Origin: Christiangramia salexigens
Lineage (GTDB): Bacteria; Bacteroidota; Bacteroidia; Flavobacteriales; Flavobacteriaceae
Reading direction: 5' to 3'
Assembly (NCBI RefSeq): GCF_001889005.1
Contig: NZ_CP018153.1
Location: forward strand, 1,646,501-1,710,500
Length of the DNA stretch: 64,000 nt
Under the pieces are notes generated by a model. That model ran no database searches, had not been told where the DNA came from, and worked only from the letters and a program-made list of their open reading frames with translations. The position numbers and the translations under genes are program-made. Shown here one piece after another: positions 1-64,000 of this stretch. The first letter of the stretch is position 1. Every line of letters starts with the position of its first letter.

Positions 1-30
1 CGCACTTTCGTGCAGACTTTATGCTTTAAG

Positions 31-104
31 TGACCCCGGCAGGATTCAAACCTGCAACCCTCAGAGCCGAAATCTGATGCGCTATTCAGTTGCGCCACGG
101 GGCC
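31..104 (-). tRNA. tRNA-Arg (anticodon TCG)
   Basis: The minus strand folds into a complete 74-nt cloverleaf. The 7-bp acceptor stem (GGCCCCG with CGGGGTC, one G-U pair) is followed by discriminator A. The anticodon stem TCAGA/TCTGA encloses the loop TTTCGGC, which places TCG at positions 34-36 and so reads CGA/CGN arginine codons. The T-loop contains TTTGAATC. No CCA is encoded. A short GCAC-GAAA-GTGC hairpin lies just downstream at the window edge (about 2-13) and may be part of a terminator. Confidence 0.95.
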
Positions 105-123
105 ATTAGTTACTTTATGTAAC

Positions 124-576
124 TTATTGACTTAATCTTTGTTTTACTATTGTAGAAATGGTCTTACCATCTGCCTTTCCGGCCAATTCTCCGGTAGCCA
201 TCCCCATTACTTTCCCCATATCCTGCATTCCGGAAGCCCCGGTCTTGGCGATGATCTCATCTACTTTAGCCGCTATCTCCTCTTCGCTCATTTGCTCCGG
301 CAAAAAGGCTTCGATCACCTCAGCTTGTTTAAGCTCAGGTTCTGCAAGGTCTTCTCGCCCCTGCTCCTTATAGATAGCTGCACTGTCCTTACGTTGTTTT
401 ACAAGTTTTTGTAAAAGCTTCATCTCCTCTTCTTCAGACAAGCCGTCTTTCGCAGATGATTCTGTGTTCGCCACTAAAATGGCTCCTTTCACAGCTCTTA
501 AAGCTTCAAGCTTTGCGCTATCCTTAGCTCTCATGGCTGCTTTCATTTCAACCATTACTTTTTCCTGTAAACTCAT
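124..576 (-). CDS. GatB/YqeY domain protein
   Basis: A 150-residue, mostly helical, charged protein of the YqeY family, which matches the C-terminal tRNA-binding tail of the GatB subunit of the glutamyl-tRNA amidotransferase. The opening MSLQEKVMVEMKAAMRAKD, the LRAVKGAIL segment and the LPEQMSEEEI and GKVMG motifs are typical, and the length matches the family. Its exact role is not settled; a tRNA- or amidotransferase-related function is inferred. It lies head to tail 20 nt before tRNA-Arg on the same strand. Confidence 0.9.
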   Translation of the reverse strand: MSLQEKVMVEMKAAMRAKDSAKLEALRAVKGAILVANTESSAKDGLSEEEEMKLLQKLVKQRKDSAAIYKEQGREDLAEPELKQAEVIEAFLPEQMSEEEIAAKVDEIIAKTGASGMQDMGKVMGMATGELAGKADGKTISTIVKQRLSQ

Positions 577-800
577 GATTCAAAAATTATGCAGCGAAGA
601 TAAAATTTTCTGATCGAATAAACCACTTATTTTTGGGTTCAAAATTAAGTATATCCAGCCTTTAAGTATCAATAACATTTTTTGCCGAGATCCTTATCTT
701 CATAAGTTCTGACTAATTTTTCAATTACCTGTATATAAGTTGAAAACAGATCAAAAGGGCCGAAAAAATATAAATTACTGGCGTTTAAACAATAATCTGA

Positions 801-970
801 ATGAAATTCCCTGAATTATCTTTTAATCTTCTTTATACTCCTCAATTGGAAAACTCAGGCGCAAAGACAGGTCAAAACAATTAATTCCGGCTGGGAGTTT
901 AACCATCGAGATCCAGTTCAAAAGCAATTTCGGCGAGCCGATCCTGTCAGGTATCCGTTTGGAAAAATTA
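801..970 (+). pseudogene. Relic of a secreted glycosidase-like N-terminus
   Basis: From the ATG at 801 the reading frame breaks within a few codons. In the next frame the sequence reads as a good signal peptide (NSLNYLLIFFILLNWKTQAQ), followed by RQVKTINSGWEFNHRDP, which resembles the start of the mature N-terminal domain of GH2 enzymes. Adding two A residues after ATGAAA would restore MKNSLNYLL in one frame. Similarity ends near 970, where the GH3 terminator begins, so everything downstream is gone. The GH2 assignment rests on a short stretch and is tentative; that this is a dead gene fragment is more certain. Confidence 0.45.
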
Positions 971-972
971 TA

Positions 973-1006
973 AAAAAAGCCCGGGTGCCTATGTTACACC
1001 CGGGCT
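973..1006 (-). terminator. Rho-independent terminator of the PUL enzyme operon
   Basis: On the minus strand a perfect 9-bp stem GCCCGGGTG/CACCCGGGC with a 9-nt loop is followed directly by a run of Ts. It starts about 30 nt after the GH3 stop codon and closes the enzyme operon. Confidence 0.9.
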
Positions 1007-1037
1007 CAAAACTACTAACTAAAACTAACCTAAAATC

Positions 1038-3308
1038 TTACTCTACAAGTTCAAAGCTTCCATCGAAGTCTGAATCTGAAGTCCCGTCAATAAAAAATTC
1101 AAATTCTCCCGACTCATATACATGTTCTAATTGAGAGTTATAGAACTTAAGATCCTCGGGAGTGATGGTAAATGTTACCGTTTGAGTCTCTCCTTTTTTA
1201 AGAGAGATCTTTTTAAAGCCTTTTAATTCCTTAACCGGCGGGGTTACACTTCTTACTTTATCATGTATATACAACTGCACCACTTCTTCTCCATCATAAT
1301 CTCCGGTATTGGTCACCTTCGCGCTTATTTCTATGGATGAGTCAACTTGCAATGTATCCTGACTTGCTTTTATATCGCTGTATTCAAAGCTGGTATAGCT
1401 TAAACCATGCCCAAATGGAATTAAGGGTGAGTTAGGTGCATCAAGATAATTGGATTTGAACTTAGCAAATGCAGGTGTTGGAGCTGGTCTACCTGTGGTT
1501 TTAACCGAATAGTAAATAGGTATCTGACCAACATTTCTTGGCCATGTGGCTGTAAGTTTCCCAGAAGGATTATAATCTCCAAAGATCACATCGGCCACAG
1601 CATTTCCCGCTTCTACACCAGGATGCCAGATCTGAAGAATGCTTACAGGTAATCCCATTTCTTCCGAAATATCCAATGGTCTTCCACTCATTAATAATAA
1701 CACAACAGGTTTTCCTGTCTTCACCATTTCCTTAATCAGTTTCTTCTGACTATCCGGAATTTGAATATTTGTTCTGCTGGCAGCTTCCCCGCTCATTTCG
1801 GTTGCTTCACCAACCACAGCCACTATCACATCTGAAGTTTTGGCAACTTCTATAGCTTCTTTCAATAATGCTTCAGGAGATCTATCATCAATAGAGATTC
1901 TTTCACCAAACACATTCACTTTTTTCGCAAATGAAGTATCGTTGGAAATATTTGCTCCTTTAGCATATTTGATCTTTGCGTTTGGAGCTACATTCTTCAT
2001 TCCTTCCAAAATCGGGATGGAAAGCGAAGGGTCTCCAGTAGGTGCCCAGGTTCCAAGCATATTATTCTTATTGTTGGCAAGAGGCCCTACAAGGGCGATT
2101 TTTGAATTCTTCGCCAGTGGTAAGGTATTCTTGTGCTTTTTAAGAAGTACGAAAGACCTGCTGGCCGCTTTTCTGGCCAATTTTCTGTTTTCTTTGCTAA
2201 GGATATCCTTTTCAGGACGTTCATTGTCCAGATAACGGTAAGGATCTTCAAATAGACCTAATTTATATTTCGCCTCGAGGATCCTTCTGGCTGCAATTGT
2301 AATTTCAGCTTCGCTTACTTTTCCTTCTTTTACTGACTTTCCAAGAGTGGTAAGAAAACCTTCTCCTACCATGTCCATATCCAGTCCTGCTTTTAAAGCA
2401 AGAGCAGATACTGCCTGAAGATCTCCTAGACCATGTGCGATCATTTCGTTTACAGAGGTATAATCTGACACCACGAATCCATCAAAATTCCATCTGTCAC
2501 GAAGCAGATCTGTTAATAACCATTTATTTCCTGATGCCGGAATACCGTCCACATCATTAAAAGAGCTCATCACACTTGCAACACCTGCATCGATAGCTGC
2601 CTTATAAGGTGGGAAATATTCATTGAACATACGAAGACGACTCATATCTACGGTATTATAATCACGACCTGCCTCCGAAGCACCGTAAAGCGCAAAATGT
2701 TTTACGGTAGCAAGCATGGTTTCAGGTTTTGTAAGATCTTCTCCCTGATATCCCTGTATCATGGCTTTCGCGATCTGCGAGCCCAGGTATGGATCCTCAC
2801 CCGCACCTTCAGCTATTCTACCCCATCTTGGATCTCTCGCAATATCCACCATTGGTGAAAAATTCCAATTAATCCCATCGGCTGTAGCTTCTTTAGCGGC
2901 AACCTTCGCAGATTCTTTGATCAATTCCATATCCCAGCTAGAAGCAGTTCCAAGCGGAATAGGAAAAGTGGTTTTATAACCATGTATAACATCTGAACCT
3001 ATTAGCAGAGGGATACCTAAACGTGTATCATTAACTGCATATTCCTGAGCCATGCGGATCTTTTCAGGTCCCGAAACACCAAAAAGTCCACCAACATTCC
3101 CGGCTTTAATCTTATCTTCTACATTCTTACTTACCACAGCACCGGTAGCAACACCTCCTCCAGGAGTTAAAAGATTAAGTTGCCCAATCTTCTCTTCCAG
3201 GCTCATCTTTTTTAATAACTCCTCAACTTCAGGGATCTGTTCCTGAGCCTTCAATAATGAAGTTCCCATACAAACCAAGAGGATGACAGATAGATAAATT
3301 TTTCTCAT
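1038..3308 (-). CDS. Glycoside hydrolase family 3 beta-glucosidase (BglX-like)
   Basis: A 756-residue periplasmic beta-glucosidase. MRKIYLSVILLVCMGTSLLKAQ is a signal peptide, so the start at 3308 is preferred over an in-frame ATG at 3464, which would overlap the upstream gene. The GH3 N-domain carries KHFALYG (about 203) and the catalytic nucleophile in GFVVSDY (about Asp282). The GH3 C-domain follows, with a C-terminal fibronectin type III-like domain (VTNTGDYDGEEVVQLYI). It is the last gene of the PUL enzyme operon, 37 nt after the GH43-like gene. By context it should release glucose from oligosaccharides cut by the two GH144-like proteins; a GH3 enzyme accompanies GH144 in the known Bacteroides beta-1,2-glucan locus. 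Confidence 0.95.
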   Translation of the reverse strand: MRKIYLSVILLVCMGTSLLKAQEQIPEVEELLKKMSLEEKIGQLNLLTPGGGVATGAVVSKNVEDKIKAGNVGGLFGVSGPEKIRMAQEYAVNDTRLGIPLLIGSDVIHGYKTTFPIPLGTASSWDMELIKESAKVAAKEATADGINWNFSPMVDIARDPRWGRIAEGAGEDPYLGSQIAKAMIQGYQGEDLTKPETMLATVKHFALYGASEAGRDYNTVDMSRLRMFNEYFPPYKAAIDAGVASVMSSFNDVDGIPASGNKWLLTDLLRDRWNFDGFVVSDYTSVNEMIAHGLGDLQAVSALALKAGLDMDMVGEGFLTTLGKSVKEGKVSEAEITIAARRILEAKYKLGLFEDPYRYLDNERPEKDILSKENRKLARKAASRSFVLLKKHKNTLPLAKNSKIALVGPLANNKNNMLGTWAPTGDPSLSIPILEGMKNVAPNAKIKYAKGANISNDTSFAKKVNVFGERISIDDRSPEALLKEAIEVAKTSDVIVAVVGEATEMSGEAASRTNIQIPDSQKKLIKEMVKTGKPVVLLLMSGRPLDISEEMGLPVSILQIWHPGVEAGNAVADVIFGDYNPSGKLTATWPRNVGQIPIYYSVKTTGRPAPTPAFAKFKSNYLDAPNSPLIPFGHGLSYTSFEYSDIKASQDTLQVDSSIEISAKVTNTGDYDGEEVVQLYIHDKVRSVTPPVKELKGFKKISLKKGETQTVTFTITPEDLKFYNSQLEHVYESGEFEFFIDGTSDSDFDGSFELVE

Positions 3309-3345
3309 TTTTCCTTCTACTTTATTATAATTAATGATTTTTACT

Positions 3346-5151
3346 TTATTTAGAGAGGACGATCTCCGACCTTCCAGATATTCCATTTTCATTGAATGCT
3401 TCAATACTGAAGTAATATTCTGTATCACGATCCAGGCTTCGCATAAAATGTTTACTCTCATCATAGATCAACCAGGATTGGTATAATTTATCTGGCGCTA
3501 TGCCCCAGCGGATATTATAGCCCTGAGCGCCTTTCACCGGCTTCCAGGTTAAGGAAGCATTTCGTCTGTCTTCTTCACGTGATACTGTGAACCCCTTCAC
3601 CCTTGCTGGTTTCTTTCCCAATCCTTTACCAAATACCCTGATCTCAGACAATGCCAGGTTATTTCCCGGTACTTTTACATTATTGTATCGAACATATTTT
3701 GCCTTTACCGGTTTATTAAGGCTGATGTATGCATTGGGAGAATCCTTATAACTATTTCTTCTGTCTACTACCGTTTCCCATGTCTTGCCATCTTCTGAAA
3801 CTTCGAGAGTAAATCTGTGCCGCAAGCCTTCTGTACGTGTATAAATACCCGACTCTTCATCGTGAAAATTCAATTGAAAAGCATAAATATTTCCGGGCGC
3901 AGACATCTCAATTTCCACCCACTGCTTATTATCATTAGCTTCGGCTACCCAGAATGATTTCGGGCTTTCATCGGTTAACACCTCAGAAATAATTTCACCT
4001 TCAGTGTTTTTCTTCAGTGGCATTTCAGTAACCTCAAATTCATTATCTGTAGATGTACTTTTTTTGATCTGTATTCGTGAAGAGGAAACCCTTGCTTTTC
4101 CTTTATATGAAAGCAGCATCCAACCGGTATGCTGGCCGGCTTTAGTAGGATGATCAGCGCCAAACAGCGGATAATCTCCGTAACTCGTGTTGGTATACAT
4201 TAATCCCTCGTTATCAAAATAGGTAGGAAACATGGCCAAACGTCGTTCCCAGTGAGAATTGGACGCCAAAGCCATAGTGGCAAAATGCCAGTATTGTCCA
4301 TTGGTTTGTTTCATAGTAACGCCATGGCCCGCACCATTGGTAAAGCCACCCGGTTTAAAACTCATTGGGTTATTTTTCATGTACCTAAAGGGGCCCAGCG
4401 GGGTATCTCCAACGTATGCAGCATCTGCATAGACATTAAATTGTGTCCCGGGTGCAGCATATTGCAAATAGTATTTCCCGTTATGCTTGGTCATGGAAGC
4501 ACCTTCCATATATCCTTCCTTTAAAGTGGGATGGAAATTGTTTTCACCAAAACGCTCCCAGCCGTGCTCCTCTTCAACCAGGTTAATAAGATCCTTTTTA
4601 ACTCCGGTTTCAAGAAAACGGTCATTTTTGTCCAGCATTTTAACGCGAATGGGATGAACATTAGACGATCCCCAGTACAGATAGGTTTTCCCATCATCAT
4701 CTATGAATAATTCGGAATCCTGAATATTATTGGTAATTGAAGCGGTTGGCGTCCATTCTCCACTCTTTGGATCATCGGTGTAAAGAATACTCCCATAACC
4801 CGCGGGATCACCCGCAAAGTATACCAGGGAATCCTTATAATTGAAAGCCGTTGGAGCATTGGAGCCTTCGAAAAACCATTGCTTTGGTTTTATAAATTCC
4901 CAATTGATCAGATCTTTTGAATGCCAGTAACCAAAAGATCGTGTAACGAACATAAAATATTCACCACGGTATTCAATTACAGCCGGATCGGCTCCTGAAC
5001 GGTAAGAAATATTGCTACTAGAGTTATAAACCATATAGGAATAATCAATATCCAGTGGATTACAATAGGTTTGCGGCACTACCTCCTGTGCATGCACAAC
5101 AGCGCTGAACAGTAAAACTGCAGATATGATTATATAACTAAAGCATTTCAT
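3346..5151 (-). CDS. GH43-like glycosidase with discoidin and Fn3 domains
   Basis: A 601-residue secreted protein with a signal peptide ending near AQEVVPQ. The first 330 residues look like a five-bladed GH43-type propeller. The three expected acidic residues are plausible at Asp55 (GADPAV), Asp145 (QDSELF) and Glu216 (MEGAS). Residues about 390-505 resemble an F5/8 type C (discoidin) carbohydrate-binding domain (YVRYNNVKVPGNNLALSEI), and a fibronectin type III domain closes the protein. It lies between the esterase and the GH3 gene in one operon. Its substrate cannot be read from the sequence; GH43 covers arabinosidases, xylosidases and galactosidases, so its place in a glucan locus is unexpected. 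Confidence 0.8.
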   Translation of the reverse strand: MKCFSYIIISAVLLFSAVVHAQEVVPQTYCNPLDIDYSYMVYNSSSNISYRSGADPAVIEYRGEYFMFVTRSFGYWHSKDLINWEFIKPKQWFFEGSNAPTAFNYKDSLVYFAGDPAGYGSILYTDDPKSGEWTPTASITNNIQDSELFIDDDGKTYLYWGSSNVHPIRVKMLDKNDRFLETGVKKDLINLVEEEHGWERFGENNFHPTLKEGYMEGASMTKHNGKYYLQYAAPGTQFNVYADAAYVGDTPLGPFRYMKNNPMSFKPGGFTNGAGHGVTMKQTNGQYWHFATMALASNSHWERRLAMFPTYFDNEGLMYTNTSYGDYPLFGADHPTKAGQHTGWMLLSYKGKARVSSSRIQIKKSTSTDNEFEVTEMPLKKNTEGEIISEVLTDESPKSFWVAEANDNKQWVEIEMSAPGNIYAFQLNFHDEESGIYTRTEGLRHRFTLEVSEDGKTWETVVDRRNSYKDSPNAYISLNKPVKAKYVRYNNVKVPGNNLALSEIRVFGKGLGKKPARVKGFTVSREEDRRNASLTWKPVKGAQGYNIRWGIAPDKLYQSWLIYDESKHFMRSLDRDTEYYFSIEAFNENGISGRSEIVLSK

Positions 5152-5202
5152 TTCTTAAGGTATTTAGCCATTTTGCATTTCTTAGTTCTGCAAGCGCATT
5201 GG

Positions 5203-6006
5203 TTAATTCTTTGATCCTGATCTATTGTTCTCCTGCGAAAACAACCAGCTTAACAGAAAGGGTTCAGCGAATGCAGAATCCCAACTATTATGATTATCCT
5301 TCGGATAAAGCGAAAGTTTTGCATTCCCTCCGTAGTGATTAATGCTTCTGGCCATTTCTTTAGACAAGTTCGGAGGTACTACATCATCTTTTTCGCCGTG
5401 GAAGATCCAGATAGGAAAGCCTTTCGGATAATCTGAAGCTATTTCAGGATTACCTCCCCCGCAAATCGCAAAAGCAGCCGCAAACATTTCAGGTCTTTTA
5501 TATATAATCTCATATGTACCCATGCCTCCCATAGACAAGCCACCTACATACACGCGCTCATTATTTACATGGTCTTTGGCAACCAGGGAATCCATTAGTT
5601 TCATGACCATACTCAAGGATCTAGTTGGTGCCAATTCGTTTTGAAAATCAAATTGGAATGGTACCGTATCCCGCTTTACTTCCACTTTTGCCCAATAATC
5701 CTCCTTTGGGGCTTGTGGGAAAACTATAATTGCGGGATAACTCTCTCTGGTCTCTTTTTCAAGGAATAAATTACTTCCATGCGTTAACTGAGCTTCATTA
5801 TCATTCCCTCGTTCGCCTGCTCCATGCAAGAACAGCAGCACGGGATATTGTTTTTCCTTAGAAAAATTTTCTGGATACAGGATCCGGTAATTGAGTGTAT
5901 CCATTTCAGAAATGAATTGCTCCCTTTTAAAGTCGGACCTATCCTGAGCAAAAATGCTCACCGAACAGATCGCAAAACACAGAAATATGTAAAATCTATT
6001 TTTCAT
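5203..6006 (-). CDS. Secreted alpha/beta-hydrolase (CE1/phospholipase-like esterase)
   Basis: A 267-residue alpha/beta-hydrolase with a signal peptide (cleavage near IFAQ). The oxyanion region LLFLHGAGERG, the nucleophile elbow GGLSMGGMG (Ser158), the acid in HGEKDDVV (about Asp207) and the histidine in KDNHNSW (His239) form a complete catalytic triad. Similar proteins are annotated as carboxylesterases, feruloyl-esterase-like or prolyl-oligopeptidase-like enzymes and often sit in polysaccharide loci, where they may remove acyl groups from glycans. Its start overlaps the end of the upstream GH144-like gene by 11 nt, which suggests translational coupling. Confidence 0.85.
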   Translation of the reverse strand: MKNRFYIFLCFAICSVSIFAQDRSDFKREQFISEMDTLNYRILYPENFSKEKQYPVLLFLHGAGERGNDNEAQLTHGSNLFLEKETRESYPAIIVFPQAPKEDYWAKVEVKRDTVPFQFDFQNELAPTRSLSMVMKLMDSLVAKDHVNNERVYVGGLSMGGMGTYEIIYKRPEMFAAAFAICGGGNPEIASDYPKGFPIWIFHGEKDDVVPPNLSKEMARSINHYGGNAKLSLYPKDNHNSWDSAFAEPFLLSWLFSQENNRSGSKN

Positions 6007-7375
6007 AACTGAATCCCAGTTTATCTAATCCATTTTGAACTTCCGGCGCCTGCATGAACAGGTCCCATATCAAACCGCTACGATAATTCTCAATCATAAC
6101 CAGCATTGGCCCCTGGTCTATTGCCAGGTATTTTTCGGCAACCCATTCTTTACCCTCAAGACTAAATGCGTCATAAAAGCCTGCCGGCCCCCATAACAAA
6201 TCATTAAGTTCTGTATAGAAATATCTCATGGCCTTTAAAGATTTTTCAGGAGTATAGGGAATGGAACTAATGGCGGCGGTTGGAGACACCACCCCTCTAT
6301 CACTATCTGGCGAATGAGCCGCGTAGCCTATACTATCATCTGCATTTCTCGTATAGCTCGCGGTTAGCCCCCAGGAGTCAGGACGATACGTTGAAAAATT
6401 ATTAGGGTTTTTCTGAGCATATTCATAGTTTATCAAAGTATGATTCACATTCAAATCCCAATAATTGGCATATTTATCTGATAATCCTTTTGGATTTAAG
6501 CCCAAATAAGAATAATGAGCCCAAAATAAAGGACCTCCTTCATTGCCTTTGGTATTATGTTTTAAAATAAGTGGGATTCCATAAGCCGTAGCGTCTGTGG
6601 TAATATTGCCGCCTCTTGCCCATCCTTTATGATATACTTCCGGACGGATGGCATGTTGAGGTGAAGATGCTCCCAACACATAGGTTATTAAACATTCATT
6701 ATAACCCTCTATCATAAAATTCATTTCCCATTCATAAGATGGTGACCAGTGCCAAAAGATCCCGTTCTTATTATTGGTGTACCAGTCCCATTCTATTCCT
6801 TTCCATAACTCATCATATTTATTAGCTACTGCCTGTTCTTTTTCTGAACCATTTTTCAGGTATTCTCTAACAACAATAAAACCCTGAGCCAGGAAGGACG
6901 TTTCTACGATATCCCCCCCATTGTCTTTTTCACTGAAAGCCTTAATTTCTCCGGTTTCACCATTTAGCCAGTGTGACCAGGCACCATGAAATCTCTTAGC
7001 AGAACCGAGAAAATCAGCGATCTTATCAAATCTTGCGACTGCTGAATCGCGTGAAATAAAACCTCTTTCAACTCCCGCAACTATTCCCATCAAGCCAAAA
7101 CCGGTTCCTCCGGTGGTTACTATATTTGAGTCATTTTTTGGATAATTCCCGTCCGGATGAAAGCGTTCACGAGCCATTCCACTATTAGGCTCAGCATAAT
7201 CCCAGAAATATTTCAGGGTTTGACGCTGCACCGTATCCAATAAAGCTTCTTCTGATAATTCCTCATCCCCTGAGGTCAGAGATTTTTCATCAATATTTTC
7301 TGTATCCTTTGCTTCCTTACAACCCGAAAAGAGACTAATTGCCAGAAGTAATATGAAGATTAATTTATTGCGCAT
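5996..7375 (-). CDS. GH144-like endo-beta-1,2-glucanase, copy 1
   Basis: A 459-residue lipoprotein; LLAISLFSGC is a lipobox. The body is the glycoamylase-like domain (PF10091 type) of GH144: YFWDYAEPNSGMARER, GGTGFGLMGIVAG, DNGGDIVETSFLAQG, WYTNNKNGIFWHWSP and YLAIDQGPMLVMIENYR. These aromatic and acidic motifs are shared with the next gene. GH144 enzymes cut beta-1,2-glucan to sophorooligosaccharides. The lipid anchor suggests action at the outer membrane or periplasm. It is the second enzyme gene of the operon, 21 nt downstream of its paralog. Confidence 0.85.
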   Translation of the reverse strand: MRNKLIFILLLAISLFSGCKEAKDTENIDEKSLTSGDEELSEEALLDTVQRQTLKYFWDYAEPNSGMARERFHPDGNYPKNDSNIVTTGGTGFGLMGIVAGVERGFISRDSAVARFDKIADFLGSAKRFHGAWSHWLNGETGEIKAFSEKDNGGDIVETSFLAQGFIVVREYLKNGSEKEQAVANKYDELWKGIEWDWYTNNKNGIFWHWSPSYEWEMNFMIEGYNECLITYVLGASSPQHAIRPEVYHKGWARGGNITTDATAYGIPLILKHNTKGNEGGPLFWAHYSYLGLNPKGLSDKYANYWDLNVNHTLINYEYAQKNPNNFSTYRPDSWGLTASYTRNADDSIGYAAHSPDSDRGVVSPTAAISSIPYTPEKSLKAMRYFYTELNDLLWGPAGFYDAFSLEGKEWVAEKYLAIDQGPMLVMIENYRSGLIWDLFMQAPEVQNGLDKLGFSYEK

Positions 7376-7396
7376 TTTCTATTTTTGATTGATTGG

Positions 7397-8734
7397 TTAA
7401 TAGTTAAAGCCGAGCTTGTTTAAACCCAGCTGGATCTCAGGATCGGCCATAAATAATTGCCATAGCATTTGGGTTCGGTGATTTTCTATCATAGCTACAA
7501 TTGGCCCCTGATCTATAGCCAGGTAACCATTAGAGAACCAGGCCTCTTCTTCAGAAAAAGCATCATAGAAGCCATATTCTCCCCATAGCTTATTCCCTAA
7601 ATCTTCATAGAAGTACCGTGCTGCCGCCATGGATTTTTCAGGGGTGTATGGAAATGAAGACAATGCAGCCGTTGGAGTTATCACCCCAACGTCATTTGTA
7701 GGGCTGTGAGCCGCATAGCCTTCATAATTATCTGAAGCCGTTAAGCCCCAGCAGTTTTCTCCATAACCTTTATAGTTTTTTGGATTACGAACACAATATT
7801 CATAATTGATCAATGTATGAGAGGTATTCTGATCCCAGTAGTTAGCATAATCATCCTGCAAATTTCTCGGATCGAGACCGATAAAGGAATAATGGCTAAA
7901 AAATAGCGGACCTCCGTAAGATGGCCCTAAGGGCATATTGATCCCATAATGGGATCTATTATTTATCATGTTTCCGTTTGATGCCCATCCCGCGTCATAA
8001 ACTTCTTTATTTATAGAGTGCGTAGGCGAAGATGCCGCCAGAACATATACGATCAAGGATTCATTCCAACCTTTAATCTGAAGGTCCTTCCTGAAATCAT
8101 AAACGGGCGACCAATGCCAGTATAGGGTATTTTCTCCCTTGGTATACCAGTCCCATTCTACTTTCTCCCAGATAGAAGTTATTCTGGAAGTCACTGCCTG
8201 TTCTTTAAAATATTCCCTGCAGATCAATAGTCCCTGCATAAGTAATGCGGTTTCAACCAGATCTCCGCCATCATCAAATTCTCCAAATGGTCTAGTCTCT
8301 CCGGTATTTCCCATGTACCAGTGGGAATAGGCTCCATGATAAGTAGGTGCCTTTTCGAGAAAATCAAGGATCTTATTCAAACGGTTTTTTGCTTCATCAT
8401 AGCTAATCCAGCCTCGTGTTACCGCAGCCGGAAAAGATGCAAGTCCAAACCCCGTACCACCGGTTGTGACTATATGACGCGAATCTCCACCATAAGCATT
8501 TTCCTGTGATCTTTCCCTGGCCATTCCGCTATTGGGCTCCGCGAAATCCCAGAAATAATTAAAGGTCCTCTCCTGGATCAGGTCCAAAAGCTCTTCATCT
8601 GTGAGTGCAGGCATTTCTTCCTCTGCGCCACCGTCAGGTTCAGGCATATAAGGCTCCTGGTATCCCGGTCCATTATCTTTAGAACAGGAAAACAATACCA
8701 GCATTAAGCCGAATAAAAAAGAATATCTCTTCAT
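7397..8734 (-). CDS. GH144-like endo-beta-1,2-glucanase, copy 2
   Basis: A 445-residue lipoprotein (lipobox LMLVLFSC), clearly paralogous to the downstream copy: YFWDFAEPNSGMARER, GGTGFGLASFPAAV, DDGGDLVETALLMQG, YWHWSPVYDF and YLAIDQGPIVAMIENHR. An acidic, proline-rich linker follows the lipid anchor, as in surface-exposed Bacteroidota lipoproteins. The two copies probably divide the work, one at the surface and one in the periplasm, or prefer different chain lengths; this is inference. It is the first gene of the enzyme operon, 223 nt after the LamG gene, with a hairpin in that gap. Confidence 0.85.
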   Translation of the reverse strand: MKRYSFLFGLMLVLFSCSKDNGPGYQEPYMPEPDGGAEEEMPALTDEELLDLIQERTFNYFWDFAEPNSGMARERSQENAYGGDSRHIVTTGGTGFGLASFPAAVTRGWISYDEAKNRLNKILDFLEKAPTYHGAYSHWYMGNTGETRPFGEFDDGGDLVETALLMQGLLICREYFKEQAVTSRITSIWEKVEWDWYTKGENTLYWHWSPVYDFRKDLQIKGWNESLIVYVLAASSPTHSINKEVYDAGWASNGNMINNRSHYGINMPLGPSYGGPLFFSHYSFIGLDPRNLQDDYANYWDQNTSHTLINYEYCVRNPKNYKGYGENCWGLTASDNYEGYAAHSPTNDVGVITPTAALSSFPYTPEKSMAAARYFYEDLGNKLWGEYGFYDAFSEEEAWFSNGYLAIDQGPIVAMIENHRTQMLWQLFMADPEIQLGLNKLGFNY

Positions 8735-8919
8735 GTATCTTATAATGTTATTAAACTGTCTGCAATTGTAGCAGCTGAATTAACAGCCTGTTTAGACCGT
8801 TTTATGAATAGGCTTAATTGTATCAAACTTCCCGATTTTAAAAATAGGGTAGCCAGCAGGGGTCATGGTGGAACCCTTTAATATTCAAATAAGACTTTTA
8901 TAATTTTCTGAATTAAATT

Positions 8920-8948
8920 AACCCGGATCGCTTAAAGCCATCCGGGTT
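8920..8948 (-). terminator. Hairpin after the SusC/SusD/LamG genes
   Basis: On the minus strand AACCCGGAT/ATCCGGGTT forms a 9-bp stem with an 11-nt loop 10 nt after the LamG gene stop. The following tract (AATTTAATTC) is only moderately T-rich. It probably limits read-through from the abundant susCD transcript into the enzyme genes, or protects the mRNA 3' end. No other feature was seen in the 8735-8919 gap. Confidence 0.65.
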
Positions 8949-8957
8949 AACAAGTAT

Positions 8958-10679
8958 TTAGTTAGACATAGATGCCTTGATCTCTTCTTCGGTCAAGGTC
9001 TTATTATAGAACCTTAACTCATCTAAGAGGCTGGTATCTGCAAGATGTCCCCATTCAGTAAATCTTGGAGCTCCCGACATTACAGAAACAAGATCTGTTC
9101 CAGTCCAGTCTACCGGCATGGATAGTGACCCTGTATTAACCAATTCGCCATTAAGATAGATCGCGCTTTCACTTTCTGAAATCGTAAATGCTACATGAAC
9201 CCATTCTCCTTCGGTTACGTCTATCACACCACCATCATTCCAGCTTTCGCCTTCTCCGGTTCCAACATTTAGTTTAATGCGTTGTTCCTCAGGACTTCCT
9301 TCTCTAAAAAGTCTGAAACCGCTGGTACGTTTGTTTTGAACACCCGGATAACCTGCGTTATCTGTGTCTTCCGGTCCAACAGTTAATATTCCTGCTCTGC
9401 CCGGATCTGAATTAACCTTATACCAAAAAGTTGCACTGAATTTCTCACTTAGTAAACCTTCTGATGGCATTGTAAGATAAGAATCTGCAGCTCCACTATA
9501 AGCATCAGAACCTTCTGCGCTTTCACCTGCAAATGAAGGGCTGCCATTTACTGTAACTTCCCTGTTCGCGACCTTATCTTTGAATTCTCCATCAAACGGC
9601 ATATAAAGCGTTATTGATGAAGCATTGATAAGATTTTGAACCTCATCCTGAGAAAGTGCTTTTTCGAATAATCTTAATTCATCAATATTAGAATTATCAT
9701 ATTCATGGCCCCAATACCCAAAGGTCTCACCGCCAGCTCCGATAGTTAATTGCTCAACTCCGGTCCAGTCTACAGGAGCAGATAAAGAAGCTGTATTCAC
9801 AGCCACACCATTAAAATAGATCACAGATTCAGCCCCGGACACTGTAAAGGCAACATGCACCCATTCTCCGGCATTTACATCAATTACTCCACCATCATTC
9901 CAGCTTTCGCCTGTTCCGGTTCCTACGTTTAATTTAAGTCTTTGCTCTTCCGGACTTCCTTCTCTGAATAAACGGAAACCCTGCATTCTGTCATCGGCAT
10001 CGTCACCAGCTACAAGAATAGCTGCCCTGTCTGGGTCACCACTAACTTTATACCAGAATGCTGCACTGAATTCCTGTCCTATAGAACCATCAAAGGGAAA
10101 ATTCAAATATGAATCTGAAGCTCCTTTGTAGGCGCTTGTCCCCAAAAATGCATCATTGCTAAATCCAGGTGACCCAACAACAGTTGCTTCTTTTATAGTT
10201 ACCAGGTCCATAAAAGCACCGTCGAACGGCATATATAAATATTCTCCATTAAACTTTGGAGAATAAGGAGGCTCCTTGCTGAAGTTTACGGTTTTGGTAG
10301 AAGTATTCCCCGCAATATCTGTTGCAGCTACAGTAAGAGTATGTTCACCATTAGTAACGGATGTGAACTCAACTTCTTCCTTAACGATCCTATAGTCCGT
10401 AAAATCATTGAAATTAGCAACGATATTACCATCAACAGTTACATCTATATTTGCAATCTCGATGTCATCTACTACTTCAAATTTTATATTTATAGTAGAC
10501 ACCTCTTCCAGTACATTTATGGTTGTACCTTCCAGAGGATAATTTATTTTGACCTGAGGGTTGGCAGCATCAGCTCCCGGATCCACCTCCGTTATAGGAT
10601 CTATCCCTTCATATTCACAGGATACCAGCCCGATCATCATAGCCAAAAGGCTAAATAGAGTTAATTTATAGTTTTTCAT
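8958..10679 (-). CDS. Surface glycan-binding lipoprotein with Ig-like and two LamG domains
   Basis: A 573-residue lipoprotein (lipobox near IGLVSC) in the SusE/SusF position directly after susD. An Ig-like or cadherin-like domain (about 40-135, ending DIAGNTSTKTVNFS) is followed by two tandem concanavalin/LamG-type domains (about 147-350 and 357-570). The two copies share long segments such as FRLFREGSPEEQR and ESWNDGGVIDV, and the duplication is also visible in the DNA (9181-9323 against 9841-9983). Proteins in this position hold the polysaccharide at the cell surface for the SusCD importer. No catalytic residues were recognised. Confidence 0.85.
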   Translation of the reverse strand: MKNYKLTLFSLLAMMIGLVSCEYEGIDPITEVDPGADAANPQVKINYPLEGTTINVLEEVSTINIKFEVVDDIEIANIDVTVDGNIVANFNDFTDYRIVKEEVEFTSVTNGEHTLTVAATDIAGNTSTKTVNFSKEPPYSPKFNGEYLYMPFDGAFMDLVTIKEATVVGSPGFSNDAFLGTSAYKGASDSYLNFPFDGSIGQEFSAAFWYKVSGDPDRAAILVAGDDADDRMQGFRLFREGSPEEQRLKLNVGTGTGESWNDGGVIDVNAGEWVHVAFTVSGAESVIYFNGVAVNTASLSAPVDWTGVEQLTIGAGGETFGYWGHEYDNSNIDELRLFEKALSQDEVQNLINASSITLYMPFDGEFKDKVANREVTVNGSPSFAGESAEGSDAYSGAADSYLTMPSEGLLSEKFSATFWYKVNSDPGRAGILTVGPEDTDNAGYPGVQNKRTSGFRLFREGSPEEQRIKLNVGTGEGESWNDGGVIDVTEGEWVHVAFTISESESAIYLNGELVNTGSLSMPVDWTGTDLVSVMSGAPRFTEWGHLADTSLLDELRFYNKTLTEEEIKASMSN

Positions 10680-10706
10680 ATCGGTATCTTTAATTCGGTT
10701 TTCAGA

Positions 10707-12236
10707 TTAATTTTGTAATGGCAGCGCATCTACCTGTGCCTGTGGATAAGGCAGGTATTCATCTGCAGCAGAAAAAGTTCGGCCATCATAGCTAAGCTCC
10801 GAGTAATTATCCAAACGGATCATATCATAATAGCGAATTCCCCATTCCATGGCCAATTCTGCAAATTTCTCGTCCATCACCTGCTCAGAAGTTACGCCGG
10901 TTAAGGCTGGCATACCAGCTCTCTGTCTTACAAGATTTACAGCCTGGTCTGCAGTCATTCCAGATCCGCTCGCACCTCTGGTCAATGCTTCAGCATACAT
11001 CAGTAATACTTCTGCATATCTAATCACGATCATGTTCTTTCCAGCACCGTAGTCATTTCTGCTATCGGTTAACTGAATAGAAGGTAAATAATGCTTCCCG
11101 CTGGCAAAATATGCTCTGGCGTAGTCATTAATTACATCTCCAGATCTTGTAGTGTTAGATACAAAAGCTGGAAGATTTGAATATCCATCAGCCTCAAGCT
11201 GTTCGATACCCCGGTCAGTAAAAAGCACACTGGTTTCAAGTCTTACACTTTCATTTCTATCCAGCATAAATTCGATGAATTTCATACTTGGCTCATAGAA
11301 GCCCCATCCACTGGCTGCATTTTCACGTGCAGGAGTCCAGTTTTGTGGACCAAAAGGGGCATATAGGTGATAGAATGCATCGCCGGTTTCAGATCCATAA
11401 TCTGAATATTGCATTTCCAATAAGCTTTCATTGCTTAATTCTCCCGGTTTCTTGAACAACTGATAGAAATCTGAGTAAAGAGAGAATTTCCCTGAATTAA
11501 TAACCGCTCCGGCAGCATCGGCAACGCCCTGATAATTTTCAAGTTCAAGTTGCGCCATGGCCTTAAGTGCATAGGCAGTATATTTAGTCACTCCACCAGG
11601 AACATCTGCACGTTCATTTGGTCTGCTATCCGGCAAGTTGGCAATTGCCTTATCCATTTCGTCTGAAATAAATTGCATCACTTCCTCTTTAGAAGATGGT
11701 CCTTCCTCAATTTCAGCGTCCGGCTGATTTGAAGTAATGATGAACACATCTTCCCATACTCTGGCAAGGTTAAAATGGAACCAGGCTCTTAAAACACTGA
11801 TCTCCGCAACATACTGTTCAGCTCGTGCCACATCATTTCCTTCAGCGAATTCCTGGTAATTCTGGATCTGCAGGATCGCTGTATTCATATTGATGATATC
11901 ATTGTAATGTACGTTCCACAGGGAATTATACATCCAGTAGTCTTTATTGTAAATAAAGTTGTCTGTATCTGCAAATGGCTGCTGGTCACCCAGTCCTCCC
12001 GCATTTACATCATCACCTCTTACAGATAATAACAATGGTTCTTCCCAGCCTCGTGTCTGGAATTCGTGATATGCCCCAATTAAAGGCAAGATCATATCTT
12101 CAGTTTTAGTATAGTCTAAATCGGAAGTATTTAACTGACCTTCCTGAGTATCCAGTTTATCGCTACAGGAACTCGTAGAAACCGCACCAATGAGTGCTAC
12201 CGCACCAAGGATTACTAAGTTTTTAATATTCTTCAT
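10707..12236 (-). CDS. SusD/RagB family outer-membrane lipoprotein
   Basis: A 509-residue SusD-family glycan-binding lipoprotein. The signal peptide ends at the lipobox STSSCSDKLDT. Tetratricopeptide-like helices include ISVLRAWFHFNLARVWEDV and YTAYALKAMAQLELENYQG, and the C-terminal part has the usual VIRYAEVLLMYAEALTR and EWGIRYYDMIRLDNY. SusD caps the SusC barrel and captures oligosaccharides. It follows susC by 11 nt and is certainly co-transcribed with it. Confidence 0.97.
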   Translation of the reverse strand: MKNIKNLVILGAVALIGAVSTSSCSDKLDTQEGQLNTSDLDYTKTEDMILPLIGAYHEFQTRGWEEPLLLSVRGDDVNAGGLGDQQPFADTDNFIYNKDYWMYNSLWNVHYNDIINMNTAILQIQNYQEFAEGNDVARAEQYVAEISVLRAWFHFNLARVWEDVFIITSNQPDAEIEEGPSSKEEVMQFISDEMDKAIANLPDSRPNERADVPGGVTKYTAYALKAMAQLELENYQGVADAAGAVINSGKFSLYSDFYQLFKKPGELSNESLLEMQYSDYGSETGDAFYHLYAPFGPQNWTPARENAASGWGFYEPSMKFIEFMLDRNESVRLETSVLFTDRGIEQLEADGYSNLPAFVSNTTRSGDVINDYARAYFASGKHYLPSIQLTDSRNDYGAGKNMIVIRYAEVLLMYAEALTRGASGSGMTADQAVNLVRQRAGMPALTGVTSEQVMDEKFAELAMEWGIRYYDMIRLDNYSELSYDGRTFSAADEYLPYPQAQVDALPLQN

Positions 12237-12247
12237 AATGCAATTTT

Positions 12248-15200
12248 TTAAAATTTAATATTTAGTCCCAGCGTGTATATTGCAGGAATAGGATAAGTTT
12301 GTCTGTCTACCCCGTTCGGTACCTCCGGACTAAAACCATTGTATTCAAAAGAGGTAAATGGTCTTTCTGCAGTAAAATAGATCTTTGTTTGAGGTAGCTT
12401 TTCATTCTGAATATTATAAGCTAACTGAATATTCTGAATTCTGAAGAAATCGCCATCCTCTACCCAGAAATCACTTAATCTCTGGTTCCACGCTTTACGT
12501 AAACCTGCCGATGATGGGTAAGAATTACTAGTCCCTTCACCATGCCATCTGTTTACCGCAAGATCTGCATCCATATTGGTATCTTGTGTAAAGATGATCT
12601 CTCCTCTTTTTCTATTAAGGATCTTGTTTCCAGCCTGCCCGTAAACGTTCATTGAAAAATCGAACGATTTATAAGACATGGCAAGGTTACCACCATAGGT
12701 GAATTCCGGTAGGAAAGAACCAAGGATCACACGGTCTGCATCGTCTATCACACCATCTCCATTCTGATCTCTAAAAACAAGATCTCCGGGAACCAGATTG
12801 TTTTGAACGGCTATAGGATCTGCATCGATCTGTGCCTGATTTTGGTAAACCCCAACTCTTTCATAACCATAGAAGGCGAATAATGGATCCCCAATTTGTG
12901 TTCTTTGTCTGAATTCGGCTGTACCGGCATCAATATATCCTCTTTCGTCCTTAATCTCTATAGCTTCATTCTTAAGGGTAGTAAAGTTTCCACCGATAGA
13001 ATAAGTGAAGTCTTCACCGATGCTTCCGTTCCAATTCACATTAACTTCCAGCCCCTCATTTCTTATAACCCCAGAGTTTTGATTTACACTCCTGTTAATA
13101 ATAGGGATGAAAACCGGCAGGATAGCATCTTCGGTATCTCTTATATAATAATCGGCATCTATAGATAACCTGTCATCCAGAGCGTTTAGGTTAAAACCAA
13201 AGTTCTTCTCTTCAATAACTTCCCAGGTATTATTAGAGAATACACTTGTAGAGGTTATTCCGGTTCGTGGATTATCACCTATTGCGGTAGTAATTACCTG
13301 AATGGTATTGGACCCATCACTGGCGGCAACATTATCATTACCAAGTTTACCCCAGCTGGCTCTCAACTTGAGGAAATCAAGGAATCCGTTATCCTTCAAA
13401 AAGTCCTCCTCTGTAAGCACCCATCCAAGACCAACAGAAGGAAAATATCCCCATGGATCCTTAGTGAACTTGGAAGAACCATCAGCTCTAAATGTTCCGT
13501 AGAAAAGGTATTTATCGTCGAAATCGTAAGCAATCCTTCCAAAATAAGAGAGTCCGTAATATCTTCTACCAATCTCATTCACATTATTATTAAAGGATTC
13601 AGGATCTGCAAAATTTAAATATCTGCTTGATTCCAAACGAATCCCGGCTATATCCTGACCGGTAGCAGAGAAATTATTAGCAGCCTCATCTCTATAGGAT
13701 GTACCTGCCATTAAAGTTAATTCGTGATCTCCGAATTTGTCATTAAATGTTAGAATGTTATCCCAGTATTGGTTGGAGAAATTATTATTCGCTCTGTTAA
13801 TGCTGGAAATTCTTTCAAAATTATTCCCTAAAGTATATGGAAGGTTCACATAACGCTCCTCAAGCGCCGAAAAGTTGTGACTATAAGTGGTTTTGAAATC
13901 CAGTTTATCAGGAATGATCTCATATTTAAAATTAATACTGGATAAAACCTTTCTTATCTTAAGTCTGTTCTCATTATAAGCCAGGTCCTGGAATGGGTTC
14001 TGAGTTCCTCTGTATCCAAGATTCTGAGCATTAGAGTATCTTACTGGTGATGCCTCGGTATTTAGCGGATCTGTTACCGGCATGATTGGAACTGCAAAAT
14101 ATGCACGGAACCATGCTCCGTTTTCCGGATCATATTTAGTGGCATTACTAAAAACAGAATTCACACCTACCTTAAATCGGTCTGAAATATCTACATCAAC
14201 TTTCGCACGAATATTGAATCTCTCATATTCGTTTTTCATATCAAGAATCCCTTCCTGAGTAAAATAGTTTGTACCAACAGAGTAAGCTACATTCTCACTC
14301 CCTCCGGTAACACCTATACTATGACTCTGAATAATTCCATCTCTTAAGATCTCATCATACCAATCTGTATTTACATCAGGTATATTTGGGTTAACTCTGC
14401 TACGACCGTAACGCTGCATAGCATTTAATATGAACTGAGCATCTGTGGCAGAACCCGATTCTCTGGCCATAGTGGTAAATTGCTCAGCATTTGCAAGCTT
14501 CACAACATTTTGCGCTCTCTGGATCCCGGTATAACCATCATATTCAAATTGAGGTTTTTGATTTTTCTTACCGGATTTGGTTTCAATGATAACCACACCA
14601 TTCGCAGCACGCACCCCATAAATGGCAGAGGATGACGCATCTTTAAGTATGTTAACAGATTTTATATCCTTGGTATTAAGGAAATCGATGTTATCATATA
14701 AGGTACCATCCACAACATATAATACATTAGTGGCATCTCCATAAGTTCCAAGTCCACGAACTCTAACAGTTGGTGATCCACCTGGAGACCCTGAGCTAAC
14801 AATCTGAACCCCGGAAACTTTCCCCTGTAAAGATTGCATCACGTTAGATGTTGGCGTCTTTTCAATTTCTGCAGCATCTATACTCGCTATAGATCCGGTA
14901 AGGTCTCTTTTCTTTTGAGTACCATAACCTACAACAACAACTTCATCAAGCTGCCCCGCATCCTCTTTTAACTGAACCGGATAATTTGACGTATTACCTA
15001 TAGTAACTTCCTGTGGAGAAAAACCTAAGAAGGTTACTCTGAATACATCTCCAGCTTCAACATTTTCCAAAGTGAAATTTCCATCAAAATCGGTAACATC
15101 GAAAATATCCTTACCTATTACTTTAACTTCTGCTCCTGGTAACGGAACTTCATTGGCATCGGTTATAATACCGTTAATGTTCTTTGTCTGCTGCGAAAAT

Positions 15201-15256
15201 CCAAGGCTGGAAAAGACCAGGAAAATAACGCATGCATAAAATAGTTTTACTTTCAT
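12248..15256 (-). CDS. SusC/RagA family TonB-dependent outer-membrane transporter
   Basis: A 1002-residue TonB-dependent receptor. After the signal peptide comes a carboxypeptidase-like regulatory domain (ITDANEVPLPGAEVKVIG through VTFLGFSPQEV), then the TonB-box region EVVVVGYGTQKK, the plug domain (LYVVDGTLYD, ILKDASSSAIYGVRAANGVV) and a 22-strand barrel ending in NIKF. It imports oligosaccharides with SusD and energy from TonB/ExbBD. The start at 15256 follows a 223-nt region holding a weak promoter match and repeated motifs. Confidence 0.97.
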   Translation of the reverse strand: MKVKLFYACVIFLVFSSLGFSQQTKNINGIITDANEVPLPGAEVKVIGKDIFDVTDFDGNFTLENVEAGDVFRVTFLGFSPQEVTIGNTSNYPVQLKEDAGQLDEVVVVGYGTQKKRDLTGSIASIDAAEIEKTPTSNVMQSLQGKVSGVQIVSSGSPGGSPTVRVRGLGTYGDATNVLYVVDGTLYDNIDFLNTKDIKSVNILKDASSSAIYGVRAANGVVIIETKSGKKNQKPQFEYDGYTGIQRAQNVVKLANAEQFTTMARESGSATDAQFILNAMQRYGRSRVNPNIPDVNTDWYDEILRDGIIQSHSIGVTGGSENVAYSVGTNYFTQEGILDMKNEYERFNIRAKVDVDISDRFKVGVNSVFSNATKYDPENGAWFRAYFAVPIMPVTDPLNTEASPVRYSNAQNLGYRGTQNPFQDLAYNENRLKIRKVLSSINFKYEIIPDKLDFKTTYSHNFSALEERYVNLPYTLGNNFERISSINRANNNFSNQYWDNILTFNDKFGDHELTLMAGTSYRDEAANNFSATGQDIAGIRLESSRYLNFADPESFNNNVNEIGRRYYGLSYFGRIAYDFDDKYLFYGTFRADGSSKFTKDPWGYFPSVGLGWVLTEEDFLKDNGFLDFLKLRASWGKLGNDNVAASDGSNTIQVITTAIGDNPRTGITSTSVFSNNTWEVIEEKNFGFNLNALDDRLSIDADYYIRDTEDAILPVFIPIINRSVNQNSGVIRNEGLEVNVNWNGSIGEDFTYSIGGNFTTLKNEAIEIKDERGYIDAGTAEFRQRTQIGDPLFAFYGYERVGVYQNQAQIDADPIAVQNNLVPGDLVFRDQNGDGVIDDADRVILGSFLPEFTYGGNLAMSYKSFDFSMNVYGQAGNKILNRKRGEIIFTQDTNMDADLAVNRWHGEGTSNSYPSSAGLRKAWNQRLSDFWVEDGDFFRIQNIQLAYNIQNEKLPQTKIYFTAERPFTSFEYNGFSPEVPNGVDRQTYPIPAIYTLGLNIKF

Positions 15257-15302
15257 ACTCGTTGGGTATTAGCTTAATTTTAACAGAAAGATACACCGAG
15301 AA

Positions 15303-15435
15303 TCCAGCTTTACGCAAACGTTGTAGTACACAACTACTACTTCAATTCGATTTAATCTTTAAAACTCTGTTTTTCAATTTATTACAAGTTTTTTGTAGTA
15401 ATTTTAAACCGCTTAAAAAATGAGTTGATGTAGTA
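15303..15435 (-). promoter_or_regulatory. susC promoter region with repeated TGTAGTA motifs
   Basis: The heptamer TGTAGTA occurs at 15322, 15394 and 15429 on the plus strand, and the first copy is part of an inverted repeat (GTAGT-ACACA-ACTAC). On the minus strand a weak Bacteroidota promoter fits here: TTG, 20 bp, then AACGTTTG. The inverted repeat would then lie between the -33 and -7 boxes. The copies are 72 and 35 bp apart, near whole helical turns. These are candidate binding sites for the regulator encoded just upstream. Confidence 0.4.
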
Positions 15436-15479
15436 TTGTTGTGGTAAGATTTGACCTATTTTAGGCGCAAAATCAAATT

Positions 15480-18218
15480 TTAAAAATTCGTGATTAAAAA
15501 TTTTGTTAAGTTCATTTCAGGATCCAAATCCAGTTTTTTTCTTAATCTGTACCTGTGGACTTCTACTCCCCTAACCGATATCCCCATTAAGGGAGCAATC
15601 TCTTTTGAACTTAAATTCATCTTTAGGTAGGAACACAGTTTTAGATCTTTGGCTGTTAGTTTAGGATATTGTTCTAACAGCTCTTTAAAGAAGTCTTCAT
15701 GAACCTCATTGAAGTTGGTCTCAAATAATTGCCACTCATCTTTATTTTTTATGGCATTATTTATCTTGGTCATTAAATGTTTTAAACGAAATTGATTCGA
15801 AAAGTTCTTCTTGTCTTTATTTAATTCCTGTTGGATCTCCATCAAAACTTCATTTTTCTTTGCAGCCATCATGGTCGTATTGGCGAGTTCCTTTCTTTTA
15901 AGATCTATTTCGGTTAATAATTTTTCCTTTTCTAAACTATTTAACCTATCATGATGCTCCTTTTCAAATTTCACTTCCAGCCTTTCCTGATGTTTCCTGA
16001 GTTTATACTTATTAAAACGGAAAATGATAAGCACTCCCAGCAGAAACAGGATAATATATAGTCCCTTCATCCAAACTGATAAGTACCAAGGCGGAGCTAT
16101 TCTGAAATTAATCCTTGTTGTAGGAAGGTCTTTTATTCCTGCGGCTAAGGCGGTTAACTTTAATTGATAATTGCCATAATCAAGGTTCCTTAATTTTAAA
16201 ACTCCAGCCTCTACCTTCCCCGAAATTGAATCCTCCCCGTAGAGGTTATATTTAAGACCGGTACTTTGAGAGAACGGCAATCCCGCTCTAAGGGTCAAAC
16301 TCCGCGAAGCCTTAAAAGGCACTTCGATGTTTTTACTAAAGTCATAGCGATTCAACTCGTCTGAGAACTCCAATAGATATGGCTTAGCAATCCACTGCTC
16401 ATCTTCCTGAGATTGAAGTTTTTTGATATTAATACGCGCAAAACCATCATTAAGTGTAAGATAATATATCGAATCATTCAGCCGTATAAGGTTTTCATTG
16501 GATCTCACCTGCCGATGATTAAAGTTGTCTGCCGTGATAGTACTCTTTTCGCCCTTTAGATCTGTAAATATCAGAGAACCATCTGCCTCTTTTACAAACA
16601 CCAGTTGTTCGGAATCATGATAAGCCAGTCTGGAATCACTGAATTCCCGAAACTCCTTGAATTCTTCAAAACGCTCTATAAAAGGATTGTACTTGTACCA
16701 TTTACTATCAAGAAAAAGTATTATCTGTTTATTGATCTCATAGATCTGTGGATTCACATTGGATTTCCCATCAAGCGGGGGCACTTTAGTTACTTCAGAT
16801 TTTGCCAGGTCAGTTTTGAGGTCAATAAAATAGATTCCTTCATAAGGATGCGCTGCCAGCAGCCTTTCCGGTGATTCCAATACCACTTTTTTAATAGGGA
16901 AATTAAGAGGGTTCAACTCCTGTACAGCACCAGTTTCGGAATCGAAAAGGCTAATCCCAGTATAATTAGAAATAAAAAATTCATTAGTATTCGAATCCTT
17001 TTGTGTCATGGAAAAGCTTCCGGTCCTAGTATCTACTGGGATAAATGCTCCATTAACGATCTTAAAAAGCCCATTGTTATGGTTGGCATAAAGGACACCA
17101 TCTACAAGTTCCAGATTCCAGGTATGCCCTTCTGATCTATTTATTTGCTTAAGTTTATTAGCATCAAATTCATAAATTCCGGTATTACTTGCCAGGTAAT
17201 ACTTTCCATCATGAACCACCATATCATAAACTGCACCTAATTCCCCGGTTGTATCTGTATAGAATTTAATTGGTGAGTTAAGATCAATAACATCAATTCC
17301 GCGATCCAGAGCTAGCCATAGCTTATCTCTTTTAAAATCCATTCCCAGGATCGTATTATTCTGTAGACCTGAAGCTCGATTATACATAGTGAACTCGGCA
17401 TTCCTAATCTTGTAATGTATAATTCCGCTCTTTATTGTCCCTATTATTACATCGTTTCCGGAAACTGAAATATGATTTAAATCGTATCTGGCAAGCATAT
17501 CATTGAGACCCGCATCTGGAAAGACTTTTAGTTTTTCGTTAGAATAGATAAATAATTGATTCCTTGTTCCGATATACAGCGTATCATTATAAGTCTCAAG
17601 ATGAGTGATATCGTTATCATTAACAAGATCTGAAGTATTGGTCAGAATTTGATTCTTGCCATTTTCGTCTAAATAACTTAAGCCCTTATCAGCGGCGATC
17701 ACCAGCTTACCTTTATAAACTCCCATCGCACTGGAGAATTTATCACTCAGTTTCTTAACCTGATCATCTTCATATTTATATACAGCACCAAAGGACCTGA
17801 AATAAATCGCTTCATCAACAGCCAATATTTCCCAAAATTCATCGCTTTGCATATTGAATTCTTCCATCAGTGGTGCCAGGGAGGTATAATTCATACAACC
17901 ATCATTCTCCCTCTCCCAGTATCCAAATTCCTGATATGAGCCTGTGTAAATTCGGCCATCATGTGGATACACCGATCTTATTATCGAATTATTTTCCAAA
18001 GGGAACAGCTCCCAGTTCAAACCGTCAAAAACGAGCAAGCCTTCATTATTGGCAGAATAGATCACGCCGCGATCATCTACTTTAATATCCCAGTTTTGAC
18101 TCGCGGCAGAATAATTAGCAGGCTCGAAATTCTGTATGGGTGGAATTAATTCCTGAGAATGAGCATTTATAAAACTTAAGACTATAAAAATCAGTATCTT
18201 GTAGGGCTTATACATCAT
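15480..18218 (-). CDS. Membrane-anchored sensor/regulator: propeller, triple-tyrosine domain, LuxR HTH
   Basis: About 912 residues. MMYKPYKILIFIVLSFINAHSQ is a signal peptide, so the start at 18218 or 18215 is preferred over the ATG at 18239. The periplasmic part has about 600 residues of two-component-type propeller repeats (WDIKVDDRGVIYSANNEGLLVFDG) and then a Y_Y_Y-like Ig domain. One membrane helix follows (LYIILFLLGVLIIFRF), then a coiled coil, and a C-terminal LuxR-type helix-turn-helix (LSSKEIAPLMGISVRGVEVHRYRLRKKL). No histidine kinase or receiver domain is present, so sensing and DNA binding would be in one chain spanning the inner membrane. It probably detects an oligosaccharide in the periplasm and controls the adjacent susC operon. 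Confidence 0.85.
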   Translation of the reverse strand: MMYKPYKILIFIVLSFINAHSQELIPPIQNFEPANYSAASQNWDIKVDDRGVIYSANNEGLLVFDGLNWELFPLENNSIIRSVYPHDGRIYTGSYQEFGYWERENDGCMNYTSLAPLMEEFNMQSDEFWEILAVDEAIYFRSFGAVYKYEDDQVKKLSDKFSSAMGVYKGKLVIAADKGLSYLDENGKNQILTNTSDLVNDNDITHLETYNDTLYIGTRNQLFIYSNEKLKVFPDAGLNDMLARYDLNHISVSGNDVIIGTIKSGIIHYKIRNAEFTMYNRASGLQNNTILGMDFKRDKLWLALDRGIDVIDLNSPIKFYTDTTGELGAVYDMVVHDGKYYLASNTGIYEFDANKLKQINRSEGHTWNLELVDGVLYANHNNGLFKIVNGAFIPVDTRTGSFSMTQKDSNTNEFFISNYTGISLFDSETGAVQELNPLNFPIKKVVLESPERLLAAHPYEGIYFIDLKTDLAKSEVTKVPPLDGKSNVNPQIYEINKQIILFLDSKWYKYNPFIERFEEFKEFREFSDSRLAYHDSEQLVFVKEADGSLIFTDLKGEKSTITADNFNHRQVRSNENLIRLNDSIYYLTLNDGFARINIKKLQSQEDEQWIAKPYLLEFSDELNRYDFSKNIEVPFKASRSLTLRAGLPFSQSTGLKYNLYGEDSISGKVEAGVLKLRNLDYGNYQLKLTALAAGIKDLPTTRINFRIAPPWYLSVWMKGLYIILFLLGVLIIFRFNKYKLRKHQERLEVKFEKEHHDRLNSLEKEKLLTEIDLKRKELANTTMMAAKKNEVLMEIQQELNKDKKNFSNQFRLKHLMTKINNAIKNKDEWQLFETNFNEVHEDFFKELLEQYPKLTAKDLKLCSYLKMNLSSKEIAPLMGISVRGVEVHRYRLRKKLDLDPEMNLTKFLITNF

Positions 18219-18306
18219 TTTGTATATCTGAATGTGCAATTAATGAGCAGGTGAAAAGTAAGGATTTTTGGTTAATTATTTCTTAATTTTCCTCCAATTA
18301 TATTTT

Positions 18307-18874
18307 ATGACTTCGCCCACTCCTTACCTTCTGCGTTACTTCATTTTTTCTTTGGTCCTCTCTCTTAAAATTACTGGTTGTAAAACAGACAAAAAGGAGG
18401 AAACTGCAAAAACAGACTTTCAAAGACCCAATATTGTTTATATCGGAATCCATGCAAGGAAAATGTTTAAGACTTTTATTGGAAAAAAACAGCAAGAAAC
18501 AAAAGTTCCGGGACGCTGTTTATTATCATTATTATGATTTGCCGGCATTTCATATGGTAAAACGACACTAAGGCGTTAGAAACAAAAGGTATAAGCTCAT
18601 CCACTTCTATGATGATATAGATACATGGGAATTATATGACCTTAAAAAGGATCCGCATGAAGAACACAACCTATATGGAAATCCTGCTTATACAGATATT
18701 CAGAAAGAACTGCACAGGGAACTTGAGCAGCTTCAGCTGAAGCATGAGGTCACAGATAAAGAGTTTGAAACCACAGCTTCAGAAAAAGTAGAACAGGCGC
18801 ACCGGAATTTTGCCAGACTTGCCGGAGAAGATCCCGAAGGCTATGCGAAGATTAAAAATATTGAAACAAAATAA
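18307..18874 (+). pseudogene. Sulfatase with large internal deletion and stop codon
   Basis: The first part encodes a lipoprotein signal (FSLVLSLKITGC) and the sulfatase N-terminus QRPNIVYI. The sequence then jumps, without the metal-binding and Cys/Ser-X-Pro-X-Arg active-site region, to a region typical of the C-terminal third: MQGKCLRLLLE, FRDAVYYHYYDLPAFHMVKRH, a TAA stop in place of tyrosine, then GVRNKRYKLIHFYDDID, WELYDLKKDPHEEHNLY and NPAYTDIQKELHRELEQL, ending at 18874. The two parts are also in different frames. The ancestor was probably about 500 residues long. It cannot be active. It suggests that the neighbouring polysaccharide locus once dealt with a sulfated glycan. Confidence 0.85.
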
Positions 18875-18925
18875 GTTCAAATTTTATTCAATAACGTCAA
18901 AACTTCAGTGTTGAGAAAAATAAAA

Positions 18926-18964
18926 AAATTGGAATTTTTCCTATTTTTGGAAAAATTCCAATTT
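18926..18964 (+). promoter_or_regulatory. Perfect 16-bp inverted repeat over the -7 box (operator candidate)
   Basis: AAATTGGAATTTTTCC (18926-18941) and its exact reverse complement (18949-18964) flank the 7-bp spacer TATTTTT. The spacer plus the next G forms TATTTTTG, a match to the Bacteroidota -7 consensus TAnnTTTG. The repeat ends one base before the ATG at 18966, so transcription would start inside the right arm and give a leader of about 10 nt. A repressor bound here would block the promoter. Which protein binds is unknown. Confidence 0.7.
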
Positions 18965-18965
18965 C

Positions 18966-20225
18966 ATGGATTTCGACAGGATCAAGGAAAAATTAAACAT
19001 TCTTGCGGACGCCGCTAAGTACGATGTTTCATGCTCAAGCAGCGGTAGTAAACGAACCAATAAGACGAAGGGTTTAGGCGACTCCTCAGGCATGGGGATA
19101 TGCCATAGCTATACCGAGGATGGCCGCTGTGTTTCCCTCCTTAAAATACTGCTTACTAATCACTGCATTTTTGATTGTGCTTACTGCGTCACCAGGAAAA
19201 GCAATGATATTAAGCGAGCGGCTTTTAAAGTTCAGGAAGTCGTGGATCTCACCATAAGCTTTTACCGAAGAAATTATATTGAGGGTCTGTTTTTAAGTTC
19301 AGGAATTTTTAAAAGTCCCGATCACACCATGGAACGCTTAATACGGGTGGCAAAAAAGTTAAGAACAGAGGAGAATTTCAATGGGTATATACATCTAAAG
19401 AGCATCCCGGGAGCGAGCGATGAGCTCATGAGGGAAGCAGGTCTTTATGCAGACCGGTTGAGTGTAAATATCGAGATCCCTACAAAATCCGGTTTAAAAC
19501 TACTGGCTCCAGATAAGAAACATGAAGATTTCATGAAGCCCATGGAAAAGGTGAAAAATGAGATCATTCAATATAAATCTGAATCCAGGTTGATAAAAAG
19601 TACTCCAAAATATGCCCCGGCAGGTCAAAGCACGCAAATGATTGTTGGCGCTACCGGAGAAAGTGATCGTGACATCATGTATTCTTCTGCTTTTTTTTAC
19701 AAAAAATATAATATGAAAAGGGTTTATTATTCCGGATATGTCCCAATTAGTCACGACCCGAGATTACCAGCTTTAGGAACAGAAGTTCCCATGCTTCGGG
19801 AAAACAGGCTTTATCAAACAGATTGGTTAATGCGCTTTTACGGCTTTGATGTACGCGAATTACTTAACGAAAACCATAAGCATCTGGATATGGAAATTGA
19901 TCCAAAATTAAGTTGGGCACTACGCAACAGATCTTTGTTCCCGGTAGATATAAATAAATGTGATAAACAGATCCTGCTCAGGGTTCCGGGAATTGGATTA
20001 AAATCTGTGAGTAAGATCATCCGTGCAAGGAAACATAGAAAATTGAACTGGGAACACTTAGCAAAGATCGGGATCGCAATGAACCGGGCAAAGTACTTTA
20101 TTACATGTGATTCCAGGGAAAAGGAATTGCGGGATCTAAGCAGCGAAAATCTCAAGTCTATTATCATCCAAAATTCCAGAAGTAAATTCAGAACTTATAC
20201 AAGTTCACAATTAAGTCTATTTTAA
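18966..20225 (+). CDS. Putative DNA modification/repair radical SAM protein
   Basis: A 419-residue radical SAM enzyme of the TIGR03916 type. The cluster motif C67-X3-C71-X2-C74 (CIFDCAYC) binds the [4Fe-4S] centre that cleaves SAM. A SAM-barrel core follows, and the C-terminal part has a helix-hairpin-helix DNA-binding motif (LLRVPGIGLKSVSKIIRARK). The family is always described with its neighbour; its reaction is not known to me. The next gene starts directly after its stop codon, so the two form a tight operon. The perfect inverted repeat upstream suggests tight repression, possibly lifted by DNA damage. Confidence 0.88.
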   Translation: MDFDRIKEKLNILADAAKYDVSCSSSGSKRTNKTKGLGDSSGMGICHSYTEDGRCVSLLKILLTNHCIFDCAYCVTRKSNDIKRAAFKVQEVVDLTISFYRRNYIEGLFLSSGIFKSPDHTMERLIRVAKKLRTEENFNGYIHLKSIPGASDELMREAGLYADRLSVNIEIPTKSGLKLLAPDKKHEDFMKPMEKVKNEIIQYKSESRLIKSTPKYAPAGQSTQMIVGATGESDRDIMYSSAFFYKKYNMKRVYYSGYVPISHDPRLPALGTEVPMLRENRLYQTDWLMRFYGFDVRELLNENHKHLDMEIDPKLSWALRNRSLFPVDINKCDKQILLRVPGIGLKSVSKIIRARKHRKLNWEHLAKIGIAMNRAKYFITCDSREKELRDLSSENLKSIIIQNSRSKFRTYTSSQLSLF

Positions 20226-21002
20226 ATGAACTACAGCATACTTAAATATGACGGTAGTTTTAATGGCCTTTTATCCTGTGTCTTTCTGGCCTATGAACAG
20301 AAATTAAATATTTCCGGAATCCTGCCACCGGGAATAGACCAGGAACAGATCTTTAGCGATTCTTTGGAGGTGATCACAGAAGACTCAAAAGCTCAGAGAG
20401 TCTTAAACTCGCTCAAAAAGAAACTCAGCAATAATGGTCTTAAAAAAATTCAATGGGCATTTTTAAGCGAGGAATCGGGCATAGAATTAAAGATCTACAA
20501 AATGCTTAGACATGTTTTTGCTTCAAATTATAACGTAGAATCAGATTTTACACACCAAAGCGTTCTTGAGGTTACTCAAATTGCAAAAAAAGTGGCCAGG
20601 GAGAAACACCGCATGGAAGCCTTTGTAAGATTCAGGCTCACCAAAGATGAAATCTATTTTGCGGTAATAGAGCCAGATTTCAATGTTTTACCTCTAATAA
20701 CCCGGCATTTTAAAAGCCGATATGCCGACCAAAAATGGCTGATCTATGATCTTAAACGTAAGATCGGGGTATTCTACGATATGTCCAGAACAGAATATGT
20801 TTCTATAGAATTACCTGAAGATATGGAGATTTCGGGCGCAGATCCACGCTATTTTGAAGCCTCCGAAATACGCTTCCAAAAATTATGGAAGGAATATTTT
20901 GATTCCACAAACATCAAAAGTCGAGTAAACATGAGGCTTCACGTACAACATGTCCCAAAACGATATTGGAAATATTTAAGTGAAAAGAGCTCTTTTACAT
21001 AA
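20226..21002 (+). CDS. TIGR03915/DUF4130-type DNA metabolism protein
   Basis: A 258-residue protein of the family found next to the TIGR03916 radical SAM enzyme (DUF4130). Recognisable segments are YDGSFNGLLSCVF at the start, VAREKHRMEAFVRF in the middle and RWLIYD/KRKIGVFYD-like sequence after it. Its reaction is unknown. Start and stop codons are adjacent to those of the radical SAM gene, so the products are made together and probably act in one DNA repair or modification step. Confidence 0.85.
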   Translation: MNYSILKYDGSFNGLLSCVFLAYEQKLNISGILPPGIDQEQIFSDSLEVITEDSKAQRVLNSLKKKLSNNGLKKIQWAFLSEESGIELKIYKMLRHVFASNYNVESDFTHQSVLEVTQIAKKVAREKHRMEAFVRFRLTKDEIYFAVIEPDFNVLPLITRHFKSRYADQKWLIYDLKRKIGVFYDMSRTEYVSIELPEDMEISGADPRYFEASEIRFQKLWKEYFDSTNIKSRVNMRLHVQHVPKRYWKYLSEKSSFT

Positions 21003-21014
21003 TTAAAATTTGTT

Positions 21015-21022
21015 TAACTTTG
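21015..21022 (+). promoter_or_regulatory. -7 promoter box of the small lipoprotein gene
   Basis: TAACTTTG matches TAnnTTTG and lies 29 nt before the likely ATG at 21051. No clear -33 box was found. Confidence 0.5.
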
Positions 21023-21050
21023 CTTCTTCAACTAATTAAACATGTTTACA

Positions 21051-21299
21051 ATGAAAAAATTATTCTTACTATTTGCTGTTGCAACAATGTCTCTTTCTAT
21101 CTACTCTTGTAGAGAAACTACTGAAGAAAAAACCGAAGAAGCTGTAGAAGCTATGGGTGAAGATATGGAAAACGCTGCTGATGAAGCAGGAAATGAAATT
21201 AAAGAAGCTGGACAGGACGTAGAAAACGCTGCTGAGAACGCTGAAGCTGAAATGGAGCAAGAAGTAGAAGAAGAAATGCACGAAGATGATAACATGTAA
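21051..21299 (+). CDS. Small acidic lipoprotein
   Basis: About 82 residues; the ATG at 21051 gives MKKLFLLFAVATMSLSIYSC, a lipoprotein signal, and is preferred over the ATG at 21042. The mature part is low-complexity, alanine- and glutamate-rich with few hydrophobics, probably one long amphipathic helix (EEAVEAMGEDMENAADEAG). No function is known. It is followed by its own terminator and by a paralog. Confidence 0.7.
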   Translation: MKKLFLLFAVATMSLSIYSCRETTEEKTEEAVEAMGEDMENAADEAGNEIKEAGQDVENAAENAEAEMEQEVEEEMHEDDNM

Positions 21300-21322
21300 T
21301 CATCTCCTTTCTTAATAAAATT

Positions 21323-21351
21323 AAAGCCATTCATATCGAATGGCTTTTTTT
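21323..21351 (+). terminator. Rho-independent terminator
   Basis: AAAGCCATTC/GAATGGCTTT forms a 10-bp stem with a 5-nt loop, then a T run, directly between the two small lipoprotein genes. The second gene therefore needs read-through or its own promoter. Confidence 0.85.
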
Positions 21352-21370
21352 CATTAACCCTAATTTTAAA

Positions 21371-21592
21371 ATGATGAAGAAAGCTTTTATTTACGTATTG
21401 ACAGCATTATTTAGCTTGTCAATATACTCCTGCCGCGAAACCACACAGGAAAAGACCGAGGAAGCTGCAAAAGCCATCGGGAAGGACATTGAAGATGGCG
21501 CTAAAAAAGCCGGAGACCGAATTAAAGAAGGTGCAAAAAAGGTTAAAGAAGAAGTGCATGAAGAAATGCACGAGACAGATGATGCATCTTAG
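21371..21592 (+). CDS. Small lipoprotein, paralog of the preceding gene
   Basis: A 73-residue protein sharing SIYSCRETT at the lipobox, KTEEAAKAIGKDIEDGAKKAG in the helix and HEEMHE near the end with its upstream neighbour. It carries many more lysines (GAKKVKEEVHEE), so its net charge is closer to neutral. The pair looks like a tandem duplication that then diverged in charge. Function unknown; homologous small lipoproteins are common in flavobacteria. Confidence 0.7.
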   Translation: MMKKAFIYVLTALFSLSIYSCRETTQEKTEEAAKAIGKDIEDGAKKAGDRIKEGAKKVKEEVHEEMHETDDAS

Positions 21593-21606
21593 AACCTAAT
21601 GGAAAT

Positions 21607-21637
21607 AAAAAAGCGAAGTTACAACTCCGCTTTTTTT
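21607..21637. terminator. Bidirectional terminator between convergent genes
   Basis: GCGAAGTT-ACA-ACTCCGC with A and T runs on both sides. On the minus strand the stem GCGGAGTT/AACTTCGC is fully paired with one G-U. It ends the small lipoprotein gene and overlaps the stop codon of the polyprenyl synthase gene. Confidence 0.8.
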
Positions 21638-22613
21638 ATTTTTTCCTCTCTATAACATAATTCACCATAAGCTCCAGGCTTTCCCTGTACGGTGACTCTG
21701 GATAATCTTTTAGAATTAAAAGTGCTTCACTCTGGAATTCTTTCATTCGTTTTACGGCATAATCAAGTCCACCATTCTCTTTAACGAATGCAATCACTTC
21801 CTTTACCCTCTTTCTATCCTTATTATGATTCTTTACAGAATTAATTAACCAGTCCTTATCTTTTTTACTTACCGTATTTATCGTGTAAATAAGCGGAAGT
21901 GTCATTTTTTGTTCCTTGATATCGATCCCTGTAGGCTTGCCTATCTTTTCGGTACCATAATCAAACAGATCATCCTTAATTTGAAAAGCCATTCCTATAA
22001 GCTCACCAAACCTTCGCATTTTACTTACCTCATTGCTATCGGGTTTAACCGAAGCCGCACCAAGACTACAGCAGGCAGCGATCAAGGTTGCTGTTTTCTG
22101 CCTTATAATATCATAGTAGACCGCTTCTGTGATATCGAGTTTACGTGCTTTTTCTATTTGCAGCAACTCCCCTTCACTCATCTCTTTAACAGCTACCGAA
22201 ATGATCTTAAGAAGATCAAAATCATTATTATCAATAGATAAAAGAAGACCTTTAGAAAGCAGATAATCTCCAACCAAAACAGCGATCTTGTTCTTCCACA
22301 ATGCATTAATGCTAAAAAAACCACGACGGCGATTAGAGTCATCAACCACATCATCATGAACCAGGGTAGCAGTATGTATAAGTTCTATGACCGAAGCTCC
22401 CCGGTAAGTCCTTTCGTTCACACTCCCTTCAGAAACCATTTTAGCAACCAGGAATACGAACATAGGTCGCATCTGCTTGCCTTTGCGATTAACGATAAAA
22501 TGGGTGATACGGTTTAGAAGAGCAACGTTGGAGGACATGGAATTGAAGAACTTCCTTTCGAACAGTTCCATTTCCTTTTCAACAGGAAGTTTTATTTGAG
22601 AAATCACCTTCAT
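21636..22613 (-). CDS. Polyprenyl diphosphate synthase
   Basis: A 325-residue trans-prenyltransferase. The first aspartate-rich motif is in LVHDDVVDDSNRRRG (Asp87-Asp92) and the second in FQIKDDLFDYG; the KGKQMRP motif binds isopentenyl diphosphate. It extends farnesyl diphosphate to a long all-trans chain used for the menaquinone side chain, in the cytoplasm. Chain length cannot be read from the sequence. The gene lies 57 nt after rlmN on the same strand. Confidence 0.93.
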   Translation of the reverse strand: MKVISQIKLPVEKEMELFERKFFNSMSSNVALLNRITHFIVNRKGKQMRPMFVFLVAKMVSEGSVNERTYRGASVIELIHTATLVHDDVVDDSNRRRGFFSINALWKNKIAVLVGDYLLSKGLLLSIDNNDFDLLKIISVAVKEMSEGELLQIEKARKLDITEAVYYDIIRQKTATLIAACCSLGAASVKPDSNEVSKMRRFGELIGMAFQIKDDLFDYGTEKIGKPTGIDIKEQKMTLPLIYTINTVSKKDKDWLINSVKNHNKDRKRVKEVIAFVKENGGLDYAVKRMKEFQSEALLILKDYPESPYRESLELMVNYVIERKK

Positions 22614-22670
22614 AAAGGCGGTAAATATACATATTTTAACCGAAGGAAAATCCTATAAAAGTGATCGGAA

Positions 22671-23714
22671 TCAGGCAGATTTATTAGCAAGCTGTCCACA
22701 GGCAGCATCTATATCTTTACCTCTGGAACGTCTTACTGTAACAGTAATTCCGTTTCTCTCCAGCATATCCTGATACATATCTGTAGCAGCCGATGCGGCT
22801 TGCTGAAAATTGCCGTCATCAATAGGATTATATTCAATAAGATTTACTTTACATGGTACGTATTTACAAAAACGCACCAATGCCTGAGCATCTTCTCTGG
22901 TATCGTTAATATCTTTCCACACGATATATTCGTAAGTAATCCGGCTTTTGGTTATAGAATACCAGTATTCCAGCGCCTCTCTAAGATCTTCTAAAGGGAA
23001 GGTCTCATTAAAAGGCATAATTTGAGTGCGCACTTCATTTCTTGCGGAATGTAAAGAAACAGCGAGTTTGATCTTAGCTTCATCATCTGCGAGCTTCTTG
23101 ATCATTTTAGGCACTCCAGATGTAGAAACGGTGATTCGCTTAGGAGACATTCCCAGACCTTCAGGAGAAGTGATCTTATCTATCGCCTTCATTACATTGT
23201 TGTAATTCATCAGGGGTTCTCCCATTCCCATAAATACAATATTAGATAGCGGCCGGTCAAAATACAATCTGCTTTCATTATCTATAGCCACAACCTGATC
23301 GTAGATCTCATCTGGATTAAGGTTTCGCATTCGCTTCAGCTTGGCAGTAGCACAGAATTGACAGTCCAGACTACATCCCACCTGAGATGAAACGCATGCT
23401 GTAGTTCGGGATTTTGTAGGGATCAGAACAGATTCTACGGTAAGCGAATCATGCAGTTTTACGGCATTTTTTATCGTCCCATCACTGCTTCGCTGCATAC
23501 GGTCTACCCGAATATGGTTAATCACGAAGTTCTCATTTAGCATTTCTCTGGTCTCTTTTGATATATTCGTCATATCATCAAAAGAGTGTGCAGCCTTATT
23601 CCAAAGCCACTCATAAACCTGACTTCCGCGAAAAGATTTATCACCCCTGCTAACAAAAAATTCCTGTAACTGTTTTTTTGTCAATGCTCTTATGTCCTTC
23701 TTTTTATCTTTCAC
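22671..23714 (-). CDS. rlmN: 23S rRNA (adenine2503-C2)-methyltransferase RlmN
   Basis: A 347-residue radical SAM methyltransferase. The [4Fe-4S] motif is C114-X3-C118-X2-C121 (CSLDCQFC), and the methyl-carrying cysteine is in DAACGQLANK near the C-terminus. It methylates A2503 of 23S rRNA and A37 of some tRNAs, which improves translational fidelity. It lies 116 nt after queA, behind a terminator, so it has its own promoter. Confidence 0.96.
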   Translation of the reverse strand: MKDKKKDIRALTKKQLQEFFVSRGDKSFRGSQVYEWLWNKAAHSFDDMTNISKETREMLNENFVINHIRVDRMQRSSDGTIKNAVKLHDSLTVESVLIPTKSRTTACVSSQVGCSLDCQFCATAKLKRMRNLNPDEIYDQVVAIDNESRLYFDRPLSNIVFMGMGEPLMNYNNVMKAIDKITSPEGLGMSPKRITVSTSGVPKMIKKLADDEAKIKLAVSLHSARNEVRTQIMPFNETFPLEDLREALEYWYSITKSRITYEYIVWKDINDTREDAQALVRFCKYVPCKVNLIEYNPIDDGNFQQAASAATDMYQDMLERNGITVTVRRSRGKDIDAACGQLANKSA

Positions 23715-23772
23715 GCTGCTAAATTACAAAGTTATTACCGAACCTTCAGTCTATTAATTTCCTGTGACTTAC

Positions 23773-23809
23773 AAAAAAGGCCATAAACTGATGCAATCAG
23801 ATTATGGCC
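23773..23809 (-). terminator. Terminator after queA
   Basis: On the minus strand GGCCATAA-TCTGAT-TGC-ATCAGT-TTATGGCC forms a long, nearly perfect stem with a 3-nt loop, followed by six Ts. It separates queA from rlmN. Confidence 0.88.
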
Positions 23810-23830
23810 TCTATATATTGGAAATACCGA

Positions 23831-24886
23831 TTACAAAATCAGCATTGCGTCTCCGTATGTATAGAATCTGTATTTTTCCTTCACTGCTTCCTCATAAGCC
23901 TTTTTCATGAAGTCATGACCGGCAAATGCAGACACCATCATCAATAAAGTTGATTTAGGTGTGTGGAAATTGGTGATCATACAATTAGCAATATTAAAAT
24001 CGTATGGAGGGAAGATGAATTTGTTGGTCCAGCCTCCAAATTCATTTAAGGTTTGATTGGAAGAAACAGCACTTTCCAGCACTCTCATAACCGTTGTTCC
24101 AACAGCACAAACTTTTCGTTTCTCCAATTTAGCTTTATTGATAACCTCTGTAGCATCCTTTTTAATAAACGCTTCTTCGCTATCCATCTTATGCTTGGAA
24201 AGGTCCTCTACCTCAACCGGGCTAAAAGTTCCTAGACCAACGTGCAAGGTAACTTCAGCAAAATCGATCCCTTTTATTTCCAGTCGCTTTAATAAATGCT
24301 TAGAAAAGTGAAGTCCTGCAGTAGGTGCTGCAACAGCTCCTTCATTCTTAGCATAAATTGTCTGATATCTCTCTTCATCTTCAGGCTCTACATCTCTCTT
24401 TATATATTTTGGAAGAGGAGTCTGCCCCAGTTCTTTTAATTTCTTTCTGAAATCTATATAAGACCCGTCGTATAAGAACCTTAAAGTTCTACCACGGGAA
24501 GTTGTATTATCTATTACCTCAGCAACAAGACTTTCATCTTCACCAAAGTACAATTTATTACCAATTCTTATTTTTCTTGCAGGATCTACTAGAACATCCC
24601 ATAATTTGGTTTCAGGATTTAATTCCCTTAATAAGAAAACTTCAATTCTCGCACCGGTTTTTTCCTTATTTCCATACAAACGGGCAGGAAATACTTTAGT
24701 ATTATTAAGAACCATCACATCTTCAGGTTCAAAATAATCAATTATATCTTTAAAATACTTATGCTCAATTGTCTGCTCCTTACGGTTAAGAACCATTAAG
24801 CGTGCTTCATCCCTGTGCTCAGATGGATATTCAGCCAAAAGTTCTTTAGGCAGTTCAAAATTGAAGTTCGAAAGTTTCATTCCCAT
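23831..24886 (-). CDS. queA: tRNA preQ1(34) S-adenosylmethionine ribosyltransferase-isomerase QueA
   Basis: About 350 residues, full length for QueA. Typical segments are [68 protein letters not shown] and [21 protein letters not shown]. It transfers the ribosyl part of SAM to preQ1 in tRNA, forming epoxyqueuosine. Homologs start at MKLSNF, so the ATG at 24880 is as likely as the one at 24886. A promoter is visible upstream. Confidence 0.96.
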
Positions 24887-24906
24887 AGTTCCGGTTTTAA
24901 AAGCTG

Positions 24907-24938
24907 CAAATATACAATGTCAAGATAGGGGTTGTCAA
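24907..24938 (-). promoter_or_regulatory. queA promoter
   Basis: On the minus strand TTG (24936-24938), 21 bp, then TATATTTG (24907-24914), a match to the Bacteroidota consensus. Transcription would start about 15 nt before queA. Confidence 0.6.
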
Positions 24939-24961
24939 GTAAATGACTACTTATTTAAAAA

Positions 24962-26188
24962 TTATGAAGTTTTATTTACTTCAAAACCTATTTTTTTGAG
25001 ATCTTCCCAAAAATCTGGATAAGATTTCGAGACCACATCTGCCTCTTCTATTTTAAATGGTATTTTTAATGCCAGAGGTGCAAAAGCCATTGCCATCCTG
25101 TGATCATTATAGGTCTCTACACTTACATTTTCTTTAAGGCTTTGACCCGGGTAAAGTTTTAGGCAATCATCTGTAATGAGGACCCTGGCTCCAAATTTTT
25201 CCATTTCATTTTTTAAAGCCTGTAGCCTGTCGGTTTCTTTGATCTTTAAGGTATGAAGGCCTTCAAGTTCGCATTCCATCCCTAAGGCCAAACAGGTCAC
25301 TGCAATGGTTTGGGCAATATCCGGTGAATTCCTGAGATCTTCTTTTAGCCTCATTGAACGTTTTGCCTTATTCTTTTTTAGAACCACCTTGTCACCATTA
25401 TATACAGTATGTACACCAAAATGCTCATAGATCACTGCAAGACAACTATCTCCCTGAAGGCTTGTTTCCCTATAATTGGACAAAGTGATCTGCGCAGATT
25501 CTGAAATCGCCGCTATACTGTAATAATAAGACGCCGAACTCCAGTCTGACTCAACGGCTACGGTTGAAGGCTCAAGTTTTTCTACAGGATTAATATAGAT
25601 CCTATCCTGTTTAAATTCTCCTTTTATTCCAACATGTTGTAGCAGTTCCAGTGTCATTAAGATGTATGGCGTGGACGTCACCCGGCCATCCAAAATTATT
25701 TCCAGTCCGTTTGGCAGGGAAGCTCCAACAAGCATAAGCGCTGAAATATATTGACTACTCACATTAGCCTGAAGTTTTACCGAATCTGCATGAAGTTTCT
25801 TCCCGCGTATCTTAAGCGGCGGAAAACCAACCTTATCTAAATATTCAATATCTGCACCCATTCTCTGCAATGCATCTACCAGCAGACGTATTGGGCGTTC
25901 TTTCATGCGTTTGCTTCCGGTTATCTCTACCTCACAGCCTTCTTTAGTTGCAAAATATGCTGTTAGAAAGCGCATGGCGGTCCCTGCATGATGAATATCT
26001 ATTAGACCCTCACTTTTACTGAGTGCTTTTTTTAAAACTCTCGTATCGTCACTATTAGAAAGATTTTCTATCTGGATCTCCGGATATAGTGCCTGAAGGA
26101 TCAATAAACGATTAGATTCACTTTTAGAACCGGTTATCTTAAGATCTCCGTTAATCCCGAGCTTATTATGCTGGATGAATAGATTCAT
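24962..26188 (-). CDS. aroA: 3-phosphoshikimate 1-carboxyvinyltransferase (EPSP synthase)
   Basis: A 408-residue EPSP synthase, the sixth step of the shikimate pathway. Visible motifs are GSKSESNRLLIL, HHAGTAMRFLTAYFA, GSKRMKERPIRLLVDALQRMGA, SSQYISALMLVGA, the KETDR signature in LKIKETDRLQAL and YNDHRMAMAFAPLAL. It is slightly shorter than the enterobacterial enzyme, as usual in this phylum. It lies 32 nt after a small membrane protein gene and is probably at the end of the operon that starts at rsgA. Confidence 0.95.
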   Translation of the reverse strand: MNLFIQHNKLGINGDLKITGSKSESNRLLILQALYPEIQIENLSNSDDTRVLKKALSKSEGLIDIHHAGTAMRFLTAYFATKEGCEVEITGSKRMKERPIRLLVDALQRMGADIEYLDKVGFPPLKIRGKKLHADSVKLQANVSSQYISALMLVGASLPNGLEIILDGRVTSTPYILMTLELLQHVGIKGEFKQDRIYINPVEKLEPSTVAVESDWSSASYYYSIAAISESAQITLSNYRETSLQGDSCLAVIYEHFGVHTVYNGDKVVLKKNKAKRSMRLKEDLRNSPDIAQTIAVTCLALGMECELEGLHTLKIKETDRLQALKNEMEKFGARVLITDDCLKLYPGQSLKENVSVETYNDHRMAMAFAPLALKIPFKIEEADVVSKSYPDFWEDLKKIGFEVNKTS

Positions 26189-26220
26189 ATCTAATTATTG
26201 CAGGGTGAGTAAATCAATTA

Positions 26221-26472
26221 TCATTTCTTGTCTTTGACCCGAAATTGACCGAAAGATAAGATGAATCCATATAAAAATGAAGCTAAAAGCTGTCCAATTA
26301 CAAACCGGACTAGTTTGCCATCGGCAGTTCTTTCTTTAAAAAAAGTGCTGATGGCAAATTCGCCGTATTCAAAAAGAATCGTAATGATATTATATAGAAA
26401 TAAAAAAGAAAGTCCGAGCCAAAAAACCGATTTCCAGAATGCCCTTTGAGATACTATAGCCTTAAAGTTCAT
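26221..26472 (-). CDS. Small membrane protein, unknown function
   Basis: An 83-residue protein with two predicted membrane segments (SVFWLGLSFLFLYNIITILF and VIGQLLASFLYGFILSFG) separated by a charged loop. No family was recognised. Its start overlaps the stop of the MazG-like gene, which indicates coupled translation and a real gene. Confidence 0.7.
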   Translation of the reverse strand: MNFKAIVSQRAFWKSVFWLGLSFLFLYNIITILFEYGEFAISTFFKERTADGKLVRFVIGQLLASFLYGFILSFGQFRVKDKK

Positions 26473-26798
26473 TACTTCAGTTTTTCATTATTCTTATGTC
26501 TCTCGCTATCCCTTTTAGTCTTGATATCCAGCTTGCGATCAAAGGCTTCCTGAAGATCTATTCCCGTTTGATTAGCAAGACAAAGAACAACAAACAGAAC
26601 ATCTGCCAGTTCTTCTCCAAGATCCTTATCCTTATCACTTTCCTTCTCGCTTTGTTCTCCATAGCGCCTGGCAATAATCCTGGCAACTTCGCCAACCTCC
26701 TCGGTTAACTGAGCCATGTTTGTAAGCTCGTTAAAATAACGAACACCATGTTCCTTTATCCAATTATCTACCGCTTCCTGTGCTTTGGTTAGTTCCAT
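26472..26798 (-). CDS. MazG-like nucleotide pyrophosphohydrolase
   Basis: A 108-residue all-alpha NTP pyrophosphohydrolase of the MazG/dUTPase superfamily. The metal-binding acidic residues are in LTEEVGEVARIIARR and LGEELADVLFVVLCLAN. Such enzymes hydrolyse non-canonical nucleoside triphosphates. The start overlaps the end of the upstream DUF3857 gene by 35 nt. The C-terminus is lysine-rich. Confidence 0.88.
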   Translation of the reverse strand: MELTKAQEAVDNWIKEHGVRYFNELTNMAQLTEEVGEVARIIARRYGEQSEKESDKDKDLGEELADVLFVVLCLANQTGIDLQEAFDRKLDIKTKRDSERHKNNEKLK

Positions 26799-28752
26799 CT
26801 TCTGAAATTTTACCCAAAACTATGGTTTCATTTTGTTTTTCTACAATTAAACTATAAAAGTTTTTAAGGCTCTCATAATCAGCAGCACTAAAGAGAGGTT
26901 GATTTATCTCAATATGAGATCTAATACGCATAAAGTTACCTTTATGAGCAACCGAATATGTAAATTTTGCTGTATTATTTTCAAGACTTGCCGCAATATT
27001 TTCAGGTAAAGAAACTACTTCATAGCCTTCCGGAACAAAAAAGTTAAGATCTGTAATTAGCAGTTTTTCAAAATCAAAGAAAACCGGATAATTTCTGGTG
27101 TCCCCTTTGAAAGGATTTTCCCTGGTAGTTTCAAATAATAGCGGACGCAGATATATATTATCACCAATAACTTCAAATCCTGACTGACCGCTGAACTTGA
27201 ACTCTTCTTTGATCTTTGCTCCAGGCGTGTTTAAATTATCTACTGAAATTTCTTCTACTTCAAAGCCTTTTAATTTATCCTTTACCACTTCGGTTAACTT
27301 ATCCTCTGAATAAGAGTAACGCTCGTCACGGTAGTTTTTAGCCAGCAAGCCATCCAAGTGTTTATAATAAGACCCTACCAGTTTATCATCTTTATATTGA
27401 AGGTTTATACTGCTTCTTTGAACCGATTGATTTGCGGGAAGAAGGCTGATCCAGTCTGAAGAACCGTCACTCCTAAGCATCCTACCTCTCCAGTTACGGG
27501 CACGCTTAGGCAATTGCCCAATTCCGGCGGTATAATCACTGGCATCCATCAAATAAATTTGATTCCCCATGGTCACACCAGAGATCAGGTAATTAAATCC
27601 ATTTCTGGTAGGATACAGTGGAATCCCATTATCTGGTGTACTGGCGAGTATTGGATTCGCGTCAAGCCCGGCATACTTAAGCATAGTAATTAATAGTAAA
27701 TTCATATCGGCCACATTCCCTTTACCATCAATATAAGCCTTGCGTATTCCCTTATCTGGAACAAAACCTACAAAGCCATCCCAGGCTACCTTCGTTTTTA
27801 CGAAATTGTAAATAAGTCCCATTTTTTCCAGTGGTGCACTCACACCTTCAAGCAAGGCGTCAATATCCTTTTCAAAGAAATTTGTTCTTGCGATCTCATA
27901 TTTTAAACCAACATCATCATAAATAGATTTGGTCACATTTTCCCAGGTCTGACTATAGTTTTGAACTAAACTATTCGGAAAATTCGTCATTTGTAATTCC
28001 CACTTTATAAAAGCCGCATAATTCTTAATATAATCTACAAATGGTTCTGGTTTGAGCGCAGGAATATCTTCCAGCTCCAGATCGTAAGTGTTCTCTGTGA
28101 ATTTAAGATCCCTGTGCGAAAAGAATTTACTTCCCTCTTTTAACTTAATATCGATTACCGAGCGTGGATTAAAGTATTTTTGAAATATAATGTATTCAGG
28201 AATTGCGATGGTTTCTTCAAGTTTATTCACGGGAATGGTGAATTGGATCTTTGTATCACTAATATTGGATAAATATGGAGACGTTATCTTATATTCATAT
28301 TCAATTACACTCCCCTCTTTCACTGCGGGCATCGTAAATTTTACAGTTTCATAATATTTATTGGTCTCTTCCCGGATAATCTCTTTTCTATCCAATTTGG
28401 TCTTTTCCACTTCACCATTTACCAGATTGTAGGTATAAGCTTTTATCCCACTAATCGTTTCATCCTTGTCACTAATGTAAAGTTTCACATCCTTAGTGGC
28501 CCAATCGAAGCCTTCTTTGTTGTAGATCTTTATTCTTTCATGAACTTCGGTCACCAACTCAAAACCGGAATTTGGTACATAATTAAAATAGGTACGCCTG
28601 TATTTATATAGTATAGCGGCGTCGCTTTCGGGTTCCAGATGATGTTCTTTCTGTGCTACTTCTTCTACGGAAACTTTTCCGAAGCGAAAATCATTGGAAA
28701 GCATGCTGGTTGAAACAAACAGCATAATTAATATTGGAAGCTTGTAAAACAT
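26764..28752 (-). CDS. DUF3857 protein with inactive transglutaminase-like domain
   Basis: A 662-residue secreted protein (signal peptide ending near SMLSN). The N-terminal DUF3857 domain is followed by a transglutaminase-like domain. At the catalytic cysteine position the sequence reads GKGNVADMNLL (Val347) and at the histidine position GFNYLI (Tyr388), while the aspartate of LMDASD is kept. The domain is therefore probably a binding module, not an enzyme. It lies 4 nt after a paralog that keeps Cys and His. Function unknown. Confidence 0.8.
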   Translation of the reverse strand: MFYKLPILIMLFVSTSMLSNDFRFGKVSVEEVAQKEHHLEPESDAAILYKYRRTYFNYVPNSGFELVTEVHERIKIYNKEGFDWATKDVKLYISDKDETISGIKAYTYNLVNGEVEKTKLDRKEIIREETNKYYETVKFTMPAVKEGSVIEYEYKITSPYLSNISDTKIQFTIPVNKLEETIAIPEYIIFQKYFNPRSVIDIKLKEGSKFFSHRDLKFTENTYDLELEDIPALKPEPFVDYIKNYAAFIKWELQMTNFPNSLVQNYSQTWENVTKSIYDDVGLKYEIARTNFFEKDIDALLEGVSAPLEKMGLIYNFVKTKVAWDGFVGFVPDKGIRKAYIDGKGNVADMNLLLITMLKYAGLDANPILASTPDNGIPLYPTRNGFNYLISGVTMGNQIYLMDASDYTAGIGQLPKRARNWRGRMLRSDGSSDWISLLPANQSVQRSSINLQYKDDKLVGSYYKHLDGLLAKNYRDERYSYSEDKLTEVVKDKLKGFEVEEISVDNLNTPGAKIKEEFKFSGQSGFEVIGDNIYLRPLLFETTRENPFKGDTRNYPVFFDFEKLLITDLNFFVPEGYEVVSLPENIAASLENNTAKFTYSVAHKGNFMRIRSHIEINQPLFSAADYESLKNFYSLIVEKQNETIVLGKISEDGTNQSTGSGR

Positions 28753-28756
28753 GGGT

Positions 28757-30676
28757 TTAAATATTTGATTGAATAATTACGGCTTTCGAGTTATCAACCT
28801 GATTAAGGTTCACAATAAAATTTCTAAAATCATTATACCGTTCGGGTCCCCATTCTCCTTCCTTGATTTCAATTGATCGTTTAACTTCAAGTGCTGTGAG
28901 TGCACCTTCCTTGATCTTTTTTACACTTATTATGGCATGCCCAAATTCTGAAGCCACGACTTTTGCTTTAGGCAAAGTTTCAACTTCATAGCCCTCAGGC
29001 AGATAATAAAGAAATACATCTTCATAGATGCTACCTCTGGAGATCTTAAGAGGCAGAATACGGTTATCATCCTTTTCGGGATTTAACCGATATGGCTTTA
29101 GAAAACCTAGAGGTAACAAAAAGCGGTTTCCGGCTTTTATAGCCAAGCGAGTACCGCTAAAATCCACATTTTCTTTAAACTGAATGTTTCTTCGGTCATT
29201 GTTCAAATGGATGGATTCAAAATTGAGATTATTGAATTTTCCCCATTCCTCGCGATATTCCTTTTCCAGATCTTCCTGATCTTTCTTTTCGCGTAAATAG
29301 TAATCTTCATAATGAATTCCGGCACTTACACGCTCCAGACTTGCCTTAAAACCACCTTTCTCATCCAACCAGATCTTCGCTTCTTTTTTAAGGACGTTTT
29401 CCTTATTCAGGTATTTCTTGGTTTTTATTAATTCGCCACCCTCAGAAGTTACCCTCAAAACATATCGGTTATCTGTAAAACTGCCCAGATAATTGAAAGG
29501 AATATCCTGATTGGTGCATTCCAGCCAGATGTTGTTATTTTCTTCATCGGGAATATTAAGTATCACATGATTTCCCTGCATTTGAGGAAATTCCGGATCC
29601 AGATCTTTTATTTGTTGATTCCCATTTACAACAGAATAATAAGACTCTATCCCCTGGGTTTTCAACAAAGCCATAGTATAGTTAGTAAGCCCTTTGCAAT
29701 CTCCATAACCCAAACGGTCCACCTCATCTGCACGTGCGGGTTCCCAGCCTCCTATCCCCAACATTACAGCAATATAGCGTGTATTCTGCTGAACATAATC
29801 ATAGATAATTCTTGCCTTTTCTTCAATAGACTCTGCATTTTCTGTCAATCTGGAAATTTTACTAACTGTTGACTGTGAAATTTTATCATGCTCCAGGATA
29901 AAACTATCATACATCCACTTTCCATAAGTATCCCAATCCTGAGCTTCACCGGCAACTCCTTCCAGTTCAAATTTATCTGTAGCAAGTAATAGTCGTGGTG
30001 CTATATCAGTAAAAGCGGGACTAAGAATCTCATATTCCAGTGCAGGAATATTTCTGGCTTCATACCGCAAACGCAGCTCAGACACCTCTTTGGAAAAGTC
30101 TATATTCTCAAGATTTCTTTCCTCATGCCTAAAGGGTAAATTCTCCGGATTAAGGAATTCTACAGAAGACTTCTCCACGCTAACATCGTAACCCACCAAA
30201 GGATACCAGTCTGGCAAAAACGCAGAGTTAACACTCTCCACCTCACTGATATACTCTACGGTATAAGGATATTTTCTTGGGGTATAATCCAGATAGCTTA
30301 ATCGATTATCTGAAAACAGCACAAAGGATTCATAATTACTTTGGTTCTTAAAATCCCTCTTTTTAAACTTTTTGATTTCGTTACCAGACTCATCATAGAT
30401 AATAGCCATTTGCTCCTCTATATCTATTCCATCATCGTAATTTTCATAGGCATCTACGAACCTGTCACCATCCTCATTCATTACCGTGACCACCCTTCGC
30501 TTATAGATCACCAGTTTATTTACCGATTTTAATTCCAGAATAAGCTCTGAATTCCTAATTATGGCGTCTGAGCTTTTTAGCAGTTCCGGTGATATTTTTG
30601 AAACAGGGAATTCCTCCTGACCAAAGCCCAAAAAATTAAGGCCGATCAGCAGAAAAAATAGAATTTTACTGCGCAT
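28757..30676 (-). CDS. DUF3857 and transglutaminase-like domain protein
   Basis: A 639-residue secreted protein (signal peptide MRSKILFFLLIGLNFLGFGQ). It has an N-terminal DUF3857 domain, a transglutaminase-like core and a C-terminal beta-rich domain. Catalytic residues are present: Cys327 in GYGDCKG, His370 in QGNHVIL, and Glu386 in WLECTNQ in place of the usual Asp. It may process or cross-link peptides in the periplasm; the substrate is unknown. It starts the envelope gene pair and lies 53 nt after dtd. Confidence 0.83.
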   Translation of the reverse strand: MRSKILFFLLIGLNFLGFGQEEFPVSKISPELLKSSDAIIRNSELILELKSVNKLVIYKRRVVTVMNEDGDRFVDAYENYDDGIDIEEQMAIIYDESGNEIKKFKKRDFKNQSNYESFVLFSDNRLSYLDYTPRKYPYTVEYISEVESVNSAFLPDWYPLVGYDVSVEKSSVEFLNPENLPFRHEERNLENIDFSKEVSELRLRYEARNIPALEYEILSPAFTDIAPRLLLATDKFELEGVAGEAQDWDTYGKWMYDSFILEHDKISQSTVSKISRLTENAESIEEKARIIYDYVQQNTRYIAVMLGIGGWEPARADEVDRLGYGDCKGLTNYTMALLKTQGIESYYSVVNGNQQIKDLDPEFPQMQGNHVILNIPDEENNNIWLECTNQDIPFNYLGSFTDNRYVLRVTSEGGELIKTKKYLNKENVLKKEAKIWLDEKGGFKASLERVSAGIHYEDYYLREKKDQEDLEKEYREEWGKFNNLNFESIHLNNDRRNIQFKENVDFSGTRLAIKAGNRFLLPLGFLKPYRLNPEKDDNRILPLKISRGSIYEDVFLYYLPEGYEVETLPKAKVVASEFGHAIISVKKIKEGALTALEVKRSIEIKEGEWGPERYNDFRNFIVNLNQVDNSKAVIIQSNI

Positions 30677-30729
30677 TTTTGATTGTAACAGATTATGAAA
30701 GGCGCAATATATAAAAAATTAAGTCTTTT

Positions 30730-31182
30730 TTAACTCTTCTGTTTAGAATCTAATAATATTGTTACCGGCCCGTCATTAAGCAAGGAAACTTTCATGTCTG
30801 CTCCAAAAACTCCTTTCCCCACCGCTTTTCCAAATTTAGTTTCGAATGTTTTAATGAAGTTCTCATACATAGGCTCGGCTATTTCGGGCTTAGCCGCTTT
30901 GATGTAACTAGGGCGATTGCCCTTTTTAGTACTGGCGTGCAAGGTAAACTGACTCACGATAATCGCATCACCATCCACGCTTTTAAGAGATTCGTTCATC
31001 ACTCCTTCACTATCGTTAAAGATGCGCATATTGATGATCTTTCTGCATAACCAATCAATATCCTCCTCGGTATCTTCATTTTCTACTCCAAGCAATATTA
31101 GCAAGCCCTGGTGGATCACCGAACAAACTTTATGATCTACTCTGACTGATGCCTCAGAAACCCTTTGAACTACTGCTCTCAT
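30730..31182 (-). CDS. dtd: D-aminoacyl-tRNA deacylase
   Basis: A 150-residue Dtd, full length. The catalytic motifs are SQFTLHASTKKGNRPSY and GPVTILLDS. It hydrolyses D-amino acids (and glycine mischarged on tRNA-Ala) from tRNA. Its start codon follows directly on the stop of rsgA, so the two are co-transcribed. Confidence 0.96.
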   Translation of the reverse strand: MRAVVQRVSEASVRVDHKVCSVIHQGLLILLGVENEDTEEDIDWLCRKIINMRIFNDSEGVMNESLKSVDGDAIIVSQFTLHASTKKGNRPSYIKAAKPEIAEPMYENFIKTFETKFGKAVGKGVFGADMKVSLLNDGPVTILLDSKQKS

Positions 31183-32130
31183 TTATTTTTGATATTGATC
31201 TATTCTGTAATTATCATTTTCCCCCTCCATGATCTGTAAATAACTTTTATACCTGGACCAAGCGATCTCACCTTCTTCCAGGGCGTCTTTGATCGCGCAC
31301 TTGGGCTCCTCTATATGCATACAATTATTGAATCTACATTCCTGTTTTCTCTCAAAAAATTCAGGGAAATAATCTCCAATTTCCTCGCGGTCCATATCTA
31401 CCACCCCAAAGCCTTTGATCCCCGGAGTATCAATGATTCTTGCATCAAAACTAAGGTCAAACATTTCGGCAAAAGTAGTTGTATGCTGTCCCTGACTATG
31501 TTGTTTGGAAATTTCTGAAGTTTTAAGGTCCAGCGAAGGTTCTATGGCATTGATAAGTGTAGATTTTCCAGTTCCGCTATGCCCGGAGATCATACTGGTC
31601 TTGCCCAGCATCTTGTCTTTTACCTTATCTACATTCTTGCCTTTTTTGGCTGAAATTCCTATACATTCATAACCCGCACTTCGGTATAATTCGGCAAGAT
31701 ATTTCACCTCTGCCAGCTCTTCTACAGAGTAGGTGTCCACCTTATTAAAAAGCAATACGGCAGTAATATCATAAGCTTCTGCCGTTACCAGAAATCTGTC
31801 TATAAATGTGGTTAAGGTAGGAGGGTTATTAAGGGTGATTAACAGGAAAACCTGATCGATATTCGAGGCGATGATATGGGTTTGTTTAGACAGGTTAACC
31901 GATTTTCTAATGATATAATTCTCTCGTTCCTTGATCTTTTTGATCACGCCGGTCTTTCCTTCCAGGCCTTCTTCAATATCAAATACAACAACATCACCTA
32001 CAGCCACGGGATTGGTACTCTTTATACCCTGTATCCTGAATTTTCCTTTTATACGGCATTCATAAAACTCTCCGTTTTCTGCCTTGACCTGATACCAGCT
32101 TCCTGTAGATTTATAAACCGTTCCCTGCAT
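31183..32130 (-). CDS. rsgA: Ribosome small-subunit maturation GTPase RsgA
   Basis: A 315-residue circularly permuted GTPase. The N-terminal OB-fold (VAVGDVVVFDIEE) precedes NKVD (G4, LLFNKVDTYS), then G1 GHSGTGKSTLINAI and G3 DTPGIKGFG, and the C-terminal zinc-binding region CRFNNCMHIEEPKCAIKDA. It helps late 30S assembly. It is the first gene of the minus-strand operon running to aroA. Confidence 0.97.
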   Translation of the reverse strand: MQGTVYKSTGSWYQVKAENGEFYECRIKGKFRIQGIKSTNPVAVGDVVVFDIEEGLEGKTGVIKKIKERENYIIRKSVNLSKQTHIIASNIDQVFLLITLNNPPTLTTFIDRFLVTAEAYDITAVLLFNKVDTYSVEELAEVKYLAELYRSAGYECIGISAKKGKNVDKVKDKMLGKTSMISGHSGTGKSTLINAIEPSLDLKTSEISKQHSQGQHTTTFAEMFDLSFDARIIDTPGIKGFGVVDMDREEIGDYFPEFFERKQECRFNNCMHIEEPKCAIKDALEEGEIAWSRYKSYLQIMEGENDNYRIDQYQK

Positions 32131-32181
32131 CTGTGTTAAATAAAATAAATTTTCATACCAATTTTCTTAAATTTTTTAAGA

Positions 32182-32189
32182 TATATTTG
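32182..32189 (+). promoter_or_regulatory. -7 promoter box before the secreted CsgG/LpoB-like gene
   Basis: TATATTTG, a full match to TAnnTTTG, 27 nt before the ATG at 32217. No strong -33 box is visible. Confidence 0.5.
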
Positions 32190-32216
32190 CGCCTTCATTA
32201 ATCAATCCACATACCT

Positions 32217-32864
32217 ATGTACAAATTTACTTTTAAATTAGTAATGGCCATGCTATTCATGTTTAATCTGAATACGGCACTGGCACAGACTAACCTTTAC
32301 CAACATCCTCAATTTGAAACAAGAACTGCAGATCATAAAATCATTGCGATTCTTCCCTTCGAAGCAAATGTAAGTCTTCGCCCAAAACAAATGAAGGAAA
32401 TCAGCCAGGAACAACTGGCCGATCTGGAAAAAAATGAAGGCCTATCGGTTCAGTCTGCCATGTATTCCTGGTTCCTTAAAAGGAAAAAAAGAGGTGATCT
32501 TCTAATTGATATTCAGGATGTAAAGAGAACCAACGCGCTGCTTTTGCAAAATAACATTGATAACCTGAATGCCGTCACTACAGAACAACTGGCACAAATT
32601 CTTGGTGTAGATGCTGTGATCACCGGAACCTTTGAAACCGACAAACCAATGTCTGATGGAGCTTCAGTTGCTTTAGGTTTATTAATAGGCTTTTGGGGAT
32701 CTACCAATGCTGCTACCATAAACATGAGCGTAAACAACGGTACCGACGGAGAACTTCTTTGGAATTATAATAAAAGGGTGGCCGGCAGTCTAGGTAGCAA
32801 TACAGATATGCTGATAAATAAATTAATGCGTAAAGCTTCAAGAAGATTGGGCTATACAGATTAA
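32217..32864 (+). CDS. Secreted protein with CsgG/LpoB-like fold, unknown function
   Basis: A 215-residue protein with a signal peptide ending at TALAQ and no lipobox. KIIAILPFEANV, LAQILGVDAVITGTFETDK and the C-terminal GELLWNYNKRVAGSL resemble the nucleotide-like alpha/beta fold of CsgG, LpoB and related periplasmic proteins. The fold assignment rests on pattern only. It stands alone between divergent rsgA and a bidirectional terminator. Confidence 0.65.
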   Translation: MYKFTFKLVMAMLFMFNLNTALAQTNLYQHPQFETRTADHKIIAILPFEANVSLRPKQMKEISQEQLADLEKNEGLSVQSAMYSWFLKRKKRGDLLIDIQDVKRTNALLLQNNIDNLNAVTTEQLAQILGVDAVITGTFETDKPMSDGASVALGLLIGFWGSTNAATINMSVNNGTDGELLWNYNKRVAGSLGSNTDMLINKLMRKASRRLGYTD

Positions 32865-32880
32865 CCTATCATAAAACGAA

Positions 32881-32912
32881 AAAGAGCTGTAAGGAAACTT
32901 ACAGCTCTTTTT
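32881..32912. terminator. Bidirectional terminator
   Basis: AAAGAGCTGTAAG-GAAA-CTTACAGCTCTTT forms a perfect 13-bp stem with a GAAA loop and A/T runs on both sides. It ends both the secreted protein gene and the convergent aromatic amino acid operon. Confidence 0.93.
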
Positions 32913-32926
32913 TTTATGCACAACAG

Positions 32927-34015
32927 TTACCTTATACCGTCAAGGATCTTCTGTTGATGATTAATGGATTCCTGGTGAATAGCCTTGAACATTCTTAGAA
33001 CAAATTCTTCACTAAGACCTTTTTCCTCTCCTTCAAGCACCATTTTTCCAAGGATCTCGTTCCATCTTTTGGTTTGCAGAATAGCAACATTCTGTTCCTT
33101 TTTAACCTGACCTATCTCCTCAGAAATTTTCATTCTTTTGGATAAGATATCTAGGATTTGGCTATCTGTTATATCAATTTTAGATCTAAGCGTTTGTAGC
33201 TTATTCTGAAATTCCTGACTGGCCGAAATTTCCTTTCTTACTTTAAGATCCTCCATGATTTGAATAAGTGTTTCAGGGGTTATTTGCTGAGCTGCATCAC
33301 TCCATGCTTTATCTGGGGTATGATGTGTTTCCACCATCATTCCGTCGTAATTAAGGTCTAATGCTGTTTGGCAAAGATCAAAGATTATATCTCTTCTTCC
33401 CGCAATATGAGATGGATCCAGGATTAATGGAAGGTCAGGAAATTTATTTTGCAGCTCAATAGGAATCTGCCATTCAGGATTATTTCTGTATTTGGTCTTT
33501 TCATATGCAGAGAATCCTCTGTGGATCACCCCGAGTTTAGAAATATCTGCAGTATGCAATCTTTCCACAGCACCCAACCACAATGAAAGATCAGGGTTTA
33601 CAGGATTTTTAACCAAGACTACTTTATCTGTTCCTTTTAAAGCATCGGCGATCTCCTGAACTATAAATGGAGAAACTGTAGTTCTGGCTCCTATCCAAAG
33701 AATATCCACATCATGTTTTAAAGCGAGCTCCACGTGGTGAGGATTTGCCACCTCGGTGGTAGTTAGCATTCCGGTTTCTTCCTTGGCTTTTTGCAACCAT
33801 TTAAGACCTAAGGCCCCAACGCCTTCAAAATTACCCGGTCTCGTTCTTGGCTTCCAGATGCCTGCTCTAAGCACGGTTGCATCGCTGTCTTTTAACTGGT
33901 GTGCTATGGTTAACACCTGTTCTTCGGTTTCGGCACTACATGGTCCTGCGATTACCAGGGGATGGGATAACTTGAAATCATCCAGCCATGTTCTTAGTTC
34001 TTTGCTATTTTCCAT
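32927..34015 (-). CDS. Bifunctional DAHP synthase / chorismate mutase
   Basis: A 362-residue fusion. The N-terminal part (to about 260) is a class I-beta DAHP synthase: AGPCSAETEEQV, LRAGIWKPRTRPGNFEG, ILWIGARTTVSPF, VLVKNPVNPD and LILDPSHIAGRRD. The last 90 residues are an AroQ-type chorismate mutase (LRSKIDITDSQILDILSKRMKISEEIG). It feeds both the first step of the shikimate pathway and the branch to prephenate. It is the last gene of the attenuated Phe/Tyr operon and overlaps tyrA by 11 nt. Confidence 0.95.
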   Translation of the reverse strand: MENSKELRTWLDDFKLSHPLVIAGPCSAETEEQVLTIAHQLKDSDATVLRAGIWKPRTRPGNFEGVGALGLKWLQKAKEETGMLTTTEVANPHHVELALKHDVDILWIGARTTVSPFIVQEIADALKGTDKVVLVKNPVNPDLSLWLGAVERLHTADISKLGVIHRGFSAYEKTKYRNNPEWQIPIELQNKFPDLPLILDPSHIAGRRDIIFDLCQTALDLNYDGMMVETHHTPDKAWSDAAQQITPETLIQIMEDLKVRKEISASQEFQNKLQTLRSKIDITDSQILDILSKRMKISEEIGQVKKEQNVAILQTKRWNEILGKMVLEGEEKGLSEEFVLRMFKAIHQESINHQQKILDGIR

Positions 34016-34889
34016 TTTCCTGTATTTTTAAATTTTCTGTTTTGGTAATTCCGTTTAGTACGTCTTTTATATGGTTCGTTTTATCCATTTCACTGTAAAC
34101 TTCATCAAATTTATCTGCTTCCATCAGTTCTCTGAAGTGCTTCAAATTTGATATATATTCATCTAATGTTTCCATTACATTCTTCTTGTTTTGCCTGAAT
34201 ATCGGGGTCCACATTTCCGGGGAACTTTTAGCCAGTCTCACAGTAGAAGCGAAACCACTCCCCGCCAGGTCAAAAATATCACGTTCATTCTTCTCTTTTT
34301 CCAGCACGGTTTTCCCCAACATGAATGAGCTGATATGTGACAAATGCGACACATAGGCGATATGCCGGTCATGCGAAGCCGGATCCATATACCGGATTCT
34401 CATCCCCAGCGCATGAAATATCTCTAATGCCTTTTCCTGTAATTGGAAAGCGGTCTTTTCTACCTCACATATAATATTGGTCTTGTATTTAAACAGACCA
34501 TGAATTGCAGCCGAAGGACCGGAAAACTCCGTACCGGCAATAGGATGCCCCGCCAGATAATTTCTTCTCTTTGGATGATCTGCGATAGAATTACATAATT
34601 GTTCTTTGGTAGACCCGGCATCGGTTACCAGACAATCATCACTCACAATATCCAAAACCTTTGGAAGTACTTTTATCGAAGCATCCACAGGGATAGCAAG
34701 GTATACTACATCTGCAACCTTAAGATCTGAAAGCTCCGCTTTATGATCTATAAAGCCCTCGACTAAGGCTTCTTCCAAATGATGTTCCTTTTCATCGACT
34801 CCATAGATCTCCACATCGCTAAAAGCAGATCTAAGATCATTAGCGAAAGAACCACCTATAAGACCGGTACCTATGATAAAAACCTTCAT
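34005..34889 (-). CDS. tyrA: Prephenate dehydrogenase
   Basis: A 294-residue NAD-dependent prephenate dehydrogenase of the tyrosine branch. The Rossmann motif is GTGLIGGSFANDL, with LAGHPIAGTEFSGPSAA and SHLSHISSFMLG in the substrate site. The C-terminal helical domain is typical and there is no ACT domain. It overlaps the aminotransferase gene by 4 nt and the DAHP synthase gene by 11 nt. Confidence 0.94.
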   Translation of the reverse strand: MKVFIIGTGLIGGSFANDLRSAFSDVEIYGVDEKEHHLEEALVEGFIDHKAELSDLKVADVVYLAIPVDASIKVLPKVLDIVSDDCLVTDAGSTKEQLCNSIADHPKRRNYLAGHPIAGTEFSGPSAAIHGLFKYKTNIICEVEKTAFQLQEKALEIFHALGMRIRYMDPASHDRHIAYVSHLSHISSFMLGKTVLEKEKNERDIFDLAGSGFASTVRLAKSSPEMWTPIFRQNKKNVMETLDEYISNLKHFRELMEADKFDEVYSEMDKTNHIKDVLNGITKTENLKIQENGK

Positions 34890-36031
34890 TTCTTTATTCT
34901 TTTTAATGCTTCAGCTATCACTTCTTCAGAAGCGCAAAGGGAAAATCTTACGTATCCTTCCCCCTGAGATCCAAATATGAAGCCGGGTGCTATAAAAATA
35001 TCCTGTTCATATAATAGATTATCCACGAGATCCCCGGAAGAAGTGTTTTCGGGCACTTTTGCCCAAACAAATAACCCAACCTGATCTTCCTCTGCCACGG
35101 CTCCCAGTTCACTAAGCAATTCCATTATCATTTTCTTTCTTTCTGCATATATCTTATTCTGCTCATCAAACCAGGATTGTGATAATTTTAGCGCCTCTAC
35201 GGCTCCGGCCTGAACCGGATAAAACATCCCGCTATCCATATTGGATTTAACCTTGAGAACAGAATTGATATTAATTTCACTTCCAGCCAGCATTCCAACT
35301 CTCCAGCCGGCCATATTGAAGCTTTTACTTAGTGAATTCAGTTCCATTACATAATCGCTAAGCTTGTTTTTATCCAGAATACTCCTGGGCTCTTCATTCT
35401 GAATAAAGCTGTATGGATTATCATTAACCACAAGGATCTTATGCTTTTCAGCAAAATCTGTAAGCTCCCTGAAAAAAGATTCCGGAGCAACAGAACCGGT
35501 AGGCATATGCGGATAATTCACCCACATGATCTTAACTTTGCTCAGATCTTCATTCCCAAGCTTATCAAGATCTGGCAGCCAGTTATTTTCGGCTCTTAGA
35601 TCATAGCTTCTTTCCTTAGCTTCCAGTAATCTTGTTACCGAGCTATAGGTCGGGTATCCGGGATTGGGCAATAGTACCTCATCACCGGGATTCAGGAATG
35701 CCATAGAAATATGCATGATACCTTCCTTACTCCCCATTAGTGGCAGGATCTGAGAATTTGCATCCAGAGAAAGTCCATAGAATTGCTCATAAAAACCTAC
35801 CATGGCATTTCGCAATTCATTGATCCCTTTATAAGGCTGATACTGATGCGCTGCCTTTGCAGTTAAAGCAGAATTAAGAGCTTCGGTCACCTGAGGCGGT
35901 GGCGCAAGATCGGGACTTCCAATACCCAGATTGATGATTGGTTTACCCTGCTCACGCAATGCGGCCACTTCTCTAAGTTTTTTAGAAAAGTAATATTCCT
36001 TGACGCTATCTAATCTTTTTGCCGTGATCAT
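34886..36031 (-). CDS. PLP-dependent aromatic/aspartate aminotransferase
   Basis: A 381-residue fold type I class I/II aminotransferase. Motifs: INLGIGSPDLAPPP, PNPGYPTYSSV, VNDNPYSF, and the PLP lysine in LNSLSKSFNMAGWRVGM. By its place between pheA and tyrA, overlapping both by 4 nt, it should convert phenylpyruvate and 4-hydroxyphenylpyruvate to Phe and Tyr, or make arogenate from prephenate. The sequence alone does not separate it from LL-diaminopimelate aminotransferase-like relatives. Confidence 0.88.
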   Translation of the reverse strand: MITAKRLDSVKEYYFSKKLREVAALREQGKPIINLGIGSPDLAPPPQVTEALNSALTAKAAHQYQPYKGINELRNAMVGFYEQFYGLSLDANSQILPLMGSKEGIMHISMAFLNPGDEVLLPNPGYPTYSSVTRLLEAKERSYDLRAENNWLPDLDKLGNEDLSKVKIMWVNYPHMPTGSVAPESFFRELTDFAEKHKILVVNDNPYSFIQNEEPRSILDKNKLSDYVMELNSLSKSFNMAGWRVGMLAGSEININSVLKVKSNMDSGMFYPVQAGAVEALKLSQSWFDEQNKIYAERKKMIMELLSELGAVAEEDQVGLFVWAKVPENTSSGDLVDNLLYEQDIFIAPGFIFGSQGEGYVRFSLCASEEVIAEALKRIKK

Positions 36032-36855
36032 GACAAGTTGTTTTTATAGATTCCTAATATTTTCAAATCTTCGGTCATTAGCTTCATTACATCTACTGCC
36101 TTCGTAAAGTCTTCGGGCCTCTCAAAGATCACATCTACATAGAAAGAATATTTCCAGGGTTCATCTATTATTGGAAGCGACTGAATCTTCGTCATATCCA
36201 GATAGCAATCCCTAAGTATATTAAGGATGGACACCAGGCTCCCTCGTTCACTTTTCAGATCGAATTTAATCGATGCCTTATCCAGCTTTATTCCGTTAGG
36301 TTTCTTTTCTTCTCTCCCAAGGATCAAAAACCGCGTGGCATTACTCTTTATAGTATGTATCTCTCTGGCAAGCACCTCCAAACCGTACATCTCTGCTGCG
36401 GCCGGACTTGCCACTGCTGCAACCTTTTGTAATCCTTTCTCTGAAATTCTTCTGGCAGCTTCGGCAGTATCTGTATCTTCAATAAGCTTGATGTGAGGAT
36501 ATTTTTTGAAGAACTGTTTGCATTGAAGCAAAGCCATGGGATGAGAAAATACCTTTTTAATATTGTCTATATTTTGTCCCTCCAGAGCCATTAAATTCAT
36601 GTTTACCGGCGTATAATGCTCTCCAATAATACTCAGGTTATATTCATTGATCAGAGCGAAATTTGGAAGAATAGATCCAGCAATGCTGTTCTCTATGGCC
36701 ATCACCGCTTCATCAGATTCTTTACTGGCCAATTTTTGAACCAGCTCTTGAAAAGACAAATGCTCCATTACCTCTACATCCCTGTGGTAATAATCCATAG
36801 CGACCAAATGATGAAATGAACCTTTTATACCCTGTATCCCGATCTTTTTTCCCAT
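36028..36855 (-). CDS. pheA: Prephenate dehydratase
   Basis: A 275-residue prephenate dehydratase with a C-terminal ACT domain. GIQGIKGSFHHLVA opens the catalytic domain, AIENSIAGSI and SNATRFLILGR are typical of the active site, and ERGSLVSILNILRDCYLDMTKIQSLP is the ACT domain for Phe feedback. It is the first structural gene of the operon. The attenuator terminator ends only 6 nt before its ATG. Confidence 0.95.
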   Translation of the reverse strand: MGKKIGIQGIKGSFHHLVAMDYYHRDVEVMEHLSFQELVQKLASKESDEAVMAIENSIAGSILPNFALINEYNLSIIGEHYTPVNMNLMALEGQNIDNIKKVFSHPMALLQCKQFFKKYPHIKLIEDTDTAEAARRISEKGLQKVAAVASPAAAEMYGLEVLAREIHTIKSNATRFLILGREEKKPNGIKLDKASIKFDLKSERGSLVSILNILRDCYLDMTKIQSLPIIDEPWKYSFYVDVIFERPEDFTKAVDVMKLMTEDLKILGIYKNNLS

Positions 36856-36861
36856 ATACCT

Positions 36862-36894
36862 AAAAAAAAAGTCCCGATTTTAAATCGAGACTTT
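36862..36894 (-). terminator. Attenuator terminator of the Phe/Tyr operon
   Basis: On the minus strand AAAGTCTCGATT/AATCGGGACTTT forms a 12-bp stem with a 3-nt loop and a run of nine Ts, ending 6 nt before pheA. Its 5' arm (TCTCGATT, 36883-36890) can pair instead with GATCGGGA (36929-36936) near the end of the leader reading frame, which would open the terminator. Confidence 0.92.
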
Positions 36895-36917
36895 CATATA
36901 ATTTTATGTTTAATTAA

Positions 36918-36995
36918 TCATATAACATTCCCGATCCTATTTCCTGAATAGAAATAAAAGTAATAGAATGCGTTCCAGTTGATTAATCGAGTCAT
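36918..36995 (-). CDS. Phe/Tyr leader peptide (attenuator)
   Basis: A 25-codon reading frame from ATG at 36995 to TGA at 36918. Residues 10-16 are FYYFYFY, seven aromatic codons in a row, with a Trp at position 7. It lies between a promoter and the terminator in front of pheA-aminotransferase-tyrA-DAHP synthase, all of them Phe/Tyr genes. Stalling of the ribosome at these codons when charged tRNA-Phe or tRNA-Tyr is scarce would leave the segment 36929-36936 free to form the antiterminator. A segment at the leader start (CTCGATT, 36985-36991) can pair with the same segment, which completes the classical 1:2, 2:3, 3:4 arrangement. Confidence 0.92.
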   Translation of the reverse strand: MTRLINWNAFYYFYFYSGNRIGNVI

Positions 36996-37040
36996 TATCA
37001 ATAATTATGAAAGACTAAAGTAGTGCTTAAATTTTAGTTT

Positions 37041-37067
37041 CAAAATAAAATATAGTCTAATTTCAAA
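37041..37067 (-). promoter_or_regulatory. Promoter of the Phe/Tyr operon
   Basis: On the minus strand TTTG (37064-37067), 16 bp, TATTTTG (37041-37047), one base shorter than the Bacteroidota consensus. Transcription would start about 40 nt before the leader peptide. Confidence 0.5.
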
Positions 37068-37180
37068 CTTTTCTGAAATTCGGAAAATCACCTATGGTAT
37101 AATAAGAATAATAATTTTTAAGCCATAAGATCCGTTCAAGGTTTGAAGAATTTTCAACGGCCACACTAATAATTTATTCC

Positions 37181-37188
37181 TAATTTTG
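37181..37188 (+). promoter_or_regulatory. -7 promoter box of gldA
   Basis: TAATTTTG matches TAnnTTTG and lies 13 nt before the gldA ATG, so the mRNA would have a leader of only a few nucleotides. Confidence 0.45.
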
Positions 37189-37201
37189 AATTTTGAGATC
37201 T

Positions 37202-38119
37202 ATGTCTATAAAAGTAAATCACATATCGAAGTATTTTGGAAATCAACAGGCCTTAAAAGAGGTAAGTTTTAATATTTCTGAAGGCGAGATCGTAGGTTTC
37301 TTGGGTCCTAACGGAGCGGGAAAATCTACGCTGATGAAGATCCTTACCGGATATCTTTCTGCAGATGAAGGACATGCCGAAATAAGCGGACTGGACCTTT
37401 CCAATAAAACTTCAGACATTCAGAAATTAATTGGATACCTCCCGGAACACAATCCTCTATATCCGGAAATGTTCGTACGGGAATATCTCAATTTTAATGC
37501 TGCCGTATATAATATAGACAAAAAGCGCATCGAAGAAGTCATTAAGCTAACCGGCCTGACTCCGGAAGCCAATAAAAAGATAGATCAGCTTTCCAAAGGA
37601 TATCGCCAAAGGGTTGGTCTGGCAGCAGCACTGCTTCATGATCCTGAAGTTTTGATCCTGGACGAACCTACCACAGGTCTTGATCCTAATCAATTAGTAG
37701 AGATTCGTAACCTCATAAAAAACATAGGAAAGAAGCAGGAAAATGGCAAATCCGGGAAAACCGTTTTTCTTTCTACGCATATCATGCAGGAGGTCGAGGC
37801 AATTTGTGACCGTGTGATCATAATCAATAACGGGAAGATCGTTGCCGACAGGAAATTAACCGAAATGCGTAAGGATAACGAGCAGATAATTTTTGTGGAG
37901 TTCGATTACCGGATCGAAGAAATAGCCCTTCAACGGATTCCAAATCTTGCGAGTGCTAAGAATACAGGTGGCTTCTCCTATGAATTAATCTTTAATACTT
38001 CAGAAGACATGAGACCTGCAGTTTTTGATTTTGCTCATGATAATGGCTTAAAAACCCTTCAGCTTAATCATAAGACCAAAAACCTGGAAAGTATTTTTTC
38101 TGAGCTTACTCAAAAATAA
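37202..38119 (+). CDS. gldA: Gliding motility ABC transporter ATP-binding subunit GldA
   Basis: About 305 residues, an ABC ATPase: Walker A GPNGAGKST, signature LSKGYRQRVGLAAAL, Walker B VLILDEPTTGLDP and the H-loop STHIMQEVEA. The length and the C-terminal domain (after 215) fit GldA, the ATPase partner of GldF/GldG in gliding bacteria. The ATG at 37202 is preferred over an in-frame TTG at 37193. The last 14 bp overlap the convergent DUF2807 gene. GldF and GldG are not in the window. Confidence 0.88.
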   Translation: MSIKVNHISKYFGNQQALKEVSFNISEGEIVGFLGPNGAGKSTLMKILTGYLSADEGHAEISGLDLSNKTSDIQKLIGYLPEHNPLYPEMFVREYLNFNAAVYNIDKKRIEEVIKLTGLTPEANKKIDQLSKGYRQRVGLAAALLHDPEVLILDEPTTGLDPNQLVEIRNLIKNIGKKQENGKSGKTVFLSTHIMQEVEAICDRVIIINNGKIVADRKLTEMRKDNEQIIFVEFDYRIEEIALQRIPNLASAKNTGGFSYELIFNTSEDMRPAVFDFAHDNGLKTLQLNHKTKNLESIFSELTQK

Positions 38120-38855
38120 GTCTTCCCTTAAAGTGCTCTGTCACATCAACTACCGGAGGTCTGTTCACAGAGATTATATCGCCGTAACTATAAATATGAC
38201 CTCTAAGGCTTTGCAGTGGATTCACGATAAGCTTATTGGTTCCCCTGTGGAAAACATCATAGTGCTGAACTATTAGGTTTCTAGCTTCTAATCTTCCATC
38301 TCCAGCTGCAAAAAATGCATTAAAATTCTCAACCTTTCCGGTTAAAAAGTAATTGGAGAGATGATCGGATGTGATCCTTAAATTTTCCACATCAAGTTCC
38401 AGAATAAAATCACCGTTACTATGAATATCGGGGTCTTTTTCCTGATTGAGTGACCTCAACCATAAGTCTTTAAACTTCAGGGTGCCTATACTTTCAATAG
38501 CGCTTCCCGTACTGGACTGCACCCATTCTAGATCTGGCGTGGTAACATAGACTTTAGTTACCTCATAATTTCGAAAAAGATTACAGGCATTCTCATTTCT
38601 AAGAATAAGTCTTCCATCTACTACCTCTGCACTAACGTCACTTAAAATATTTTTTCCCGATTCTATGACCACCTTTTGCACGTCTCCTTGTTCGATAAAA
38701 AGTTTTACTCGTTCAAAAACCATGATCTCAGAAAAGGGAGCAACTTCAGCTGTCTTCCGGATTAGTTCTCCCGAAGTCTGAAAACAATCCGGAGCAGATT
38801 CTGAACTACAACCAGCTAAAACAAGCATTAAAAGTATAACTGTCAGCTTTCTCAT
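38106..38855 (-). CDS. DUF2807 (GIN domain) lipoprotein
   Basis: A 249-residue lipoprotein (lipobox LVLAGC) with a right-handed beta-helix-like DUF2807 domain: PFSEIMVFERVKLFIEQGD, VVDGRLILRNENAC, VYVTTPDLEWVQSSTGSAI. The role of the family is not established; cell-surface or envelope adhesion has been suggested. Its start overlaps the end of the upstream deacylase gene by 4 nt, so the two are coupled. Confidence 0.85.
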   Translation of the reverse strand: MRKLTVILLMLVLAGCSSESAPDCFQTSGELIRKTAEVAPFSEIMVFERVKLFIEQGDVQKVVIESGKNILSDVSAEVVDGRLILRNENACNLFRNYEVTKVYVTTPDLEWVQSSTGSAIESIGTLKFKDLWLRSLNQEKDPDIHSNGDFILELDVENLRITSDHLSNYFLTGKVENFNAFFAAGDGRLEARNLIVQHYDVFHRGTNKLIVNPLQSLRGHIYSYGDIISVNRPPVVDVTEHFKGRLIFE

Positions 38856-39955
38856 AATCTATATCCAATTGAAAATTCAACGGCTTCGGCATTTGCTGCA
38901 TGGGAACGAACAGTAGCAGAGGCCCACCAGTTATCAGTAATTTTTCTCTCCAAACCAATTCTGTTATAGATCTGTTCAACATAACTGGTATATGGATAAT
39001 AAACATAACATCCCAATTGTGTGATAAGAGCCATCTTATTAAATGTAAGCTTATGACCTATGAAGGCTCCTACTCTTTTCGCGTCTGCATTAGGATCATT
39101 ATTCTGCTGTGGAAAGGCCGCTGCCTTGTATTGAATGAATTCCTCAAGGGATCTGGAAAATATTAGCTCTGCGCCACCCTGCAGTGTACTTTTCACATTG
39201 ATCACTTTATCTGCATAAGCTGCAATCGTTAAAAAAGGTAATTGGGGAGAGCCCACTACACCAGTAGAATTCACACCACTTCTTATCGCGAAATTATAAT
39301 GCACCGGCTCTGTATATTTCTCCCTAATACCTTCGGGAATATATTCCGGATGTTCCTCATGATCCAACAGATAATTCACACCTAAATTAAATGTGAAGGT
39401 ATTTGTGCTGTTATTTGGAGATCTAAAATCTGCATTGGAATAATGAATAATTGAAACCCCTGCCTGCAATCCAAAGCCATCAATAATATTCTGTCGATAA
39501 TAATTACCCATAAGGTAAGTCGTACTCAGAATTTTAGAACCATAAGCATTATTGATATAATTTTGATCTGAATCATAGGGATTAGTGTTATATGCTAAGC
39601 CCTGCCCAATCCTGAACATCAGGTTTCGGTTGAAGAAATAAAAATTAAAATGTGCATATAGGCCAAAGCTTTCTCCCAGATATTGATTTTTCAAATCCTG
39701 ATAGGTAAAAGAATATCCAAAATCGGGATAATTATATCTTCGCTCCCATTCCTTAAGTCCGTAAGTTTTTTGATTCCAGCTTAAGATCACTCCCGTAGGA
39801 TGCCCGGTAATTAAATGTGATATATCCGGATTATGCTCTAATATACTGCCGTAAAAATAACTGGCATCCAGCGAATAATATTTGGATAATTTCTCCTCCT
39901 GCGCTTGCAATAGAAGGCTGGATAAGAAAAAAAGGCACAGGCTGATTTTTTTCAT
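38852..39955 (-). CDS. Acyloxyacyl hydrolase (PagL-like outer-membrane protein)
   Basis: A 367-residue beta-barrel-like protein with a signal peptide (LLLQAQ). The segment GVSIIHYSNADFRSPNNSTN carries the His-Ser pair and asparagines of the lipid A 3-O-deacylase family. The C-terminus (VEFSIGYRL) ends like an outer-membrane barrel. The protein is about twice as long as enterobacterial PagL. It may trim acyl chains of lipid A; the activity is inferred. Confidence 0.78.
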   Translation of the reverse strand: MKKISLCLFFLSSLLLQAQEEKLSKYYSLDASYFYGSILEHNPDISHLITGHPTGVILSWNQKTYGLKEWERRYNYPDFGYSFTYQDLKNQYLGESFGLYAHFNFYFFNRNLMFRIGQGLAYNTNPYDSDQNYINNAYGSKILSTTYLMGNYYRQNIIDGFGLQAGVSIIHYSNADFRSPNNSTNTFTFNLGVNYLLDHEEHPEYIPEGIREKYTEPVHYNFAIRSGVNSTGVVGSPQLPFLTIAAYADKVINVKSTLQGGAELIFSRSLEEFIQYKAAAFPQQNNDPNADAKRVGAFIGHKLTFNKMALITQLGCYVYYPYTSYVEQIYNRIGLERKITDNWWASATVRSHAANAEAVEFSIGYRL

Positions 39956-40016
39956 ACAAAAACAAATCTAACATATTTACGAAAAAAACGTATACCCGAT
40001 TGAAGCCTTTAGCATT

Positions 40017-40973
40017 TTAGAAAACTGCCGCTGCTATTTTCTGAATATTGGTACTTCTACCCATCGAGTAATAATGAAGTACAGGCACCCCGGCCGAAAC
40101 CAGCTCCCTGCTTTGCTGAATACACCACTCCACACCTACCTGTCTAACTTCTTTGTTATCCTTGCACTTATCTACCTCTCTGATCAGGCTATCTGGCATA
40201 TCCACATGAAATCTATGCGGAATGATACTCAACTGCCTTTTTGTTGCTATCGGTTTTAATCCCGGAATAATAGGAACATTAATCCCATTTTTCCGGCACT
40301 TATCTACAAATTCAAAATACGCCTGATTATCAAAAAACATTTGAGTGACCACATATTCTGCTCCTGCTTCGATCTTTTGCTTTAGCCTTTCTATATCCCT
40401 ATCCAGACTTGGAGCTTCCATATGCTTTTCGGGATAACCAGCCACGCCCGTACAAAAGTTGGTATTATGTCCTTTTTCGATAACCTCATCCAGATATTTA
40501 CCTTTATTCATATCATCGATCTGGGTTACCAGGTCACTGGCAAAACAGTTTCCATTTGCTTCGGGTGTAAAGTAAGTTTCACTTTTAACCGCATCACCTC
40601 GTAAAGCCATAACATTATTGATTCCCAGGAAATCCAGATCTATAAGAAAGTTCTCGGTATCTTCTTTTGAGAAGCCTCCACAAAGAATATGAGGCACAGC
40701 ATCAACTCCATATTTGCTTTGGATCGCCGCACAAATTCCTACGGTACCCGGACGTTTTCTAACGATCTTTTTTTCCAGCAACCCGTTCTCCTTTTCGGAG
40801 TATACATATTCTTCTCTATGGTAGGTAACGTCTATAAATGGTGGTTTAAACTCCATCAATGGATCTATATTTTCATAGATCGATTTTATATTCTGTCCTT
40901 TAAGAGGTGGCAGAATTTCGAATGAAAACAAGGTTCTATTCTTTGCTGAGTTTATATGTTCGGTGATCTTCAT
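40017..40973 (-). CDS. metF: 5,10-methylenetetrahydrofolate reductase
   Basis: A 318-residue flavoprotein that makes 5-methyltetrahydrofolate for methionine synthase. Motifs: LFSFEILPPLKG, PPFIDVTYH, VVTQMFFDNQAYFEF and PIIPGLKPI. It follows metH by 6 nt and is the last gene of the transcript that begins with the SAM-I riboswitch. Confidence 0.95.
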   Translation of the reverse strand: MKITEHINSAKNRTLFSFEILPPLKGQNIKSIYENIDPLMEFKPPFIDVTYHREEYVYSEKENGLLEKKIVRKRPGTVGICAAIQSKYGVDAVPHILCGGFSKEDTENFLIDLDFLGINNVMALRGDAVKSETYFTPEANGNCFASDLVTQIDDMNKGKYLDEVIEKGHNTNFCTGVAGYPEKHMEAPSLDRDIERLKQKIEAGAEYVVTQMFFDNQAYFEFVDKCRKNGINVPIIPGLKPIATKRQLSIIPHRFHVDMPDSLIREVDKCKDNKEVRQVGVEWCIQQSRELVSAGVPVLHYYSMGRSTNIQKIAAAVF

Positions 40974-40979
40974 AATCTT

Positions 40980-43658
40980 TTAATCTGCTATTGAGGGGTT
41001 AAGCCATTTTCCGGCCTTTTCTATTGATATTCCTTTTCTAGTGGCAAAATCTTTTACCTGATCTTCTTTTATCTTTCCAAGACCAAAATATCTCGCTTCG
41101 GGATTTGCAAAGTAGTATCCACTTACGCTTGCTGCCGGCCACATAGCCAGACTATCTGTCAAGCAAACGCCTATTTGCTTCTCTACATTTAGAACCTCCC
41201 AAATACTTAGTTTTTCTAAGTGATCGGGACAGGCAGGATAACCTGGCGCCGGTCTGATCCCTTTATATACCTCGCTGATCAGGTCTTCATTAGAAAGGTC
41301 TTCGTTAGGAGCATAGCCCCACTCCTTAGTTCTCACCTGTTTATGAAGATATTCAGCAAAAGCTTCCGCAAGCCTGTCTGCAAGGGCTTTAACCATGATC
41401 GAGTTATAATCGTCATGATCTTTTTCAAATTCGGTTGCCAATTCCTGTGTTCCAAATCCTGTACTCACACAGAAACACCCCATATAATCCTGAATTCCGC
41501 TTTCCTTAGGAGCAATGAAATCTGACAGGGCGAAATTTGGTTTTCCACCATGTTTTTTCAGCTGTTGCCTCAGCGTTCTAAAGATCATTTTCTTTTCTGA
41601 TCCCTTATGCGAATAACTGATTTCAATATCATCGTGATTAATTGCATTTGCGGGGAACAGACCAAAGACTGCTTTAGCCTTTAATAGCTTTTCCTCCAGG
41701 ATCCTTTTCAGCAGAACCTGAGCATCATCAAATAAGCTTTTTGCCTGTGGACCTACCTTTTCGTCTTTAAGAATTTCAGGATATCTGCCGTGCAGATCCC
41801 AGCTTCTAAAAAATGGGGTCCAGTCTATATAATTTAGGAGTTTTTCAAGATCAAAATCATCAATTACTTTAACACCGGTTTCTTCCGGTTCATGGATCGA
41901 GGTTGTCGCCCAGTCGATCTTATACTTATTAGCCCGAGCCTCTTCTATACTTAGAAAAGATTTCACTTTGCTACGTTTCCTAAAGTTCTTTCTGAACTTT
42001 TCATAATCTTCCTTAAGGTCACTTTTATACTTCTCACGTGTACTTTCCTTCAAAAGATCGCCTATAACAGTAACTGCCCGGGACGCATCATTCACGTGAG
42101 CTACAGCAAATTTATATTGCGGATCGATCTTTACTGCCGTATGAGCTTTGGAGGTCGTAGCGCCACCGATCAACAATGGAACAGAAAATTCCTGACGATC
42201 CATCTCCTTTGCGAGGAAGACCATCTCATCCAGGGAAGGTGTAATAAGTCCGCTTAAACCAATCGCATCTACATTTTCTGCTTTGGCGGTTTCTATGATT
42301 TTTTCTGGTGGCACCATCACACCAAGATCGATGATCTCATAATTATTGCATCCAAGTACTACTCCTACTATATTTTTACCAATATCGTGCACATCTCCTT
42401 TTACAGTCGCCATTAACACCTTCCCGGCAGATTGTCTTTTATTTGACTTATCTGCTTCAATATATGGTAACAGATAGGCTACAGCCTTTTTCATTACCCT
42501 TGCCGATTTCACTACCTGAGGTAAAAACATTTTCCCGCTTCCAAACAGATCTCCTACTACATTCATCCCGATCATTAGATGCTGTTCTATAACTTCTAGA
42601 GGCTTTGCGGCTTCCTGCCTGGCCTGCTCCACATCTTCAATAATAAATGCATCTATACCTTTTACCAGGGCATGAGTGATCCTGTCTTGAAGAGGCTCCT
42701 CTCTCCATGCTAGATTCACATTGCTTTCCCTTTTCCTGCCCACTACATTTTCAGCAAGGTCTAATAGTCTCTCTGTAGCATCTTCCCTTCTGTCGAGAAT
42801 AACATCTTCAACATGTTCCAGAAGGTCTTTGGGAATTTCATCATATACTTCCAGCAAAGAAGGATTTACGATCCCGATATTCATTCCGGCCTTAATTGCA
42901 TGGTACAGAAAAACTGAATGCATCGCCTCACGGACGGGATTATTTCCTCGAAACGAAAAAGAAACATTGCTCACTCCACCACTTACACTACAATGGGGTA
43001 AATTCTTTTTTACCCATCTCGTTCCTTCTATAAAATCTATGGCATTGCGCTTATGTTCATCCATCCCTGTGCCTACCGGAAAAATATTCAGGTCGAAAAT
43101 GATATCCTCTGGAGGAAAATTGACTTTGTTCACAAGAATGTCATAAGAGCGTTTTGCGATCTCTATTCTTCTCTCATAATTATCGGCCTGTCCTACTTCA
43201 TCAAAGGCCATAACAATTACAGCGGCTCCATAGCGCCTTATCTTTTTAGCATGTGTTATAAATTCTTCCTCGCCTTCTTTAAGACTGATAGAATTTACCA
43301 CACATTTTCCCTGCACCACCTGAAGCCCAGCTTCTATAATATCCCATTTAGAGCTATCTATCATTATTGGTACACGGGCAATATCAGGTTCTGCAACGAT
43401 AAGGTTCAAAAATTTCACCATTGCTTCCCGGCCTTCTATAAGCCCATCATCCATATTGATATCGATGATCTGTGCTCCATCATCTACCTGCTGTCTTGCA
43501 ACCTCAAGGGCTTCCTCATACTTTTCTTCTTTGATCAAGCGGAGAAACTTCCGGGAACCAGCTACGTTGGTTCGCTCGCCTACATTTATGAAATTACTTT
43601 CCGGAGTTATCACCAAAGGTTCCAGTCCAGATAATTTTAAAGGTCTAACATCTGCCAT
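40980..43658 (-). CDS. metH: Methionine synthase, pterin/cobalamin/activation part
   Basis: An 892-residue protein matching MetH without its first module. The pterin-binding domain ([14 protein letters not shown]) is followed by a helical cap, the B12-binding domain with [20 protein letters not shown] (His ligand in DVHDIG) and the SAM-binding activation domain ([21 protein letters not shown]). It transfers the methyl group from methyltetrahydrofolate via cobalamin to homocysteine bound by the partner encoded just upstream (5 nt). The split form is usual in this group of bacteria. Confidence 0.96.
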
Positions 43659-43663
43659 AGCTC

Positions 43664-44680
43664 CTAAATACTTTGAATTTGATTTTTCCTATTGATCTTT
43701 CGCGGACTATAATCCCTTGCCACCTTTGCGATGGCTTTGATGTGTTCGGGAGTGGTTCCACAACAACCTCCAAGAATATTTACGAGTGCCTTATCGAGAT
43801 ACTCTTTTACCTGAGCAGCCATCTGATTGGCCGACTGATCATATTCTCCAAATGCATTAGGTAAACCCGCATTGGGGTAAGCTGAAACTCCAAAATCAGT
43901 AATTCTGGCAATCGCTTCTAAATGTGGGGTAAGCTGTTTCGCTCCCAATGCACAATTGAAGCCAATGCTTAACAATGGAATATGAGAAACCGAAATAAGA
44001 AAGGCCTCTGCAGTTTGACCGGATAGCGTTCTGCCGGAAGCATCGGTAATTGTACCGCTAACCATCACAGGAATATCTAGCGCCAGTTCTTCTTTAAGCT
44101 CATCTATTGCAAACAAGGCCGCTTTTGCATTGAGGGTATCGAATACTGTTTCTACCAGTAATATATCCACACCTCCATCTATTAGAGCCCTTGCCTGTTC
44201 CTTATAAGCATTTTGTAATTGAACAAAGGAAATGGCGCGATAGCCGGGATCATTCACATCCGGAGACATGCTGGCCGTTTTATTAGTTGGTCCCATCGCT
44301 CCCGCTACAAATCGGGGTTTGGAAGGTTCTGCCTCTGATACTTCCAGAGCAACTTTCTTTGCGATCCTTGCCGACTCATAGTTAAGTTCATAAACCAGCT
44401 CTTCCATTTTATAATCGGCCATAGCGATACTGGTGCCGGAAAAGGTATTGGTTTCAACAATATCTGCTCCTGCTTCGAAATACTTCCTGTGAATTTCGGC
44501 GATAGCATCAGGCTGAGTGATAGACAAAAGGTCATTATTCCCTTTCAGAGAAGCAGACCAGTTCGCAAATCTTTTTCCACGGAAATCTTCTTCAGAGAAT
44601 TTATATTCCTGAAGCATAGTGCCCATGGCACCATCCAGAATTAATATTTTTTTGGAGAGTTGCTCTTCTATTTTTGACAT
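43664..44680 (-). CDS. metH: Methionine synthase, homocysteine-binding part
   Basis: A 338-residue homocysteine S-methyltransferase domain equal to module 1 of Met[10 protein letters not shown] opens the barrel, and the zinc-binding cysteines are in [13 protein letters not shown] and [11 protein letters not shown]. It works with the downstream 892-residue protein. The SAM-I riboswitch lies 50-155 nt upstream. Confidence 0.95.
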
Positions 44681-44732
44681 TTGGTTTAATATAAAACGCT
44701 ATCAAAAAAAGAAGAAAGAAAAGAAATCTTTA

Positions 44733-44836
44733 GTTATCTATCCAAGCTAGTTCGCTTAGTAGAATGTAGCACCTTCTCCGAAGGAGGGTTGCTAAGGTTT
44801 CACTGGGTCTAATCCCTCAACCTTTCTTGATAACAG
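44733..44836 (-). ncRNA. SAM-I (S-box) riboswitch before metH
   Basis: On the minus strand the core contains GTTATC/GATAAC as P1, GGTTGAGGGATTAGACCC, CAGTGAAACCTTAGCAACC and GGTGCTACATTC, the conserved segments of the S-box aptamer. It precedes split metH and metF. No clear terminator follows the aptamer before the start codon at 44680; only a pyrimidine-rich stretch is present. Control may therefore act at translation initiation, but this was not resolved. Confidence 0.95.
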
Positions 44837-44863
44837 ATATTAGTAAATAATGAACTTACAAGG

Positions 44864-44895
44864 CAAATATACAGTTATAATATACCTGATTGCAA
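44864..44895 (-). promoter_or_regulatory. Promoter of the SAM-I/metH/metF transcript
   Basis: On the minus strand TTG (44893-44895), 21 bp, TATATTTG (44864-44871). The same -7 octamer is used before queA and before the tandem leader peptides. Transcription would start just before the riboswitch. The promoter lies directly behind the osmC gene end. Confidence 0.65.
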
Positions 44896-44912
44896 TGTTT
44901 TAGATAAAATTT

Positions 44913-45341
44913 CTAAGACAAAATCTTTGAATTCAGCTCTACAGAATAACTGATCTCTGCTGCCTTTTCCAGCATTTTTGAAACCGAACAATATTTATCC
45001 ATAGAAAGCTTTACAGCCCTTAGTGCCTTAGCTTCGGGAACATCCCCTTTAAGATTAAATTTGATATGGATCTTCTTGAAAACATTTGGTACTGCACCAT
45101 CTTCACGAAAGCCTTCAACCTCAACCTGAATATCCTCAAGTTCGTGTTGCTGCTTTTTTAAGATCATTACCACATCTATACTACTGCAACCAGCTATTCC
45201 GCGAAGTAACAGATCCATAGGACTTGACCCCTTAGGTTCCTCTTCAGATTTATTATCTAACAGGACAATATCCCCTCTTTCATTTTTTGTTTCAAAAAGG
45301 TAATTATCGTTTAATCTCTTTAAACTGATCTTCATATTCAA
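44913..45341 (-). CDS. OsmC family protein
   Basis: A 142-residue OsmC/Ohr-type protein: SSPMDLLLRGIAGCSSIDVVMILKKQ holds the first conserved cysteine, and AVKLSMDKYCSVSKMLEKAAEI the second. Such proteins reduce organic peroxides with a cysteine pair. It lies between the ferredoxin-NADP reductase gene and metH and may belong to the sulfur operon; 109 nt separate it from the upstream gene. Confidence 0.9.
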   Translation of the reverse strand: MNMKISLKRLNDNYLFETKNERGDIVLLDNKSEEEPKGSSPMDLLLRGIAGCSSIDVVMILKKQQHELEDIQVEVEGFREDGAVPNVFKKIHIKFNLKGDVPEAKALRAVKLSMDKYCSVSKMLEKAAEISYSVELNSKILS

Positions 45342-45450
45342 AAATTTTGATCAAAGTTAATGAATCTCTTTAATTGACCCTTCGTCTAGCTGAACTTGTT
45401 TCAGTTATTCAAGGGATTCCGAAATATAAGGCTGTGCGACGATTAAACAT

Positions 45451-46515
45451 TTATACCTCTATACTTTGGACCACCTCTCTCTTTGCCTCCTTTTTTGAAC
45501 CATCAAAACCTTCAACACCACCAACGGTAGTATATTTTAAAACATATTTTTTGTCCGGATAAATTTTCTGATAAGCGCTTTGGCACATGATCGCTGCTTC
45601 ATGAAAACCGGAAAGGATAAGCTTTAATTTTCCTTTATACGTATTCACATCACCAATTGCATAAACTCCCGGAATATTGGTTTGGTAATCATAAGAATTA
45701 TCCACCTTGATCGCATTCTTCTCTATTTCCAGTCCCCAGTTTCCAATTGGACCCAGTTTAGGAGATAAACCGAACAGGGGTATAAAATTATCCACCGACT
45801 TAAATTCTTCCCCTCTGGCTTTGTCCTTATGCCTTATAACCACATTCTCGAGATTATATTCTCCTTCAATGCCTACAACCTCTGCATTGGTGATCATTTC
45901 AATTTTCCCCAGCTTGGCCAACTCTGAAACTCTTTCTACAGAATCCAAAGCTCCACGAAATTCTTTTCTTCTGTGAACCAGGGAAACCTCTGCAGCTACA
46001 TCTGCCAGATAGATCGCCCAATCCAAAGCTGAATCTCCACCACCTGCAATGACCACTTTTTTATCCCGGTATTCCTCCGGATTTTTTATGAAATAAGAAA
46101 CACCTTTATCTTCAAAATCTGAAATATTCGGGATAGGGGGTTTTCTCGGCTCGAAAGATCCCAAACCTCCTGCAATAGCAACTACAGGTGCGTGGTGCTG
46201 AGTTCCTTTATTGGTGGTCACAATAAAAGTGCCATCATCCAGTTTTTCCAAGGTCTCTGCACGTTCTCCCAGCGTAAATCCCGGCTCGAATGGTTTTATT
46301 TGTTCCATAAGATTATTCACCAGATCTCCGGCAAGAATCTCCGGAAATGCAGGGATGTCATAAATAGGTTTTTTTGGATAGATCTCTGAACATTGTCCAC
46401 CTGGTTGTGGCAAAGCATCTATCAGGTGTGCTTTCAACTTCAGGAGTCCGGCTTCAAAAACAGTAAATAGCCCAGTGGGTCCTGCTCCAATTATAAGTAT
46501 GTCTGTTTTAATCAT
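45451..46515 (-). CDS. Ferredoxin-NADP reductase, thioredoxin reductase-like type
   Basis: A 354-residue flavoprotein. FAD motif IIGAGPTGLFTVFEAG, NADPH motif VVIAGGGDSALDWAIYLAD, and a second FAD motif PGVYAIGDVNTYKGKLKLIL. It lacks the CXXC disulfide of thioredoxin reductase, as in the TrxR-like ferredoxin-NADP reductases. Overlapping the siroheme synthase gene by 8 nt, it is probably the electron source for the sulfite reductase of the same operon, through ferredoxin. Confidence 0.9.
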   Translation of the reverse strand: MIKTDILIIGAGPTGLFTVFEAGLLKLKAHLIDALPQPGGQCSEIYPKKPIYDIPAFPEILAGDLVNNLMEQIKPFEPGFTLGERAETLEKLDDGTFIVTTNKGTQHHAPVVAIAGGLGSFEPRKPPIPNISDFEDKGVSYFIKNPEEYRDKKVVIAGGGDSALDWAIYLADVAAEVSLVHRRKEFRGALDSVERVSELAKLGKIEMITNAEVVGIEGEYNLENVVIRHKDKARGEEFKSVDNFIPLFGLSPKLGPIGNWGLEIEKNAIKVDNSYDYQTNIPGVYAIGDVNTYKGKLKLILSGFHEAAIMCQSAYQKIYPDKKYVLKYTTVGGVEGFDGSKKEAKREVVQSIEV

Positions 46516-47098
46516 TTTTCTCTTTTTTTACGATTAGGGATTCTGTTATTTTATTCATTTTATCCACCTTGACTTCGAAATCGCCTTTAATGGTTTTTCG
46601 GTATTCATTTAAATTTTCTACCATCTCATTTACATTCTCGGGTATTACTTCCTCAAAGAACTGCCTTAACCTTTTAGCTGTGGTAGGAGACTTACCGTTG
46701 GTAGAGATGGCAATTTTTACATGCCCCTTATTTACTATGCCACCCATATAAAAATCACATAACTCTGGAGTATCGGCAATATTAGCGAGCAAAAAGCGCT
46801 TTTTAGCATGTTTGTAAACCCGCCTATTCAGCCTCTCGTTATTCGTTGCAGCTATCACAAAATGTCGTTTTTTTAAATACTTCTTTTTGTATACACCTTT
46901 AATAAGTTTTACTCCATGTTTATTCGCCAACTCCTTCGTCGCTGGCAAAAACCATTTGGCTACAACCTTAACATTGGCATTCGGACTGGACTTCAAAAGA
47001 AAATGTAATTTCTCATGTCCAACATTCCCTCCTCCAACAACAAGAATATTCAGTTTATTGACCTTGAGAAAAACAGGATATAATTCATTTCTTTCCAT
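46508..47098 (-). CDS. Precorrin-2 dehydrogenase / siroheme synthase
   Basis: A 196-residue protein equal to the N-terminal half of CysG. It has LYPVFLKVNKLNILVVGGGNVGHEK (NAD-binding), ATNNERLNRRVYKHAKK and GKSPTTAKRLRQFFEE. It oxidises precorrin-2 and may insert iron to give siroheme, the cofactor of the upstream sulfite reductase. It overlaps the reductase-partner gene downstream by 8 nt. Confidence 0.93.
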   Translation of the reverse strand: MERNELYPVFLKVNKLNILVVGGGNVGHEKLHFLLKSSPNANVKVVAKWFLPATKELANKHGVKLIKGVYKKKYLKKRHFVIAATNNERLNRRVYKHAKKRFLLANIADTPELCDFYMGGIVNKGHVKIAISTNGKSPTTAKRLRQFFEEVIPENVNEMVENLNEYRKTIKGDFEVKVDKMNKITESLIVKKEKND

Positions 47099-47109
47099 AA
47101 TCTCATTTT

Positions 47110-47907
47110 TTAGGCTACTCCTATCCTTACCAAGTCAGATCTTACTGACTTAGAATTTGAGTTGAAGTTTTGAACAGCTTTTTTTAATACATTCCTTTCC
47201 TTTACAACTTCTCCAATCACTATAATCGCCGGAGCCTTCAGATCTTTTTCCGCCACCACACTTTCTATGGTTTTAATGGTTCCAAAACCGGAGCTTTCAT
47301 TAAGTGTGGTTCCATTCTGAATTACTCCAACAGGAATATTTTCTTTTCCACACCTGCTAAAAACCTTGACAATTTCAGCCAGCTTACCCATCCCCATCAA
47401 GATCACTACAGTAGCTGTAGATTGCGCCGCAAGCCGAACATCATTAGACAATTTTCTCTGAGATGTTGTACCGGTTATAACCCAAAAACTTTCTGAAGTG
47501 CCTCTTTGAGTGAGAGGTATTCCAACATTAGCCGGAACCGCAATAGAAGAGGTAATCCCCGAAACAACTTCTGTCTCCAGACCATTATCATTGGCAAAGG
47601 TTACTTCTTCTGAGCCCCTCCCAAATATGAAAGGATCTCCCCCTTTTAATCTAACCACATGACCCTGTGCCAGAGCATATTTCACTATTAGTTCATTGAT
47701 CTCATCCTGAGAAAATCGGTGTTTCCCTTTCCTTTTCCCCACGAAGATGTGCTCTGCCTGAGGCGCAAATTCCAAAAGTTCCCTGTTTATAAGCGCATCG
47801 TAAAGAACAACTTGAGCTGCTCTTAAGGTTTTAACCGCCTTTACGGTGATTAAATCTGGATCACCCGGCCCAGCTCCAACCACGCTTAATTTTGGTGTAT
47901 TATACAT
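47110..47907 (-). CDS. cobA: Uroporphyrinogen-III C-methyltransferase
   Basis: About 265 residues. PKLSVVGAGPGDPDLITVKAVKTLRAA, VLYDALIN, VRLKGGDPFIFGRG and GITSSIAVPANVGIPLTQRG are the SAM and substrate motifs of SUMT. The start at 47907 is preferred because the family begins with the SVVGAGPGD strand and a perfect AAAGGAGGT stands 6 nt before this ATG. The reading frame could also start at 47961. The enzyme methylates uroporphyrinogen III on the way to siroheme. It overlaps the end of the sulfite reductase gene. Confidence 0.93.
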   Translation of the reverse strand: MYNTPKLSVVGAGPGDPDLITVKAVKTLRAAQVVLYDALINRELLEFAPQAEHIFVGKRKGKHRFSQDEINELIVKYALAQGHVVRLKGGDPFIFGRGSEEVTFANDNGLETEVVSGITSSIAVPANVGIPLTQRGTSESFWVITGTTSQRKLSNDVRLAAQSTATVVILMGMGKLAEIVKVFSRCGKENIPVGVIQNGTTLNESSGFGTIKTIESVVAEKDLKAPAIIVIGEVVKERNVLKKAVQNFNSNSKSVRSDLVRIGVA

Positions 47908-49993
47908 CTTGTACCTCCTTTGTTCTATAGGCATCCGCTCTCTTAAGGAACAAATGCGCATCCTCTAAATATTTATTTGCAAATTCCGCCGTAGGTTTAT
48001 TTTCGTTCAGCTGATAAGCGAACTCACGAAATGAAGTGGCCAATTCTATTTTTCCCGTTTCAACGAATAATTGATCGAACTGGGAAATGATCCCGGCCTG
48101 AGTATTGGTTTTTACTTCCTCTGCTAATAATAAGGCTTTAGCCGAATTCACAATAGAGGTATAGGAATGATAGATACTATCTGACCAGGCTTTTCTTGAA
48201 ATTGCCGATTTCGCATTATCTATTTTCTCCTCACTTTCAAACAATAAGGTAGAGATAAGATCTATAACAACCCCTGCACATTCTCCTACTCCTACAGCTT
48301 TTATATAGGGTTTTTCATGACCCCAGTCTACAAAGTCATTTTCGGTAAGCTTGGAGGTATCTGCCAGATCCTTTAATAGTTCATAGAAATACGTCTTTTC
48401 CTTACGAACATAGTAATCAGCAAATTGCTCCTGCTGTCCAGCATTAGCTTCGAAATCATTTAACAGCAACCTTAAAGCCTCTGGGCCTCTTTTACTTGGC
48501 ACTTTAATAACCTTATCGGCAAATCTGCCTTTTCCGTCCCCAAGAGTCCCTCCCCCGAGAAGAACCTGAAGTGCGGGCGCCACAGTTTTTCCGACTTTTA
48601 TGGACATTCCCTGAAACCCGATTTCCGCCATATTATGCTGGCCGCAGGCATTCATACATCCACTTATTTTAATGGTAATATCCTTACCGTTAACGAATTG
48701 TGGATATTCATCTTTAAGTACATCTTCAAGTACCTCTGCGATTCCAGTACTACTCGCAATCCCCAGGTTACAGGTATCAGTCCCGGGACATGCCGTAATA
48801 TCTACTGTCTTATTGTAACCAACTTCGGCGTACCCAAGCTTTTTCAACTTGGTATAAAAAAATGGTAAAAGTGCCTCGCGTACATGCCGAATTAGAATAT
48901 CCTGTCTTAAACTTAGCCTGATCTCATTCCCCGCATACTTTTTAATCAAATCTGCCAGTTGTCTGGCTCCGTCTGTATAAAAATCACCCAAAGGAACCCG
49001 AATTCCAATCGCAAATAATCCTTCTTGTTTCTGCGGAATAACATTTGTTTTCATCCAATTTTCAAACTCTTTCAAGTCCTCAATTTCTACTTCAGGTATT
49101 TCGATCTCCAGTAGATTGGGTGCTTTTTCGAATTTTTCACCCGGAAAATCGGGATAATCTCCCGAAAGAGCCGTTTTTTCGGCTTCTACAAGTTTTACAA
49201 AGGCATCTTTCCCAATATCTTTTATAAGAAATTTCATTCTCGCTTTTAACCTTTTGGCTCTTTCTCCATGTCGATCAAAAACCCTTAGTACACCTTCGAT
49301 TAGCGGAAGGATTTTGGATGCTTCAATAAATTCATAAAGCTCATCTGCATGACGTGGTTGGGATCCCAAGCCACCGCCAAGCATCACTTTAAAACCTCTT
49401 CGTCCATCCTGTATCTTAGCGATAAAACCAAGATCATGGATATAACTCAAAGCGGTATCCTCTGGTGTAGCTGAAAAGGAAATTTTAAACTTTCTACCCA
49501 TTTCCTGGCAAATTGGATTTCTTAGAAAGAATCTAAAAGCTGCATCTGCATAAGGAGATACATCAAATGCTTCACCTACATCCACACCCGCAGTTGGTGA
49601 AGCCGTAATATTTCGAACCGTATTACCGCAGGCCTCCCTTAATGTTATATCATCCTTTTCCAGTTGTGCCCATAGCTCCGGAGTCCGGTCTAGACTAACG
49701 TGATGGATCTGGATGTCCTGACGGGTGGTGATATGTAGCCTGCCTGTTGAATATTCATCAGATACATTGGCAATTCGATGCAATTGTTCTGAAGTCACTT
49801 TACCAAACGGAAGTTTAATACGAACCATTTGAACACCAGCCTGTCGTTGTCCGTAAACACCACGTGCAAGACGCAGGCTTCGGAACTTTTCCTCATCGGC
49901 TTTTCCTTCGCGGAAGAGCCTAATCTTTTTCTCTAGATCCAGAATATCTTGTTCTACAACTGGATTTTCAATTTCGGTTCTAAAACTTTGCAT
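47900..49993 (-). CDS. Ferredoxin-type sulfite reductase with C-terminal HEPN-like domain
   Basis: A 697-residue nitrite/sulfite reductase. Two ferredoxin-like halves (RLHITTRQDIQIHHV and IRLSLRQDILIRHV) flank the siroheme-[4Fe-4S] ligands, C-X5-C in TACPGTDTC and C-X3-C in SGCMNACGQH. The catalytic part ends near 550. About 130 extra residues follow, helical, from VGVGECAGVVIDLIS to FLKRADAYR, and resemble a HEPN domain. In a cys operon with siroheme genes it reduces sulfite to sulfide. An attenuator precedes it. Confidence 0.93.
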   Translation of the reverse strand: MQSFRTEIENPVVEQDILDLEKKIRLFREGKADEEKFRSLRLARGVYGQRQAGVQMVRIKLPFGKVTSEQLHRIANVSDEYSTGRLHITTRQDIQIHHVSLDRTPELWAQLEKDDITLREACGNTVRNITASPTAGVDVGEAFDVSPYADAAFRFFLRNPICQEMGRKFKISFSATPEDTALSYIHDLGFIAKIQDGRRGFKVMLGGGLGSQPRHADELYEFIEASKILPLIEGVLRVFDRHGERAKRLKARMKFLIKDIGKDAFVKLVEAEKTALSGDYPDFPGEKFEKAPNLLEIEIPEVEIEDLKEFENWMKTNVIPQKQEGLFAIGIRVPLGDFYTDGARQLADLIKKYAGNEIRLSLRQDILIRHVREALLPFFYTKLKKLGYAEVGYNKTVDITACPGTDTCNLGIASSTGIAEVLEDVLKDEYPQFVNGKDITIKISGCMNACGQHNMAEIGFQGMSIKVGKTVAPALQVLLGGGTLGDGKGRFADKVIKVPSKRGPEALRLLLNDFEANAGQQEQFADYYVRKEKTYFYELLKDLADTSKLTENDFVDWGHEKPYIKAVGVGECAGVVIDLISTLLFESEEKIDNAKSAISRKAWSDSIYHSYTSIVNSAKALLLAEEVKTNTQAGIISQFDQLFVETGKIELATSFREFAYQLNENKPTAEFANKYLEDAHLFLKRADAYRTKEVQDV

Positions 49994-50013
49994 GGTTACT
50001 AATATTTAAAATG

Positions 50014-50052
50014 AAAAAAGTCCTTTTAAGATGACACTTAAAAGGACTTTTT
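50014..50052 (-). terminator. Attenuator terminator before sulfite reductase
   Basis: AAAAAGTCCTTTTAAG/CTTAAAAGGACTTTTT forms a perfect 16-bp stem with a 6-nt loop and a T run on the minus strand. The 5' arm (CTTTTAAG, 50037-50044) can pair instead with CTTAGAAG (50075-50082), which overlaps the stop codon of the leader peptide. Confidence 0.9.
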
Positions 50053-50077
50053 ATAATTGGGTTTATAAAAGAAGCTT

Positions 50078-50125
50078 CTAAGCATGTTGCGAATTACGCA
50101 TGCACATACAGATCGAATATTCCAT
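50078..50125 (-). CDS. Cys/Met leader peptide (attenuator of sulfite reductase genes)
   Basis: A 15-codon frame from ATG at 50125 to TAG at 50078, MEYSICMCMRNSQHA, with four Cys/Met codons in a row. It starts 20 nt after the cysN stop and is followed by a strong terminator before the sulfite reductase gene. The stop codon lies in the antiterminator segment, so a ribosome reaching the stop would favour termination, while one stalled at the Cys/Met codons would leave the segment free. No promoter was seen just upstream, so this is probably an attenuator inside the cys operon. Confidence 0.85.
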   Translation of the reverse strand: MEYSICMCMRNSQHA

Positions 50126-50144
50126 GATTATTTTTCTCATATAA

Positions 50145-51389
50145 TTATCCTATAAAGCCGACTCCAGCAGTTGTATTGGATTGAGTATCAATTAAAATAA
50201 ATCTTCCATTATCGCGGTTCTTCTTGAAATCATCGGCAAAAATCGGTTTGCTTAATTTAATCGCTACTTTACCGATCTCATTCAATTTAAGTGAGGATGC
50301 ATCAGTGAGACCACTAAAATTGGTATTCATGTAACCTTCTACCCTGTCTATCTTAGCTAAGACTCCATTAGTATTATGTTGTAAGATGTATTTTTTACCG
50401 GGCAATAATTCAGTTTTATCCATCCAGCAAAGAGTCGCATTAACTACCTTATGAGATTCGGGAACCTCAGATGATTTTACTAAAATATCTCCACGCGCCA
50501 CGTTAATATCGTCGGCAAGGCTAATTGTAACTGAGCTACCAGCAGAAGCCTCTTCAAATGATTCCTTGAAAACCTGAATATTTTGAATCACAGATTTGGT
50601 CAAGCTCGGCAAAACTGTAATCTCATCGCCTACCTTGAGACTGCTTCCACTAATTTTACCCGCATAACCTCTAAAATCATGAAACTCCTCTGTTTTAGGC
50701 CTTATTACCGTTTGAACCGCAAATCTGGCCGATTCCTCTTCTTGAAATCCATCAACCTTAATACCTTCAAGATGTTCCAAAATCGTATTACCCTGATACC
50801 AGGGCATAGCTATGGACCTTTCGGCTATATTTTCACCCCATAGGGCGCTTACAGGAATAAATGTGATTTGTTGATCATTAAAATCACTTTTACTCAGTAG
50901 CTTCTGAAAATCGACAACGATATCATTAAAAACCTCTTCAGAATAATTCACTAGATCCATTTTATTGACAGCTACCACGATCTGCTTTACTCTCAAAAGG
51001 TTATTGATAAAGAAATGTCTAAAGGTTTGTTCTATCACCCCTTTTCTGGCATCAATTAGTATAATAGACGCCTGTGAAGTTGAGGCTCCGGTCACCATAT
51101 TTCGGGTATATTCCACATGACCAGGTGTATCGGCAATGATATAACTCTTTTTTCTTGTAGAAAAATAGATATGAGCCACATCGATAGTTATTCCTTGTTC
51201 CCGTTCTGCCACCAATCCATCTGTAGCCAGTGAGAAATCTAAATAATCAAGCCCCTTCCTTCTACTGTTTTTCTCTATCGCTTCTAATTTATCCGAAGTC
51301 AGAGATTGGGTATCATATAAAAGTCTTCCTATTAAAGTACTCTTACCATCGTCTACACTTCCTGCTGTTGCTATTTTTAAAACTTCCAT
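50145..51389 (-). CDS. cysN: Sulfate adenylyltransferase subunit 1
   Basis: About 414 residues, an EF-Tu-like GTPase: G1 GSVDDGKSTLIGRLL, G3 DTPGHVEYTRNM, G4 VAVNKMDLV. It drives ATP sulfurylase with CysD. There is no C-terminal APS kinase. The ATG at 51389 is preferred over an in-frame TTG at 51407. It follows cysD closely. Confidence 0.95.
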   Translation of the reverse strand: MEVLKIATAGSVDDGKSTLIGRLLYDTQSLTSDKLEAIEKNSRRKGLDYLDFSLATDGLVAEREQGITIDVAHIYFSTRKKSYIIADTPGHVEYTRNMVTGASTSQASIILIDARKGVIEQTFRHFFINNLLRVKQIVVAVNKMDLVNYSEEVFNDIVVDFQKLLSKSDFNDQQITFIPVSALWGENIAERSIAMPWYQGNTILEHLEGIKVDGFQEEESARFAVQTVIRPKTEEFHDFRGYAGKISGSSLKVGDEITVLPSLTKSVIQNIQVFKESFEEASAGSSVTISLADDINVARGDILVKSSEVPESHKVVNATLCWMDKTELLPGKKYILQHNTNGVLAKIDRVEGYMNTNFSGLTDASSLKLNEIGKVAIKLSKPIFADDFKKNRDNGRFILIDTQSNTTAGVGFIG

Positions 51390-51407
51390 CGCTTTCTTTT
51401 TTCCCAA

Positions 51408-52310
51408 TTAAAAATATCCCTGTTGTTTTCTGGTCTCCATTGCAGCCTCAGACCTTTTATCATCTATTCTGGCTCCCCTTTCTGATATGGATGAATCTCT
51501 GATTTCTTGTACAATTTTCTCTATAGAATCGGCTTCCGATTCTACCGCAGCGGTACAAGTCATATCTCCTACAGTTCTAAATCTTACTTTTCTTCGCACG
51601 GGGAATTCATCTTCTTCACGATAAACATAATCAGAGGCTGACCATAGAAGCCCATCTCTTTCAAATACACTCCTCTCATGTGCGAAATAGATTCTTGGGA
51701 TTTCAATCTCCTCCTTTTGGATATATCTCCACACATCCAGTTCTGTCCAATTGGAAATAGGGAAAACGCGTACATTCTGTCCTAGATCAATTCTTCCATT
51801 AAGCAAATCGAAAACTTCAGGCCGTTGGTTTTTCTCATCCCATTCTCCAAAATCATTTCGTATGGAGAATATCCTTTCCTTTGCCCTGGCCTTTTCTTCA
51901 TCCCTTCTTGCACCACCTATACAGGCATCAAATTTGAATTCTTCAATGGCATCCAGTAATGTATTGGTTTGAAGTGAATTTCGACTTGAATATTTTCCGG
52001 TTTCCTCTATAGACTTTCCATTATCTATATCATCCTGAACGTGCCTAACTATAAGCTCTAAACCCAACTCATCTACCAAATTATCCCTGAATTCTATCGT
52101 TTCCGGAAAATTATGACCCGTATCAACATGTAAAAGTGGAAAAGGAATTTTCGCAGGAAAAAAAGCCTTTTGAGCTAATCTCACCAGAGTGATAGAATCT
52201 TTCCCTCCTGAAAAAAGTAATACCGGATTTTCAAACTGAGCTACAACCTCTCTGAATATATAGACAGCTTCGCTTTCCAGTTTATCTTGTTTTAATAATT
52301 TTCTCATCAT
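51408..52310 (-). CDS. cysD: Sulfate adenylyltransferase subunit 2
   Basis: A 300-residue PP-loop ATP pyrophosphatase (LLFSGGKDSITLVRLA) with the typical SIRNDFGEWDEKNQRPE, FPISNWTELDVWRYI and RGARIDDKRSEAAMETRKQQGYF. It adenylates sulfate to APS together with CysN. It lies 10 nt after cysH. Confidence 0.96.
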   Translation of the reverse strand: MMRKLLKQDKLESEAVYIFREVVAQFENPVLLFSGGKDSITLVRLAQKAFFPAKIPFPLLHVDTGHNFPETIEFRDNLVDELGLELIVRHVQDDIDNGKSIEETGKYSSRNSLQTNTLLDAIEEFKFDACIGGARRDEEKARAKERIFSIRNDFGEWDEKNQRPEVFDLLNGRIDLGQNVRVFPISNWTELDVWRYIQKEEIEIPRIYFAHERSVFERDGLLWSASDYVYREEDEFPVRRKVRFRTVGDMTCTAAVESEADSIEKIVQEIRDSSISERGARIDDKRSEAAMETRKQQGYF

Positions 52311-52320
52311 TTAATTCTCT

Positions 52321-52950
52321 TTAAGCGTGCAATCCACATTCTCTGTTCCCTAATACTTTTGTTGGATCGAAATATTTAAATTCATTAGGCAAATTATGCT
52401 CTTCCAGATACGCATGAAGTTTCTTATCACTCCAATAATAAAAAGGACTAACCTTCAAAACCCCATCCTTGCTATAACTCAAAACATCTATGCTATCTCT
52501 GAAAGCAGTTTGCCCTTTTCTTAGATTTGTAAACCACACATCCGGATTTTGCTGCGTCATCGCTCTTATAAAAGGCTCAAGTTTTACTTGTTCTGTAAAC
52601 TCAGCATGTTGCGGACTATTTATTTCTGGTATCCCTCCGAAGAATGAATCCCGATATGCCGCAGTCTGCTTTGGTACATATAACTTGACATTAAGCTTCA
52701 AAAGATCTATAACCTCCCCGGCATGCTTGTAAGTCTCCCGTGTATTATAGCCCGTATCACACCATATCACCGTTATATTAGGTTCTATTATATTACAAGC
52801 ATGAAGAATTGAAGCCTCATATGGCCTGAAGTTGGTTGTAACTACCGGTTTATCGCTTATACCGATTGCCCATTTAATTATGTCTTCAGGATGATATTCC
52901 CTGAATTTTTTATTAAGGCTGTCTAATTCCTCTTTGTTATAATATTTCAT
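52321..52950 (-). CDS. cysH: Phosphoadenylylsulfate reductase-type protein
   Basis: About 209 residues from the ATG at 52950, which starts 2 nt after the DUF2061 stop; the frame is open to 52983 but that start would overlap. Motifs: WCDTGYNTRETY, LRKGQTAFRDSID, and the catalytic C-terminal ECGLHA. The CC...CC cysteines that bind [4Fe-4S] in APS reductases are absent, which points to the PAPS-dependent type, although no APS kinase gene is in this cluster. Confidence 0.92.
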   Translation of the reverse strand: MKYYNKEELDSLNKKFREYHPEDIIKWAIGISDKPVVTTNFRPYEASILHACNIIEPNITVIWCDTGYNTRETYKHAGEVIDLLKLNVKLYVPKQTAAYRDSFFGGIPEINSPQHAEFTEQVKLEPFIRAMTQQNPDVWFTNLRKGQTAFRDSIDVLSYSKDGVLKVSPFYYWSDKKLHAYLEEHNLPNEFKYFDPTKVLGNRECGLHA

Positions 52951-52952
52951 AT

Positions 52953-53204
52953 TTAATCTTTCGCAAAATTTATCACATTCCAAAGTCTCTCATGCCAAAA
53001 GTATAATACCATCTTGGTCACTAATTCCACGGCACCTATAGCAAAAGCTGTCTGGGGTTTCCCTGTTAAATACCAGGAAATACAAATCGTATCTATGGTA
53101 CCTACAAACCTCCAACTAATCGTTTTAGCTATACTCCTTAATGGCTTATCTGATGCCTTATCTTTCCTAAAGGAATCTTCGGCTTTAGACTGATTAAAAA
53201 ACAT
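52953..53204 (-). CDS. DUF2061 membrane protein
   Basis: An 83-residue protein with SIAKTISWRFVGTIDTICISWYL and AIGAVELVTKMVLYFWHERLW, the hallmark of DUF2061. Two short membrane segments are likely. The family is often found with sulfate assimilation genes in Bacteroidota; no function is known. It is the first gene after the cys promoter. Confidence 0.9.
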   Translation of the reverse strand: MFFNQSKAEDSFRKDKASDKPLRSIAKTISWRFVGTIDTICISWYLTGKPQTAFAIGAVELVTKMVLYFWHERLWNVINFAKD

Positions 53205-53224
53205 TTCCCTTATCGTTTTAATTT

Positions 53225-53281
53225 ACCCTATAGGTTTACTAGGTTATTTACAAAACTATACTTCAAGATCAATTTGACCAA
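53225..53281 (-). promoter_or_regulatory. cys operon promoter with candidate Rrf2 operator
   Basis: On the minus strand TTGG (53278-53281), 19 bp, TAGTTTTG (53251-53258). Just downstream, about at the start point, lies ACCTAGTAAACCTATAGGGT (53225-53244 on the minus strand), with the repeated ACCTA and palindromic CCTATAGG. Such a site over the start point fits repression, and a Rrf2 regulator is encoded next to it. Confidence 0.5.
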
Positions 53282-53320
53282 TCAATTACACTATAAATAA
53301 ATTATTTTAACACTTTTAAT

Positions 53321-53737
53321 TTACTGCGAAAATGCGATATCGCTTAAGGTGTTTTCGCCAAGAACGTTCAAAGAGGCATCCCTCACCTGGATCATTAATC
53401 TATGGACTGAACAGGTATTCTCATCGGGACAATCATCACATCTTTCATAATAATTAAGACTTACACAAGGAACCATCGCAATTGGCCCTTCAAGAACTCT
53501 AATTACCGAAGTCATTTTTATATCCTCTGGTTGCTTAATAAGATAATACCCCCCTCCTTTTCCTTTTTTTGACCCCAGAAATCCGGACTTTCTGAGTTCA
53601 AGAAGTATACTCTCCAGAAATTTAAGTGAGATATTTTCACTTTCTGATATCTCTGAAGTTTGTACTGGTTTCCTTTCTTTTATCCTGGCGATATAAGTCA
53701 GGGCCTTAATTCCGTATTTGGTCTTTTTTGAAAGCAT
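53321..53737 (-). CDS. Rrf2 family transcriptional regulator
   Basis: A 138-residue winged helix regulator: LSKKTKYGIKALTYIA at the start, the recognition helix region ISLKFLESILLELRKSGFLGSKKGKGGGYYL, and a C-terminal cluster of cysteines (VPCVSLNYYERCDDCPDENTC). The cysteines may bind a metal or FeS cluster as in IscR, or sense O-acetylserine as in CymR. It lies 33 nt after metZ and just before the cys promoter, so it probably controls the cys genes. Confidence 0.9.
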   Translation of the reverse strand: MLSKKTKYGIKALTYIARIKERKPVQTSEISESENISLKFLESILLELRKSGFLGSKKGKGGGYYLIKQPEDIKMTSVIRVLEGPIAMVPCVSLNYYERCDDCPDENTCSVHRLMIQVRDASLNVLGENTLSDIAFSQ

Positions 53738-53770
53738 AGAACGAATATAAAAATATTCCCCTTGCCTCTT

Positions 53771-54934
53771 TTAATTGTTTAATGCGTTTTTCATATCCTT
53801 TATTATATCATCTATATGTTCCAGTCCTGCCGAAACTCTTACTAATCCCTTTGAAATTCCCGCTGCCTCTAGTTCTTCATCAGAAAGTTTACTATGGGTC
53901 GTTGATGCCGGATGAGTAACAATGGTTCTTGTATCTCCAAGATTAGCAGACCTTGAACAAAGCTTTAGATTATCTATGAATCTGCGGCCTGATTCAATCC
54001 CCCCTTTTAACTGAAAGGCTACGATATTGCCTCCCAATCTCATTTGTTTTTTTGCAACCTCATACTGTGGATGAGACCTCAAAAAAGGATATTTCACTGC
54101 TTCAATACTCACCTCTTTCTCAAGAAATTCAGCCAGTTTCAAGGCATTCTCACAATGCTTTTCCAATCTTACCGGCAAAGTTTCAAGGCTTTTAGACAGA
54201 ACCCAGGCGTTAAATGGAGATAGTGCAGGCCCTGTATTTCTGCTGAAAAGATAAATTTCCCTAATCAGCTCCTCCGTACCAACAGTGACTCCACCCAGAA
54301 CTCTCCCTTGCCCGTCTATCATTTTCGTCGCCGAATGTATCACAAGGTCGGCTCCAAATTTGATAGGATTTTGAATATATGGCGTTGCAAAACAATTGTC
54401 TATAATTAGCAGTAGTCCATGTTTTCTGGCTATTTGCCCCAGCAATTCAAGATCCAGAATATCTACACCAGGATTTGTAGGGGATTCTGCAAACAATATT
54501 TTCGTTTCCGGTTTTATTAAGGCTTCTATTTCATTCACATGGTTAACATTAAAATAGGAATGTGTAATATTCCATTTCGGGAAAAATTTAGTAAACAAAC
54601 TATGCGTTGAACCAAACACTGATCTTGCTGATATCACATGATCTCCGCTATTCAATAAAGCAGCAAGACTGGAAAACACTGCAGACATCCCCGTCGCGAA
54701 AGCATATCCAGCCTCTGCTCCTTCCATTTTAGCGACCTTCTCAACGAATTCTGAAGTATTCGGATTGGAAAATCTACTATAGATATTCCTTTCTTTTTCT
54801 TCAGCAAAGCTAGCTCTCATCTCCTCGGCGTCATCAAACAGATAACTGGAAGTTAAGTACAAAGGCACTGAATGCTCTTTAAACTGGGTTCTTTCCAATT
54901 GTGTGCGTACGGCTATTGTTTCAAAATTTTCCAT
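53771..54934 (-). CDS. Trans-sulfuration PLP enzyme (MetZ/MetB-like)
   Basis: A 387-residue Cys/Met metabolism PLP enzyme. The active-site lysine is in LVIHSATKMIDGQGRVLGG. GYAFATGMSAVFSSLAALL and NLGDTRTIVTHPASTTHSKL are typical. It could be O-acetylhomoserine or O-succinylhomoserine sulfhydrylase, or cystathionine synthase. Next to metX and metY, direct sulfhydrylation is likely. Confidence 0.85.
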   Translation of the reverse strand: MENFETIAVRTQLERTQFKEHSVPLYLTSSYLFDDAEEMRASFAEEKERNIYSRFSNPNTSEFVEKVAKMEGAEAGYAFATGMSAVFSSLAALLNSGDHVISARSVFGSTHSLFTKFFPKWNITHSYFNVNHVNEIEALIKPETKILFAESPTNPGVDILDLELLGQIARKHGLLLIIDNCFATPYIQNPIKFGADLVIHSATKMIDGQGRVLGGVTVGTEELIREIYLFSRNTGPALSPFNAWVLSKSLETLPVRLEKHCENALKLAEFLEKEVSIEAVKYPFLRSHPQYEVAKKQMRLGGNIVAFQLKGGIESGRRFIDNLKLCSRSANLGDTRTIVTHPASTTHSKLSDEELEAAGISKGLVRVSAGLEHIDDIIKDMKNALNN

Positions 54935-54939
54935 CTGCT

Positions 54940-55956
54940 CTATTTAAGGCTTAAAACTTTATTTCTTTTCTCTGCAACACCGTAGAATCTATCCTCTTTT
55001 ATTTCAAAAACCGGCTTCAGAAATCTGACTAATTGCTCGGTTTCTATCAGGAAGGCATCATGCCCATGTATAGAATCTATTTCATAATAACTTACCTCAG
55101 GCTTAAACCGTGATAGTCCTTTATATGCCTTTCTGTTTTCTTCTGCGAGAAAAAAGAGATCCGAATTAACCGTAACGATATGAATATGTCCCTTGATCTG
55201 CCCGGCATATTGAATGTGATCACCTTTTCCTCCACTAATATCAATTGTCGTTAGAAGATGATTCAGAAACTTATAAGAATCCAGATTGAATCGGTTCTTT
55301 AATTTTTCCCCATGATGCAACAACCAGTTCTCCACCTCAAAAACCTGCTTTCCTTCATTCTTTTTATTTTCGAACTTTTGTGCCAGTGACTGCGGAGTCC
55401 TATAAAAGGTCATTGCATGCATACGCGCGTCGTGAACCGGATTTGACGAATTATTCAGAATATGTTCTTGTATTCTACAGTTCGCCACTAACCAGTCTGT
55501 AGCTTTAAAATCCGTAGCTACCGGGATAATATGCTTAGCCAGTGCCGGCTTTAATACGGCAAGTTCCCAGGCCAAGGCTCCGCCAATAGAACCCCCTATG
55601 ATCGCATACAATTTATCAATATTCAGTTTCTCCAACACTTTTGCCTGAAGTCTGGCGATATCTTTTAGTTTAAAATCCTTGTATTCCTTAAAAACTTCAT
55701 GCCCCTTATAACCATTCCCGGGAATATTGATTGCTAATACACAATACTTCCTTAGATCTATACATTTATCTTCCCCTATCAGATCTTTCCACCATCCAAA
55801 TTCCCCGGTCACTTCTGAATTCCCTGTGAGTGCATGATTCACAAGCACTACAGGAGCTTCAGTAGGTTTATTTCCGAAAAACTGGAAACTAAGTCGGATA
55901 TCCTGAACTTTCCCGGCAGAATTCTCAAATTGGTCTATAACAATTTCCCTTAGCAT
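54940..55956 (-). CDS. Homoserine O-acetyltransferase-type alpha/beta-hydrolase
   Basis: A 338-residue alpha/beta-hydrolase of the MetX family: LVNHALTGNSEV, the nucleophile in IIGGSIGGALAWELA, and the catalytic histidine in IDSIHGHDAFLIE. It activates homoserine with acetyl-CoA. It lies 5 nt before metZ and 62 nt after metY, from which it is separated by a strong hairpin. Confidence 0.85.
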   Translation of the reverse strand: MLREIVIDQFENSAGKVQDIRLSFQFFGNKPTEAPVVLVNHALTGNSEVTGEFGWWKDLIGEDKCIDLRKYCVLAINIPGNGYKGHEVFKEYKDFKLKDIARLQAKVLEKLNIDKLYAIIGGSIGGALAWELAVLKPALAKHIIPVATDFKATDWLVANCRIQEHILNNSSNPVHDARMHAMTFYRTPQSLAQKFENKKNEGKQVFEVENWLLHHGEKLKNRFNLDSYKFLNHLLTTIDISGGKGDHIQYAGQIKGHIHIVTVNSDLFFLAEENRKAYKGLSRFKPEVSYYEIDSIHGHDAFLIETEQLVRFLKPVFEIKEDRFYGVAEKRNKVLSLK

Positions 55957-55969
55957 ATTTCTTTTTTTT

Positions 55970-55998
55970 ATCCGGGAGAAACAAGATACCTCCCGGAT
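55970..55998 (-). promoter_or_regulatory. Intercistronic hairpin between metY and metX
   Basis: ATCCGGGAG/CTCCCGGAT forms a perfect 9-bp stem. On the transcribed minus strand it is followed by As, not Ts, so it is not a terminator. It may stabilise the upstream mRNA or direct processing. Confidence 0.55.
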
Positions 55999-56018
55999 TT
56001 TTAACCTAAAACAACGAA

Positions 56019-57311
56019 TTAAACAAGTACTGTATTCCTGATCTTACTGAATGCTTCCTTAAGATCGTTCTGAAGGTCCTCTATATCTTCCAGACCAACC
56101 GAGAGCCTTATGAGGTCTGGTGTTACTCCTGTATCTGCCTGTTCCTTTTCATTTAATTGCTGATGTGTTGTACTGGCAGGATGAATTATGAGAGATTTGG
56201 TATCACCTATATTTGCCAGAAGAGAAAAGATCTGAGTCTCATCTACCACAGTTTTGGCCGATAGGTAACCACCTTTTAATCCAAATGTTACCACTCCGCT
56301 TTGACCTTCCGGTAGATATTTATCGGCCAGAGCTTTATATTTACTGGATTCCAGTCCCGGGTAATTTACCCAAGCCACCTCTTCCTGACCTTCCAGCCAC
56401 TTAGCAAGTTTTAGAGCATTGCTGCTATGTTCCTTTATTCTAACTTTTAAGGTTTCCAGCCCCTGAATTATTTGAAAGGCATTATAAGGACTTAAAGCTG
56501 CTCCATGATCGCGTAAACCTTCTATTCTAACCTTGGCTATAAATGCTGCTTCTTTAAGCACATCGTGATAAACCAGACCATGATAACCAGGTGAAGGCTC
56601 TGTAAATTCCGGGAATTTTCCATTGGCCCAGTCGAATTTACCGGCATCGATAATTACACCACCAAGCGAAGATCCATTTCCGCTAATATATTTGGTTAGC
56701 GAATGTATTACGATATCTGCTCCATGTTCTATAGGTTTCAGAAGATAAGGGGTAGCCACAGTATTGTCTACTATAAATGGCACCTTAAAAGCTTTTGCTT
56801 CTTTGGATATACCTTTCAAATCGAGAACATCGAGTTTTGGATTACCCACAGATTCAGCGAAAAACACTCTCGTATTTTCTTTCGCCGCTTTGGAAAAATT
56901 CGCGGGGTCTGAAGGATCTACAAAAGTTGTTGTAATGCCAAGGCGTGGAAGCGTATTTTTAAATAGATTATACGTCCCTCCATACAAACTGTTTGAAGAT
57001 ACTATATGATCCCCGGCTTTTAGAAGGGTTAATAATGTAGTACTGGTTGCTGCGGTTCCTGAAGCGGTAACAACCGCTGCGATTCCACCTTCAAGGGCAG
57101 CAAGACGTTGTTCCAGTACATCATTGGTAGGATTATTAATCCTTGTATAAATATAACCTGGTTCTGCCAGTGAAAATAGATTGGCTGCATGGTCGGAATC
57201 TTTAAAAACATAAGATGTAGATTGATAAATGGGAACTGCTCTTGTTCCTCCGTTAGAATTTACATCGTGACCTGTATGAAGAGCTTGGGTTGAAAATTTT
57301 TGAGTACTCAT
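56019..57311 (-). CDS. metY: O-acetylhomoserine sulfhydrylase
   Basis: A 430-residue PLP enzyme, the typical length for MetY. FSTQALHTGHDVNSNGGTRAVPIYQSTSY opens the protein, ADIVIHSLTKYISGNGSSLGG holds the PLP lysine, and LANIGDTKSLIIHPASTTHQQL closes the active site. It makes homocysteine from O-acetylhomoserine and sulfide. It is the first structural gene after the tandem leader peptides; terminator A ends 28 nt before its ATG. Confidence 0.93.
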   Translation of the reverse strand: MSTQKFSTQALHTGHDVNSNGGTRAVPIYQSTSYVFKDSDHAANLFSLAEPGYIYTRINNPTNDVLEQRLAALEGGIAAVVTASGTAATSTTLLTLLKAGDHIVSSNSLYGGTYNLFKNTLPRLGITTTFVDPSDPANFSKAAKENTRVFFAESVGNPKLDVLDLKGISKEAKAFKVPFIVDNTVATPYLLKPIEHGADIVIHSLTKYISGNGSSLGGVIIDAGKFDWANGKFPEFTEPSPGYHGLVYHDVLKEAAFIAKVRIEGLRDHGAALSPYNAFQIIQGLETLKVRIKEHSSNALKLAKWLEGQEEVAWVNYPGLESSKYKALADKYLPEGQSGVVTFGLKGGYLSAKTVVDETQIFSLLANIGDTKSLIIHPASTTHQQLNEKEQADTGVTPDLIRLSVGLEDIEDLQNDLKEAFSKIRNTVLV

Positions 57312-57339
57312 GATTTCTTTTTGTTAAATGTTATTCAAT

Positions 57340-57378
57340 AAAAAAGTCCCCTTGATTTGCTATTACCAGGGGGACTTT
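57340..57378 (-). terminator. Attenuator terminator A before metY
   Basis: On the minus strand AAAGTCCCCCTG/CAAGGGGACTTT with a T run. The 10-nt segment CTGGTAATAG (57360-57369) in its 5' arm and loop can pair with CTATTGCCAG (57416-57425) in the leader peptide A frame: 10 bp with one G-U. That alternative helix would prevent the terminator. Confidence 0.92.
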
Positions 57379-57400
57379 AAAATTGAAACAGATAACTAAT

Positions 57401-57496
57401 CTATATCTTCAAAATCTGGCAATAGCGTTGCATGTGACACATACACATCACAAACATCATTCTACACATTGCCATTATTTGATTTGAAAATTTCAT
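57401..57496 (-). CDS. Met/Cys leader peptide A (attenuator of metYXZ)
   Basis: A 31-codon frame from ATG at 57496 to TAG at 57401 with ten Met (start included) and four Cys residues. Its core AMCRMMFVMCMCHM is followed by the codons that hold the antiterminator segment (57416-57425). A second ATG at codon 8 (57475) could also start it. A ribosome stalled on Met or Cys codons would let the antiterminator form. Confidence 0.9.
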   Translation of the reverse strand: MKFSNQIMAMCRMMFVMCMCHMQRYCQILKI

Positions 57497-57563
57497 GTTT
57501 ACTTTTTTAATCCTGAAAAATTTAGTCTTGTTCTTTTCTAAGCTTACTTAGAATGTACCGCAT

Positions 57564-57594
57564 AAAAAAAGCCGCTGCGGTTGGCAGCGGCTTT
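57564..57594 (-). terminator. Attenuator terminator B
   Basis: On the minus strand AAAGCCGCTGC/GCAGCGGCTTT, a perfect 11-bp stem with a 5-nt loop and seven Ts. CGCTGC in the 5' arm can pair with GCAGCG (within 57632-57639) in the leader B reading frame. Confidence 0.92.
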
Positions 57595-57616
57595 ATGCAA
57601 TATTATCGTTTCAGAT

Positions 57617-57685
57617 TTATGCAATAGAGTGCGCTGCGGAGGTTTTCCACATCATGCACATCATATTAGCAAATCTTCTGATCAT
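57617..57685 (-). CDS. Met/Cys leader peptide B (upstream attenuator of metYXZ)
   Basis: A 22-codon frame from ATG at 57685 to TAA at 57617 whose core is NMMCMMW. The ACC-TCC-GCA-GCG codons after it hold the antiterminator segment. It lies about 20 nt after a good promoter and before terminator B, about 120 nt upstream of leader peptide A. No promoter was seen between the two units, so a polymerase must pass both terminators to reach metY. Confidence 0.88.
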   Translation of the reverse strand: MIRRFANMMCMMWKTSAAHSIA

Positions 57686-57706
57686 TATTTCTAATTATTT
57701 CGTTTA

Positions 57707-57714
57707 CAAATATA
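57707..57714 (-). promoter_or_regulatory. -7 promoter box of the metY leader transcript
   Basis: TATATTTG on the minus strand, a full TAnnTTTG match, 21 nt before the ATG of leader peptide B. A TTTG lies 21 bp further upstream. It is divergent to the metK promoter. Confidence 0.6.
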
Positions 57715-57824
57715 AAGGCCAAATATTTTAATAAACAAACTAAACATTACAAAATTTTATTTAGACCCGCATTTTTACATAATTCTCAATTTGAGGCCTT
57801 TATTTTTAAAAAACGTTAAATCGA

Positions 57825-57854
57825 TTTGAGATCATGCTTATTTTTATACATTTG
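57825..57854 (+). promoter_or_regulatory. metK promoter
   Basis: TTTG (57825-57828), 18 bp, TACATTTG (57847-57854), the best promoter match in the window. Transcription would start about 10 nt before the SAM-II riboswitch. Confidence 0.7.
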
Positions 57855-57870
57855 TAATCGAATTATTGAA

Positions 57871-57945
57871 AGGGACAGATTTGACTGATTGCAACCCTAA
57901 AATATATGGCTAAGTACCATATATGCTAAAATGCTAAAGCAGTAG
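57871..57945 (+). ncRNA. SAM-II riboswitch before metK
   Basis: AGGG/CCCT forms P1 around the conserved ACAGATTTGACTGATTGCA loop, and AAATGCTAAAGCAGT gives the conserved 3' part; ACTG (57884-57887) pairs with CAGT (57940-57943) as the pseudoknot. A small hairpin ATATATGG/CCATATAT is inserted in the linker. The pattern fits the SAM-II aptamer known from alphaproteobacteria and Bacteroidota. The start codon is 68 nt downstream, and no terminator is seen, so translational control is likely. Confidence 0.9.
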
Positions 57946-58012
57946 TTACTACACTCCTATTAGCCTTTCACGTCAAATTTTGCCCATTCTTATAACCTAA
58001 AAAAGTAATTGA

Positions 58013-59275
58013 ATGGCTTATTTATTTACTTCAGAAAGTGTATCTGAAGGGCACCCGGATAAAATTGCAGATCAGATCAGTGATACCTTATTGGATAACT
58101 TCCTTGCATTTGATGAGGAATCTAAAGTTGCCTGCGAAACTCTTGTAACAACAGGTCAAGTTGTACTTGCAGGTGAGGTAAGAAGTAATACATACCTGGA
58201 TGTTCAGAATATCGCCAGGGATGTTATAAATGAAATTGGGTACACCAAAGGAGCCTACAAATTTAGTGGAGATTCCTGTGGCGTTATTTCTCTTATCCAT
58301 GAACAATCTCAGGATATCTATCAGGGGGTGGATCGAGGTAAAAAAGAAGAACAAGGTGCCGGTGACCAGGGTATGATGTTTGGCTATGCTACCAATGAGA
58401 CCGAGAATTATATGCCACTAGCTCTGGATCTTTCTCACAGGATCCTTATTGAACTTGCAAAACTAAGAAGAGAAGGCAAGGAAATCCCATATCTTAGACC
58501 AGATTCCAAAAGTCAGGTAACAATAGAATATAGTGATGATAATGTACCTCAACGAATTGTTGCGATTGTAGTCTCAACGCAGCATGATGAATTTGATGAG
58601 TCTGACGAAAAGATGCTTACCAAGATCAAAAAAGATATCATAGAAATCCTTATTCCAAGGTTAAAAGAACAATTGCCTGAGTATGTTCAGGATCTTTTTG
58701 ATAATGATATCACTTACCACATAAACCCTACGGGAAAATTCGTAATTGGTGGACCTCACGGTGATGCAGGTCTAACAGGAAGAAAAATTATCGTAGACAC
58801 TTACGGCGGAAAAGGTGCTCATGGAGGTGGTGCATTTTCGGGGAAAGACCCATCCAAAGTGGACAGATCTGCGGCTTATGCTTCGAGACATATCGCCAAA
58901 AATCTTGTTGCGGCAGGAGTTTCTTCAGAAGTATTGGTACAGGTATCCTATGCTATTGGTGTAGTTGAACCTATTTCAATATCGGTGGATACTTACGGAA
59001 AAAAGAATACCGATCTTTCTGACGGCGAGATCGCGATGAAGGTGAGGGAAATTTTTGATATGAGACCAGCCGCTATAGAGGATCGCTTAAAACTAAGAAA
59101 ACCTATTTATCGTGAAACGGCGGCCTATGGACATATGGGAAAAGAGCCACGCACCATAACCAAAGTTTTCGAAAGCCCGTATAATGGAAAGATCAGCAAA
59201 GAGGTAGAATTATTTACCTGGGAAAAGCTCGATTACGTTGATAAAATAAAGGAAAGTATTCCATTAAATAACTAG
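58013..59275 (+). CDS. metK: S-adenosylmethionine synthetase
   Basis: A 420-residue MAT. FTSESVSEGHPDKIADQISD, GAGDQGMMFGYA, GGPHGDAGLTGRKIIVDTYGG and GGGAFSGKDPSKVDRSAAY are the ATP, methionine and metal site motifs. It makes SAM, the ligand of both riboswitches in this window. It is followed by a perfect terminator. Confidence 0.98.
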   Translation: MAYLFTSESVSEGHPDKIADQISDTLLDNFLAFDEESKVACETLVTTGQVVLAGEVRSNTYLDVQNIARDVINEIGYTKGAYKFSGDSCGVISLIHEQSQDIYQGVDRGKKEEQGAGDQGMMFGYATNETENYMPLALDLSHRILIELAKLRREGKEIPYLRPDSKSQVTIEYSDDNVPQRIVAIVVSTQHDEFDESDEKMLTKIKKDIIEILIPRLKEQLPEYVQDLFDNDITYHINPTGKFVIGGPHGDAGLTGRKIIVDTYGGKGAHGGGAFSGKDPSKVDRSAAYASRHIAKNLVAAGVSSEVLVQVSYAIGVVEPISISVDTYGKKNTDLSDGEIAMKVREIFDMRPAAIEDRLKLRKPIYRETAAYGHMGKEPRTITKVFESPYNGKISKEVELFTWEKLDYVDKIKESIPLNN

Positions 59276-59283
59276 ACAATCTT

Positions 59284-59311
59284 AAAAGCTGCCAATTGGC
59301 AGCTTTTTTTT
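59284..59311 (+). terminator. metK terminator
   Basis: AAAAGCTGCCAATTGGCAGCTTTT is a perfect palindrome with a T run, 9 nt after the metK stop. Confidence 0.93.
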
Positions 59312-59387
59312 ATCATTTCTTCGCAAAACCTTAACAGCGGTGAGTTTTAATAATTCCTACTTTTAAAATTCATCAAGGGAACGTTCT

Positions 59388-60752
59388 ATGTCTTTGTTTA
59401 AAAAAATGAGAAACACTATCAAGCTGCTAAAGTCGGTTGATATGGATCAATTAGCCAAGATCAATGAAAAGATAGATCTGGCTGATGCCATGAAAACTTT
59501 AGGTAGTCTGGATGATCGCCAGCTGGCAGGTTTGATGAAAATGTTAAAAACAAAGCGTAAAAAAGGTCAGCATGACCTCCCTCCCATAGATGGGGATTTT
59601 TATAAGCTGGATCTAAAATTGACCGATGAACAACGAGCGATCCAGTTAAAAGTTCGCAATTTCATGGAGGATGAGATCAAGCCTCTGGTAAATGAATACT
59701 GGAAAAAAGATCAGTTCCCTTTTGAGGTCATTGAAAAGTTCAAAAAACTGAATATTGTAGGTGTACCCTATTCAGGCTACGGCTGTCCCGATCTTCCGTT
59801 TTTAATGGAAGGGATCATAGCTCAGGAGATTGCCAGAGTAGATGTGTCTATATCTACATTTTTTGGTGTGCATAGTGGGCTTGCCATGGGGTCTATCTAC
59901 CTCTGCGGTAGTGAAGAACAAAAGCAGGAATGGCTTCCTAAGATGCAAAAAATGGAAACCATCGGTGCCTTTGGATTAACGGAACCCAATGTAGGTTCTG
60001 GTGTAGCCGGCGGGTTGGAAACCACCTGTAGTTTTGATGGTGAACACTGGATTCTGAACGGTCAGAAAAAATGGATCGGGAATGCCACATTCGCAGATGT
60101 TACTGTGATCTGGGCTCGGGACATTGAATCTAACAGGGTTAAAGGATTTTTGGTAAAGAAGGACAATCCGGGATTTAAAACTGAAAAAATCAGGGATAAA
60201 ATGGCCTTACGAATTGTTCAGAATGCCATTATTACCCTAAAAGACTGCAAGATCCCGGAAAAAGACAGGCTTCAAAATGCCAATTCATTTAAAGACACCG
60301 CCAATGTATTGCGAATGACGCGGGCGGGAGTAGCCTGGCAGGCCGTTGGATGTGCACGGGGAGCTTATGAAAGTGCTTTGAAATACACCAAGAAGAGAGA
60401 GCAATTTGGAAGACCCATAGCTTCTTTTCAACTTATTCAAAATCACCTTGTGGAAATGCTTTCAAATTTAACCTCGATGCAGACTCTTTGTTTCCGCTTA
60501 TCAGAAATGCAGGATCAGGGATTGCTTACGGATGAACACGCTAGTCTCGCAAAAGTTTATTCCAGTATGCGAATGAGAGATGTTGTTAGCAGAGCCCGTG
60601 AAGTGTTAGGAGGAAATGGAATATTACTGGAATATGATGTGGCCCGATTTGTAGCAGATGCAGAGGCCATATATAGTTATGAAGGAACAAAAGAAATTAA
60701 TTCACTTATAGTAGGACGTGCCATAACCGGTTATAGCGCCTTTGTAAGTTAA
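59388..60752 (+). CDS. Acyl-CoA dehydrogenase with N-terminal extension
   Basis: A 454-residue acyl-CoA dehydrogenase, closest in style to glutaryl-CoA dehydrogenase: GAFGLTEPNVGSG, WILNGQKKWIGNATFADV, RAGVAWQAVGCARGAYESALKYTKKREQFGRPIASFQLIQN and SYEGTKEINSLIVGRAITG with the catalytic Glu. About 65 charged residues precede the normal start (LKLTDEQRAIQ), rich in Lys and Leu and probably helical. The substrate is not clear from the sequence. Confidence 0.9.
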   Translation: MSLFKKMRNTIKLLKSVDMDQLAKINEKIDLADAMKTLGSLDDRQLAGLMKMLKTKRKKGQHDLPPIDGDFYKLDLKLTDEQRAIQLKVRNFMEDEIKPLVNEYWKKDQFPFEVIEKFKKLNIVGVPYSGYGCPDLPFLMEGIIAQEIARVDVSISTFFGVHSGLAMGSIYLCGSEEQKQEWLPKMQKMETIGAFGLTEPNVGSGVAGGLETTCSFDGEHWILNGQKKWIGNATFADVTVIWARDIESNRVKGFLVKKDNPGFKTEKIRDKMALRIVQNAIITLKDCKIPEKDRLQNANSFKDTANVLRMTRAGVAWQAVGCARGAYESALKYTKKREQFGRPIASFQLIQNHLVEMLSNLTSMQTLCFRLSEMQDQGLLTDEHASLAKVYSSMRMRDVVSRAREVLGGNGILLEYDVARFVADAEAIYSYEGTKEINSLIVGRAITGYSAFVS

Positions 60753-60770
60753 ACTGAAAAAGAAAAATTT

Positions 60771-61700
60771 ATGTCAATGTTAATTGTATGTCCGGGAAAA
60801 GATCCGGAAAACTGGGTAAAAGCTTTAGAAAATCAACATCCGGGGTTAAACATTTATGTTTATCCTGAAGATCATGATAAAGAAGAGGTGGAATTTGCCT
60901 TAACATGGAATCACCCGAGAGGCCTTTTCAAGAATTACCCTAATCTAAAAGTAATAGCCAGCATGGGTGCTGGAGTTGATCATATTACTCAGGATCCTGG
61001 ATTACCTGAAGATGTTAAGATCACCAGGATCGTAGATGAAATGATCTCTGAAGACATGAGCGATTATGTACTTAGCCAGGTAATGAATCACATTAGAGGT
61101 CTGCATGAGTATACAAAAATGCAACAGGAAAAGAAATGGGACAGATTTCAATACAAAAGACCCAAAGACACCAAAATTGGTATTATGGGATTAGGTGTAT
61201 TAGGTAATGCTGTTGCCGATAAGCTGAATAAAAATGGCTTTCAAATTTATGGATGGTCTAAAACCGAAAAGACTTGCGACAATGTAACCAGTTTTCACGG
61301 GAAGGATCAATTGGATGAATTTCTTGAAAATTCAGAGATCCTGGTTTGCCTGTTACCTTTAACCAAAGACACTGAAAATATTTTGAATGCCAACCTTTTT
61401 GATCGCTTACCAGAAGGAGCTTATGTGATCAATGCAGCAAGAGGACAGCATCTGGTAGAACATGATCTTATGGAAATGATAGATAACGGTCACCTTTCCG
61501 GAGCATCACTCGATGTATTCCGCGAGGAACCACTGCCAGAAGAACATCCATTCTGGGAACATTCTAAAATAAATATCACACCCCATATCGCCAGTCTTAC
61601 CAATCCAAATTCCGTGGTAGCCCAGATCGTTGAGAATTACGAAAGAATGAAAGAAGAGGAACCTCTTAAGAACAAGATAGAATTGGATAAGGGATATTGA
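60771..61700 (+). CDS. D-isomer 2-hydroxyacid dehydrogenase (GhrA-like)
   Basis: A 309-residue NAD(P)-dependent dehydrogenase. GIMGLGVLGNAVADKL is the Rossmann motif; the catalytic Arg is in INAARGQHLVE, Glu in DVFREEPLPEEHPFW, and His in ITPHIAS. It probably reduces glyoxylate or hydroxypyruvate. It lies 18 nt after the acyl-CoA dehydrogenase gene and 18 nt before the stress protein gene. Confidence 0.92.
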   Translation: MSMLIVCPGKDPENWVKALENQHPGLNIYVYPEDHDKEEVEFALTWNHPRGLFKNYPNLKVIASMGAGVDHITQDPGLPEDVKITRIVDEMISEDMSDYVLSQVMNHIRGLHEYTKMQQEKKWDRFQYKRPKDTKIGIMGLGVLGNAVADKLNKNGFQIYGWSKTEKTCDNVTSFHGKDQLDEFLENSEILVCLLPLTKDTENILNANLFDRLPEGAYVINAARGQHLVEHDLMEMIDNGHLSGASLDVFREEPLPEEHPFWEHSKINITPHIASLTNPNSVVAQIVENYERMKEEEPLKNKIELDKGY

Positions 61701-61718
61701 TAATTTAAATTTTTACAG

Positions 61719-62168
61719 ATGGATACTTTAGATAATATCATGGTAGCGGTAGACTTTAATGAAAGCATTGGCGAATTAATGGTCTATGCAGAAAGTCTCG
61801 CACAAAAATTTAAGGCTAAGGTATGGGTCTTACACGTAGCCGATCCGGAACCGGACTTTATTGGTTATGAGCCTGGGCCGCAATATATCAGAGATATTAA
61901 AGCTGAAGAATACCGGGAAGAGCACCGTAAGCTTCAGGAGATCTGTAAAAATTTCATCGGTGAGGATATAAAAGCGGAAGCCTTACTCATTCAGGGCTCC
62001 ACTGTAGAAACAGTTCTAAATGAAGCTAAAAAACTGAAGATAGACCTGCTTATCGTAGGAACACATAAACATAGTTTTTTACACAATCTGCTTCAGGAAA
62101 ATGTTTCCATGGAATTATTGAAGAAAGTTGAGATTCCGATGCTTACCATTCCAATTCTAGAAGATTAA
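61719..62168 (+). CDS. Universal stress protein (UspA family)
   Basis: A 149-residue single UspA domain: NIMVAVDFNESIGELMVYAESLAQKF at the start and DLLIVGTHKHSFLHNLLQENVSMELLKKVEIPMLTIPI at the end. The usual ATP motif G-2X-G-9X-G(S/T) is not kept (GTHKHSFLHN), so it may not bind ATP. It closes a three-gene operon and is followed by a terminator. Confidence 0.9.
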   Translation: MDTLDNIMVAVDFNESIGELMVYAESLAQKFKAKVWVLHVADPEPDFIGYEPGPQYIRDIKAEEYREEHRKLQEICKNFIGEDIKAEALLIQGSTVETVLNEAKKLKIDLLIVGTHKHSFLHNLLQENVSMELLKKVEIPMLTIPILED

Positions 62169-62170
62169 AT

Positions 62171-62200
62171 CAATCCCCTGTTTTCAGGGGATTTCTTATT
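62171..62200 (+). terminator. Terminator after the stress protein gene
   Basis: AATCCCCTG-TTTT-CAGGGGATT followed by a T-rich tract, directly after the stop codon. Confidence 0.85.
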
Positions 62201-62221
62201 TTCACATAAAAATCTCCCGAA

Positions 62222-63172
62222 TTGGAATATAACAAACAGCAACTCGAGCAAGTACTTTATGATATAGAACCATATACTCATCGAACACCGGTTCTAAAAT
62301 CCAGACTTATAAACGAAATATCCGGAAGCGATATTTGGTTTAAGTGTGAAAATTTCCAGAGAATGGGAGCTTTTAAGATGAGAGGTGCTGCCAATGCAAT
62401 TCTAAATCTTAGCAAAGAGCAACAGGACAAAGGTGTAGTAACCCATTCTTCGGGAAATTTTGCACAGGCACTTTCTCTTGCAGCAAAATCACTTGGAGTA
62501 CCGGCCTATATCGTCATGCCAGATTCTGCACCCGAAGTAAAGAAAGCTGCGGTTAGAACTTACGGCGGCAAAATCACCGAATGCCCTTCTACCCTAAAAG
62601 ATAGGGAGGATGCTGCAAACCAAATTCAGCAACAAACGGGAGCCACATTTATACATCCATCCAATGATACCAATGTGATCCTTGGTCAGGGCACAGCGGC
62701 AATAGAATTGCTTCAGGAACAACCAGACCTGGATTTTATTATCACCCCCGTGGGAGGTGGTGGCCTTATAGCAGGAACTGCACTTGCAGCCAAATTCTTT
62801 GGCAGGAACTGTAAATGCGTTGGAGCCGAACCTTTAGAAGCAGATGATGCATGGAGGTCCATGCAATCGGGAAATATCGAATCCAACTCCAGTGCAAATA
62901 CTATTGCCGACGGGTTAAAAACTCAGTTAGGAGATCTCAATTTCCCTATTATCCTTGAAGACGTGGACGACATCATTAGAGTAACTGAAGCTGAAATAAA
63001 ATCGGCTATGAAGCTTATCTGGGAACGTATGAAAATTGTTATAGAACCTTCGAGCGCAGTCGCACTGGCCGCGGTTTTAAAAGAATCTCAGTTATTTAAG
63101 GGTAAAAAGCTGGGTATAATTATTTCAGGTGGAAATGTAGATCTCAAAAAACTTCAGGAAATGATTTCCTGA
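62222..63172 (+). CDS. Threonine/serine dehydratase (TTG start)
   Basis: A 316-residue PLP enzyme of fold type II. The PLP lysine is in CENFQRMGAFKMRGAANAI, the glycine loop is VGGGGLIAGTALA, and SSGNFAQALSLAA binds the phosphate. The start is TTG at 62222: a stop lies 15 nt upstream and there is no ATG until inside the conserved core. Threonine or serine dehydratase, or serine racemase, are all possible. Confidence 0.88.
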   Translation: MEYNKQQLEQVLYDIEPYTHRTPVLKSRLINEISGSDIWFKCENFQRMGAFKMRGAANAILNLSKEQQDKGVVTHSSGNFAQALSLAAKSLGVPAYIVMPDSAPEVKKAAVRTYGGKITECPSTLKDREDAANQIQQQTGATFIHPSNDTNVILGQGTAAIELLQEQPDLDFIITPVGGGGLIAGTALAAKFFGRNCKCVGAEPLEADDAWRSMQSGNIESNSSANTIADGLKTQLGDLNFPIILEDVDDIIRVTEAEIKSAMKLIWERMKIVIEPSSAVALAAVLKESQLFKGKKLGIIISGGNVDLKKLQEMIS

Positions 63173-63305
63173 TAGTTTCTCACCTCTTACTTGATTTACT
63201 TTTCAAAAATTTTTAGCGGAGTATCCTAAAATAAAGTATCTTAATATGCTAATCCTACCGGGTTTAGCTTATTTGCTATTTACTTAAACGAGGGGACTAA
63301 CTACT

Positions 63306-64000
63306 ATGACAGGGGACATTATCATAACCATCATTATCATCCTGGCAGCTGTTGTAGTTTTTGCCACAGAAGTAATATCGATAGACCTTGCAGCATTATT
63401 AATAATGGTTAGTCTAATCATTACCGGAGTGATCACCCCGGAACAAGGCGTGGAAGGCTTCAGCAATAATGCCACGATTACTGTGGCTTTCATGTTTATT
63501 CTCAGTGCAGCCCTGTTAAAAACCGGCGCCTTACAGGGAGTCGCCCATAAACTTTCGAGGATATTCCGGTATAATTTCAACACGGGGATGATCCTTATGA
63601 TGTGCCTTATTGCCGTCATTTCAGCCTTTATAAATAATACTCCTGTAGTAGCAGTTTTTATCCCCGTTGTTTTAAAAATTGCGGATAATTCAGGGCAAAG
63701 CGCCTCCAAAATGCTGATTCCCTTATCATTTGCTTCTATTTTAGGCGGCACCTGTACCCTTATTGGAACCTCAACGAATATTCTGGTTAGCGGGATCGCC
63801 GTAAAAGAAGGCGAAATGCCTATTCCCATGTTCCTGATGGCACCGCTAGGCGTAATTCTGCTGGTTACCGGAATACTTTATATGGTCTTTTTCGGCATCA
63901 GGATATTACCCAATAGAAAGACAGAGAAGGATCTGAAATCTAAATTCGGGGTATGGAAGTATTTAACTGAAATCGAATTGCTGGATGACGCACCTTCAGT
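63306..64000 (+). CDS. SLC13/DASS family anion permease, N-terminal part (cut by window)
   Basis: At least 231 residues, open at the window end. Hydrophobic helices begin at once (GDIIITIIIILAAVVVFATEVISI). The signature motifs are AVISAFINNTPVVAVFIPVV and GGTCTLIGTSTNILVSGI, the paired SNT-type motifs of SLC13 transporters. In full-length relatives TrkA-C domains follow. It carries sulfate, dicarboxylate or a related anion; near sulfate assimilation genes sulfate is attractive, but this is inference. Confidence 0.88.
   Translation, partial: MTGDIIITIIIILAAVVVFATEVISIDLAALLIMVSLIITGVITPEQGVEGFSNNATITVAFMFILSAALLKTGALQGVAHKLSRIFRYNFNTGMILMMCLIAVISAFINNTPVVAVFIPVVLKIADNSGQSASKMLIPLSFASILGGTCTLIGTSTNILVSGIAVKEGEMPIPMFLMAPLGVILLVTGILYMVFFGIRILPNRKTEKDLKSKFGVWKYLTEIELLDDAPS

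Follow-up and report, generated by a model that had tools for sequence, protein, structure and literature searches.

Candidate Met/Cys leader-peptide attenuators stand in series before metY in Christiangramia salexigens and related Flavobacteriaceae

In transcription attenuation of the trp/his type, a short leader open reading frame (ORF) rich in the regulated codons lies before genes of the same pathway, and RNA regions 1 to 4 form either a terminator or an antiterminator. For methionine, the RNA-based controls known are chiefly SAM riboswitches and T-boxes, and work by Canestrari et al. from 2020 reportedly concerns mycobacterial cysteine leaders. The mgtCBR leader RNA of Salmonella carries two ORFs that act independently and additively, and the available part of the article describes it as a singular case of attenuators in tandem that respond to different signals (PMC3641672). 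For cysteine, the portion of PMC8632094 available to us describes uORFC-8-2 as a cysteine leader before cysS. In the accessible text of a study of actinobacterial cys leaders, the mycobacterial ones have no conserved terminator hairpin, and the S-box is named as the RNA element that controls the methionine genes of other species (PMC1262725). For Flavobacterium psychrophilum, the available text reports strong indications of attenuation by leader peptides 5′ of amino acid operons; as far as it was available, the main text gave no match for methion or metY, and the supplements may list a metY leader (PMC9723704). The literature that we searched contained no leader-peptide attenuator built on Met codons or placed before metY, and absence there is not absence from print.

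We analyzed a window of 64,000 nucleotides from Christiangramia salexigens (contig NZ_CP018153.1), in which the metY leader lies on the minus strand. The first-pass annotation of this DNA had proposed two leader-peptide attenuators in series before metY, and this proposal stood: the Met/Cys codons are conserved, region 2 and region 3 covary, and a promoter box is found only 5′ of the first leader. The box TATATTTG (57714-57707, minus strand) is of the Bacteroidota type TAnnTTTG, a promoter consensus given in the available part of PMC9723704, and its start lies 29 nt from the ATG of leader B. Leader ORF B (MIRRFANMMCMMWKTSAAHSIA; 57685-57617, minus strand) has 22 codons with the core NMMCMMW, and leader ORF A (MKFSNQIMAMCRMMFVMCMCHMQRYCQILKI; 57496-57401, minus strand) has 31 codons with an MCMCHM core. 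Each frame is followed by an intrinsic terminator with a T run, as had been reported: in B the stem, formed by regions 3 and 4, spans 57594-57568 with the T run extending to 57564, and in A the terminator spans 57377-57344 with the T run extending to 57340 (both minus strand).

The GCAGCG/CGCTGC pairing described for unit B is present, with region 2 (57637-57632, minus strand) inside ORF B, 3′ of the Met codons, and its partner, region 3, at 57589-57584 (minus strand). A 1:2 protector helix, TGTGGA/TCCGCA (57651-57635, minus strand), overlaps the last Met codon and region 2. For unit A, a 10-bp helix with the 5′ arm of the terminator had been described. The pairing itself held up, as 11 pairs with one G-U, between region 2 (GCTATTGCCAG; 57426-57416, minus strand) and region 3 (CTGGTAATAGC; 57369-57359, minus strand); the partner, by contrast, is mainly the terminator loop, with about four paired bases in common with the 5′ arm.

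The gene metY (56019-57311, minus strand), encoding O-acetylhomoserine sulfhydrylase (TIGR01326, 637 bits versus a cut-off of 495), is the first of the cluster. It is followed on the same strand by metX-like, metZ-like, Rrf2-type regulator, DUF2061, cysH-like, cysD and cysN genes (50145-55956), then by a further unit, C, and by the sulfite reductase and siroheme-type genes. CysD, CysN and Rrf2 scored above their cut-offs and DUF2061 above its Pfam gathering score; metX, metZ and cysH scored below the NCBIfam cut-offs. Methionine and cysteine precursors are the products of the metY-metX-metZ-cysH-cysDN cluster, which fits the leader codons. A terminator scan of 44600-57350 on the minus strand returned only unit C and one weak intragenic site; the scan did not return the longer-looped A terminator, so further terminators of that kind may be missed. 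The surrounding region holds three kinds of sulfur sensing: the Met/Cys leaders, a SAM-II riboswitch (57865-57947, plus strand) that precedes metK and diverges from the metY leader, and a SAM-I riboswitch (44731-44836, minus strand) before metH-metF genes. Methionine synthase is encoded there by two ORFs, one for the methyltransferase domain and one for the rest (40980-44680, minus strand).

Like the trp/his attenuators, the locus combines a short leader ORF rich in codons for the cluster's own product, an intrinsic terminator between the leader and the first gene, an antiterminator and genes of the same pathway; in B and A the antiterminator pairing lies 3′ of the codon run and shows covariation, and B has all of regions 1 to 4. 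Unlike those systems, it uses Met and Cys codons, places two or three units in series, and in A and C draws the antiterminator strand mainly from the terminator loop; no 1:2 protector was seen in A. Such a protector is not needed in every known attenuator. With mgtCBR it shares the presence of two leader ORFs in one leader RNA; the signals of mgtCBR are ATP and proline in the part of the source available, whereas both metY leaders carry the same two amino acids, with weights that differ in the window. Short leader ORFs with Cys codons link it to uORFC-8-2 and the actinobacterial cys leaders, for which the available portions of the two sources (PMC8632094 and PMC1262725, respectively) mention no run of Met codons.

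We consider it very likely, judging from the sequence evidence, that the leader works by ribosome-mediated transcription attenuation that senses charging of Met-tRNA and Cys-tRNA, in series (B and A, with C for the sulfite reductase part), and that it stands where other genera have SAM-I. A single promoter would drive the metY-metX-metZ-cys cluster, putatively as one transcript, and transcription would pass attenuator B and then A; for the sulfite reductase part, it would presumably also pass C. With free translation through the Met/Cys codons, a ribosome at the stop codon would cover region 2, and the terminator would form. Under a shortage of charged Met-tRNA or Cys-tRNA, the ribosome is predicted to stall in the codon run and leave region 2 free; region 2 and region 3 would then pair, and RNA polymerase would read through. 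In B, the protector hairpin would keep region 2 closed when no ribosome stalls. The two serial steps may multiply the fold repression, and B and A would probably let the sulfur amino acid gene cluster run only under Met/Cys scarcity.

Through constrained folding with a 28-nt ribosome mask (equilibrium folds of the RNA made before region 4), we obtained 5.8-5.9 of the six region 2:3 pairs in B for a stall at any of codons 8-12, the five Met/Cys codons. With the ribosome at the stop codon no such pair formed, and without a ribosome the protector blocked pairing. In A, stalls at codons 8-20 gave 10.3-10.4 of 11 pairs, a stall at codon 22 gave 4.1, a stall at the Cys codon inside region 2 gave none, and a ribosome at the stop codon left 3.4; free A RNA formed the antiterminator (10.3 of 11 pairs). 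In full-length equilibrium folds the terminator won in B at every stall; in A it did so at every stall other than those at codons 8 and 10. The switch must therefore be kinetic. A kinetic choice between terminator and antiterminator is also part of the trp model.

In B, 97.2% of the region 2:3 cells were paired across 24 sequences, with eight cells changed on both sides and a covariation of 0.175 versus 0.041 in column shuffles, which ignore relatedness; the count of pair types was not above that of the shuffles (212 of 500 as high). Unit A reached 91.6% paired cells in 19 sequences (covariation 0.184 versus 0.120 shuffled), the B protector 91.7% versus 88.8% shuffled (covariation 0.190 versus 0.128), and the B terminator 98.1%, with five pairs changed on both sides. 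We also compared cognate with permuted region 2:3 partners, a test that likewise ignores relatedness: none of 20,000 permutations was as good in B (12 genera), and P was 0.004 in A (seven genera). In three leaders, L111 and L123 for B and L004 for A, the own partner was no better than the average of the others. Run unaided, RNAalifold found the terminator in each of the two alignments and, for B, a portion of the protector; it did not predict the region 2:3 pairing in either alignment.

The reading frame over region 2 can change. In 46 distinct leaders the CCGCAG element of B encodes X-Ala (usually Ser-Ala); in nine others, all of them from records labelled Flavobacterium, it encodes Pro-Gln. 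The TATTGCC element of A encodes Ala-Ile-Ala instead of Tyr-Cys in 3 of 61 leaders (L151, L153 and L215, the last from Salinimicrobium). Since the frame changes while the RNA is kept, what is conserved is the RNA of region 2 and the codons of the Met/Cys run. These changes also bear on whether the leaders might respond not to tRNA charging but to a metabolite or the nascent peptide itself (such as the supply of SAM or formyl-Met), by way of a peptide-specific ribosome arrest. Conserved leader cores would suit such a device, and the AUG runs could conceivably serve as repeated starts. However, Met and Cys differ in order and number from genus to genus, and a change of frame alters the C-terminal residues, which argues against a fixed arrest motif, and we regard arrest as improbable.

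Two ordinary terminators or sources of small RNAs, beside which Met/Cys ORFs arose by accident, would fit the strength of the terminators and the release of terminated RNAs of about 135 and about 360 nt that the position of the box would imply. Yet the pairing partners covary with segments inside the ORFs, and none of 89 SAM-I control loci has a unit, so we judge this account very improbable. Folding was stronger than in dinucleotide shuffles (z of -5.4 for the B stretch and -3.9 for the A stretch). Among 25 terminator-like sites on both strands of the window, four are preceded by a short ORF with at least five internal Met+Cys residues: A (11), B (5), unit C near 50049 (5) and an ORF near 21606 on the plus strand (5), which is lysine-rich and was taken as chance. 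One detection rule, a short ORF with at least four internal Met+Cys residues 5′ of a terminator, found units in 24 of 24 genus loci. Elsewhere in the family it found them in 11 of the 20 loci that lack SAM-I and in none of the 89 that have SAM-I before metY. The earlier statement that chance was unlikely is borne out by the folding scores and by this split. In addition to attenuation by the leader peptides, it is possible that the released RNAs act in trans.

The genus set comprised 24 genomes near Christiangramia/Gramella, all with metY; by its MetY, the genome of the window is closest to this group. Both units occur in 23 of the 24 loci, and the remaining one (L039), cut by a contig end, has A only; unit B with its Met/Cys core was thus found in 23 of 23 loci reaching it and unit A in 24 of 24. 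A lack of conserved Met/Cys codons in related species had been named at the outset as what would speak against the attenuators; the codons are kept in this genus and in further genera. Outside the genus we searched 199 family genomes and examined 109 metY loci, leaving out 26 genomes with matches above 640 bits, three of which (G003, G016 and G181) carry unit B. The 109 loci divided into 89 with the SAM-I (RF00162) pattern at the same place before metY, 11 with units (at least four internal Met+Cys residues), one doubtful (L137, three Met+Cys residues) and eight with neither. Of the loci submitted to Rfam, 17 of 17 with the pattern and 0 of 3 without it were confirmed as SAM-I. By reading, only a B-type unit was present in L025, L082 and L139, and A is degenerate in L020 and L111.

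Among named relatives, 74 of 80 loci and the window could be classified, as 45 leaders, 22 SAM-I and eight neither. Leaders occur in Christiangramia/Gramella, Salegentibacter, Gillisia, Salinimicrobium and Flavobacterium, and SAM-I in Gelidibacter, Winogradskyella, Aquimarina, Robertkochia, Zunongwangia, Nonlabens and others. The leader/SAM-I label requires two changes on a rapidly built MetY tree (a gene tree with SH-aLRT support only, on which gain and loss are indistinguishable). Several single loci stand out in other respects. In F. psychrophilum (L203), which has both units before metY, the B leader frame has no stop and runs into the terminator. In genome G007 one contig carries the leader pair and another carries metY (L006/L159), with, by reading, a transposase-like ORF 3′ of the leader pair and another 5′ of metY; an insertion between leader and gene is possible. 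A contig labelled Bifidobacterium breve (L197) carries a Flavobacterium-like metY and both units and is probably a mislabelled bin.

The presence of SAM-I at the same place in many genera, together with the strong folding of the leader, raises the question of a riboswitch or T-box with incidental ORFs. At Rfam gathering scores, however, no family matched the metY leader, including SAM-I, SAM-II and T-box (SAM-II lies on the other strand only, before metK), and none of the leader loci checked among 20 source sequences had SAM-I directly before metY. A riboswitch would also leave the Met/Cys codons unexplained, and we give it hardly any weight. SAM-I senses SAM directly, without a leader peptide, whereas units B and A are built on leader peptides. 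The B protector, unit C and the occurrence of SAM-I at this place in many other genera had not figured in the first-pass annotation.

We built covariance models of unit B (R1) and unit A (R2). In its own genome R1 scored 128 bits at the metY leader, with the next match at 39 bits, and R2 matched one place. Across 397 family genomes under strict filters, R1 gave 34 matches of at least 52 bits in 22 of 237 genera. Judged from the protein starts, the genes 3′ of these matches were metY-like in 29 cases, metX-like in two, metZ-like in one, a TonB-dependent receptor in one and a transposase-like ORF at a contig end (G007) in one. In 246 genomes of the order, R1 matches outside the family were found in G441 (cysH-like and cysD-like genes, with a second unit), G572 (metY, 49.8 bits) and G420 (no gene identified). 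Another family of the order has units of the B and A types 5′ of cysH-like and cysD-like genes (L269:1240-1560). The genus coded g128, by leader type probably Flavobacterium, has extra B copies before a cysteine/sulfite gene cluster (L267:1281-1411 and L273:1173-1303) and before a TonB-dependent receptor (L275:1137-1261). Low-scoring R1 matches (about 50 bits or less) were often plain terminators, and L270, L272, L280 and L281, which have no Met/Cys leader, were dropped; this inspection left out G419 and G620.

Unit C (50140-50015, minus strand) is a third Met/Cys leader with a terminator, between cysN and sulfite reductase. Its leader ORF MRKIIMEYSICMCMRNSQHA (50140-50078) has five internal Met+Cys residues, region 2 (GCTTAGAAG; 50083-50075) spans the stop codon, region 3 (CTTTTAAGT) lies at 50044-50036, and the terminator spans 50052-50015, all on the minus strand. 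Beyond it, Pfam matches indicate a sulfite/nitrite reductase, a tetrapyrrole methylase, an NAD-binding siroheme-type protein and a pyridine nucleotide oxidoreductase (45451-49993, minus strand; finer names by reading). Of the 23 genus loci that include the sulfite reductase gene, 22 have the unit (the pattern failed in L294), and its model matched 3 of 199 family genomes including its own; the other two are from other genera and carry the unit before the same gene, judged from protein starts. In its region 2:3 alignment 98.2% of cells were paired, no more than in shuffles, because the pairing hardly varies, and no covariation was detected. Repeats of the GTCATGCTGAACTTGTTTCAGCATCTC type lie between unit C and the sulfite reductase gene in L288, L289, L292, L295 and L296.

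In 64 of 82 distinct loci a TAnnTTTG box lies at most 60 nt 5′ of the ATG that opens the first leader, usually 25-30 nt away; extended ORF starts hid it in L002 and L037. Between the units it occurred in 0 of 69 listed intervals, a list in which L151, L153, L197 and L216 have a zero gap (one ORF entered twice) and L237 starts from the wrong ORF. With a box before the first leader and none between the units, B and A probably share one transcript. Their composition bears on the suggestion that two attenuators in series could give an AND-like response to Met and Cys supply. Over the relatives, Met and Cys make up 19.0% and 8.7% of B leaders and 22.7% and 11.4% of A leaders, respectively. These figures are approximate, since the automatic sorting assigned two A leaders and a small number of stray ORFs to B, and one stray ORF to A. 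Both leaders hold both residues in similar shares, which gives no support to AND logic from separate Met and Cys leaders; a shortage of either amino acid should stall both. An OR of Met and Cys shortages, multiplied over two steps, would be expected from these sequences. Against equal weights, B in the window has four Met and one Cys and A has seven Met and four Cys, and some B leaders (L025 and L082) have no Cys; unequal Met/Cys weights of B and A are possible.

These leaders may represent a Met/Cys attenuator regulon of the Flavobacteriales, in which SAM-I is replaced by leader peptides that sense the charging of Met- and Cys-tRNA and serial copies grade one cluster, two gates serving the Met branch and a third opening the costly sulfite reductase part only under deeper shortage. 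This would be the first set of ribosome-mediated attenuators on Met codons, a proposal whose chances we judge to be evenly balanced. With serial attenuators of one kind, a gain through multiplication could be tested directly with reporters. With sensors of SAM and, putatively, of tRNA charge before the same gene in one family, why lineages differ becomes a question that can be asked.
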